Shown: positions 1 to 31,238 of the stretch, one piece after another
Layout: the number at the start of each line of letters is the position of its first letter
Position numbering within the stretch: the first letter of the stretch is position 1
Source: a virus
Length of the DNA: 31,238 nt
Strand: one strand, 5' to 3'
IMG/VR virus record: IMGVR_UViG_3300025154_002773
Location: 1-31,238 of that record
Made by a program: the position numbers and the translations under genes
Notes under the pieces: generated by a model
What the model was told of the DNA's origin: nothing
The model's database searches: none
What the model saw: only the letters and a program-made list of their open reading frames with translations

Positions 1-861
1 TTATAAAAATTTTTTAGCTCTTTTTGCAAACTCTTTATCATTCCATTGCATATAGGTAAACGATGAACTCGGGTCACAATGGCCTAGGATAGCTTGAACA
101 TCTTTAGGATTTCCGCCAAGGTCTAATACCCTATGTGCCTTACCATGACGAAAACTATGAGGGGTTATGTTTTTTTCAATTTTTGCTTTGATGCACAGTG
201 CCTTGATGATTCTTTGAACTGTTCTGGTGGTCATTCTTTTCGTGCATGTTCCATTAGTTATTTTTCCGACAAAAAAAGCTGGTGTTGAATTTAATTTTTT
301 CCTTTGTATCAAAAATTCTCTTACCATAATATGAGTTTCAACACTCCAAAATATCGTTCTCAGTTTGGTGGTTTTTTTGGTTCTTATTGTAGCGTTTGAT
401 TTTTTTGGATCGATATCAGATATGTTCATGTCGCATAATTCAGACACTCTAATCCCAGTTTCAAAAAGCAATCTAACAATTATCAACTTCTGAAATTCCC
501 AAAAGTCAGTAGGGTGGATAAAGCTTAAAATAGAACAATATTCTTCAAAGCTTATTGGCTGATGTGAATTAGCTACCGTGCGCGGAACTCTTATTAATTC
601 CGGTGATAAACAATTTACTCCTTGCAGTTTCCAAAAATGAAAATAATTTTTTAAGATTACCATAGATAGTTCTATCGACTTGGGCTGGTAATTATTATCC
701 TCCATCCAATTTTTATATTTTACTATGTCCCCTACTTCGGCATCTTCAATATCCTTGTGAGTGCAATCAACAAACTTATTTAACCATATTCGATAATTCT
801 TACTTGCCCGATTTGTATAGGTTGCTTTCCAATCTAAATAAACATCAATATTTTTACTCAT
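1..861 (-). CDS. int: Tyrosine recombinase (phage integrase)
   Basis: Complete 286-aa protein that would integrate and excise the phage by site-specific recombination. The N-terminal half is a SAM-like core-binding domain. The C-terminal catalytic domain carries the full active set: Arg in GIRVSEL (about residue 138), Lys in RTKKTTK (about 163), HSFRH (235-239), His in ILGHCD (261) and Tyr in FTYMQW (270). I place the start at the ATG at 861; the upstream TTG at 870 is unlikely. The gene ends exactly at base 1, so it is intact. The phrase GGNPKDVQAILGH and the overall layout recall XerC/D-like recombinases of CPR bacteria (from memory, not searched). A candidate promoter lies at 1090-1118, and a long hairpin ends ten bases before the start. 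Integrase rather than host Xer is inferred from the phage context. Confidence 0.93.
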   Translation of the reverse strand: MSKNIDVYLDWKATYTNRASKNYRIWLNKFVDCTHKDIEDAEVGDIVKYKNWMEDNNYQPKSIELSMVILKNYFHFWKLQGVNCLSPELIRVPRTVANSHQPISFEEYCSILSFIHPTDFWEFQKLIIVRLLFETGIRVSELCDMNISDIDPKKSNATIRTKKTTKLRTIFWSVETHIMVREFLIQRKKLNSTPAFFVGKITNGTCTKRMTTRTVQRIIKALCIKAKIEKNITPHSFRHGKAHRVLDLGGNPKDVQAILGHCDPSSSFTYMQWNDKEFAKRAKKFL

Positions 862-870
862 ACACAACAA

Positions 871-922
871 AACCGCTCACCTAGTCCCTTGGCTTGCCGG
901 CACAAGGTTTCAATGAGCGGTT
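871..922 (-). promoter_or_regulatory. Long hairpin just upstream of integrase start
   Basis: AACCGCTCA (871-879) pairs with TGAGCGGTT (914-922). Inside it, CCTTG and CAAGG form a second stem around a GCCGGC-rich loop. In the integrase transcript this hairpin ends about ten bases before the ATG and is followed by TTTTG. It could act as a weak terminator, a translation block or a recombinase-binding dyad. A related CTTGTCCGGCAAG sequence lies at about 998-1010 in the opposite orientation, as expected if both are protein-binding arms of attP. The structure is seen directly; the function is inferred. Confidence 0.5.
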
Positions 923-1030
923 TAATTGTCGCGAGAAAATTTTCTAAAAAAGAAAATTCTCTTGCAATATAAATATACCACAAAAAAGAAAACTTCGCAC
1001 TTGTCCGGCAAGCATCTCATTTCTGAGAAG

Positions 1031-1048
1031 GTCTTTTTTAAAAAAGAC
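1031..1048. repeat. Perfect 18-bp palindrome
   Basis: GTCTTTTTTAAAAAAGAC is its own reverse complement. It lies between the candidate integrase promoter and the integrase gene and could be an operator or an attP element. No function is shown. Confidence 0.4.
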
Positions 1049-1089
1049 ACAAGTTAAAAGATGAAATTTTAAAAATTACTTAATGTAAA

Positions 1090-1118
1090 AGAGTATCGGA
1101 TATTTGTTTTTTTGTCAA
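1090..1118 (-). promoter_or_regulatory. Candidate integrase promoter
   Basis: On the minus strand a perfect -35 TTGACA (1113-1118) is followed after 17 bases by TACTCT (1090-1095), a poor -10 with 3 of 6 consensus bases. It points at the integrase about 230 bases downstream. A weak -10 behind a perfect -35 is compatible with an activated promoter. Confidence 0.4.
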
Positions 1119-1183
1119 ATTATTTTTTTGTTACCCTGTGCATAAGTGCAAAAAAATCAACAACATCAACGTTATTTTTTAGT

Positions 1184-1212
1184 ATTGTGTAATAATATAA
1201 AAGTGTTATAAT
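1184..1212 (+). promoter_or_regulatory. Candidate plus-strand promoter for the folded RNA
   Basis: TTGTGT (1185-1190) and a perfect TATAAT (1207-1212) are separated by 16 bases. Transcription would start near 1219 and run rightwards through the folded element at 1270-1375. It is one of only two plus-strand promoters I can recognise here. Confidence 0.5.
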
Positions 1213-1269
1213 ATAAGCGTTATTTAATAAACAGGCTGGTCCCCTAATAAAAGCTAGTATCGTACATTA

Positions 1270-1375
1270 AACTTGTATCAAGTTTTGGCGTAGGTTTTCA
1301 AATAGACCATGCGCCATAAGCGCAACACACCGAAAGGTGCTAGCGCCTACGCCAAAACCTGGCACAAGTTTTTTT
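1270..1375 (+). ncRNA. Candidate structured RNA ending in a terminator-like stem
   Basis: Nested pairings define a compact fold. AACTTGT (1270-1276) pairs with ACAAGTT (1364-1370). A perfect 13-bp stem joins GTTTTGGCGTAGG (1282-1294) to its complement (1346-1358). Inside sit two small hairpins: TGCGC/GCGCA (1310-1314 with 1320-1324), and CACC-GAAA-GGTG (1328-1339), a GNRA tetraloop. Seven Ts (1369-1375) follow at once, so the element could end its own transcript. I do not recognise a known family. It may be a free-standing sRNA or a leader for the small ORF at 1474. A DNA-level role (recombination, replication) is the alternative. Confidence 0.55.
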
Positions 1376-1473
1376 GTTGGCAACTACATTTTCCTTTTAT
1401 CGTCATCGGGATTATGTAGGGGCTAACTGGTTGGGTCACTACAAGGTTAATCCGACCAACCTAAAGAAACAAG

Positions 1474-1587
1474 ATGTCAGAGTTAGAATATGAGATCGGA
1501 TCTTTTTGCTACTTTCCCAAAAGGGAAGATGATAAAAATATCATAGAGGCTCATAAGGATAAAAAAACTCTTCCAGAGGAAGAGTAA
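1474..1587 (+). CDS. Possible 37-aa acidic peptide
   Basis: ORF starting MSELEYEIGSFCYFPKRE and ending LPEEE. It lies downstream of the folded RNA on the plus strand. Only a weak purine-rich stretch (AAAGAAACAAG) precedes the ATG. Its last codons overlap the perfect hairpin at 1567-1585, so the 3' end also serves as a terminator stem. Just upstream, GGTTGG and CCAACC (about 1428-1461) may pair. No homology is recognised. The alternative is that the whole stretch is part of a longer non-coding RNA. Confidence 0.35.
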   Translation: MSELEYEIGSFCYFPKREDDKNIIEAHKDKKTLPEEE

Positions 1588-1592
1588 TTTTT
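1561..1592. terminator. Bidirectional intrinsic terminator
   Basis: ACTCTTCC (1567-1574), loop AGA, GGAAGAGT (1578-1585). A T-rich run follows on the plus strand and seven Ts follow on the minus strand. It separates the plus-strand RNA unit from minus-strand transcripts arriving from the promoter at 1792-1820. Confidence 0.7.
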
Positions 1593-1605
1593 TGAAAAAG
1601 TATTT

Positions 1606-1636
1606 AGAGATTTTCTTTGTGAGGAGATCTCTTTTT
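1606..1636 (+). terminator. Second weak plus-strand terminator
   Basis: AGAGAT (1606-1611) pairs with ATCTCT (1627-1632) and is followed by a T-run. It acts as a back-up to the terminator at 1561-1592. Confidence 0.4.
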
Positions 1637-1666
1637 ACTTTATATAAAATTTTCAATTTTCAAAAT

Positions 1667-1738
1667 TTAGAGTACAAAAAAACTCAAGTAGTATTCAACC
1701 GCTTGATTCATCTGTGATTTTATATTCGCTGTAGACAT
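1667..1738 (-). CDS. Possible 23-aa leader peptide
   Basis: ORF starting MSTANIKSQMNQAVEYYL. It is the first ORF after the operator-bearing promoter at 1792-1820 and has the same AAAAATATG start context as most genes here. It may be a leader peptide, a remnant of a larger gene or chance; there is no recognisable family. Nothing else codes between here and the terminator at 1561-1592 on this strand. Confidence 0.3.
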   Translation of the reverse strand: MSTANIKSQMNQAVEYYLSFFVL

Positions 1739-1758
1739 ATTTTTATGTTTTGTTTTTA

Positions 1759-1786
1759 TTGACAATGTCCATGGATCCTTTGTCAA
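1759..1786. promoter_or_regulatory. Operator-like dyad
   Basis: TTGACAA (1759-1765) and TTGTCAA (1780-1786) are inverted around a perfect TCCATGGA (1768-1775). A third TTGTCAA lies at 1814-1820 and overlaps the -35 of the adjacent minus-strand promoter. The position at the transcription start fits a repressor site. No repressor gene was identified in the window. Confidence 0.5.
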
Positions 1787-1791
1787 TATTT

Positions 1792-1820
1792 AATATACAC
1801 TTCTAGCGAGCCGTTGTCAA
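1792..1820 (-). promoter_or_regulatory. Sigma-70-like promoter
   Basis: TTGACA (1815-1820) and TATATT (1792-1797) on the minus strand with the optimal 17-base spacer. The start would fall near 1785, inside the operator dyad. It drives the 23-aa ORF and then meets the bidirectional terminator; read-through would reach the integrase. Confidence 0.6.
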
Positions 1821-1824
1821 ATAT

Positions 1825-2010
1825 CTACCTCTCAGATAAAACAATTTCCACTGTAGTCTTAAATCTCAATAAAATATTACCAGTTATAGCCACATTAGCC
1901 AAAATCGTTGTGGATATTGGAATTATTGTAGATAATTCATTAATTGTTGCAATCGCAAACAATCCTACATTAAACCAAATTGTCCAACTTTGATACCATT
2001 TTTTTTGCAT
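1825..2010 (-). CDS. Small membrane protein of the lysis cassette
   Basis: 61 aa, with two hydrophobic stretches: WTIWFNVGLFAIATI (about 9-23) and TTILANVAITGNILL (about 34-48). It is the last gene of the lysis cassette, starting five bases after the endolysin stop. Size and place fit a second holin/antiholin-like or lysis-accessory protein. No family motif is recognised, so the role is inferred from context only. Confidence 0.6.
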   Translation of the reverse strand: MQKKWYQSWTIWFNVGLFAIATINELSTIIPISTTILANVAITGNILLRFKTTVEIVLSER

Positions 2011-2014
2011 ATTT

Positions 2015-2731
2015 TTATCTTAAAAATTTATTAAATAAACCTATAATCTTTTCCAATATAAATTTTAGATTTACCGGGATAACTTCGCTTTTTATAACTT
2101 CTTCAATATCGATTTTTTCCACTTCTTGAGGCTTTTCTTCTTCTATACCTATGGGATTATTTTCTATAGGTTTTTCCGCAATTTCTATTTTTTCGGGAGT
2201 TGGCTTAACTTCCTCGACTTTTTCTGAAATAATAAATTCTTCCTTCTTTTCTTCAACTACTACCATATCCCCCCATCCTTCATTTTTTCCAGTACCACTA
2301 TAAACATAAACCACTACCCCATCGCAAGCACTGTGAATCGGATCATTAAGATCAGCATTTCCACTTCCTTTTCCATTTAAATCTAATCCAGGATGAAAGC
2401 ATGGGCTTTTCGCTCCAGCTACTTTTTTGGATTGGCTGTCATAATCCCAATATTCCAACCATTCAAGACCATAATGATGAAATGTAGGCATGACTATTTT
2501 TTCCAGTCCTCTAGGATCAGCGTAGTTATCCTTAACCCAGTCCTTAGATTTTCCTATGCAATACTCAGTAAACTTTTTTGGAGTATAGCTTAAAATATCA
2601 AAATGACAATGAGCATACCACTGACCATTGCCGGTTCCATTTTTGGCAATCATTTGATTTTTTTTAACTATATCCCCTACTTTAATTTTAATTCCCTCGA
2701 GGTGACCATATCTATAATATTTTTTACTCAT
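2015..2731 (-). CDS. M23-type peptidase with permuted domain order (endolysin)
   Basis: 238 aa. M23 zinc endopeptidases cleave peptidoglycan cross-bridges and usually run HxGxD first, then YGHL...VGD...KK.Q, then HxH. Here the order is reversed. Residues 8-48 hold the usual C-terminal half (YGHLEGIKIKVGDIVKKNQ, then AHCHFDI). The usual N-terminal half follows: HPGLDL (about 114-119) and then GVVVYV and GWGDMVVVEE (about 152-161). All expected zinc ligands are present but circularly permuted. An in-frame TAA upstream excludes a longer N-terminus. A Glu/Pro-rich linker and a short hydrophobic C-terminal helix follow. There is no signal peptide, so release would need the holin upstream. Its start overlaps the preceding small gene (ATGA). 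Confidence 0.8.
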   Translation of the reverse strand: MSKKYYRYGHLEGIKIKVGDIVKKNQMIAKNGTGNGQWYAHCHFDILSYTPKKFTEYCIGKSKDWVKDNYADPRGLEKIVMPTFHHYGLEWLEYWDYDSQSKKVAGAKSPCFHPGLDLNGKGSGNADLNDPIHSACDGVVVYVYSGTGKNEGWGDMVVVEEKKEEFIISEKVEEVKPTPEKIEIAEKPIENNPIGIEEEKPQEVEKIDIEEVIKSEVIPVNLKFILEKIIGLFNKFLR

Positions 2732-2904
2732 TTGTTTTTGCCATAATAATTATATTGTTTTTCAATGTTTTTAATTACTGGATATTTCACATTTGGTTTT
2801 TCAACTCTTTTCATTAAATATAAAACCACAAACGATAACGTCGCTATCATCATAGATATTATAAATATAACTGCTAATATGTCTTCCAAAAATTTTTTAC
2901 TAAT
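2728..2904 (-). CDS. Small single-span membrane protein, non-ATG start
   Basis: Frame reading S-K-K-F-L-E-D then a membrane span (about residues 9-30) and a basic, Tyr/Lys-rich tail. It ends in a 4-base ATGA overlap with the endolysin, which strongly suggests a translated, coupled gene. The most natural start is an ATT at 2904, giving MSKKFLEDIL, very like the endolysin's own MSKKYY start. TTG at 2889 and ATG at 2853 are alternatives. Its place between holin and endolysin fits a spanin- or holin-accessory role, by context only. Confidence 0.55.
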   Translation of the reverse strand: MSKKFLEDILAVIFIISMMIATLSFVVLYLMKRVEKPNVKYPVIKNIEKQYNYYGKNK

Positions 2905-2922
2905 ATGATTAGTGGTTAATAA

Positions 2923-3381
2923 TTATTCCGCTTTAGCTTTATCAAATAAGCTAAATAACATTCCTCTTATTTTTTTCAAAATAATGCTGAGCGCGTCGAT
3001 TTCTTTTATCCTTTTGCCAGTTTTAAAAGCTTGGATATTCCCGATTATTGAATAAACTTCTGATAAAACTAACATTGACAATATACTTTGAACAACTAGA
3101 TTTAAATTAAACCCAGCGCCCTTTGCTCCCAATATCAAGACAAATGGGATTAATAATATTAAGGCCTTAGCTACTGCCCCCATTGTCATTCTTCTTGATG
3201 TGATAGAGTTTCTTCCATCAATTTTGTAAGAAGCCAAAATACCTGTAGCAAAATCTACAATCATCAAGATAGAAAGAGCGGAGATTGACCAAGATGTTTG
3301 CTCGGGTATTCCTATGGCTATCAGAAATGCCGGGATATATAGTAGATTTTTAATCCAAATTATTGTTGTACAATTTTCCAT
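2923..3381 (-). CDS. Phage holin (phage_holin_4/toxin-secretion type)
   Basis: 152 aa with three to four hydrophobic segments: LLYIPAFLIAIGI (about 12-24), SALSILMIVDFATGILASY (about 33-51), a long hydrophobic run about 70-90, and another about 95-115. The pattern D-F-x-T-G-x-x-A, then a basic turn with S-R-R-M, is typical of the phage_holin_4_1 family as I remember it. Holins make the membrane pore that times lysis. It is the first gene of the lysis cassette, directly after the tail-fibre gene, and has no Shine-Dalgarno. Confidence 0.82.
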   Translation of the reverse strand: MENCTTIIWIKNLLYIPAFLIAIGIPEQTSWSISALSILMIVDFATGILASYKIDGRNSITSRRMTMGAVAKALILLIPFVLILGAKGAGFNLNLVVQSILSMLVLSEVYSIIGNIQAFKTGKRIKEIDALSIILKKIRGMLFSLFDKAKAE

Positions 3382-3407
3382 ATTTTTGTTTTTTATAGTT
3401 ATAATGT

Positions 3408-4703
3408 TTATAATATTGTTACAATGCCACTACATAATTGCTTATCAGTAACTCCCCAAGTAAAAGGCACAGTATTCGTCAAATCTACAAATGCTGAATA
3501 AGAAGAGGCAGAATTAACACCATTAATTCTAAAAGAATTAGGAGTTATAAAAAAACACGAAGCTAAAAAAGTAGCAACTCCACCTTCGAGAAAATACATC
3601 ATAATGTTATTTTGATATCCCTCACCAACCATAGAAATTGGTATTGAAAAATTAGCTCCTCCAGCACTAACAGAAGAAGTAGAGCCTAGTGTAAACGCAT
3701 ATGAAAATTTAAGTTTATTTCCAAATATACTATATCTTCCTTCAATCGTCCCATTACCAACAACCATACTATTTAGAACTGGAGTATATAGTAATTCTCT
3801 CGTTTCATAAATCGGTCTTTGAATCAAATTAGAAGCGGTGAAAGTCGGCACTGTCCAAGTATATCCAGCACCAGCTGAAAGAGTGGCTGCGAATCTTCCA
3901 ATATTTTCTACTTCATCGGTAGTGGTAAAATCTGCATATCCAGCACAGTGTTTTTCGTTGGTAGTTGTAGTAGAAAAATCACTGACTAAATTAGCATAAG
4001 GAATACGAGCAAACGAAAGTCCTACTGCTGAGCTATTTGAATCCCAAACAAGATAAGTAAAATAATCTATTTCTTTAGTGGCAAGTTCGGCGCTTCCAGC
4101 GTTCATCCAGTTTGTTCCGTCGGCCAAAGTTCGAGATAATGCGGAAGTAATATTTCGCACAGTGTCTCCTATTCGACAATACACCGGATCATTTGCCGTC
4201 GGGTCTGATCCTGCCAATGTTTTAATAGCAACATTTAATCCCGATCCGGTATCTGTTACAGTAAATTTACCATTCAATAAAAATCCTCTTGGAGCATTAA
4301 TTACTGATTGAATTGTTTTATTTGGAATATTATGCGTTCCATCCTGATTATGCTCAACTAAAATTCCATCCATTAAATCATTCCAAAGTTTTTTATCAAT
4401 TAATATTTCTACAACTGATCCTCCTGAATGAGCTTGAGCTGTTCCCCCTACTCCACGAATACAATTAGTTACAGTATTATTTTCACCCATAATACCTATA
4501 ATTCTTTCCATTTTTCCGGGGGTTTGAATTCCACCAGCATCAACTCTATTAATTGTTATTATTACTGCTGTATCAGTTGGAATATCTAAAGCAGAAACCA
4601 ATTCAAAACTTGCCGCATCAGCATTTGGTATTCCATTACTCCCAAGTTGCCATCCAGTATTAGAAGTTACTTTTTTAAATTTGTCTGTATTTTGTGCTGC
4701 CAT
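3408..4703 (-). CDS. Tail fibre / receptor-binding-like protein
   Basis: 431 aa. The N-terminal part (1-110) has a repetitive beta-rich pattern with an IRGVGGTAQAHSGGSVVE phrase, seen in many phage tail-fibre or appendage N-terminal domains as far as I recall. The middle holds a short helix with EHNQDGTHN. The C-terminal 170 residues are Ser/Thr/Gly-rich and beta-like, as in a receptor-binding head. It lies after the tail nozzle gene and before the holin, the standard place for a host-recognition protein. No enzymatic motif is visible. Function is inferred from place and composition. Confidence 0.68.
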   Translation of the reverse strand: MAAQNTDKFKKVTSNTGWQLGSNGIPNADAASFELVSALDIPTDTAVIITINRVDAGGIQTPGKMERIIGIMGENNTVTNCIRGVGGTAQAHSGGSVVEILIDKKLWNDLMDGILVEHNQDGTHNIPNKTIQSVINAPRGFLLNGKFTVTDTGSGLNVAIKTLAGSDPTANDPVYCRIGDTVRNITSALSRTLADGTNWMNAGSAELATKEIDYFTYLVWDSNSSAVGLSFARIPYANLVSDFSTTTTNEKHCAGYADFTTTDEVENIGRFAATLSAGAGYTWTVPTFTASNLIQRPIYETRELLYTPVLNSMVVGNGTIEGRYSIFGNKLKFSYAFTLGSTSSVSAGGANFSIPISMVGEGYQNNIMMYFLEGGVATFLASCFFITPNSFRINGVNSASSYSAFVDLTNTVPFTWGVTDKQLCSGIVTIL

Positions 4704-4726
4704 ATTTTTTTTATTTTTAAAATTAA

Positions 4727-6685
4727 TTATTGTTTATAAAAATTAGAAGGTGTTTTCATTTTCTTAATCATTCCTTTTGCTAAAACTTTGAGTATTGTAA
4801 AATCTGCATCAGCCGAATTAGAATAAATATGAAACTGAATAGCTCTTAATGTTTTTTTTACTTTTCTGGCGCTTGGCACTGATGCTTGACTATAAGTTAC
4901 TGGGGCATCTTCCTCATCTTTAAGTGTTATTTCTCCCAAATCCCCTGTCCAAAATTCAATAGTCTGAAGATTTCCTGTAATTTGTTTTGTTGCGATAGAT
5001 GAAAAATTTCCTTTTTGACTTAACCCCAAAATTTCAAAATATATAGTTCCAGCTGGTCTTCCTAATTCCACTAATGCCTCTTGAATTTTAGCGAAAACAG
5101 TCGGATCATCATCTACTGGAATCAATCCCGACATCCACGATTGATAAAATGGCTTTCCAAGATCTCCTTTTATATTTTTAGAAATTTCAATCAATTTATC
5201 TCCATTATTTGGAATTCCTAATAATTTAGTCGTTCCATTACTTTCTGTAATTTCTAAAAATGATTTAAATCCAATTGTCCATTTCCAAAGCCATTCATCT
5301 TGTTCAGTATCCAAACCAAACATGATGTCATTGCCATTTCCACTTTCTGAGGCTGTCCAAAATAGTTTGGAGTCGTACCAAATACCGGCCATATTTCCAA
5401 TGTTTTTTAACCCCTTAAATGATGGGCGAATATTGCCAGATAATTCTCCAGTTGAAAGAATGTTTTGAACATTTACCTTATTATTCAATGAGAACATTCC
5501 TCTACTGTTTGGAATATAAAGTGAGTCGTTAGCATCAATTACTCCAAGCATTGCCACTGTTCCTATTGGTCCAGGTAGTTTGACTGGATTAGGCACTATA
5601 ATCGTTGTGTCGGCTATCGTTGTTACTTCTAGAGATATTTGCCAAATAGATCCGATACCGGCCTTATTGCGCGTTAATACAGTCGTGACGCTATCACCCT
5701 TACCATTTCTAAAGTGTCCAACCCATTCTAGATTTTCTCCAGTTCCGTCTATTAATGGTTGATAACCTCCACCATAAAATTCCGAAAATACTCCCAAATC
5801 CGTTCCAGTTCCGCTCCAATATACAAATTCATTTGTGATTCCCCATAATCTTGATCCGCTATCTGCAATCATTTTAAATACTGGTGCGCCAGTAGTATCT
5901 CCTTCAGGACAAGAAAAATATGGGTTTTGGACAAAAGTTCCATCATCTTTAAAGCTTAATCCAGTAGTTGAAGTTTCTGCTAATAATAACTCCTTACCGC
6001 TTTCATCTGCATAATAAATTTGATATCGAGCTGCACCCGTGACTGCAGACCAAGTCAATGTTAAATATTCACTAGAACCTGGTAGCCAAGCATTTCTTGG
6101 TTTATTAGTGCTAAGATTTACTTCTGCACTTCCTTGAGTTTCTCCAACTTCATTTAAAGCGGTTACCTTGTAATAATTATTATAGCTACCAGCAGTTAAA
6201 ACATTTCTAGTTAGTCCTAATCCAGTCGGCGCGGATAGAGGTGTATATCTAGTTAGATTAGTTCCGTTATACCTGGTTAATCTATCTTTTCCATTAGAAA
6301 TATATAGTTGCCTTACCGATTGAACAAAATTATATTTTGTGGCAGCAATATCAAAAGTTGCTCCTGTAATTTCTGTCCAGTTTTCCTGATCAACACTTTT
6401 ATATGCCTTTCCATTGGCACCGATAGCAATTTTTTCTTGAGTACCATCTACATTTTCATATATTCCACATGCTACAAAATTGCCTGGCAATTGACTTCCA
6501 TAATAAGCAGTTCCCCATCTTGTTTTCCAGCGTCCATCTTGGACCAAAATTAAATTCAAAGCCTCTTTGGCAAATTTTGCGCCCAAAATCACATCATCCA
6601 ATAATGATGCTAAGCCCTTGAAAGTATCAATAATTAATTTCCAGGGTATTTTAGATTTAATTCTTCTTCTTGGAAGTATTTTCAT
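4727..6685 (-). CDS. Tail nozzle / tail tubular protein B-like
   Basis: 652 aa. Residues about 48-150 hold LVQDGRWKTRWGTAYYG and then repeated beta strands (IAIGANGKAYKS, QLYISNGKDRLTRYN), the propeller-like pattern of T7 gp12-type nozzle proteins. A fibronectin-III-like domain (about 151-250; APTGLGLT ... YYKVTALNEVGETQGSA ... YQIYYAD) appears inserted in the propeller. More strands with WTASESGNGNDIMFGLD follow. The gene lies directly after the putative adaptor, as in short-tailed phages. No Shine-Dalgarno. The function rests on layout and fold impression, not on a search. Confidence 0.7.
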   Translation of the reverse strand: MKILPRRRIKSKIPWKLIIDTFKGLASLLDDVILGAKFAKEALNLILVQDGRWKTRWGTAYYGSQLPGNFVACGIYENVDGTQEKIAIGANGKAYKSVDQENWTEITGATFDIAATKYNFVQSVRQLYISNGKDRLTRYNGTNLTRYTPLSAPTGLGLTRNVLTAGSYNNYYKVTALNEVGETQGSAEVNLSTNKPRNAWLPGSSEYLTLTWSAVTGAARYQIYYADESGKELLLAETSTTGLSFKDDGTFVQNPYFSCPEGDTTGAPVFKMIADSGSRLWGITNEFVYWSGTGTDLGVFSEFYGGGYQPLIDGTGENLEWVGHFRNGKGDSVTTVLTRNKAGIGSIWQISLEVTTIADTTIIVPNPVKLPGPIGTVAMLGVIDANDSLYIPNSRGMFSLNNKVNVQNILSTGELSGNIRPSFKGLKNIGNMAGIWYDSKLFWTASESGNGNDIMFGLDTEQDEWLWKWTIGFKSFLEITESNGTTKLLGIPNNGDKLIEISKNIKGDLGKPFYQSWMSGLIPVDDDPTVFAKIQEALVELGRPAGTIYFEILGLSQKGNFSSIATKQITGNLQTIEFWTGDLGEITLKDEEDAPVTYSQASVPSARKVKKTLRAIQFHIYSNSADADFTILKVLAKGMIKKMKTPSNFYKQ

Positions 6686-6688
6686 AAA

Positions 6689-7306
6689 TTAAGCTAATTG
6701 TTTATATCTCATTTTTTTAAGCTCTTCATTGGCCGCTAGCATATTTGCCTCGTAAAGACTCTCATCTTCGTCATCAAGAAATAGTTTGGCCACCACGAAA
6801 TATTGAATAAATTTTGGTTTTTTCATTTTTATCGGCGTGAGCTCCTCGCCTGTTACATATCGGGGATGTTTTTCAAGACAAGGCAAAATATATGTACCAG
6901 CGATAGCCGGAAGGGTTCTGATATTATCGCCTTCTTGCCAGAAAACATTTCCAGATGTTTGCCCTTGCTGTTCAAGTTCCACTCCTTCACTTGCATCAAT
7001 CTCACTATAAGTAACGTTTCCAATTAAAAATTGAGCTTTTTCAAAACCCTTTTGTCCGAATTTTTTAATGAAAGATAAAAATGTTTCAGGCAATTCGTCA
7101 GTTCCTGTTCCGCCAAAAATAAAAGTCAATTTTGTTTTTAGTTCATCCCAGCAATATCCTTCGTCAACGCAACTCTCATATTCATCGATTGCATCATCCA
7201 CATAGTCAAGTCTTACTAACATTTCTTCGTTATCAGATCCTTCTGGATAACTTGTATCTTTGGCATATTCTCGATGAATTTTTTTTAATAATTCGCTTAT
7301 TAGCAT
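6689..7306 (-). CDS. Head-tail adaptor / tail tubular protein A-like
   Basis: 205 aa, acidic and mostly helical, starting MLISELLKKIHREYAK. The C-terminal LYEANMLAANEELKKMRY is a helix typical of adaptor proteins that dock between portal and nozzle. Three bases separate its stop from the nozzle start region. The sequence also has a compact beta segment, GNVFWQEGDNIRTLPAI. I recognise no exact family; the assignment follows from size and from the gene order (ejection protein, adaptor, nozzle, fibre). Confidence 0.55.
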   Translation of the reverse strand: MLISELLKKIHREYAKDTSYPEGSDNEEMLVRLDYVDDAIDEYESCVDEGYCWDELKTKLTFIFGGTGTDELPETFLSFIKKFGQKGFEKAQFLIGNVTYSEIDASEGVELEQQGQTSGNVFWQEGDNIRTLPAIAGTYILPCLEKHPRYVTGEELTPIKMKKPKFIQYFVVAKLFLDDEDESLYEANMLAANEELKKMRYKQLA

Positions 7307-7324
7307 ATTTTTATATTTATAAAT

Positions 7325-10300
7325 TTATCTTCGTCTTCTTTTAACTTTTGTAATTCTCCTTTTAGTAAATCTGGTTGGCATTCTATACATTCTCGGCTTG
7401 CTCTTAAATCCGTTAAGTAATGCATTTATTTCCAAAAAATCATTATCTACCAACGGATAGCGATATTTCTCCTCGAGTTTCTTGCCTGTACCTGATCCGC
7501 TACTAGATGAAAGTTTTTCCTTACCGTCTTTCCCAATTTTTACTTTTTTAAGATATGTCCGCTCCTCCTTGCTAATAATTCCTGCATCATATAAATTATC
7601 AATTACACCATTGGAGGCCAGAATTTTTCCACCTATACTTTCCTTTCGATTTTCCCAAATATTATCGAGCACGGTTTGATGATCGGCTTCTTGTGACAAA
7701 GCTGAAACAAAATATTGCGACTTGACATCATCAGTTTGATTAGCGGCAAAATCATATTCGATATCGTCTTTTTCTAATCCCATTTTTTGGAAAATTTGGC
7801 TTTTAACCTCATCGGGAATATTTTTATAAGTATCATCTTCTCCAAATATTTTACGAGCCGTATCAATTTTATCGTTTTCAAAAATATATTTATCCATTCC
7901 TTGTTTAGTATTTTCCTTTGTATATTTATCGAGTCCAAAGGCGTTAATATAAATATCTGAATCATAGTTAGCTTCGCCATTAGCAACCAAATCGATAGCT
8001 ACTGCTCTTCGGGCTAGCTCCTCAGTTTTAAATGTTTTTGTGTCAGCGAGAAGATTGGGGACATAATAATTTCCATCTTCGAGTCCGAAAACTCCACCTC
8101 CCAAATCACCTAGCCCCTTAGTAATCTTGCCTAACTTTACCGCTTTTTTAAGTTCTTCCTTTGTGTTATCTGATGCGCGCGAAGACATTACCTCATCAAA
8201 ATATTTATTTCCTCCAATTTTAAATTTCTCAGTTTGTTCTTTACTAAGCGGAGTTTGCTTATTATCGAAATAATCCTGCATTTCTCCAAAAGCGTTTTTT
8301 CCAAACATTAAACCTCTCAATGTATTTGAGAGTGTTGCTTCTACTGGAGTCATCACTTTGCCAGTTTTGTTTTCAACATATCCATTTAATAAAGATTTCG
8401 CTCCGCTGTAGGTTTTTTCAAGTTGTTTTCCTCCGTAAGGCAATATAACTCCGGTTAACGGATTTTTAACTGCACTAAACATCGGTAATCCGCCAGTCCC
8501 AAATCTAGTAGGATCTCCTTCTCCAAAAAGTTCTTTTCTCGGAATATTCATAAATTTAGATAACGTCGGAAAACTCTCCTCATTCACTCCAAATCCATAC
8601 TCAGGATACATACTCGCAAGAGTTTGTCCTCCTGGAATATTAGAGATAACTTCTCCAGCTATTCTTCCCCCAGCTTTTAAAGATCCTTTAACTTTGCCGT
8701 CTTCACCTTCGAATTCCTGATAAGCATCTACCATTGCATTGATAGGATCAAAAGATACGTCTGAACCCCTAACTTCATTAACTACTCGATTCATCAAATA
8801 ACTAGCCACAGTAAATTCCAACATCTTTTTTGCAACAACTAATTTACTAGGGTCATTTTTAGCGATATCTTTAAGCGCGTACCATTGATTGGCCACTTCC
8901 AATTGAAATGGCGCAACTAGTTGAAAAACTTTTGATTTTTGCGCTATTGGAACCTCTCCTATGCCTCTACCAGCTACCATTTTTCTTGTCCAATCATCCG
9001 CATATTTAATAGGATTAGACACGCCTTCAGATAAAGCTTTTTGATAATGTGCATTCCATATAAATTTAGTTCCAATTTTATCCCCTATTCCAGTCATCCA
9101 AATCGCAAACTTTTTAGTATTAGCTAAAACTCCTTCATTAAATTTGTCATAATCATTAAAATATCTCTCATTAACAAATGCCGATTTCTTAATAGGAGTA
9201 TTTTTTTTAAATATTCCTGCTAAACTATTACCAATAGCCTTGGCTGAGTTTTTAACTCCAGCGCTTGCAAATCCTTGAGGAATATTAAAATATTGAGCTA
9301 AAGAGCTAGAGGCATTTCCAAGCACAGCGTTGGCCTTAAATCTACTATTGGCCCAACTAACTACACTCAGAGCTTTTCTTCCAAATAAATTTTCTTGCAG
9401 TCCTCGATCTAGTGGATTTGTTTTCCCTCCCAAATCTCTCGAAAAGTTTTTTATAAATACCAAAAAATTATTTAACTTATTTTCCGATAATTCTGCGTTA
9501 GCTTTAAAACCCATATTGTTCAAAGCGTTTTCTTTATTTTTAGCAGTTTTGTTTTTTATATAACTTTTTACTTTTTCGTAATTATTTAAAGCGGCCAAGT
9601 CTTTGCCCATCCAATCAGCTTGAGCTTCGGAAATTTTATGATCCGTTAAAATCTTTTTAATTTGAGCGATATCCGTTGAATCAGTAATTTGCTGAATTGG
9701 ATCTAATTTTTGACTTAGCTCTTCTGATAGTCCCCTGCTCTCATGGAAAAACTCCCCAGCACCAAGAGCGCCCTTAGTTTCATCATCTACCCCTTTAAAT
9801 TTAGATATAAAAGGATCGACATGCTTGGCGTAAGCATGATTTTTTATATAATCCAAATATCCCTCCACTGCCCCAAAATCATTAGCGTCACCTTTTCTTT
9901 CCTGGCCAAAAGATAACCATTTTGTTTTTGGATTAGTCACATCAGATGAAGCCGCTAACGCGGGATCTATACTGGCAGAAGTTTCGAACATATTTTTTAG
10001 TCCGGCAATTCCCTCCAAATCTTTACCATGTCGATAATAATCTTTTCTTTCTGGTATTATTTTTGTGCTTTCAGGATATAGTGGATGAGTCGGAAAAAAA
10101 TATTCCCTTACTGCATTTAATTCTTTTAGTAGTTGAGGATATTTATTTTTAAACCATTTATCAGCCTCGATAATATTTCTCCATTGTTTAGGGAATTGCT
10201 GTCGCAATTCATCTTCTCCAAGTTTCCCTTCACCAAATAAAACCACTGCCATATCTTCTTTACTTCCCTTTTTAATACCTAATTTTTTAACAATATTTTC

Positions 10301-12118
10301 TTCTAATTCGTTTAAGAGTATCTTTTGCTCATTGATAAATTCACCCTTTGCAGCATCAAATGGATCCAGTAATTCTTTTTTAATTTTAGGAAATTGGTCA
10401 CCAAAAGTAGCCTCAAAATTTCGATAAACATCTCTAAATCCTGTCATCGGAGCCGAGATGTCTTTTAATTTTGCTGGGTTTACTCCCTCCAAATAATTGG
10501 TATCCAATTCGTGTTTTTTCTTATAATAATTTTTTAAAGTTAGATAAGGAACCTCTCTTTTTAAAATTAAATCCATTCTATCAAAATCCATCTTTTGGAT
10601 TTCATTTTTTGGATAACCCAAATTTCCAAGCTTAATAATTCGCTTAGCTTGATCTACACCTATTCTATCAATATCTTTTTTTACATATCCGATAGCTCTC
10701 AATTCCTTCGGATAATCAATTATTTCTCTAATTGCATCAACTCTCTCTCCTTTTACTTTGTGGGCCCTCTCTTGGAACTTATTAAATCCGCCCTCTGGTG
10801 GTGCTAGCGGAGTTTCCTTTTTTGGTTTTACCACAAATTCATCCCCCTTAAATGGAGATTCATTTTTTATTGATTTTTTACCATTAACAAATTCCTCAAT
10901 ACTTGGAACTTTATTTTGTTTTGTTTCTGTTTTTTTATTTACAAATTCTTCAATCGATGGAAATACCGACTGCTTGTTTTGCTCAACCTCCAAAAATGCC
11001 TTCTGCGGTGCTTTAACTTTTTGAGGTGGTACAAAACCTTTTTCTGCTTTATCAAGCCTCAAGCGTTGATTTTGTTGTTGCCTAGCTATTGTTTCTTGAG
11101 CTTTTTTATTTTTTAAAGCGATCTTATTATTAAAATCCATTACCTTAGATGAAACAATTCTTGGCTTAGTCGCATTCATATCCTGAATATTTAATCCTGG
11201 CCGCACGTTTAAAACTTTCCCAAGAACACTTTCAGGTTTAAATGGTGTTTTTATAGTTTGAATTATTTTTCTCTCTGTTCCAGGCACTGGGACCATCTGA
11301 GGCTTGCCATGAATCATTATTCCGTAATTCGGTCTATAATCTACTTTATCAACAACTTTTTTTGTATATGGATTTTTAAAATTCATTATATCAGTAGTCG
11401 TCTTTGCTATTTCCTTTTTAACACCCTCTTTTGTGCTATGAGCAACTTTACCTCCACCAGCTATTGTTCCGCCCAATACTCCTCCAGCTACTGTTCCCAT
11501 GATAGAACCCTGGACACCTCCTTTTAATGCATTCTCCCCTTGTTCTTTTAAATTTTTTCCCTCTTGCGCACCGCTTAATATTCCTGACGCTCCACCGTAA
11601 ATAAAACCTTCTTTAGCTCCTCTTTTTGCTCCGGTCTTAATTACATCCATCACTCCTGTTTTTGAGGCTTTCTTAAATCCATCAGTGGCTATCTTTTTTA
11701 TTGTTCCTCCTCCAGCAACAGTTGAGCCAATATCTACTCCGATATTTGCAGCCTCTGCTCCTCTCCTAACTAAATATGAAGGAGTTGCTTTTGTTTTCCC
11801 ATAATCCTTAAATGTTCCAGCAACTGTTCTTGAAGGGATATTCATTATTTGCTGTGGAATCTCTGCGGCGAATCTCCCAACTGGATTATTTACTTTTTTT
11901 GCAAAATCAAATTTAGGAATATTTTCTGCTTTTTGAGAAAAACTTCTTAATCCTTGATCTGCTTTTTTCATCCAGCCGGGAGTATTATTGGGATTGTTTA
12001 AATAATTTCTGGCTTCATTAGCCATTCTTCCAAGATTAGAAGAAGTCTTTTGAGCTACTGGCTCAAAAGTATCATTTAATTTCTTTTTTGTTTTTCTATA
12101 GAAATTTAATAATGACAT
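7325..12118 (-). CDS. Giant internal virion / ejection protein, polyvalent-like
   Basis: 1597 aa, the largest gene. Residues about 100-230 are rich in Gly/Ala zipper segments (GSTVAGGGTI, GASGILSGAQ, GTVAGGVLGGTIAGGG), which suggest membrane insertion. Residues about 340-450 are a Lys/Gln/Pro-rich linker with two copies of PSIEEFVN. The long helical core (500-1300) contains a WANSRFKANAVLGNASS to FQLVAPFQLEVANQWYAL stretch resembling LPD38-type domains of phage 'large polyvalent proteins' (from memory). The C-terminus is very basic (KRRITKVKRRRR). It is probably packaged in the head and ejected with DNA to build a channel, like T7 gp16. No protease or transglycosylase motif was seen. Confidence 0.65.
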   Translation of the reverse strand: MSLLNFYRKTKKKLNDTFEPVAQKTSSNLGRMANEARNYLNNPNNTPGWMKKADQGLRSFSQKAENIPKFDFAKKVNNPVGRFAAEIPQQIMNIPSRTVAGTFKDYGKTKATPSYLVRRGAEAANIGVDIGSTVAGGGTIKKIATDGFKKASKTGVMDVIKTGAKRGAKEGFIYGGASGILSGAQEGKNLKEQGENALKGGVQGSIMGTVAGGVLGGTIAGGGKVAHSTKEGVKKEIAKTTTDIMNFKNPYTKKVVDKVDYRPNYGIMIHGKPQMVPVPGTERKIIQTIKTPFKPESVLGKVLNVRPGLNIQDMNATKPRIVSSKVMDFNNKIALKNKKAQETIARQQQNQRLRLDKAEKGFVPPQKVKAPQKAFLEVEQNKQSVFPSIEEFVNKKTETKQNKVPSIEEFVNGKKSIKNESPFKGDEFVVKPKKETPLAPPEGGFNKFQERAHKVKGERVDAIREIIDYPKELRAIGYVKKDIDRIGVDQAKRIIKLGNLGYPKNEIQKMDFDRMDLILKREVPYLTLKNYYKKKHELDTNYLEGVNPAKLKDISAPMTGFRDVYRNFEATFGDQFPKIKKELLDPFDAAKGEFINEQKILLNELEENIVKKLGIKKGSKEDMAVVLFGEGKLGEDELRQQFPKQWRNIIEADKWFKNKYPQLLKELNAVREYFFPTHPLYPESTKIIPERKDYYRHGKDLEGIAGLKNMFETSASIDPALAASSDVTNPKTKWLSFGQERKGDANDFGAVEGYLDYIKNHAYAKHVDPFISKFKGVDDETKGALGAGEFFHESRGLSEELSQKLDPIQQITDSTDIAQIKKILTDHKISEAQADWMGKDLAALNNYEKVKSYIKNKTAKNKENALNNMGFKANAELSENKLNNFLVFIKNFSRDLGGKTNPLDRGLQENLFGRKALSVVSWANSRFKANAVLGNASSSLAQYFNIPQGFASAGVKNSAKAIGNSLAGIFKKNTPIKKSAFVNERYFNDYDKFNEGVLANTKKFAIWMTGIGDKIGTKFIWNAHYQKALSEGVSNPIKYADDWTRKMVAGRGIGEVPIAQKSKVFQLVAPFQLEVANQWYALKDIAKNDPSKLVVAKKMLEFTVASYLMNRVVNEVRGSDVSFDPINAMVDAYQEFEGEDGKVKGSLKAGGRIAGEVISNIPGGQTLASMYPEYGFGVNEESFPTLSKFMNIPRKELFGEGDPTRFGTGGLPMFSAVKNPLTGVILPYGGKQLEKTYSGAKSLLNGYVENKTGKVMTPVEATLSNTLRGLMFGKNAFGEMQDYFDNKQTPLSKEQTEKFKIGGNKYFDEVMSSRASDNTKEELKKAVKLGKITKGLGDLGGGVFGLEDGNYYVPNLLADTKTFKTEELARRAVAIDLVANGEANYDSDIYINAFGLDKYTKENTKQGMDKYIFENDKIDTARKIFGEDDTYKNIPDEVKSQIFQKMGLEKDDIEYDFAANQTDDVKSQYFVSALSQEADHQTVLDNIWENRKESIGGKILASNGVIDNLYDAGIISKEERTYLKKVKIGKDGKEKLSSSSGSGTGKKLEEKYRYPLVDNDFLEINALLNGFKSKPRMYRMPTRFTKRRITKVKRRRR
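10787..10858 (-). repeat. Palindromic-repeat-like insertion inside the giant virion gene
   Basis: This part of the gene encodes SPFKGDEF ... TPLAPPEGG (residues 421-444). Such SPFKGD/PLAPPEGG peptides are typical read-through products of REP/MITE-like GC-rich palindromes that can sit in frame inside genes. The DNA has purine-rich TAAGGGGGAT at one end and CCGC...GCGG arms at the other, more G/C-rich than the flanks. It sits in the low-complexity linker, where an insertion would be tolerated. Confidence 0.4.
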
Positions 12119-12139
12119 TTAAATTATTTTTTAAATTAA

Positions 12140-13351
12140 TTAAACAGTCTCTTCTTCATCTTCATAAATAGGCTCTCCAGTAATCGGATCATATCGCTTA
12201 ATAACTCTCTTTTTATTTGTATTTTCAGGGTTATACCAATCTTCAGCATTTTCCGGATTTTCTAAATCAATCTCCTCTGAAAAATTAGGTGTTTCAAGAG
12301 AGGCTGGAGAATCTATATCTACAGAAGCCACTTCTAACTCATCCGCTGCTCCGCCGTATTCTGTATACTTAGCAGCTAATTCTGTTCTAAAGTTTTTAGC
12401 AGAGATGTTAATATTAGAAAGAGTAGCCATAAGCTTTTGCAAATTTTTATCAGATTCAGCTTTAACATCTTCTTTTTTCCAATCACCTCTTTTATTTTTT
12501 AATCTTTTTAAAGCCTCTTCTTGCTCTTTGAATGTTTCCACAGCTTCCTTAGTAGCGTCTTCTTGCCATTGATAGGCCTGATCTCTTTTTGTTTTATATT
12601 CTTCACCTGCATGTCTCAGGTTTTGATTCTGTTCACTTATCTGATCTCCATAATTGGTTAAAACTTTTGACCTTTCTCTCCCAGCGCTTCCAGCAATAGC
12701 CTTGGCCGCCATTCTGCTAGCACTGCCACCGCTTGCGCCTTTAATTCCAAGCATGACATTGGTGTTATCAACGCTTTTTCTTGTATCTCCAGCTAAATCA
12801 TCAAGTGATTCTTTTTGATTTCTCTCAATTAATGTTTTATTGCCAGCTATAGCGCTTTCGGTTCTATTCTTGTAGTTATCTAAAGCACTGATATATTTAT
12901 CCTTAATTTTTCCAAGATTAGAAATATATTTTTTGGATGTTCCTAAAGATTTTTCAGTAGCCCCGATTTCATCATTAGCGTCATCCCAACCCTTACCAAT
13001 AGCACTTATTATGCTACTGTTTCCACCCGAAGATCCTCCTTTAGATTTGTCATAAATACTCCCGGGAGCATTTCCTCCGCTCTTGAGCTGTGCTGTTTCC
13101 TCATCCGTATTTGCGTTTAATGAAGTTGTTTTTGAATTTCCGCCTGAATTATTGGATGGTTCTTTTCCTTCATGCCACTTATTATCATCCCCCCAATATC
13201 CATCTCCCTCACTGGCTAATGCTATTGGCTTCAACAGAGAGTAAGCTGTCCCAACCACTGGGGCCTTTTTTAATACCGTCTTTCCAACCGCAGATCCAAT
13301 TTTTATAGATCCAGCTTTTATTGCCGAAGCAATTGCTCCTAGATTTGCCAT
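12140..13351 (-). CDS. Internal virion protein (putative ejection protein)
   Basis: 403 aa. The N-terminus (1-50) alternates Ala/Gly/Ile/Lys, as membrane-active peptides do. A Gly/Ser/Asn-rich linker spans about 65-115. Long charged coiled-coil helices (about 125-320) include an Ala/Gly-rich stretch (ASGGSASRMAAKAIAGSAGR). The C-terminus is acidic and ends YEDEEETV. Directly downstream lies the giant ejection protein, so together they probably form the ejectosome. It is the first late gene after the inverted moron, and the moron's promoter begins just upstream of its start. No known domain is recognised. Confidence 0.55.
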   Translation of the reverse strand: MANLGAIASAIKAGSIKIGSAVGKTVLKKAPVVGTAYSLLKPIALASEGDGYWGDDNKWHEGKEPSNNSGGNSKTTSLNANTDEETAQLKSGGNAPGSIYDKSKGGSSGGNSSIISAIGKGWDDANDEIGATEKSLGTSKKYISNLGKIKDKYISALDNYKNRTESAIAGNKTLIERNQKESLDDLAGDTRKSVDNTNVMLGIKGASGGSASRMAAKAIAGSAGRERSKVLTNYGDQISEQNQNLRHAGEEYKTKRDQAYQWQEDATKEAVETFKEQEEALKRLKNKRGDWKKEDVKAESDKNLQKLMATLSNINISAKNFRTELAAKYTEYGGAADELEVASVDIDSPASLETPNFSEEIDLENPENAEDWYNPENTNKKRVIKRYDPITGEPIYEDEEETV

Positions 13352-13367
13352 ATTTTTTTATTTTTTC

Positions 13368-13399
13368 TTGACATAGTTGCATTTTTCTGCAATTATAGT
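13368..13399 (+). promoter_or_regulatory. Moron promoter with internal dyad
   Basis: A perfect -35 TTGACA (13368-13373). The -10 may be AATTAT at 13391-13396 (17-base spacer) or TATAGT at 13394-13399 (20-base spacer). Within the spacer, TTGCA (13377-13381) and TGCAA (13388-13392) form an inverted repeat overlapping the -10, a likely repressor site. It drives the two plus-strand genes that follow. Confidence 0.65.
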
Positions 13400-13422
13400 A
13401 AGATTTAATTAATTATTTACTT

Positions 13423-13656
13423 ATGAAAAATTTATTTACTAAATTTATTATTTATTGGCTAATCCCTATCGTAGGTGTTTTAGCTATTAGTTTTTATTTG
13501 TCAGATATTTCTTTTATTGATTTCATTAAGAACAATCTTTTACAGAAAGAGATTCCAGGGATGGCAATAGGAATGATAATTGTTCTTCCATTTATAATCT
13601 TTTATGAATTAATATCCATAGCGATTAAAAATTTATTTAAACTTTTAAAAAAATAA
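13423..13656 (+). CDS. Moron gene 1: small membrane protein
   Basis: 77 aa with two predicted spans: FIIYWLIPIVGVLAISFYL (about 8-26) and IAIGMIIVLPFIIFYELI-like (about 47-65). Short basic ends suggest both termini on the cytoplasmic side. It is encoded against the late operon and has its own promoter and downstream terminators, the definition of a phage moron. Morons are often expressed from the prophage for superinfection exclusion or lysogenic conversion, but no family is recognised here. Confidence 0.75.
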   Translation: MKNLFTKFIIYWLIPIVGVLAISFYLSDISFIDFIKNNLLQKEIPGMAIGMIIVLPFIIFYELISIAIKNLFKLLKK

Positions 13657-13661
13657 AATTT

Positions 13662-14000
13662 ATGAACAACGACAACTATAATCAACCAGTAGTTCACGAA
13701 ACTATTTACGTTGAGCCAAAGAAACCTTTCTTTGAAAATCTTTATGAAAAACATGAGGGTTATATTTCTGCTCTTTATGGAATTTCATTTTTTCTCTCTG
13801 GTATATATGCATTTATTAGGTGGTTAAAAGAATTGTTCGCGACTGCTCATGACGATAACTTTATCGGATTTATTTTTGTTTTTCTTTTCCAAAGTTTCAT
13901 AATGGCAATAAACACCATACTTGGTGGAATAATGTTTTTCATCATTCTTCTTCTAATATCAGTAATTCCATATCTAATTTATAGAGGATTAACAAAATAA
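13662..14000 (+). CDS. Moron gene 2: small membrane protein
   Basis: 112 aa, starting five bases after moron gene 1, so co-transcribed and possibly coupled. A soluble N-terminus of about 32 residues (PVVHETIYVEPKKPFFENLY) precedes three hydrophobic segments (about 34-52, 65-82 and 86-108). The C-terminal GGIMFFIILLLISVIPYLIY is a strong span. The pair may form one membrane complex. Function is unknown; the immunity or exclusion role is inference. Confidence 0.75.
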   Translation: MNNDNYNQPVVHETIYVEPKKPFFENLYEKHEGYISALYGISFFLSGIYAFIRWLKELFATAHDDNFIGFIFVFLFQSFIMAINTILGGIMFFIILLLISVIPYLIYRGLTK

Positions 14001-14035
14001 TTTTTTAAATGTACTTTCCGTTTCCCTTCCCCTAG

Positions 14036-14057
14036 AAGCCTCGCTATGCGGGGTTTT
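14036..14057 (+). terminator. Moron terminator 1
   Basis: CCTCGC-TAT-GCGGGG (14039-14053) with AA/TT extension and a short T-run, 35 bases after the second moron gene. No T-run on the minus strand, so it acts on the plus strand only. Confidence 0.65.
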
Positions 14058-14075
14058 ATAGTAAAAGACAAAACT

Positions 14076-14231
14076 TTATAAATTCCTAATTGCCCATATG
14101 ATACCTGCCAAAAATAATAAATCCGTCAGCGTATATGCAGAATATTTTATGATATCTTTCCATTCTGATTTTTTTGCATAATTCATATTCATTGCTTTGA
14201 CAAACTTAAAAATGTTTGTTATTCTATTCAT
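14076..14231 (-). CDS. Possible 51-aa membrane peptide
   Basis: ORF starting MNRITNIFKFVKAMNMNYAK, with a hydrophobic C-terminal stretch (TLTDLLFLAGIIWAI). It would be part of the late leftward transcript between the 79-aa gene and the internal virion proteins. The moron terminators surround it. Length and a good ATG support it; no Shine-Dalgarno and no family. It could also be a third, oppositely oriented, part of the inserted moron. Confidence 0.4.
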   Translation of the reverse strand: MNRITNIFKFVKAMNMNYAKKSEWKDIIKYSAYTLTDLLFLAGIIWAIRNL

Positions 14232-14243
14232 AGATGTTTGTTA

Positions 14244-14289
14244 AACCGTTTGAGCTGTCCGTCGAAAGAAAGCTTGGGCGGTTTTTTTT
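14244..14289 (+). terminator. Moron terminator 2
   Basis: An imperfect, G-U-rich stem of about 11 pairs (CCGTTTGAGCT with AGCTTGGGCGG), then eight Ts. It is a second stop for plus-strand read-through. Confidence 0.6.
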
Positions 14290-14313
14290 ATTTTATTATT
14301 TCTCTCCCCCTAC

Positions 14314-14337
14314 AAGCTCCCCCAAAAGGGAGCTTTT
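14314..14337 (+). terminator. Moron terminator 3
   Basis: AAGCTCCC and GGGAGCTT pair around CCAAAA and are followed by Ts. Three consecutive plus-strand terminators shield the head genes from antisense transcription. Confidence 0.6.
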
Positions 14338-14351
14338 TAGCGAAAGATAAA

Positions 14352-14591
14352 CTATTTTTTCTTAGTTTCTTTTTTTGTTTCAGTTTTAACTGGTTTTTCA
14401 GTTTTAACTTCTACATCTTCATTTAAAACTTTTCCAAAAACTTCTTCCTCAACAGCACTAAGGTAGTTTCTTCTTGCTCTCAAGATTTTTTTATCTTGAT
14501 TAGTTAATTCATGAGGAGTTTTTTTAAGTACGTCCTCGATTAGCTTTTTGTCGCCATGAGACAATGTGTCTCTACTAATTTTTTCACTCAT
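14352..14591 (-). CDS. Small basic protein after the capsid gene
   Basis: 79 aa, highly charged, Lys/Glu-rich, with a C-terminal Lys/Thr tail (KPVKTETKKETKKK). Probably two helices followed by a disordered tail. Its place between the major capsid protein and the ejection proteins would suit a head-completion or minor head protein, but no family is recognised. A palindrome TTAATAATTATTAA lies 11 bases before the start. Confidence 0.55.
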   Translation of the reverse strand: MSEKISRDTLSHGDKKLIEDVLKKTPHELTNQDKKILRARRNYLSAVEEEVFGKVLNEDVEVKTEKPVKTETKKETKKK

Positions 14592-14686
14592 TTTGTTAGC
14601 TTTTAATAATTATTAATAGCCCTATGGCCATAATTTCCCCACCAAGCCAATTGGTAGGGATATATGACTATAAAATTGTAAAGATA

Positions 14687-15835
14687 CTAAGCGAGATTGA
14701 ATTTTGCATAAAATGCAACTCCGGCCTTTCTTCTTTCGTCAGCCACTTTTTCTCCATGACCAAATAAACCTTTGATTAAATCAGAATGTCCATTTGGATT
14801 TTGCTCAGCTTTGATTGTTGAAATATTTTCAATATATCCAAAAGCTCCGGTAATAAAAGATTTATGACCACCAACACACATAAAACCATCAGTATTATCA
14901 CCGGTGAACCATTCATCAGGTAAGAAATACAAATCAAATCCAGATGCTTTAGCTACCTTACCTTTAGCCACAGTCTCATCAAAAACTTCCTTAATACTTG
15001 GATTAAGTTCAGTTGCTTTCAATAAAACTGGTTTAGCGGCCAATTCGGGCAAAGCTAACCAACGCTTTCCATCATTAGGAGCTCCTTTTAGCATTCCAGA
15101 TAGAACATCAAGATTATATTTGAAATTGCTTTGAGTAATTGCAAGACAAGTATTTGCTTGAATTTCATAAGAACTTCCCCCTGCAATAGCTCCACCTGTA
15201 TAGGCGCTATCAGTATCGTCACTATCGTCTTCAATTACTATATGAGTTGTATCTGTAAATGTTTTAACTCTAAACCATTTACTATGACCGTCAGCTCTAA
15301 ATGGTTTTCCAACCATTGAAGCTGCGAAAGTCGTTCCAACTCCAACCACTGCTCCAGTTGTGACTGTTATGGTAACCGTTCCTGTGACATATGATGTCCC
15401 TAACCAATTTCCAGCAGCTGCATCAGCATAAAATGCTAATATAGCCTGGTCCATTTCTTCATATAAAGCTTGTCCAGCTTGATTGATTATTTCACTATCT
15501 GGATCTTCAACTGCGCTAGCAAAAGCAGCCACAGATGGAATCTCATCCGCTATCTCAAGGAATGTGCCGACAATCAATCTAGAAATAACTTCCGTTACCT
15601 TGGTGTAAGTTATTGTGCTTACTCCATCAGTAGATTTCCAACCACCACCAGTAAGAGTCGTAACAACAAACTCTTTAAATTTTTTATCTACTTTCTTTTT
15701 CATTTTAGGATCAGAAACATTCTGAGCCTCAAAATTATCATTTACCACATCCACATACATCGAACGCTGAAAGAACTTTTGAAGTGCTTTGGTTTGATAT
15801 TTTATGGAAGTAGTTTTTGTTCCCAAATTATCCAT
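14687..15835 (-). CDS. Major capsid protein with inserted beta domain
   Basis: 382 aa. Assigned as coat protein because it follows a scaffold-like gene, has the right size and contains HK97/P22-coat-like elements: an N-terminal helical arm, a long helix about 106-140 (DSEIINQAGQALYEEMDQAI) and a C-terminal FGYIENISTI / HGEKVADERRKAGVAFYAKF segment. Residues about 149-226 look like a separate beta sandwich (TGTVTITVTTGAVVGVGTTF, then WFRVKTF, then HIVIEDD), a domain type also found in phage tail and decoration proteins. It may project from the shell like the I-domain of P22 coat. Confident as a capsid gene; the insert fold is an inference. Confidence 0.82.
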   Translation of the reverse strand: MDNLGTKTTSIKYQTKALQKFFQRSMYVDVVNDNFEAQNVSDPKMKKKVDKKFKEFVVTTLTGGGWKSTDGVSTITYTKVTEVISRLIVGTFLEIADEIPSVAAFASAVEDPDSEIINQAGQALYEEMDQAILAFYADAAAGNWLGTSYVTGTVTITVTTGAVVGVGTTFAASMVGKPFRADGHSKWFRVKTFTDTTHIVIEDDSDDTDSAYTGGAIAGGSSYEIQANTCLAITQSNFKYNLDVLSGMLKGAPNDGKRWLALPELAAKPVLLKATELNPSIKEVFDETVAKGKVAKASGFDLYFLPDEWFTGDNTDGFMCVGGHKSFITGAFGYIENISTIKAEQNPNGHSDLIKGLFGHGEKVADERRKAGVAFYAKFNLA

Positions 15836-15891
15836 ACAATTACTTTTTTAAAAAATATTAATTAAATTTTTAGCTTAAGCAATCTAATTTT

Positions 15892-16851
15892 TTATTTTAA
15901 ATGCTTAAACTTTCCCTCGGCGAGCATACGCTTATATAATTGAGGATCCTCTTCGCTTATTCTTTCCACATCTTCCCAAGTTAATTCTCCAGATTTGTTT
16001 AGGTTTTCACCTGAGCCGGATATTACCCCGGACAAAGCCTTATTTTTAACTTCTTTTTCTTTGGCGATTTTGTCTTGCTTAACTTTTTCTCTAGCGTCAA
16101 TTACTGTTTTATAAGCTTTATTAATGGACATTCCTCCATTAATTAAAGTTTCAACAGCCTCAGCTAGAATAGGGTCGTATTTACCATCCTTACTGTTTTC
16201 ATTAAGCTCAGGATGATTTCCCATAAACTCCACAAAATCTGTCATTTCCTTTTTCTGGTTTTCCTCTTGAATTATTTCTTGGCGTATTTCCTCACGCTCA
16301 GCATCTTTGATTGCCTCAATATCCTCGGCCTCTAATGCTCTACTTGGCTTCAGCCCTCTCATTTTTCTTGCTATCGCCAAATATTGCTCCAAAGCCTCTA
16401 TTTTGTCGTCCTTAGAATGATTTTTTAAATCATTCATTAGTTCTTCTTTAGTTGGAATGTTTTCATCCCCCCTTAAAGTAAGGACTTGGATATATTTATC
16501 AGCTAGACGCTTATCAAGACGAGGAGTCATTGATTGAACCTCATGATTTTGAATATCTTGATTCTCATCATTTTGATTTTCATCAACTTCCTTTTTCTCT
16601 TGATTCTCTTCTTCAGCTTTTTCAGCTTCAGGTTTCTTTTCTTCTTCGGTTTCAGATTCTTCTTTTGGTTTTCCAAAAGCGGTTTTAATTTCATCCTCAC
16701 CGACGATGTCCATAATTCTAGGATCTAAGTCCTTAATTTCTTCCGCCTCTTTTTCGTTGTTAGGCGACTCAGTTGGCGTCACTGACGAATTACTTTCTAT
16801 GGAAGCATTTGCGCTATCTTCCGGAGCGATGTTTTTTTCTTCTATATCCAT
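15892..16851 (-). CDS. Scaffolding protein
   Basis: 319 aa from the ATG at 16851 (a GTG at 16863 is less likely). Very acidic, Glu/Lys/Asn-rich, with a disordered N-terminal 120 residues and helical segments to the C-terminus, which ends with a basic YKRMLAEGKFKHLK. This composition and the position immediately before the major capsid gene are typical of phage scaffolds, whose basic C-terminal helix binds coat protein. No protease motif is visible. A GCACC/GGTGC hairpin (16860-16876) lies just upstream of the start. Confidence 0.75.
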   Translation of the reverse strand: MDIEEKNIAPEDSANASIESNSSVTPTESPNNEKEAEEIKDLDPRIMDIVGEDEIKTAFGKPKEESETEEEKKPEAEKAEEENQEKKEVDENQNDENQDIQNHEVQSMTPRLDKRLADKYIQVLTLRGDENIPTKEELMNDLKNHSKDDKIEALEQYLAIARKMRGLKPSRALEAEDIEAIKDAEREEIRQEIIQEENQKKEMTDFVEFMGNHPELNENSKDGKYDPILAEAVETLINGGMSINKAYKTVIDAREKVKQDKIAKEKEVKNKALSGVISGSGENLNKSGELTWEDVERISEEDPQLYKRMLAEGKFKHLK

Positions 16852-16859
16852 ATTCTTTC

Positions 16860-16932
16860 GCACCTATACGCGGTGCGCTACGATTTTAAAAATTACCAGG
16901 TTCTCTTACGAGAAGTTCCCGAGAAGTAGCGC
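16860..16932 (-). promoter_or_regulatory. Hairpins in the scaffold gene leader
   Basis: GCACC (16860-16864) pairs with GGTGC (16872-16876) nine bases before the ATG. GCGCTAC (16875-16881) can instead pair with GTAGCGC (16926-16932) over a loop that includes a TTCTC/GAGAA hairpin. The two share bases 16875-16876, so they may be alternatives. No Shine-Dalgarno is present. Confidence 0.4.
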
Positions 16933-16935
16933 AAA

Positions 16936-17283
16936 TTATTGTGCTACCGGCTTGGGCTCTCCTTGTTTTCTCGTTTCACTTTCTCTGCGTACTTTTTTAA
17001 TTAATTCAACTTCATTCACAAACTCTCTAAGCATTTTTAATGCCTTAGCATTAGCGAATGTATTTGCCAAAATCAGAATATGATTGGCATTATCTGATAA
17101 ATTAGTTGTATCTACCGGCTCAAGAAGTTCGCATATAGTTTTATTGGCTTTTTTAACCATAATCTTCCAACCTTCACTTTCAGACATCGTATAAAGAGCC
17201 TCTTCTTCAGCTACATGATCAGTCTTTTCATTTTCAGCTTTTGTGACTTCTGCTTTAACTTTTTTTATTTCTTCTTTATTCAT
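16936..17283 (-). CDS. Unknown late protein between portal and scaffold
   Basis: 115 aa, mostly helical and charged, with a central part SEGWKIMVKKANKTICELLEPVDT and a helix IANTFANAKALKMLREFVNEVE-like near the C-terminus. Encoded between the HNH gene and the scaffold. It resembles small helical proteins found near phage portal/scaffold genes, but I know no function. The gap to the scaffold start contains the alternative hairpins at 16860-16932. Confidence 0.65.
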   Translation of the reverse strand: MNKEEIKKVKAEVTKAENEKTDHVAEEEALYTMSESEGWKIMVKKANKTICELLEPVDTTNLSDNANHILILANTFANAKALKMLREFVNEVELIKKVRRESETRKQGEPKPVAQ

Positions 17284-17287
17284 TTTT

Positions 17288-17746
17288 TTATCTTAAATTA
17301 TTATCTTTATCGTATTTCGTGTGGCACTTAGCACATAGTTCAATAAAATCATTTGTATTTCTTCTATATTTATGATCTTTATTCGCCCAGTGCATTTCTC
17401 TTCCTCTGCCCTCTTTTCCACAAACTGAGCATTTTTTTGCTTTTCCCAATTTTCTTCGTACCCAATAATGTAAACCACTATAAGAGACAAATTCACCCTT
17501 CCAATTGTGGCATTTCTCTCCATTATGAATTGGAGGAAATATTTTATTTTCTTTATTAAATTTACTTTGTCGCTCTTTCCATTTATGGGTATGTTTTTTG
17601 CCGAAACATGGATTAAGCTCCCCCTTATTGATACCCCGAGCTTTCATTGTTTCACTTATTTTTTTTCTTATTTCATCGGACACTACGCACCCACTTCTGC
17701 TTGGAGGAGTTGGCTTAATTCCACTCTTTCTGATTCCTTTTGGCAT
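17288..17746 (-). CDS. HNH homing endonuclease with NUMOD3 motif
   Basis: 152 aa. The N-terminal half has a NUMOD3-type DNA-binding motif (ISETMKARGINKGELNPCFG and KKHTHKW). The C-terminal half is an HNH nuclease with a zinc site: CSVCGK, then MHWANKDHKYRR, then LCAKCHTKY. Such genes are mobile and insert between phage genes without a structural role. It sits between portal and a small late gene. A 60-base element with interleaved inverted repeats (17758-17814) lies between its start and the portal stop, probably the translation control typical of phage homing endonucleases or a trace of insertion. Confidence 0.9.
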   Translation of the reverse strand: MPKGIRKSGIKPTPPSRSGCVVSDEIRKKISETMKARGINKGELNPCFGKKHTHKWKERQSKFNKENKIFPPIHNGEKCHNWKGEFVSYSGLHYWVRRKLGKAKKCSVCGKEGRGREMHWANKDHKYRRNTNDFIELCAKCHTKYDKDNNLR

Positions 17747-17757
17747 ATTTTATTTTT

Positions 17758-17814
17758 CCTCTTATTCCCTGCCCAACCTTACGAGTAAAGGCAGGAGATA
17801 AGAGGCGTAAGGTT
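17758..17814. repeat. Interleaved inverted repeats (pseudoknot-like) before the HNH gene
   Basis: Order A-B-A'-B'. CCTCTTATTCCCTGCC (17758-17773) pairs with 17790-17805 at 14 of 16 positions. AACCTTACG (17775-17783) pairs perfectly with CGTAAGGTT (17806-17814). The two stems are interleaved, so they form either a pseudoknot or mutually exclusive hairpins. In the minus-strand RNA the element ends 11 bases before the HNH start codon. Confidence 0.65.
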
Positions 17815-17822
17815 AGTTTTTT

Positions 17823-19544
17823 TTAATAAACATCATTATTTACTATCTGTTCATTCTCTTGATTTTCAACTATTGTCCCTCCTTCATCTCCAACCCCAGC
17901 GATTGCATTTGGATCGTCAGCGCTAACAATGATTTTATTCCAATCGGTTATTCCATTCTCAATTGCTAATCTTTTAACCGCTTCACCCCAGTTAATCTTT
18001 TTTCCGCTACTCGCAATGTCTTGTTGGATTGCATCATTTTTAGCAATCATATTTAGAAGTCCCATCATCTTTTCAGCGGCATCACTTCGCTTAGCAGTAC
18101 TTCCAGAATCAATTTTGTATTTAATAGATAAATCAGATAATAAGTCTCTTGTAATAATTCCATTTTCAAAAACATTTAAATCACTATGTGGATAGACAAC
18201 TTTAATATTTTCTAAAGCTTCTTGTATTCCTGGAATTTTTACTTTATCCATGCCTCTTTTAGAAGCTACTGCCATCATCATATTGGCCACATTTTCCAAG
18301 AATCTTTCTTGCATATATCTATCCCAGCTATCTCTGGCACCCTCTCTATCTCCTTGCATCTTCAGGGCCTCTGGAGTCTTGCCAAAGCCAACATCCACAC
18401 TCTTAGGGATAGACGTATCAGAAGCAGCGCCTAAGCTCATTAGATTAGCTTTCATCATGTTGTAAGTACTTTGAAAAGTAGCCAGTCCTTGAGGAGAATT
18501 TTCAAGAATCCTAACCTTATCAACATTGCCTTCTTTGGCAAACCAAAATTTGTTGTCGACATGAACACTAGACATAACCATTAATTCAGGATCAATAATG
18601 GCAGTTGGGTCTATGCTCTTATCTAATGAAGCAAAATATTTTCTGCACAACGCATCGATTGCTTTTTGTGGCATCTCACCTCTTTCCATATCTGATAAGC
18701 CCCAATATCTATCCAAAACTGGAATGGTCAATTTTTCCACCAAAGGAATTCCAGGAAAATAATCTTTTTCATTAAGAATTTCTTTTTTAGAATTAGGTTC
18801 AAAAATTATCCAGTCTCCATTTCGATTAAAGTAATTTCTTAAAACTATAGTGTCCTTGTCTTGTATTCGATTCTTTTCTTCTGAGGTTAAAGACGATTGG
18901 TCAACGGATGAAGGATTTATTTCATTAATTACAGCCTTGTTCCATACTCCAGGATTATCTTTGCATCTATCCTCTAGCCACTTTTTGCTTACAAAAACAT
19001 CCACAAAACACCAATCCATATCGCTAATGGAATATTTTCCTGGTTGAGGATAAAATCTTCTAGGATGAACCAAAACCATATCCGGACCGGTATACAATTT
19101 ACCAACCATATAGTCGATGAAAACCATCATTGTTCCGTAAATTTTCGAGTAAAAATTAACCTGTCTTGATTTTGTGAAAAAATCACCACCGATATTTGCA
19201 TTGGGTAAAATATATTCATGGTAAACAAGATTTGCTGCTATAACTTTAGATATGTCAGTGTCTCGATAACTAGAAAATCTTCCGGTAGCCATCTGAGCCA
19301 TTATTCGACAACTGCTATCAAGAATTAAAGTTGCGAGTTCTCCTGTGGAATAAAATGATTCAACATTTTTCTTTTCTTTTTCCTTATCGTCGATATTTAC
19401 ATATCTCCCATAAAACAACTGCTCTCTATCAGTCCAAGCAAAACCAGAGGACATAACATCCTTTTTGACTCTTTCGGCCTCAGTGAATTCTGCTTGAATA
19501 TCACTAGACACTTCAGTTATTTGGATTGTTTCATTTTCTTCCAT
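17823..19544 (-). CDS. Portal protein
   Basis: 573 aa from the ATG at 19544. An ATG four codons upstream (19556) is the alternative; the downstream one has the usual AAAAATATG context. The size and the order (terminase, portal, scaffold, capsid) fit a podovirus-type portal, the dodecameric vertex through which DNA is packaged and ejected. Seen features: an N-terminal TDREQLFYGRYVN region; a beta/helix core, IYGTMMVFIDYMVG and VHPRRFYPQPGKYSISD; the long helix region ALKMQGDREGARDSWDRYMQ near the crown; and an Asn/Glu-rich C-terminal tail. The assignment rests on context and overall pattern. Confidence 0.8.
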   Translation of the reverse strand: MEENETIQITEVSSDIQAEFTEAERVKKDVMSSGFAWTDREQLFYGRYVNIDDKEKEKKNVESFYSTGELATLILDSSCRIMAQMATGRFSSYRDTDISKVIAANLVYHEYILPNANIGGDFFTKSRQVNFYSKIYGTMMVFIDYMVGKLYTGPDMVLVHPRRFYPQPGKYSISDMDWCFVDVFVSKKWLEDRCKDNPGVWNKAVINEINPSSVDQSSLTSEEKNRIQDKDTIVLRNYFNRNGDWIIFEPNSKKEILNEKDYFPGIPLVEKLTIPVLDRYWGLSDMERGEMPQKAIDALCRKYFASLDKSIDPTAIIDPELMVMSSVHVDNKFWFAKEGNVDKVRILENSPQGLATFQSTYNMMKANLMSLGAASDTSIPKSVDVGFGKTPEALKMQGDREGARDSWDRYMQERFLENVANMMMAVASKRGMDKVKIPGIQEALENIKVVYPHSDLNVFENGIITRDLLSDLSIKYKIDSGSTAKRSDAAEKMMGLLNMIAKNDAIQQDIASSGKKINWGEAVKRLAIENGITDWNKIIVSADDPNAIAGVGDEGGTIVENQENEQIVNNDVY

Positions 19545-19560
19545 ATTTTTATTCATTTAA

Positions 19561-19598
19561 GCGAGTGAAACTCGCTTTGGTTTGTTAGTAAACTAACA
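19561..19598 (-). promoter_or_regulatory. Two hairpins abutting the portal start
   Basis: GCGAGT-GAA-ACTCGC (19561-19575) and TGTTAGT-AA-ACTAACA (about 19583-19598) are perfect small hairpins in the last bases of the leader. No Shine-Dalgarno is visible between them and the start codon. Confidence 0.45.
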
Positions 19599-19623
19599 AT
19601 TCCCTTTCGCTAACTTAGATAAA

Positions 19624-19653
19624 TAAAAAAAGCCCCTGTTTTCACAGGAGCTT
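19624..19653 (-). terminator. Leader terminator T2
   Basis: Minus-strand stem CCTGT/ACAGG, extended by AAGC/GCTT, followed by seven Ts. It is the second of two intrinsic terminators in the late leader, upstream of the portal gene. Confidence 0.75.
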
Positions 19654-19660
19654 ATATAAC

Positions 19661-19682
19661 AAAAAACAACCCTTCTGGGTTG
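19661..19682 (-). terminator. Leader terminator T1
   Basis: Minus-strand hairpin CAACCC-AGAA-GGGTTG followed by six Ts. It would stop the late transcript about 170 bases after its start unless antiterminated. Confidence 0.78.
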
Positions 19683-19807
19683 CATAGACTCTATTCAATT
19701 TTATTGGATACAAAAACTCCTATGCTCGGTTTAACTGCTCACCACGAGGGCGCAAAACCGAAAAAATAGAAGTCTCTTGTCATGCGTATTCGAGTTGTCT
19801 CTCTCGA
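19682..19807 (-). ncRNA. Structured leader / candidate small RNA of the late operon
   Basis: In the minus-strand RNA, GCAU (19782-19785) and AUGC (19682-19685) close a domain. AGACUUCUAUU (19765-19775) pairs with AAUAGAGUCU (19686-19695) with one bulge. An overlapping alternative pairs ACUUCUA (19767-19773) with UAGGAGU (19716-19722). Within lies a CGGUUU/AAACCG hairpin (19727-19760) with G/C-rich arms, and TCGAG/CTCGA forms an upstream hairpin (19790-19807). Two terminators follow at once. It may be a free sRNA of about 170 bases, or a leader that switches between termination and read-through. I do not recognise a known family. Confidence 0.55.
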
Positions 19808-19839
19808 CCGTTTATGATCTAACGAATTTCTACAATTTC

Positions 19840-19867
19840 ATAATATCACAATAAAATTATTTGTCAA
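19840..19867 (-). promoter_or_regulatory. Candidate late promoter
   Basis: Minus-strand TTGACA (19862-19867), 16 bases, TATTAT (19840-19845); start near 19833. It overlaps the last codons of the upstream 92-aa gene and precedes a ~280-base leader before portal, so it would drive the whole head, tail and lysis block. Confidence 0.65.
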
Positions 19868-20135
19868 TACGTTTTCTGAAATTTTCTAACAAAAAACCAC
19901 CAACAGCACCGACGAGTACCTTCAATATTGTTTCGGGCATCTCATTGGGGTTATGTTTTATAACGATAAATACTAAAATTATAATCAATATAATTACTCC
20001 CCACATTATTATAATCATAGCTAAATTAAAATGATTTTTAAAACGTTCCGTTCTATTGTGGTCGTTATTCTTTTCGTCCAATTTCAGTTCCTCATCATTT
20101 TTAAGTTGTTCGCCTTTTGCAATTTTCCTAGTCAT
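19857..20135 (-). CDS. Small membrane protein in the cargo segment
   Basis: 92 aa. Charged N-terminus with KGEQLKNDEELKLDEKNND, one long hydrophobic segment (about 36-58: LAMIIIMWGVIILIIILVFIVI), then a second, shorter one (ETILKVLVGAVGGFLLENF, about 69-87). No lipobox. It follows the ImmA-like gene by four bases, so the two are likely co-expressed. A membrane partner of a metalloprotease is possible, but nothing in its sequence shows a function. Confidence 0.65.
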   Translation of the reverse strand: MTRKIAKGEQLKNDEELKLDEKNNDHNRTERFKNHFNLAMIIIMWGVIILIIILVFIVIKHNPNEMPETILKVLVGAVGGFLLENFRKRIDK

Positions 20136-20139
20136 AGAA

Positions 20140-20643
20140 CTACATAATTATCTGATCAAGTAATTTACTACCCCGTATTGCAGCAGCAGCAGGAGAAACA
20201 TTAAAAATATTTGCGACCTCCTCAATCGACTTTGACTTATTCCAAATATATATAAATTTATCTCTCGGCATCAACAGCTTAGCAGCATTTTTATTTGCAA
20301 TAATTTCCATCATAACTCTCTCCTCCTCTTTTTCGGCTTCTTCTTTTCTCATCACTGGTTGCCTATTCTGAGTTACATAGTCATCATTGATAATTGATTT
20401 ATGAAGAAGAAAATGAATAATCTCATGAGCTATCGTAAATCTCTTTCTCGTAGATGAATGGTTAGCATTCACATAAATAACATACTGATTCCCTTCTTTT
20501 CTTATTAATCCGGACTCACTGTCATCCAAGCTTTCTGTTTCAAAAACTTTGATATCTAGTTTATCGGCTATTTCTAAAATAGGAACAGGAACACTATCTT
20601 TGTATTCATCAAAGATATCGTTGAGTGTTATTTCTTTTTCCAT
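20140..20643 (-). CDS. ImmA/IrrE-type metallopeptidase
   Basis: 167 aa. It carries the zincin motif TIAHEIIHFLLHK (His73, Glu74, His77) and a downstream MEIIANKNAAKLLMP (Glu113 as probable third ligand), the exact layout of the ImmA/IrrE (COG2856) family. ImmA of ICEBs1 cleaves the ImmR repressor to induce excision, and IrrE cleaves DdrO. Here no HTH repressor lies next to it, so it may act on a repressor elsewhere or on a host protein. It sits between terminase and portal, an unusual place for an immunity gene, in a block that looks like cargo. The C-terminal helices may bind its target. Confidence 0.85.
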   Translation of the reverse strand: MEKEITLNDIFDEYKDSVPVPILEIADKLDIKVFETESLDDSESGLIRKEGNQYVIYVNANHSSTRKRFTIAHEIIHFLLHKSIINDDYVTQNRQPVMRKEEAEKEEERVMMEIIANKNAAKLLMPRDKFIYIWNKSKSIEEVANIFNVSPAAAAIRGSKLLDQIIM

Positions 20644-20707
20644 TTTTTTTAAAGTTATTTCTTAACATCTAAATTGTATCATAATATCAATATTTAATAC
20701 AATGAAA

Positions 20708-20914
20708 TTATAAAATGTTATTATTTAAAAATCTCACAGGTTTATTTTTATAAACATACAAAGGCTTTAAATTTAGTCTGCCAATAAAAACTACTTTAAC
20801 AACCAATAAATCGCAACCATCGCCCCAGCGATTAGCTTCCAGGGTGTCATAAATTTCCTGGACGATTCTATCTTTTTCTTTTTCATCTTCTATTTCTATA
20901 TTTGTTTTTGACAT
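20708..20914 (-). CDS. Unknown 68-aa protein
   Basis: Starts MSKTNIEIEDEKEKDRIV; acidic helical N-terminus, then a beta-like VVKVVFIGRLNLKPLYVYKN segment. It is third in the cargo block, separated from the ImmA-like gene by a 64-base AT-rich gap. No known family or motif is recognised. Confidence 0.5.
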   Translation of the reverse strand: MSKTNIEIEDEKEKDRIVQEIYDTLEANRWGDGCDLLVVKVVFIGRLNLKPLYVYKNKPVRFLNNNIL

Positions 20915-20918
20915 AACC

Positions 20919-21182
20919 CTATTTTAAGTTAAATAAACTTTTTACATATCTCCAAAAATCAATAAACTTTATAGCTACCAAGATTTTAAGATTTCTAATA
21001 AGATTTTGGCGCTCTTCTCTCCTTTGTTTTTTTCTTGCTATCTTTGGATTAGCTTCCTCCATTATTCTTTTGACCTCTCTTATGAGGCTCCCAAAATCAT
21101 CAGTACTTAGGGCTGTGATTATGTTTTTATCCCTAAACATTTCGATTACATTTCTTCTCGCATCAAATTTCAACTTGATCAT
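20919..21182 (-). CDS. Unknown 87-aa basic protein
   Basis: Basic, helical, with a KKQRREERQNLIRNLK stretch (about 51-66) and a hydrophobic/aromatic C-terminus (IKFIDFWRYVKSLF). It begins in a 4-base ATGA overlap with the upstream gene, so the two are coupled. No family is recognised. The basic patch could bind nucleic acid or membrane; both are guesses. Confidence 0.55.
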   Translation of the reverse strand: MIKLKFDARRNVIEMFRDKNIITALSTDDFGSLIREVKRIMEEANPKIARKKQRREERQNLIRNLKILVAIKFIDFWRYVKSLFNLK

Positions 21183-21451
21183 ATTGTTTTTTTATTATTT
21201 ATTAAATTAAATTCTTTTAAATATTCCTTAATTTCACTTAGGCTATTTGAGTTGAAAATATATTCCTTGCTATTAGTTGGGTTTTCATATCTGCACTTTA
21301 AATATGGAGATTCTCCAATGTTATAAGTAACAATCGCGAATTCCCAATTTTTAACGTTATATCCGTCAATATCTACTTTTGGCAAAACCAACGGTATATC
21401 ATTAAAAAAATCACTTATATCAATTTCATTTAGAAGTTTGTTTATATTCAT
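21179..21451 (-). CDS. Unknown 90-aa protein after the terminase
   Basis: Acidic N-terminal helix (NKLLNEIDISDFFND), then beta-like segments (NWEFAIVTYNIGESPYLKCRY) and a C-terminal helix. Starts four bases after the terminase stop, so it is read as part of the same transcript. No known family or motif. Confidence 0.55.
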   Translation of the reverse strand: MNINKLLNEIDISDFFNDIPLVLPKVDIDGYNVKNWEFAIVTYNIGESPYLKCRYENPTNSKEYIFNSNSLSEIKEYLKEFNLINNKKTI

Positions 21452-21455
21452 AAAT

Positions 21456-23033
21456 TTATCTTAAAAATCCTCTCTTATCGTAAGATTTAGGTTGATTATA
21501 ATTTTGATACTTTTTGTATTTATCATCTCCTCCTCCAGTTGCTATATTGGACTTATCAAGATTAACAGCCAGATATTCTGTAGCCGAACGATGATGAGAT
21601 GTCCAGTCGTGAATAGGAAGTGATACCGGTGACGTCGCTTGAGAGTTTTCATTTCTCTGTGGATAACGAGCAAATTTTATAGAAGAAACCCATGTTTTAG
21701 TTCCGACATCCCCACTTCCCTCAGTATCATTGATTTCAACACCTTTCTGCAAAAATACCTTAGTTTTTTCTTTTCTGATTGCGAACGTATTAGCTTCTGG
21801 AGACGTTTGAACAAATATTCCAGCCTTTTCTAACTCTAACCTAGTGCTAGTCTTTTCTTTGCTAACTATGGACCGTTTAGCCACGTCAGGATCTCCCACA
21901 TGAATTGCCTTTTTCCACTGACTAACTTTTTGAATAAGCGCCAATTCTTCAGAAGTATAATCAAACAATGAATCAATCAAATTCCCTGGGAAAAATGGAA
22001 ATAAATAATGGATTGAAACATTTTCCTTTTTGTAAGCTTCCACTAATCTAAACTTTCCGTTATTTTGATTCTTCTGCCACCATTGAACAGCTATTCCGTC
22101 AAGACCAAAATCCCACGAAACAAACAATGGCCATTCTGGATTATAAGGGAATTTTCCTACTTCGATATATTTAACCTCATCATAAACTCTGCCCCTAATA
22201 GAAGTGTCCCAATTTCTCATTATTTCTCTAGCAAAATCTTCTTCACTTCTTCTTTCTCTTTCTGATGCTAGCCATTTTGCATCTTTGCGCGGATCTAAAT
22301 GATAATCTAATTCAATAATCTTAATTTTTTCCCCATCCTCTCCAAATCTTAGCCTCTTGGCTTTACCTGGTTTGATTCCTGGGGTTGTTAGTACAATTCT
22401 GCAGTCAGTTGTATCTGCAGTAGAACCCCACGCAGATGAGTCATTATCCCAAAATGCAAACTCATCCATAAAAATTGCTTTTTGCCGACCTCCTCGAGAG
22501 AAATTTGAATTAGATGATTCACCGGATATGATATTACCGTTTTCCGGATTTATTAAAGACATATAGGTTAAATGTTTTCTAAAATCAAATCCGTTTGGCA
22601 ATATGAATTTAGGTTGCCTCATTAATGTATATTCTATTTTTCCGAATAATGACTCTTCTTTATTTGATACACCGCCGGAGTCACCTTTAGTATTATCTAC
22701 ATAAGCTTCCTTTCTTGAACCGAGCAAAAAGTTAGAACCGGGGATATATCTCCAAAACCATAAAATAACATCAATCACTGTGTAGGTTGCGCCCATCTCT
22801 CTACACTTATCAAAAAATATATCCTTTCCGTTTTCGATAGCATCTTTAAGCTCATCGACAATCATCTTTTCTTGAAATGGAAATAATTTAAATTTAAAAT
22901 GATAAGGTTCCACTTTTGGATTAAAAGTTTGGCAGAAATTATTAATATATGCTTTTGGATCTTTTTCGGCATCACTAATCATTTCTTTAAGTTTTGCTAG
23001 TTTCTCTTTACGAGATAAGTTTATCGAGTTCAT
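21456..23033 (-). CDS. terL: Terminase large subunit
   Basis: 525 aa from the ATG at 23033 (a TTG at 23051 would add six residues). It packages DNA using ATP and cuts the concatemer. Seen: a divergent Walker A, KCREMGATY (about 76-84); Walker B AIFMDEFAFW (about 186-195) with the catalytic Glu; coupling motif TTPG (about 216-219); the RNase H-like nuclease start VSWDFGLDG (about 305-313); a second acidic motif, HVGDPDVAKRS; and a late acidic site, HDWTSHHRSA. Full length for the family. It overlaps the small-subunit gene by 26 bases. Confidence 0.95.
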   Translation of the reverse strand: MNSINLSRKEKLAKLKEMISDAEKDPKAYINNFCQTFNPKVEPYHFKFKLFPFQEKMIVDELKDAIENGKDIFFDKCREMGATYTVIDVILWFWRYIPGSNFLLGSRKEAYVDNTKGDSGGVSNKEESLFGKIEYTLMRQPKFILPNGFDFRKHLTYMSLINPENGNIISGESSNSNFSRGGRQKAIFMDEFAFWDNDSSAWGSTADTTDCRIVLTTPGIKPGKAKRLRFGEDGEKIKIIELDYHLDPRKDAKWLASERERRSEEDFAREIMRNWDTSIRGRVYDEVKYIEVGKFPYNPEWPLFVSWDFGLDGIAVQWWQKNQNNGKFRLVEAYKKENVSIHYLFPFFPGNLIDSLFDYTSEELALIQKVSQWKKAIHVGDPDVAKRSIVSKEKTSTRLELEKAGIFVQTSPEANTFAIRKEKTKVFLQKGVEINDTEGSGDVGTKTWVSSIKFARYPQRNENSQATSPVSLPIHDWTSHHRSATEYLAVNLDKSNIATGGGDDKYKKYQNYNQPKSYDKRGFLR

Positions 23034-23604
23034 CGTCGTTAATATTATCAATTAAGTTTGTATTGTTGGTGTTATTTACTTGGACCGCTACGCCTGGAGA
23101 ATTATCTTCAAGCCCGAGAAGTTTTCCAAGCTTATCGTGATATGCTTTTTGAACTGCGTGATTTGGTGTTTCTACTTTTTCATATATTATTTCCGAGTCC
23201 TTTCCCTTTTTTATTCTTAAATTAATAAAGTCAGTATTTGTAGCGTTTAAGCCATCTCTAATCTTTTTTAAATATATTTCTATCCCTAAACCAAAGTCAC
23301 AAAGAAGCATTCCTGTGCCACCCCTTTCCCTAACCTTTGCTAACCTGCGCGCTCCTAGCACTGAAGCAACTTGATCACTAACACTTGGATGTAATTCTTT
23401 ATATGCTTTTGTTGAATTTCCCTCATGTTTAACCCAGCTGATATAAAAAGAAACTAGCTTTTCATCTTTATCAAAAATATCCATCAAAATATCCACAAAT
23501 TCGTTAGAAATAGATTTTTTCTTTACAGTTAAAGATTTGTTAGTAATTAATTTTTTAACAATCTTTTTTTTATTTAATTTTGATTTAGATTTTTTCTTTA
23601 TCAT
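23008..23604 (-). CDS. terS: Terminase small subunit
   Basis: 198 aa. Lys-rich N-terminus, then a helix-turn-helix-like part (STKAYKELHPSVSDQVASVLGARRLAK) typical of small-terminase DNA-binding domains, then a helical oligomerisation region (about 95-160) and an Asn-rich acidic tail. It recognises the packaging start and stimulates the large subunit. It lies directly upstream of, and overlaps, the large-subunit gene. Identity is supported by gene order as much as by sequence. Confidence 0.85.
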   Translation of the reverse strand: MIKKKSKSKLNKKKIVKKLITNKSLTVKKKSISNEFVDILMDIFDKDEKLVSFYISWVKHEGNSTKAYKELHPSVSDQVASVLGARRLAKVRERGGTGMLLCDFGLGIEIYLKKIRDGLNATNTDFINLRIKKGKDSEIIYEKVETPNHAVQKAYHDKLGKLLGLEDNSPGVAVQVNNTNNTNLIDNINDDELDKLIS

Positions 23605-23608
23605 CGAC

Positions 23609-23773
23609 TTATTTAAAAAACTCTTTTAGACTTTCAATTAAATCATCCTTCATCGAATCGAGGTCTTTATAATATTTATCATGGAATATATACCCATTTT
23701 GTAATTTTTGAATAGCATATCTATCCTCATTAAACATAAATCTTGCTGCTAATCTTATTATTACTTTTTTCAT
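23609..23773 (-). CDS. Small 54-aa protein, coupled
   Basis: Reads MKKVIIRLAARFMFNEDRYA..., ends ...LKEFFK. It starts in a 4-base ATGA overlap with the previous gene and ends four bases before the small terminase subunit, so it is in a tightly coupled series. Basic N-terminal helix, acidic second half. No family recognised. Confidence 0.65.
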   Translation of the reverse strand: MKKVIIRLAARFMFNEDRYAIQKLQNGYIFHDKYYKDLDSMKDDLIESLKEFFK

Positions 23774-24015
23774 AAACCTTTTTCTTTTAAGTTATTTAAA
23801 AATTCTTTTATACATTGATTATATCCTTCTATGTATGGGTCTTCATCATTTTTAAATTCATATTTTATTTTTTTAGAACAACAACTCAATATTTCTTTTC
23901 TTTGTTCTTTGAGGGCGGATTCGGCAACATTTAAAATTAAATTAAAATCACAATCGGGGATAGTGGTTATCATTTTATTTCTAGCTTTTTGTAGTTTTTC
24001 TTTTATTCTTTTCAT
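23770..24015 (-). CDS. Unknown 81-aa protein
   Basis: Starts MKRIKEKLQKARNKM; helical with SCCSKK (about 44-49), then an aspartate-rich loop and YNQCIKEFLNNLKEKGL. The gene lies six bases after its upstream neighbour. Cysteines could bind a metal, but spacing is not diagnostic. No family is recognised. Confidence 0.6.
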   Translation of the reverse strand: MKRIKEKLQKARNKMITTIPDCDFNLILNVAESALKEQRKEILSCCSKKIKYEFKNDEDPYIEGYNQCIKEFLNNLKEKGL

Positions 24016-24021
24016 ATAAGT

Positions 24022-24261
24022 TTATTTTAATCTTTTTAATTTTAAATACACTTCATTTCTCCATTCTATATAGTTTATAACTGCCGCTTCATATCCTAAA
24101 TCATACCCCTCAGATTCAGCATTATAAATTTTTAAATCTTCCATAGTAGCTTTTGGATTTGTCTTTTTTACAAAATTCAATCCTCTTTGATTTTCTCCAA
24201 TTTTTATTCTGTGATTAAATCCTGTTGGCATATTTTCTAATTCTTCTAATATTTGTTTCAT
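24022..24261 (-). CDS. Unknown 79-aa protein
   Basis: Starts MKQILEELENMPTGFNHRIK; ends with the helix IEWRNEVYLKLKRLK. It overlaps the tiny membrane peptide gene upstream (ATGA), and a six-base gap separates it from the next gene. No motif is recognised. Confidence 0.6.
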   Translation of the reverse strand: MKQILEELENMPTGFNHRIKIGENQRGLNFVKKTNPKATMEDLKIYNAESEGYDLGYEAAVINYIEWRNEVYLKLKRLK

Positions 24262-24344
24262 TGTATTAATTCAATTATTTGATTAAGTTGGTGGACTATT
24301 ATTAAACCTGAAATTGTAAGCCATATTAGTAAAAATTCTTTCAT
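24258..24344 (-). CDS. Tiny 28-aa membrane peptide
   Basis: Reads MKEFLLIWLTISGLIIVHQ then a short polar tail. A single hydrophobic span. It has the common AAAAATATG start and a 4-base overlap with the next gene; a hairpin (24353-24381) sits just upstream. This arrangement supports translation. Role unknown; phage micropeptides of this size often act on the membrane. Confidence 0.55.
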   Translation of the reverse strand: MKEFLLIWLTISGLIIVHQLNQIIELIQ

Positions 24345-24352
24345 ATTTTTGC

Positions 24353-24381
24353 GGTGGCCAAACTTATTAAGTCTAGCCACC
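24353..24381 (-). promoter_or_regulatory. Hairpin upstream of the 28-aa ORF
   Basis: GGTGGC (24353-24358) pairs with GCCACC (24376-24381), with inner ACTT/AAGT pairs. It ends nine bases before the ATG at 24344. It may be a processing or translation element; it has no T-run on the minus strand. Confidence 0.45.
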
Positions 24382-24386
24382 ATTAA

Positions 24387-24557
24387 TTATTTCCCACATT
24401 TTTTACACTTCTTAAAAGAACAAATGCGATTAGGGTCTACGTTGAGCTTGTCGCATTGCTTGCAATATTCGCAAGACTTTTTTTCGAGGGTTACTGTTGA
24501 TAAGCAGGCTATAAAACTCTTGCAGTTATCACAAACTAAAATTAAAAATGTATCCAT
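24387..24557 (-). CDS. Cysteine-rich zinc-ribbon peptide
   Basis: 56 aa with several CxxC pairs: CDNC (about 9-12), CEYCKQC (about 29-35) and CKKCGK at the end. Probably a small zinc-binding protein. It starts in a TAATG overlap with the previous gene and has a true Shine-Dalgarno, GAGAGGAG, inside that gene. Such ribbons are common in phage early regions and may bind host polymerase or DNA; no family is recognised. Confidence 0.7.
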   Translation of the reverse strand: MDTFLILVCDNCKSFIACLSTVTLEKKSCEYCKQCDKLNVDPNRICSFKKCKKCGK

Positions 24558-24793
24558 TATTTTCTCCTCTCAATTTCTACTTTTTTACTTTGTTTTCTCC
24601 GCTCGATGTTTTGCATTAAAGCTAATCCGCATTTAGGACAATATCCATGAGTCTTGAGAATATCTTTGTATCGATGTAAATCAATCCAGCAGTCATCCCA
24701 TTGGTCACACAGCTCACAGTAATTACCTCTTATGATGTGATTACATCCGAATAACGAATCGCAGATACAGCACTCTCGCGCCATTGGTTGCAT
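24557..24793 (-). CDS. Zinc-finger-like small protein
   Basis: 78 aa, with CCICDSLFGCNH (about 8-19), CELCDQWDDC (about 27-36) and CPKCG (about 53-57), consistent with two zinc sites. Basic C-terminal tail. It has the best Shine-Dalgarno in the window (AAAGGAGG, five bases before ATG), unlike most genes here, so it may be a recent arrival or simply strongly translated. Function is unknown; binding of nucleic acid or protein is likely. Confidence 0.72.
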   Translation of the reverse strand: MQPMARECCICDSLFGCNHIIRGNYCELCDQWDDCWIDLHRYKDILKTHGYCPKCGLALMQNIERRKQSKKVEIERRK

Positions 24794-24950
24794 AGTTCCT
24801 CCTTTGTTTTTTTGTTAGCAGAAAAGGGAGTGTAAATCATTTACCGTGTTTACATTAACGGACTTTATCCGACCCCCATATCTACTAACAAACATTTTAA
24901 ATAACTACTTTCATCGAGGCTTCTATCTTTTAAAAGCCTCGGGAAAATAA

Positions 24951-25250
24951 CTATAATTCTATTCTATCTATAATATTCTTCACATTATCCAATATTGAAG
25001 CTAACCTTCTGTTGTTTTGATTTAATTCTTTTCCAAGTTCTGTTGAAATTTGAGTTTCTTCTCCGACTTCACTTTTCTCCTGTCCAGTGAGTAACACTAC
25101 AGCTAATCTTTCATCTAGCTTTGGAATTATAAGCCCTAATTTTTCAATTAGCTGAGTCTGTCTTATCATCTCATTTTCTATTTCTCCCCTAAGTGAATCG
25201 CTAGTTTCACGTTCTCCACAATCACCTGTTCTCTTAAAATCTTCGTCCAT
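24951..25250 (-). CDS. Coiled-coil protein of unknown function
   Basis: 99 aa, nearly all helical, acidic: starts MDEDFKRTGDCGERETSDSL; two heptad-rich helices (about 20-60 and 70-99). The upstream region holds two operator-like palindromes (25259-25289), so its expression may be specifically controlled. No family is recognised. Confidence 0.6.
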   Translation of the reverse strand: MDEDFKRTGDCGERETSDSLRGEIENEMIRQTQLIEKLGLIIPKLDERLAVVLLTGQEKSEVGEETQISTELGKELNQNNRRLASILDNVKNIIDRIEL

Positions 25251-25258
25251 AATGTTAC

Positions 25259-25289
25259 TTGTTATAACAAAATGTTACTAATAGTAACA
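25259..25289. promoter_or_regulatory. Operator-like tandem palindromes
   Basis: TTGTTATAACAA (25259-25270) is a perfect 12-bp palindrome; TGTTACTA-A-TAGTAACA (25273-25289) is a perfect 8-bp inverted repeat with a one-base centre. Both share TGTTA/TAACA half-sites, and a further half-site lies at 25293. They sit 9 to 39 bases before the 99-aa gene, and the spacing fits a dimeric repressor. Confidence 0.6.
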
Positions 25290-25311
25290 AAATGTTATTA
25301 AATTTAATTAA

Positions 25312-25540
25312 TTATCTATTTTCTGCTGGCGCTGTTATGTTTTTAGGTTCTGGATTCCATGTGATAGCTTTTACAGCCCACATTTGAGCAATTTGAGCTT
25401 CTGTGATTGCGACTGAAAATAATCTCTGCATAAAGCTTTTTTATTCTATCTACGTCGCCATCTCCGCTTGGGTTAAACTTTAATCCAACTGCTTTTTCTC
25501 CATAAGTTAATTCTCTTGTGTCCATTGTTTCATCTACCAT
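25312..25540 (-). pseudogene. Broken gene resembling Acb2/Tad1-type hairpin-domain protein
   Basis: The ORF from 25540 starts with ELTYGEKAVGLKFNPSGD and KKLYAEII, the conserved first half of a small phage family that I associate with Acb2/Tad1-type cyclic-nucleotide sponges. Its second half, RLFSVAITEAQIAQMWAVKAITW, is present only in the next frame, from about 25428 to a stop at 25312. The usual inter-helix loop is missing. Both halves meet at CAGAGATTATT (25418-25428), which fits the end of the first helix and also the start of the second, as if a deletion between short repeats changed the frame. The 65-aa ORF therefore ends in an unrelated tail. A sequencing or assembly error is the alternative. 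The family name is from memory. Confidence 0.6.
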
Positions 25541-25579
25541 ACTTTTTTACCTTAACCAACGCTATCGCTTTGGGTGGGG

Positions 25580-26146
25580 TTATTTTATTTCTCTTATTAA
25601 TTCTGGTTGTTGAGTTAATTTAAGAGGTTGATCACTAACCATATAATCACCCTTCCATTCCACATAAGCTCCCTCGGTTGTAAAAAAGAATATTCCATCA
25701 ACTGTGTCTCCGTATGTTCCATCAACATCAGGGGCGCCAACTAAATATCCGTCACCTCCATAACAGCTTGGCGATGTGTTGTCGCCTCTTGCTGCATCAG
25801 TACATAATACCCCTCTATTATTTACAATATTCTCCATTGGCGTTAAATACGCTCTCAAGCTCACCGGCTGGCCTTTAACTGAATAAAATGCCATTACCTT
25901 CCCATAATTGATTAAATAGATATAAGTAATTTTGTCATTGGCATCAAACAATTTAGCTCTTTGAGCAATTGCTTTTCTAGCAGTAGAATTTTTTATATCC
26001 GGAGTTGGTACTGTTTTCACTAACTTCTTTTGAATTTCCTCCTGCTTCTTGCTTTCTGTCCCTTGAGTAGATTTCTCGATGTCGGAACATCCAGCTAAAA
26101 ATAAAACTCCTACCACCAAAACCAAACTTAATATTATTTTTTTCAT
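25580..26146 (-). CDS. Phage-encoded lipoprotein
   Basis: 188 aa with a signal peptide and lipobox (LVVGVLFLAGCSD; Cys20). The mature part is a conserved-looking globular domain: YIYLINYGKVMAFYSVKG, then CTDAARG, then GAPDVDGTYGDTVDGIFFF and GDYMVSDQPLKL. I recall the same domain in lipoproteins of other phages and plasmids, function unknown to me. The gene ends 39 bases before the broken sponge gene. It would be anchored in the cell membrane; superinfection exclusion is a reasonable guess, not shown. It overlaps nothing and follows the membrane protein by one base. Confidence 0.8.
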   Translation of the reverse strand: MKKIILSLVLVVGVLFLAGCSDIEKSTQGTESKKQEEIQKKLVKTVPTPDIKNSTARKAIAQRAKLFDANDKITYIYLINYGKVMAFYSVKGQPVSLRAYLTPMENIVNNRGVLCTDAARGDNTSPSCYGGDGYLVGAPDVDGTYGDTVDGIFFFTTEGAYVEWKGDYMVSDQPLKLTQQPELIREIK

Positions 26147-26147
26147 A

Positions 26148-26600
26148 TTATTTTTTTAACAACATTGTTGTTGCATCTATAAAATTAGGTAAAAGACCAT
26201 TTTCAAATATATTTCTATTCGCCATTTTTGCTCTTGCGTTATAATCAGCTATCTGTTGAGTTAGATAATTTTCTAATCCTTGAGCGATTGAGTTAAGCCT
26301 TGAATATTCAGTTTTATCCTCAAAGGTCCAGTGCTCTCTATTCACTGCATCAAATTTAAATCTATCAATAGAATTTTCAGCTACAACCAATTTTGCTCTA
26401 CTCGCTTCAATATCTTCCTTTTGTTGCTTAAACCATTCATAGTTATAAATAGCATTTTCAGCTTCCAACGTTTTGTCGGTTATATCATAAGCCATCTGAA
26501 TTTCTTTAGTGGCTACATGAGCTGGAAACAATAACACTTTTAGGCTTAAACCAAGGAGTGTAATTCCTAGCAATATTCCTATTGCAGTTAATATCTTCAT
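26148..26600 (-). CDS. Membrane-anchored helical protein, partner of the lipoprotein
   Basis: 150 aa. N-terminal membrane span (KILTAIGILLGITLLGLSL, about 2-20), then a long helical ectodomain with YEWFKQQKEDIEASRAKL and NIFENGLLPNFI. The adjacency to the lipoprotein, one base apart, suggests a functional pair at the membrane. A TTCCC/GGGAA hairpin lies seven bases before the start. No catalytic motif is recognised. Confidence 0.68.
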   Translation of the reverse strand: MKILTAIGILLGITLLGLSLKVLLFPAHVATKEIQMAYDITDKTLEAENAIYNYEWFKQQKEDIEASRAKLVVAENSIDRFKFDAVNREHWTFEDKTEYSRLNSIAQGLENYLTQQIADYNARAKMANRNIFENGLLPNFIDATTMLLKK

Positions 26601-26606
26601 AATATT

Positions 26607-26619
26607 TTCCCTATGGGAA
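26607..26619 (-). promoter_or_regulatory. Start-proximal hairpin
   Basis: TTCCC-TAT-GGGAA, seven bases from the ATG of the membrane protein. One of several hairpins in this position. Confidence 0.35.
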
Positions 26620-26628
26620 TTAAATTAA

Positions 26629-26952
26629 TTATTTTTTAGCTTTTTCCTTAGATTTTTTAAACACCACCTTAAACACCGGCTCGTAATCATTTCCAAATTC
26701 ATCCGTAACCAATTCAACCTTTCCTTTATCCATTAATTGAGCCATGGCTATATCACTCATCATTTCTTTTCTCATAGCAATTTCATTTCTAACTAAACTC
26801 ATTTCCAATCCCAACTCATTAGCTATTAAATCCTCAAATCCATTCATATCGTCCCTAGTTATCTTTTCGTGAAATACCTTTGCGCTAAACATGCCATCAA
26901 TTATTTCTTTAGCCCTCATTTGATAATAAGGCTCTATTTTTTGCTTTTCCAT
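26629..26952 (-). CDS. Unknown 107-aa protein
   Basis: Starts MEKQKIEPYYQMRAKEIIDG; two helices, then VTDEFGNDYEPVFKVVFKKS, and a Lys-rich tail. The start lies inside the end of the upstream gene (19-base overlap). No family is recognised. Confidence 0.62.
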   Translation of the reverse strand: MEKQKIEPYYQMRAKEIIDGMFSAKVFHEKITRDDMNGFEDLIANELGLEMSLVRNEIAMRKEMMSDIAMAQLMDKGKVELVTDEFGNDYEPVFKVVFKKSKEKAKK

Positions 26953-27251
26953 TTTTTAATCTTTAAAAAATTAATTTTATCTTCTTTTTTATTTTCTTTA
27001 TTCCTCCATAAAATAGATTCAAGATCGCCTATAACAAAATCCAATTTAACCATTCTTTCAATTGCCTTACTACTATTAAACCCACCTTCATGAAATTTCT
27101 GATATCTTTTAATCTCCCTCCTGTGTTGCTCATAATCACCGGGAATAAGAATTGGATGGCTATCAATAAAAATGTTTTTATGTAATTCATCTCTTTCCTT
27201 TTGTACCTTTATCTGTAAATCTGATAGATATTTAATGGTTTCTTCTTGCAT
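26934..27251 (-). CDS. Unknown helical protein
   Basis: 105 aa, coiled-coil-rich, starting MQEETIKYLSDLQIKVQKER; a His/Pro loop (IDSHPILIPGDYEQHRREI) links the helices. Very basic C-terminus. Two bases after RusA. No family recognised; a nucleic-acid role is possible in this early module. Confidence 0.6.
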   Translation of the reverse strand: MQEETIKYLSDLQIKVQKERDELHKNIFIDSHPILIPGDYEQHRREIKRYQKFHEGGFNSSKAIERMVKLDFVIGDLESILWRNKENKKEDKINFLKIKKWKSKK

Positions 27252-27253
27252 AT

Positions 27254-27628
27254 TTATTCATTTATATAAATAATTATTTTATCGCTTGGCATTTTCCTTA
27301 TTGCTCTTAAAGTCAAAGAGTCAATCACATCCCCATTATCATCCGTAAATATTCCAGCCTTTACAATTCCATCTAATATCGGTTTCACAAAAAGATTATC
27401 TGGGTCCCTTCTGTTACTCAATTTGAAATAAGCTTCAATCTTTATATCCACCGGCTTTTTTAATTCCTCTCCGAGCTTTTTCAATTCCGCTCTTGTATAT
27501 TGGCTATAAAGGCAAGCTAGAAATAATGATTTCATTTCATCCCGAATAACCGATCGTACCGCCCAATGAATTGCCCTATTTGATTCATTCCAACTCGGGC
27601 ATTTGTAATTATCAATTTCGATTTTCAT
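27254..27628 (-). CDS. rusA: RusA-family Holliday-junction resolvase
   Basis: 124 aa, the normal length. The active-site pattern NRRDPDNL (Asp75, Asp77), then ILDGIVKAGIFTDDNGDVID (Asp96/97), is that of RusA, a phage endonuclease that resolves Holliday junctions and branched replication intermediates. It lies among early genes, as usual. It acts on DNA in the cytoplasm. No deviation from the family is seen. Confidence 0.93.
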   Translation of the reverse strand: MKIEIDNYKCPSWNESNRAIHWAVRSVIRDEMKSLFLACLYSQYTRAELKKLGEELKKPVDIKIEAYFKLSNRRDPDNLFVKPILDGIVKAGIFTDDNGDVIDSLTLRAIRKMPSDKIIIYINE

Positions 27629-27631
27629 TTT

Positions 27632-27985
27632 TTATATTGCTAATGTTTGAAGTCTTTCTTGCTCTCTTTTTTTTGCTAAATCTCGTTTGTACCATAAATC
27701 TTGCAAAGCACTGTATTTATCTTTGGCGTCTCGATAAGCTTCAACATTAGCCATCACAACTGCTCCAGTTGGATATTGTGGACTAAACCTAAATAATCCT
27801 TTGTTGTGGAGATATAATTCAAATCCGGTAATTTCTCTTCCATCAAATAATTCAGTTTTTTTATTCATGGATGACTCAAGTTCTTTTTCAAATTTATTAA
27901 CTATTTCCAAATCTTCTTTATCTCTAATATCAAGACCTTTTTTAGTTGAGCTCATTACCCCGGGGTTTTGTTTATTGAATGCCAT
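27632..27985 (-). CDS. Unknown 117-aa protein
   Basis: Starts MAFNKQNPGVMSSTKKGLDI. Central ELFDGREITGFELYLHNKGL and FRFSPQYPTGAVVMANVEAY; C-terminal basic coiled coil. It is transcribed with RusA, three bases upstream. No family is recognised. Confidence 0.6.
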   Translation of the reverse strand: MAFNKQNPGVMSSTKKGLDIRDKEDLEIVNKFEKELESSMNKKTELFDGREITGFELYLHNKGLFRFSPQYPTGAVVMANVEAYRDAKDKYSALQDLWYKRDLAKKREQERLQTLAI

Positions 27986-27996
27986 ATTTTTATTTT

Positions 27997-28230
27997 TTAA
28001 ATTGAATTATTATTTTTCCATTTTCTGACTTTTATTATTTCAGTATTTTTTAAATAAAAGTCATTATGTTTTTTGCACCATTTAGCTTTTTTAGCGATAT
28101 GGAATTTTATTGTTTTCGCATAATTCCATTCTCCGCAAAAGGGGCATTTTAAATCTTCATAATCATAACCACCTATTTTTTCTATTCTTCTCTCAAAATC
28201 TTGGATTGTTTTTATTTTTGAATTTGCCAT
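27997..28230 (-). CDS. Zinc-ribbon protein
   Basis: 77 aa from the ATG at 28230; a TTG at 28254 would add eight residues and overlap the upstream gene. Contains CPFCGEWN (about 30-37) and a second pair, WCKKHND (about 53-59), likely one zinc site. Basic C-terminus. Function unknown; small zinc proteins in this module suggest nucleic-acid work. Confidence 0.65.
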   Translation of the reverse strand: MANSKIKTIQDFERRIEKIGGYDYEDLKCPFCGEWNYAKTIKFHIAKKAKWCKKHNDFYLKNTEIIKVRKWKNNNSI

Positions 28231-28241
28231 AATTATAATTT

Positions 28242-28673
28242 CTAATTTCTCCAATTTTTTAATCTTTCCAAAACATCATTAGAAGTATGTCCATCCCACT
28301 CAGGAGCTTTTTCAAGAGTTTCTGCAAATTCACAATCATCCCATCGTTCAATTGGTAGGTGATAAGTTATCTGCTCTCCTTTCTCCATTCCAATTCCCAA
28401 AATAAACCATCTATCCCAAACACTTCCGTCAGAATGTTTTTTTGATCGCCAAGGAAAGGTTTTACCAGCACCCATAACAAATAATCTTTTAGCAAAAAGA
28501 CATGATATTATCCAAATCTCAATCCGGTGTTCATACAATTCCCCAAAAGTGTGATAACCGTCTGAAACATTCTCTGTTTTTTCTACATCAACTTCTAAAT
28601 TAACGTTTTTATCTTTTTTTAGTTTAAATCCATAAGAGGCCACATCGCTTCGAGGTATTATTATTTTTTCCAT
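28242..28673 (-). CDS. Conserved phage protein (WDGHT family), function unknown
   Basis: 143 aa. I recognise the pattern DGYHTFGELYEHR, then DRWFILGI, QITYHLP, and PEWDGHTSNDVLERL from a widespread phage early protein without known function to me. The protein is full length and has no catalytic motif I can name. It sits between the replication-type protein and the zinc ribbon. Confidence 0.75.
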   Translation of the reverse strand: MEKIIIPRSDVASYGFKLKKDKNVNLEVDVEKTENVSDGYHTFGELYEHRIEIWIISCLFAKRLFVMGAGKTFPWRSKKHSDGSVWDRWFILGIGMEKGEQITYHLPIERWDDCEFAETLEKAPEWDGHTSNDVLERLKNWRN

Positions 28674-28677
28674 ATTT

Positions 28678-29508
28678 TTATTTATTAGCGTTAGTTATAA
28701 ATTTAAATAAAGTTTCCATTGAATATTCAGTTAACCATCCCTCTTTAATCCCTTTTTCAATCCTTTCAAAACCTGCTTCGAGCTGCTCTCTATCAAAAGG
28801 AATCAATGCCTTTGCTGGTCTCAAATTCCTATTAATGTAAGCTTGCCATTGAGCTACAGTCTTAAAGTTTGGCTTCACTGTTTCGGCCCATTCTCCAATT
28901 ATTTCAATATGCTTTTGATTACTTTCCTTGCACCAAGTTACGAATTGAGCTAAATTCATTAATTGATGTTCACTGCAAAATCTTTTTCCTCTCATTGCTT
29001 CCTTTTTGCAACCATCCTTAAAACAAGGATTTTTATAATTTGAAATGGGTGAAGTGGCGCTAGCCACAATATCTTTACTTTTACTAATAGATATATTACT
29101 TATCTGGTCATCATTTGATGATACCTTTGTATCATTATTTGATGACACCGTATCATCATTTAATGACACCCTATAAGATACTAGGGGTAAAATTTCCCCC
29201 CTCATCTTTTTAGCTTTATCTCTAAAAATTCTTTGAATAAATCCGTTATTTTCTAACCTTGTCAAAGAATTTTGAACTGACCTTGCTTTTGTTTTTAATT
29301 TCTCATTATCTTTTTCACATGGAAAACAAACCCTTGCTAAATAAATATTAGAAGCTGAGCATCTTCCATCCTTCAAACTATGAAGCCAATAAATAACTCC
29401 ATAAACTTTATGATCTAATGGTTGCAATTTAGGGCTAAAAATAACCTGTCCGGGAATAATTAAAAAATCTGGGATTATGGTCATCTGTGTTGTTTTTTCT
29501 TTTTGCAT
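28678..29508 (-). CDS. Replication-initiator-like winged-helix protein
   Basis: 276 aa. Residues about 12-130 resemble a winged helix-turn-helix: PLDHKVYGVIYWLHSLKDGR, SASNIYLARVC, and SVQNSLTRLENNGFIQRIF. This is common in Rep/DnaD-like phage initiators. A small Cys/His cluster follows (CFKDGCKKEA, then FCSEH; about 168-187), then a helical domain with FVTWCKESNQKHIEIIGEW. It probably opens the origin or loads helicase. The right-end repeat array begins about 1.2 kb upstream of its start. No polymerase or helicase was found in the window, so host replication would be needed. Confidence 0.65.
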   Translation of the reverse strand: MQKEKTTQMTIIPDFLIIPGQVIFSPKLQPLDHKVYGVIYWLHSLKDGRCSASNIYLARVCFPCEKDNEKLKTKARSVQNSLTRLENNGFIQRIFRDKAKKMRGEILPLVSYRVSLNDDTVSSNNDTKVSSNDDQISNISISKSKDIVASATSPISNYKNPCFKDGCKKEAMRGKRFCSEHQLMNLAQFVTWCKESNQKHIEIIGEWAETVKPNFKTVAQWQAYINRNLRPAKALIPFDREQLEAGFERIEKGIKEGWLTEYSMETLFKFITNANK

Positions 29509-29515
29509 ATTTATT

Positions 29516-30220
29516 TTATAAATTCGCTAAATAATAACCCTCGTTATAAGTTACCCAAGGTTGAAAACCTCTTCGGCTAAACATTTCATGGGCAATTTTT
29601 ATATTGTGTTTATAATCAAACAATTCAGCTGGACATTCTTTTAACTTTCCTGGCGTTTCGTGATTTATTTGAGCTACACCGCAATCAACACTCCATGCTT
29701 TTTTTCTATCTTCCAACTTGCACATATCACTATATCTTTTTCCGTTTTCATCGTAGTAATAGCAATTCCAGTTTTGAGCTGTTGGATTCAAAGCACTTTC
29801 TGTTTTAAATACTGCTAATGCAATTTTTGAATTTTCCCTAAAAACATTTTTTGTTTCTTTTTCTATTTCTTGAGCAGTGGGAGGGATATTTTTATCATCG
29901 ATAATTTCTCCCTCACCATTTAACTGCTCATCCAATGAAGCATGTGCCACAGGCGAACCCACAACACCGACATCATTTATTGCTATTAACTTTTCTCCCT
30001 TAATATCTATTTTGCGTATTTCGTAGAAAACAACCGTGTAAGAAATTCCGACTATCAGCATCAATGATCCTAATAAAAATCTTGATTTCATAAATTGTTT
30101 TATTTTTTCTTTTTTCCACTTTTTAAACTGGAGCTTTTTATTTTTTAGCCAGTTTTTTATTTTTAACATCATCTCTTTTTGGTCTGTATCACCCATAAGA
30201 CGATTATTTTTTATTTTCAT
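29516..30220 (-). CDS. Membrane-anchored lytic transglycosylase-like protein
   Basis: 234 aa. Basic N-terminus, one membrane span (about 48-66), then a linker and a lysozyme-like domain: LAVFKTESALNPTAQNWNC with catalytic Glu141, GVAQINHETPG (the SLT GLMQI-like motif) and the closing PWVTYNEGYY. It would cut glycan strands at the cell surface side. Being in the early module rather than the lysis cassette, it may act in conjugation-like transfer or entry, or be a cell-wall remodeller. Its start codon lies in a long inverted repeat (30219-30268), so translation may be controlled. It is the first gene of the module. Confidence 0.78.
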   Translation of the reverse strand: MKIKNNRLMGDTDQKEMMLKIKNWLKNKKLQFKKWKKEKIKQFMKSRFLLGSLMLIVGISYTVVFYEIRKIDIKGEKLIAINDVGVVGSPVAHASLDEQLNGEGEIIDDKNIPPTAQEIEKETKNVFRENSKIALAVFKTESALNPTAQNWNCYYYDENGKRYSDMCKLEDRKKAWSVDCGVAQINHETPGKLKECPAELFDYKHNIKIAHEMFSRRGFQPWVTYNEGYYLANL

Positions 30221-30268
30221 TATTTTAGGGAAATTGATGCTTCACCCCATCAATTCCTTTAAAATAAT
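30219..30268. promoter_or_regulatory. Long inverted repeat over the first early gene's start
   Basis: ATTATTTTA-4-AATTGATG (30219-30239) is repeated in reverse complement at 30248-30268, around an eight-base loop; only the four middle positions are imperfect. It covers the start codon of the transglycosylase gene. As DNA it is an operator candidate; as RNA it hides the start codon. Confidence 0.65.
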
Positions 30269-30295
30269 AAAAAGCAGTGTATTTCTACACTGCTT
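30268..30295 (-). terminator. Terminator before the early module
   Basis: GCAGTGTA (30274-30281) pairs with TACACTGC (30286-30293), loop TTTC, followed by Ts on the minus strand. It would end leftward transcripts from the right end just before the first early gene, or act as an attenuator for it. Confidence 0.72.
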
Positions 30296-30660
30296 ATTTA
30301 CAAATTTAGCTAAAAATAGCTATTTTTATATTATTTTTATAAAACTGACCATTGAGAGTCGCGCAAGTCGGATTTTACGACATAACACCCAAATAAAGCC
30401 TGTATTCAAGCCATTTATTTAACTACTCAATACATGTCTCTCCACACAATTACTCAGCAAATATTACATATCCATTCCTTTATTCAATTATCAAAACATA
30501 TAAAAAATCTTCAGAATTGATTTAATACAAATTCGTTTACATTATAAAAATTATTTTTTATATCTATATTAATGATCATATTATCCCTAATAATTATATT
30601 ATTTGAATAGGTTTTAGGAACTCTCCTGGGCCTCAAAATTGACCCTGGGTGAAAATTAAT
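30296..30660. other. AT-rich non-coding region
   Basis: No convincing gene or tRNA. It holds a perfect 18-bp palindrome TAAAAATAGCTATTTTTA (30311-30328). There are two GC-richer islands (about 30357-30385 with GTCGGATTTTACGAC, and about 30618-30652 with two CCTGGG copies). The islands could be an attachment-site or regulatory core; no evidence beyond composition. Confidence 0.4.
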
Positions 30661-30669
30661 TAAATTTGG

Positions 30670-31238
30670 ATACATCTATGTACCCCCAAACAGAGCTTAT
30701 TATTATTTCTAAATGGATAATCTGAGCACTTTCTATTAACCACTCCCCTAGCATTTTTAAAAAAAATTATAAACAGGTATTAGTAACTGATTTTTATAAA
30801 TTTAAGGTATATATAAGAATAATTTAAGTCGGCAAATAAAATATAAAAAAATATTTATTTGTTTTCTATTTGCTACAAGATACTTCCATATATCAAAAAG
30901 GAACTATTTTTATAATTTTTTAAAGCACTGCAATATATCAACAAAAAATATGTTTTTTTATCAAATTAAGAGATACATCTACCCATACTTTTTTGCATCA
31001 AAAACACTCTTTTTTAGATCTTAAAATATTATTTAAAAATAAAATTATTTTTATCAATTATGAGATACATCTATGCCTCTTTATTGCGAGAATTTTTAAT
31101 AAAAAAATAAAATTTCCCCAAAGTTAATTTTTCGTAATTTTTGACTCATTTGAGGCATACATCTATGCCTACTATTTTACCAAAAAAACAAACTTTTTTT
31201 GAGCTTGTTTTTTTATAATTTTTTGACTCTTTGGGCAT
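30670..31238. repeat. ~92-bp-periodic repeat array, cut by the window end
   Basis: ATACATCTATG or variants at 30670, 30880 (ATACTTCCATA, degenerate), 30973, 31065 and 31157; the start of a further copy (GGCAT) is at 31234. Spacings are 93, 92 and 92, then 77-80 to the last. The core GGCATA-CATC-TATGCC (31154-31169) is a perfect palindrome with a four-base loop. A flank TTTTTATCAA.TTA.GAG precedes two copies, and TAATTTTT(T)GACTC precedes two others. Spacers are AT-rich and otherwise differ. It may be an iteron-like origin, a partition or packaging site, or an unusual regulatory array. Confidence 0.65.

What the first reader, a model, noticed from the sequence alone, without database searches (positions are those of the whole stretch)
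2015..2731. M23 lysin with circularly permuted halves
The motif YGHL...VGD...AHCHFD, normally the second half of an M23 domain, comes first; HPGLDL...GWGDMVVVEE, normally the first half, comes second. All zinc ligands are kept. An in-frame stop just upstream proves there is no hidden canonical first half. Known M23 enzymes are not normally built this way, and the gene sits in an intact lysis cassette, so it is probably functional. A partial tandem duplication followed by trimming of both ends would explain it.
Basis: partly seen in the sequence, partly recalled or inferred. Interest (0 to 1): 0.72.

Follow-up and report, generated by a model that had tools for sequence, protein, structure and literature searches.

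The report
Phage lysin with swapped M23 halves
A virus of the tiny bacterium Candidatus Moranbacteria carries a cell-wall-cutting enzyme whose two halves sit in the reverse of the usual order, and at least ten other phage proteins share that order, so it is a real natural rearrangement of a very common enzyme family rather than a sequencing error.

Summary
Window 2015-2731 (-) encodes a 238-aa protein. Residues 3-73 match the second half of a canonical M23 domain and residues 108-163 match the first half (profile positions 66-136, then 8-61). All five catalytic/zinc residues are kept. The gene starts at an ATGA overlap with an upstream ORF, and no M23 first half lies upstream. It is not a misassembly: the same gene occurs at 100% identity in a separate assembly, within a Moranbacteria MAG contig that also holds host genes, and ten further distinct proteins have the same order, always cut at the same loop. 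They form one clade (UFBoot 88), with a canonical phage lysin as closest outgroup. AlphaFold2 with a 40-row alignment gives one compact domain (pLDDT 90.5, pTM 0.88). The gene is under purifying selection (dN/dS 0.135) near a holin. Best reading: a naturally circularly permuted M23 endolysin, one of a small phage clade. I found no published natural M23 permutation in the open-access library searched. Activity, zinc geometry and monomer versus swapped dimer are not shown. Origin by tandem duplication and trimming is plausible, not shown.

The parts
2015..2731 (-). Permuted M23 lysin gene, 238 aa
   Evidence: two swapped profile hits; 10 further permuted homologues
2513..2731 (-). Residues 1-73: canonical second half of M23 plus the canonical C-terminal extension (YGHL, VGD, HCHFD, then Y-x-x-GKS-x-x-x-V-x-x-x-Y-x-DP)
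   Evidence: profile positions 66-136, i-E 1.8e-20
2411..2512 (-). Residues 74-107: junction joining the old C-terminus to the old N-terminus (LEKIVMPTFHHYGLEWLEYWDYDSQSKKVAGAKS); GLEWLEYW corresponds to the canonical N-terminal extension, e.g. TGLDWLEYY in L114
   Evidence: alignment
2243..2410 (-). Residues 108-163: canonical first half of M23 (HPGLDLN...GWGDMVVVEE)
   Evidence: profile positions 8-61, i-E 7.7e-14
2702..2704 (-). His10, equivalent of LytM His260 by motif
   Evidence: invariant in A3; role of this His from PMC9662197
2603..2611 (-). His41-Cys42-His43 (HxH): His41 predicted water activator, His43 predicted zinc ligand
   Evidence: invariant in A3
2381..2395 (-). His113-x3-Asp117: predicted zinc ligands
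   Evidence: invariant in A3
2018..2242 (-). Residues 164-238: charged tail ending in a conserved hydrophobic/amphipathic segment VIPVNLKFILEKIIGLFNKFLR; possible membrane contact
   Evidence: dN/dS 0.136 over the tail; hydropathy 1.56
2728..2889 (-). Small predicted membrane protein (53 aa, TTG start), its stop overlapping the lysin ATG (ATGA)
   Evidence: conserved in L001
1825..2010 (-). 61-aa hydrophobic, holin-like protein, 4 bp downstream of the lysin
2923..3381 (-). Holin (PF05105 Phage_holin_4_1, 9.6e-09; PHROG 13191 holin, 3e-10)
1..870 (-). Tyrosine integrase, next to Moranbacteria host genes in the MAG contig
   Evidence: PF00589 1.1e-28; host flank

Best explanation
The gene encodes a naturally circularly permuted M23 (lysostaphin/LytM-type) zinc peptidase that serves as the endolysin of a prophage of Candidatus Moranbacteria. 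The canonical domain was cut in the loop between two strands (...IVIxH | xxYxRYAHL...), so these become the C- and N-terminal strands. The old C- and N-termini are joined through the extensions that canonical relatives already have. Strands from the two halves pack into one barrel, so His113, Asp117 and His43 can bind zinc, with His41 and His10 activating water to cleave a peptide bond in peptidoglycan stems or cross-links. The lysin has no visible signal peptide and is presumably released by the adjacent holin. Shown: gene order, permutation, conservation, common clade, purifying selection, single-domain model. Inferred: zinc binding, cleavage, lysis role, monomeric site.
For: Canonical-only profile hits all 11 permuted proteins as two swapped stretches that between them leave out little more than the loop. 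Same order in L001 at 74-78% identity, in L004 at 100% in a separate assembly, in L055, L053, L069, L070, L106, L108, L111, L048 and in a second Moranbacteria-order genome, G405. AlphaFold2 pLDDT 90.5, pTM 0.88. Foldseek aligns only part of the model to a viral M23, at rmsd 1.1 over 71 columns, as expected from a sequential aligner on a permuted protein. dN/dS 0.135. Holin neighbours. One clade, UFBoot 88, canonical L031 as sister.
Against: No enzyme assay. The successful model was given unpaired canonical halves as well as permuted rows; the first attempt, with only two rows, failed (pLDDT 33.8). No whole-domain match to an M23 structure was obtained, because the structure aligners used appear to follow chain order. 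L001 has HCHAD in place of HCHFD.
Confidence: 0.83

Rival explanations
1. Domain-swapped dimer: the N-terminal half of one chain completes its active site with the C-terminal half of another chain, so the enzyme works only as a dimer.
For: Gene order alone cannot tell intra- from intermolecular pairing; a 34-residue junction (residues 74-107) would allow either.
Against: AlphaFold2 packs the monomer with pTM 0.88. The junction is homologous to the extensions that canonical single-chain domains already carry. Short members of 153-155 aa keep the same arrangement.
Confidence: 0.1
2. Catalytically dead M23 relic kept as a wall-binding or regulatory protein (EnvC- or NlpD-like).
For: M23 domains without activity are known (PMC9662197), and the rearranged order could be thought to impair function; L001 carries HCHAD.
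Against: All five active-site residues are invariant in the permuted set; dN/dS 0.09-0.19 across both halves; lysis-cassette position in several phages.
Confidence: 0.05
3. Assembly or rearrangement artefact: the true gene is canonical.
For: Both original contigs are metagenomic.
Against: 11 distinct proteins with the same order on independent contigs, two of them in Moranbacteria-order genomes; 100% agreement with a separate assembly over 30 kb; shorter members are complete genes with their own start and stop.
Confidence: 0.01

Closest known systems
Peptidase family M23 (PF01551), subfamily M23B: LytM, lysostaphin, phage M23 endolysins
   Same: Hx3D and HxH motifs, the extra His before HxH, near full-length match of both halves, barrel-sandwich fold class
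   Different: Order of halves is reversed; termini lie in the loop between the first-half strand (IVIxH) and the YxHL strand
   Same: Same C-terminal extension (FTEYVYGLSK..V.KKYLDP in L031; GWSKDKVQEYYFNP in L114); L114 also shares the N-terminal extension (TGLDWLEYY); L031 is the sister of the permuted clade
   Different: Canonical order; L031 also has a long N-terminal region with a weak match to PHROG 16701 peptidase
Circularly permuted NlpC/P60 families (YaeF/poxvirus G6R and LRAT-like), described in PMC6403190 citing Anantharaman and Aravind 2003
   Same: Another peptidoglycan-hydrolase-related fold in which nature has swapped the order of the catalytic residues
   Different: Cysteine papain-like fold, not a zinc M23 fold; unrelated in sequence

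Membership tests
Peptidase family M23 | Hx3D and HxH motifs plus a third His about 30 residues before HxH | tested here: met
   His113-x3-Asp117, His41-x-His43 and His10 (31 residues before His41); invariant in A3
Peptidase family M23 | Sequence similarity above Pfam gathering score | tested here: met
   PF01551 42.2 bits against a cut-off of 28.7, two stretches
Peptidase family M23 | Order: Hx3D half first, HxH half second | tested here: not met
   Reversed in 11 of 11 permuted proteins; hence a permuted variant, not an ordinary member
Peptidase family M23 | One folded domain of M23 topology after permutation | tested here: inconclusive
   Single confident domain, pTM 0.88; partial match to a viral M23 at rmsd 1.1; no coordinates for a non-sequential overlay on LytM
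Peptidase family M23 | Zinc-dependent endopeptidase activity on peptidoglycan | not testable with these tools
   Needs purified protein
Phage endolysin | Gene in the lysis cassette near a holin | tested here: met
   PF05105 and PHROG 13191 holin two genes upstream; PHROG holins next to L048
Phage endolysin | Causes host lysis | not testable with these tools
   Needs a bench test; the host group is largely uncultured

The most novel reading that the evidence does not exclude
A single old circular permutation founded a separate, spreading clade of M23 lysins. By moving the C-terminus to the loop beside the active site it opened a new fusion point, used in some members to attach a coiled coil with holin-like hydrophobic segments (L111, L122) or a second lysozyme-like domain (L108), giving one-gene lysin-plus-membrane or two-enzyme modules with an arrangement that the canonical order does not allow.
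Probability: 0.3. Interest if true: 0.65.

Novelty: new variant of a known kind. Interest (0 to 1): 0.55.

Why it matters
M23 is among the most widespread peptidoglycan hydrolase families and the source of lysostaphin-type enzybiotics; the family review read here does not mention permutation. A natural, conserved permuted clade shows that the M23 barrel tolerates termini in the loop near the active site, gives a test case for permutation by duplication and trimming, and warns that order-dependent tools score such lysins poorly: Pfam reports half-hits, and the structure searches did not return M23 structures from the PDB. It also points to a lysis enzyme for phages of Patescibacteria, a group with few characterised phages.

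Tried and rejected
AlphaFold2 with only window plus L001 gave pLDDT 33.8 and was discarded. Foldseek against PDB and the VIA-align second look returned barrel-sandwich hybrid domains (NusG insert, NqrA/RnfC, biotinyl and lipoyl carriers; Z 4-5.7) and no M23; taken as a limit of sequential alignment plus a shared fold class, not as a relationship. A Vibrio phage hit that spanned both halves of L111 (H19) is canonical on reading. tblastn of the window and L055 proteins in the phage collection found nothing, and L106 in plasmids found nothing. A 380-genome sample of the phylum gave only G001 as permuted among the matches read. Upstream frames were checked for a hidden first half: none. No tandem A-B-A-B intermediate was seen among the fetched loci. 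Literature searches for a permuted M23 gave none; the library is open-access only, so absence there is not proof.

Full report
WHAT IS THERE. The minus-strand ORF 2015-2731 encodes 238 residues. Read from its start it runs: strand with YGHL, then VGDIVKKNQMIAKNGTGNGQWYAHCHFD, then FTEYCIGKSKDWVKDNYADP, then a junction, then CFHPGLDLNGKGSGNADLNDPIHSACDGVVVYVYSGTGKNEGWGDMVVVEE, then a charged tail ending in VIPVNLKFILEKIIGLFNKFLR. In known M23 enzymes the HPGLDL part comes first and the HCHFD part second. Pfam PF01551 scores 42.2 bits (cut-off 28.7) in two stretches. To avoid circularity I built a profile from 14 canonical relatives only. It hits the window protein at residues 3-73 with profile 66-136 (i-E 1.8e-20) and at residues 108-163 with profile 8-61 (i-E 7.7e-14). 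Only the loop between the halves is missing.

NO HIDDEN FIRST HALF. The frame is closed upstream by stops. An upstream 53-aa ORF ends in a TGA that overlaps the lysin ATG (ATGA, A at 2731). In L111 the upstream ORF (5531-5998) likewise overlaps the lysin start (5995) by four bases. No ORF with a credible first-half match lies in any of the permuted loci scanned.

NOT AN ARTEFACT. The same gene, 100% identical, is in contig DNVQ01000031.1 of a Candidatus Moraniibacteriota MAG. The window aligns to that contig at 100% over 30,243 bases, and its phage integrase lies next to genes readable as an Rrf2 regulator, a cysteine desulfurase, a Nudix hydrolase, an IscU-like protein and a GNAT acetyltransferase (names by inspection of the translations), so it is a prophage. 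The window's position 1 maps to base 51,558 of that 82,159-base contig, so the window must run past the contig's end; the two assemblies are therefore not the same product, although they may share reads. L001, on another viral contig, is 74-78% identical with the same order. Pattern and alignment scans of viral contigs and of Moranbacteria-order genomes gave further permuted proteins: L055, L053, L069, L070, L106 (same protein in L107), L108, L111, L048 and L122. With the window and L001 that makes 11 distinct proteins. L122 lies in a second genome of the order (G405), in a different prophage with its own integrase, a tail gene set and nearby glycosyltransferase genes; the window's terminase-like protein has no match in that genome.

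WHERE THE CUT LIES. Canonical relatives L031 and L114 read ...GWGNLIVIKHRHLGQDIYSRYAHL... and ...GGFGHFIVLHHPAHNRWTRYAHL.... Permuted proteins end the first half at ...GWGNLIVIEE and begin at M..xxRYGHL. The breakpoint is thus the loop between two strands, the same in all 11. The canonical relatives also carry a C-terminal extension Y-x-x-G-x-S-x-x-x-V-x-x-x-Y-x-x-P and some an N-terminal extension of the type GLDWLEYY; the permuted junction is that C-terminal extension followed by that N-terminal one. This is what duplication of a complete canonical module with trimming of both ends would leave, but no intermediate was found.

STRUCTURE. With two rows AlphaFold2 failed. With 40 rows (10 permuted proteins and separate halves of canonical ones) the model of residues 1-167 has pLDDT 90.5 and pTM 0.88. 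The first strand (5-12, with His10) and the last strand (155-161) are the two that were loop-connected in the canonical order. Foldseek matched a viral M23 peptidase over 71 columns at 1.1 A, TMq 0.40, though with an insignificant E-value of 1.6; PDB searches returned barrel-sandwich hybrid domains spanning the whole model at Z up to 5.7. These aligners appear to follow chain order, so a whole-domain M23 match would not be expected.

FUNCTION. His10, His41, His43, His113 and Asp117 are invariant; their roles follow from the M23 review PMC9662197. dN/dS between window and L001 is 0.135, and 0.09-0.19 in the separate parts. The gene sits after a holin (PF05105; PHROG 13191) and a small membrane protein, and before a 61-aa hydrophobic protein; L048 sits beside two PHROG holins. 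No signal peptide is visible. The most likely role is holin-released endolysin; this is inference.

EVOLUTION. A tree of the two halves aligned separately and concatenated puts all permuted proteins in one clade (UFBoot 88), with canonical L031 as sister. One permutation event is the simplest reading. Some members have extra C-terminal parts: a coiled coil with hydrophobic segments in L111 and L122, and a lysozyme-like/tape-measure-related domain in L108.

NOVELTY. No paper found in the open-access library describes a natural circular permutation of M23; the M23 review has no occurrence of 'permut'. Circular permutation is known in the unrelated NlpC/P60 wall enzymes (PMC6403190). I class this as a new variant of a known kind.

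Noticed in passing
window 29516-30220 (-): A second candidate wall enzyme: an N-terminally membrane-anchored SLT-like protein (PF01464 3.1e-05). The phage of L111 also carries an SLT_3 protein with an N-terminal hydrophobic segment (L111:8508-9071).
   Followed up: partly
L111:5995-6837 and L122:937-2016: Permuted lysins fused at the C-terminus to a coiled coil and hydrophobic segments, while in the window and L001 a separate 61/58-aa hydrophobic gene lies just downstream; a possible gene-fusion link between lysin and holin-like protein.
   Followed up: partly
L108:6001-6870: Permuted M23 followed by a second domain resembling PHROG endolysin and tape-measure lysozyme-like regions.
   Followed up: partly
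L031:7242-8330 (-): Canonical sister lysin with a long N-terminal region showing a weak match to PHROG 16701 peptidase.
   Followed up: no
window 20140-20643 (-): Phage-encoded IrrE-like M78 peptidase (PF06114 3.7e-24), often a prophage induction regulator.
   Followed up: no
window 7325-12118, 14687-15835, 17823-19556, 21456-23051 (-): Large structural and packaging-type proteins with no Pfam match at 0.01, so this Moranbacteria phage is very diverged from described phages.
   Followed up: no

Follow-up and report, generated by a model that had tools for sequence, protein, structure and literature searches.

A candidate antisense moron with exchangeable membrane-protein cargo in temperate phages of Moranbacteria

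The phage and its inverted gene pair

What are two small membrane-protein genes doing on the plus strand of a phage whose recognisable genes, those for the integrase, capsid, portal-like protein, terminase, holin and M23 peptidase, all lie on the minus strand? The window, as we call the whole stretch of DNA analysed, is a complete IMG/VR record of 31,238 nucleotides (Table 1), in which the terminase large subunit and the portal-like protein were recognised by PHROG matches. When genome contigs were searched with the capsid protein, DNVQ01000031.1, a contig of a Candidatus Moraniibacteriota MAG, proved to encode one that is 100% identical. Positions 4690-25835 of the window are 100% identical over 21,146 bp to this contig (locus L004), and positions 1-4443 and 12443-30393 match further stretches of it. 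Host-type genes, which we take to be iscS, a NUDIX gene, iscU and a GNAT gene, lie on the integrase side of the prophage. Based on the integrase and on this location in a bacterial contig with host-type genes, the window is a temperate phage of an ultra-small Patescibacterium (Moranbacteria), probably seen in the prophage state.

Several other parts of the window also differ from their counterparts or carry recognisable domains. At 30393-30659, close to the prophage end, the window has 266 bases and the MAG contig 53; the cause is either the assembly or genuine variation. The region 19857-20643, with genes for an M78 (IrrE-like) peptidase and a small membrane protein, may be a second variable slot, as the related phage L002 has about 360 bp in place of about 870 bp in the window. 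An NUMOD3/HNH-like ORF at 17288-17746 may encode a homing endonuclease; the corresponding stretch of L002 is shorter by about 520 bp. A WDGH-domain protein is encoded at 28242-28673 (PF25311, E 3.1e-30). No Rfam family was found in the window.

Table 1. Features of the window and of its inverted cassette.
Feature	Position	Strand	Basis or remark
Window, whole IMG/VR record IMGVR_UViG_3300025154_002773	1-31,238		
Tyrosine integrase	1-870	-	phrog_1, E 1.2e-33
M23 peptidase	2015-2731	-	profile match
Holin	2923-3381	-	PF05105; together with M23 peptidase
Late gene on promoter side of slot, 403 aa	12140-13351	-	family in 6/6 phages
Promoter region	13368-13404	+	sequence; conservation with L002
TTGACA box	13368-13373	+	
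Dyad TTGCATTTTTCTGCAA, TTGCA-N6-TGCAA	13377-13392	+	
Alternative -10, AATTAT	13391-13396	+	implied by 17-nt spacer
Likely -10, TAAGAT	13399-13404	+	alignment with relatives
Gene 1, P0001, 77 aa, two-helix membrane protein	13423-13656	+	ORF call, helix prediction
Gene 2, P0002, 112 aa, two-helix membrane protein	13662-14000	+	ORF call, helix prediction, AlphaFold
T1, cassette terminator	14039-14057	+	hairpin and T tail; alignment with relatives
Hydrophobic ORF between T1 and T3, 51 aa	14076-14231	-	coding status uncertain
Separate short-RNA unit	14197-14291	+	TTGACA-17-TATTCT with TG, then T2 and T tract
T2 hairpin	at 14244	+	hairpin and T tract
T3 hairpin, adjoining stop codon of convergent late gene	14315-14338	+	hairpin and T tail
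Small late gene on terminator side of slot, 79 aa	14352-14591	-	homologs in relatives
Major capsid protein	14687-15835	-	phrog_267, E 2e-5

The sequence-only reading had described two small membrane proteins that run against the late operon and belong to no known family, and both points hold. P0001 and P0002 each have two predicted hydrophobic membrane helices, and neither matches a family over the cut-off in Pfam, PHROG, NCBIfam or PADLOC, be it one pointing to exclusion or any other; sub-cut-off matches, for instance DUF6524 (E 0.092) and phrog_33207 (E 0.072), were rejected as grounds for naming a family. The AlphaFold model of P0002, made from a single sequence, consists of two long helices (pLDDT 79, pTM 0.39). 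P0001 has a homolog in L002 (positions 6970-7194, minus strand; 41% identity, E 1e-9), the only match in viral contigs, and gave a single match at E 8 in phage records. Among 379 genomes of the phylum, P0001 matched its own genome and ten other stretches (E 5e-5 to 0.01), six of which contain in-frame stops, and the best of these ten, L015, showed no phage context on reading by eye. For P0002, 128 genomes of the order yielded its own genome and three weak matches (E 0.005-0.009), none of 47 pattern stretches in viral contigs was confirmed as a relative, and phage records contained none. The cassette has a GC content of 26.3% versus 33.3% for the window and lies in the 4th percentile of equal-length segments; in L002, L003 and L031, the three relatives for which it was computed, the cassette is likewise poorer in GC than the locus average.

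One slot, changing cargo

Six phages were compared: the window, L002, L003, L031, L047 and L050. L002 and L003 are IMG/VR contigs with capsids 83% and 77% identical to that of the window, L031 and L050 (genome G490, same order) were found through the 403-aa late gene, and L047 through the giant protein encoded at 7325-12118 of the window. Each phage was counted once, L028, L029, L044 and L045 standing for L002, L030 and L046 for L003, and L001, L004, L005, L007 and others of G001:C10 for the window. The distant capsid match G370 with its loci L012/L013 (no DNA match to the window) was left out of the counts, as was the capsid match G358 (E 6.5e-4).

All six phages carry an inverted two-gene unit that adjoins a member of the 403-aa gene family and diverges from it. 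On the terminator side, the flank is the 79-aa gene family in four of them (the window, L002, L003 and L047); L031 has other late genes there and its homolog of the 79-aa gene elsewhere, and the L050 contig ends before the capsid-side flank, leaving only the divergent 403-aa neighbour in view. An empty slot, with the flanking genes adjacent, was found in none of the six. This argues against a recent insertion, and the slot looks like an ancestral, occupied site in which cargo has been exchanged.

Stricter definitions of a moron demand a relative with an empty site. The definition in PMC2629481 does not. Contents differ at one operon site in all six phages (synteny and all-against-all BLASTP), the unit has a factor-independent terminator of its own, represented by T1 and by homologous hairpins of L002, L003 and L047, and its base composition departs from that of the window as given above. 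With variable contents, its own promoter region, polar terminators and a temperate phage around it, the inverted pair is well described as a self-contained cassette of the moron type, as had been supposed.

Gene 1 belongs to the P0001 family of proteins with two transmembrane helices in the window and L002, and encodes a signal peptidase I-like (S26) protein in L003, L031, L047 and L050. The S26-like proteins, 135-140 aa long, each have a single N-terminal helix and match one another at E 3.1e-8 or better (BLASTP). PF10502 matches them over the Pfam cut-off in L047 (E 3.4e-13), L031 (E 2.9e-11) and L050 (41.1 bits summed) and below it in L003 (E 0.0017; 18.8 versus 22.9 bits). They contain boxes of the SM[EL]P and GDN..S.DSR.YG type, SM-x-P and GDN being kept in all four; the Lys is kept in three, and L003 has His instead and retains the Ser. 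Such Ser and Lys/His boxes of an S26 domain are present in gene 1 of all four relatives and in neither gene of the window, and P0001 and P0002 showed neither an S26 domain nor similarity to the S26 proteins of the relatives. An AlphaFold model of an S26-like protein (pLDDT 76) had S. aureus SpsB (4wvj) as its best Foldseek match (probability 0.99, E 0.027), and nothing was found at E <0.001. Gene 1 of these four phages is predicted to encode a miniature signal peptidase I-like protein. It shares the Ser/Lys-type boxes and the N-terminal helix with type I signal peptidases but differs from them in its small size and, in L003, in the His for Lys. The best NCBIfam match of the L003 protein (positions 9915-10331) is an archaeal-type signal peptidase (E 8.9e-6, below cut-off).

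The gene 2 products are more diverse, and no pair of them matched at E 0.05 in an all-against-all BLASTP of the six phages. The L047 product begins with a stretch like a signal peptide and ends in a C-terminal helix, that of L002 has a single N-terminal helix, and those of L003 and L050 have several helices; for L031 the helix predictor found none. Gene 2 products are hence usually predicted to be membrane-anchored or exported. At its N terminus, the L047 product (positions 7546-8253) also has a Cys-rich domain that resembles proteins of phrog_6000 and NCBIfam PRK10040 (E 2.7e-6 and 3.9e-6, respectively), and a weak Ig-like stretch lies between this domain and the C-terminal helix.

Promoter region and terminators

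A TTGACA promoter containing a TTGCA/TGCAA dyad had been proposed for the cassette. The letters are in place and the leader is kept in L002, but the promoter score is at chance level (reached by 124 of 1000 shuffles), and the region holds 8 promoter-like sites versus 12.8 expected. The promoter call is rescued by comparison: 56 of 66 leader columns are identical between the window and L002 (84.8%, versus 57.4% for gene 1, 60.6% for the flanking late gene and 77.9% for the capsid gene), and TTGAC occurs exactly once in the 5' region of all six cassettes. Good sigma-70-type promoters precede the cassettes of L047 (TTGACA-16-TATTAT, matched by 7 of 1000 shuffles), L050 (TTGACA-17-TATACT, 12 of 1000) and L003 (TTGACT-17-TATATT, 36 of 1000). 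The promoters of L002 and L031 are no better than chance (567 and 347 of 1000) and, together with that of the window, count against the cassette reading. As the window promoter does not rise above chance and none of the three hairpins behind the genes was called in a strict terminator scan, the statistical case rests on the comparison with relatives.

The -10 box first assigned, AATTAT, is not conserved in L002 and is doubtful; the likelier box is TAAGAT, which aligns with the -10 boxes of L003, L047 and L050. In this alignment, the dyad is extra spacer sequence present in the window and L002, and TAAGAT may pair at 16 nt with the dyad's left arm, TTGCAT. A MerR-like promoter spacing is another possibility (TTGACA-20-TATAGT in the window versus 21 nt in L002); none of the 31 window ORFs searched with Pfam gave a MerR match. 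The arms of the dyad are six bases long in L002, and its conservation makes regulation through it plausible. The exact dyad occurs once in the 31 kb, compared with 0.07 expected from 200 shuffles for a pattern chosen after the dyad had been seen, and at one mismatch there is one site versus 1.86 expected. Elsewhere in the 1.2-Mb host genome it is found in one place only, inside a terminator-like hairpin, so no regulon is visible, and there was no support for the dyad as an operator, whether for a host regulon or for the main phage repressor. A relaxed pattern combining the dyad with TAAGAT matched only L002 in viral contigs.

Three successive terminators had been placed behind the genes. All three hairpins fold, and the next eight bases after each include 4 to 7 T, but T2 apparently belongs to a separate unit. 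T1 agrees in position and in its flanking letters with the cassette terminators of L002, L003 and L047, and T3 is similar to T1, so that the two resemble duplicated cassette ends. T2 is probably the end of a separate RNA of about 60 nt, a predicted plus-strand transcript antisense to the region upstream of the 51-aa ORF. The window contains a single promoter-plus-hairpin unit of this kind, and 2 of 30 shuffles contained one each, by criteria set after the fact. The extra unit at 14060-14337, comprising the short RNA and the 51-aa ORF, is absent from L002 and L003. In type I toxin-antitoxin pairs, a short RNA is likewise antisense to the upstream region of a small hydrophobic ORF; a search of 127 further genomes of the order gave no credible homolog for the 51-aa ORF of the window.

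The hairpins are mostly polar, and in six of seven the T count is higher on the side of cassette transcription than on that of late transcription: 5 versus 3 for T1, 7 versus 1 for T2, 4 versus 2 for T3, 4 versus 1 in L002, 5 versus 4 in L003 and 5 versus 3 in L047. The strong hairpin of L031 is reversed, with 4 T in the cassette direction versus 7 in the late direction. Late transcripts may therefore stop there, which argues against a uniform rule of polarity. At 6465-6560 of L031, a promoter-like TTGCCC-17-TATATT precedes a strong hairpin with its T tract in the late direction, possibly forming another short RNA beside the slot.

Proposed mechanism and its alternatives

We consider it fairly probable that the cassette is an antisense moron, that is, a noncontiguous operon, which in this temperate Moranbacteria phage would be on in the lysogen and silenced late, with products that change the envelope. 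Expression timing, transcriptional interference and function are inferred here as follows. In the lysogen, a promoter against or inside the leader of the divergent late gene would drive the two membrane proteins, and polar terminators would halt cassette transcription short of the small late gene and the capsid gene, leaving late transcripts free to pass. After induction, antisense late transcription through the cassette would turn it off. In L047, the -35 box of the cassette and the start codon of the late gene that diverges from it overlap, and since no room for a late-gene promoter is visible there, late transcripts probably run antisense through the cassette. The slot itself is conserved and apparently old, with its cargo swapped among relatives and products that are predicted to be membrane-anchored or exported in nearly all.

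This membrane or exported cargo, together with a signal peptidase-like enzyme in four of the six phages, points to the cell envelope as the target. The products would most probably alter the lysogen envelope, for example to exclude other phages, and exclusion or a related envelope effect is our best guess. SieA of P22 and gp15 of HK97 are membrane superinfection-exclusion proteins of temperate phages. The window pair resembles them in being small membrane proteins of a temperate phage, and no sequence relation was detected. A bolder and tentative version is that the slot is dedicated to the envelope, with a mini signal peptidase and an exported partner alternating with peptidase-free pairs like that of the window; it would give the lysogen another surface or set of secreted proteins, keep competing phages out, and be turned off by the late transcription behind virion production.

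A different kind of envelope conversion is less probable than the reading above: export or processing functions in the slot, a small signal peptidase with an exported partner in relatives and a membrane pair in their place in the window, could change how the epibiont secretes, builds pili or attaches. Four of the six phages have an S26-like gene 1, and the gene 2 product of L047 combines a start like a signal peptide with a C-terminal helix; both host genomes examined carry a chromosomal S26 protein of their own, among them G490, whose prophage also brings one. Against this stands the window pair itself, with neither S26 motif nor similarity to S26 proteins.

A regulatory element is unlikely. 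According to this explanation, the late operon or the choice between lysis and lysogeny would be under the control of the plus-strand RNA or, in relatives, of the membrane-anchored S24/S26-like proteins. Cassette transcription would head toward the late genes, and the S26-like proteins match CI-like repressor peptidases (phrog_4, E 3.4e-9; phrog_6201, E 8.8e-8). However, S26 models outscore S24 models (3.4e-13 versus 1.4e-6), and these matches probably reflect the related S24 domain; moreover, no DNA-binding part was matched, the terminators would end the transcript short of the capsid gene, and gene content varies among the relatives.

Slightly less likely still is a lysis-related pair, such as holin and antiholin or a device for lysis timing, which would suit small two-helix proteins and a weak holin/antiholin match of the L003 gene 2 product (phrog_14607, E 0.048). 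The window encodes a holin and an M23 peptidase elsewhere, on the minus strand, and the cassette is oriented against late transcription, both of which make a lysis role unlikely, and in relatives S26 proteins replace the P0001 family. It is very improbable that the two ORFs are spurious, or in decay, in a gap rich in AT: no relatives of P0002 were found in the searches above, GC is low and the promoter score weak, but P0001 is conserved as a protein in L002, position and two-gene layout are kept in all six phages, and the first codon position has the highest GC in either ORF, a pattern shared with the phage genes for capsid and terminase and with the flanking genes.

The reading as an antisense moron has partial precedents. 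P22-like phages have a variable moron region in the late operon, where an antisense RNA and an exclusion gene are also found; it resembles the window slot as a variable, independently expressed group in the late operon, expression being predicted for the window (PMC2629481). STMMW_20121 of ST64B is independently transcribed from its own promoter and antisense to lytic genes, and the window cassette, with its predicted promoter, is likewise antisense to lytic genes (PMC7067206). In the S. aureus phage 80alpha, the ith/tha noncontiguous operon is under reciprocal control by nested antisense transcription; there too, antisense coding with its own promoter lies inside an operon and could make states mutually exclusive, but a lytic-phase inhibitor sits inside a lysogenic operon, whereas in the window a predicted lysogenic unit sits inside a lytic operon (PMC11087260). 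Orientation and polar terminators of the cassettes fit such an operon, and the L031 hairpin does not. The window cassette differs from known morons in lacking an empty-site relative, in its cargo families and in its Patescibacterial host. In the literature on phage signal peptidases, morons and superinfection exclusion, no such cassette was found by title or start of abstract, and a conserved antisense slot of Moranbacteria phages that swaps a miniature signal peptidase module for membrane pairs seems to be new.

Most of what is known of lysogeny in Patescibacteria comes from metagenomes; we know of no tested accessory functions of Patescibacteria phages, and literature searches showed none by title or start of abstract. 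A conserved slot with exchangeable membrane cargo provides concrete candidates for genes by which a prophage could change an ultra-small epibiont's envelope, and the antisense layout could tie the cassette genes to lysogeny with no repressor dedicated to them.
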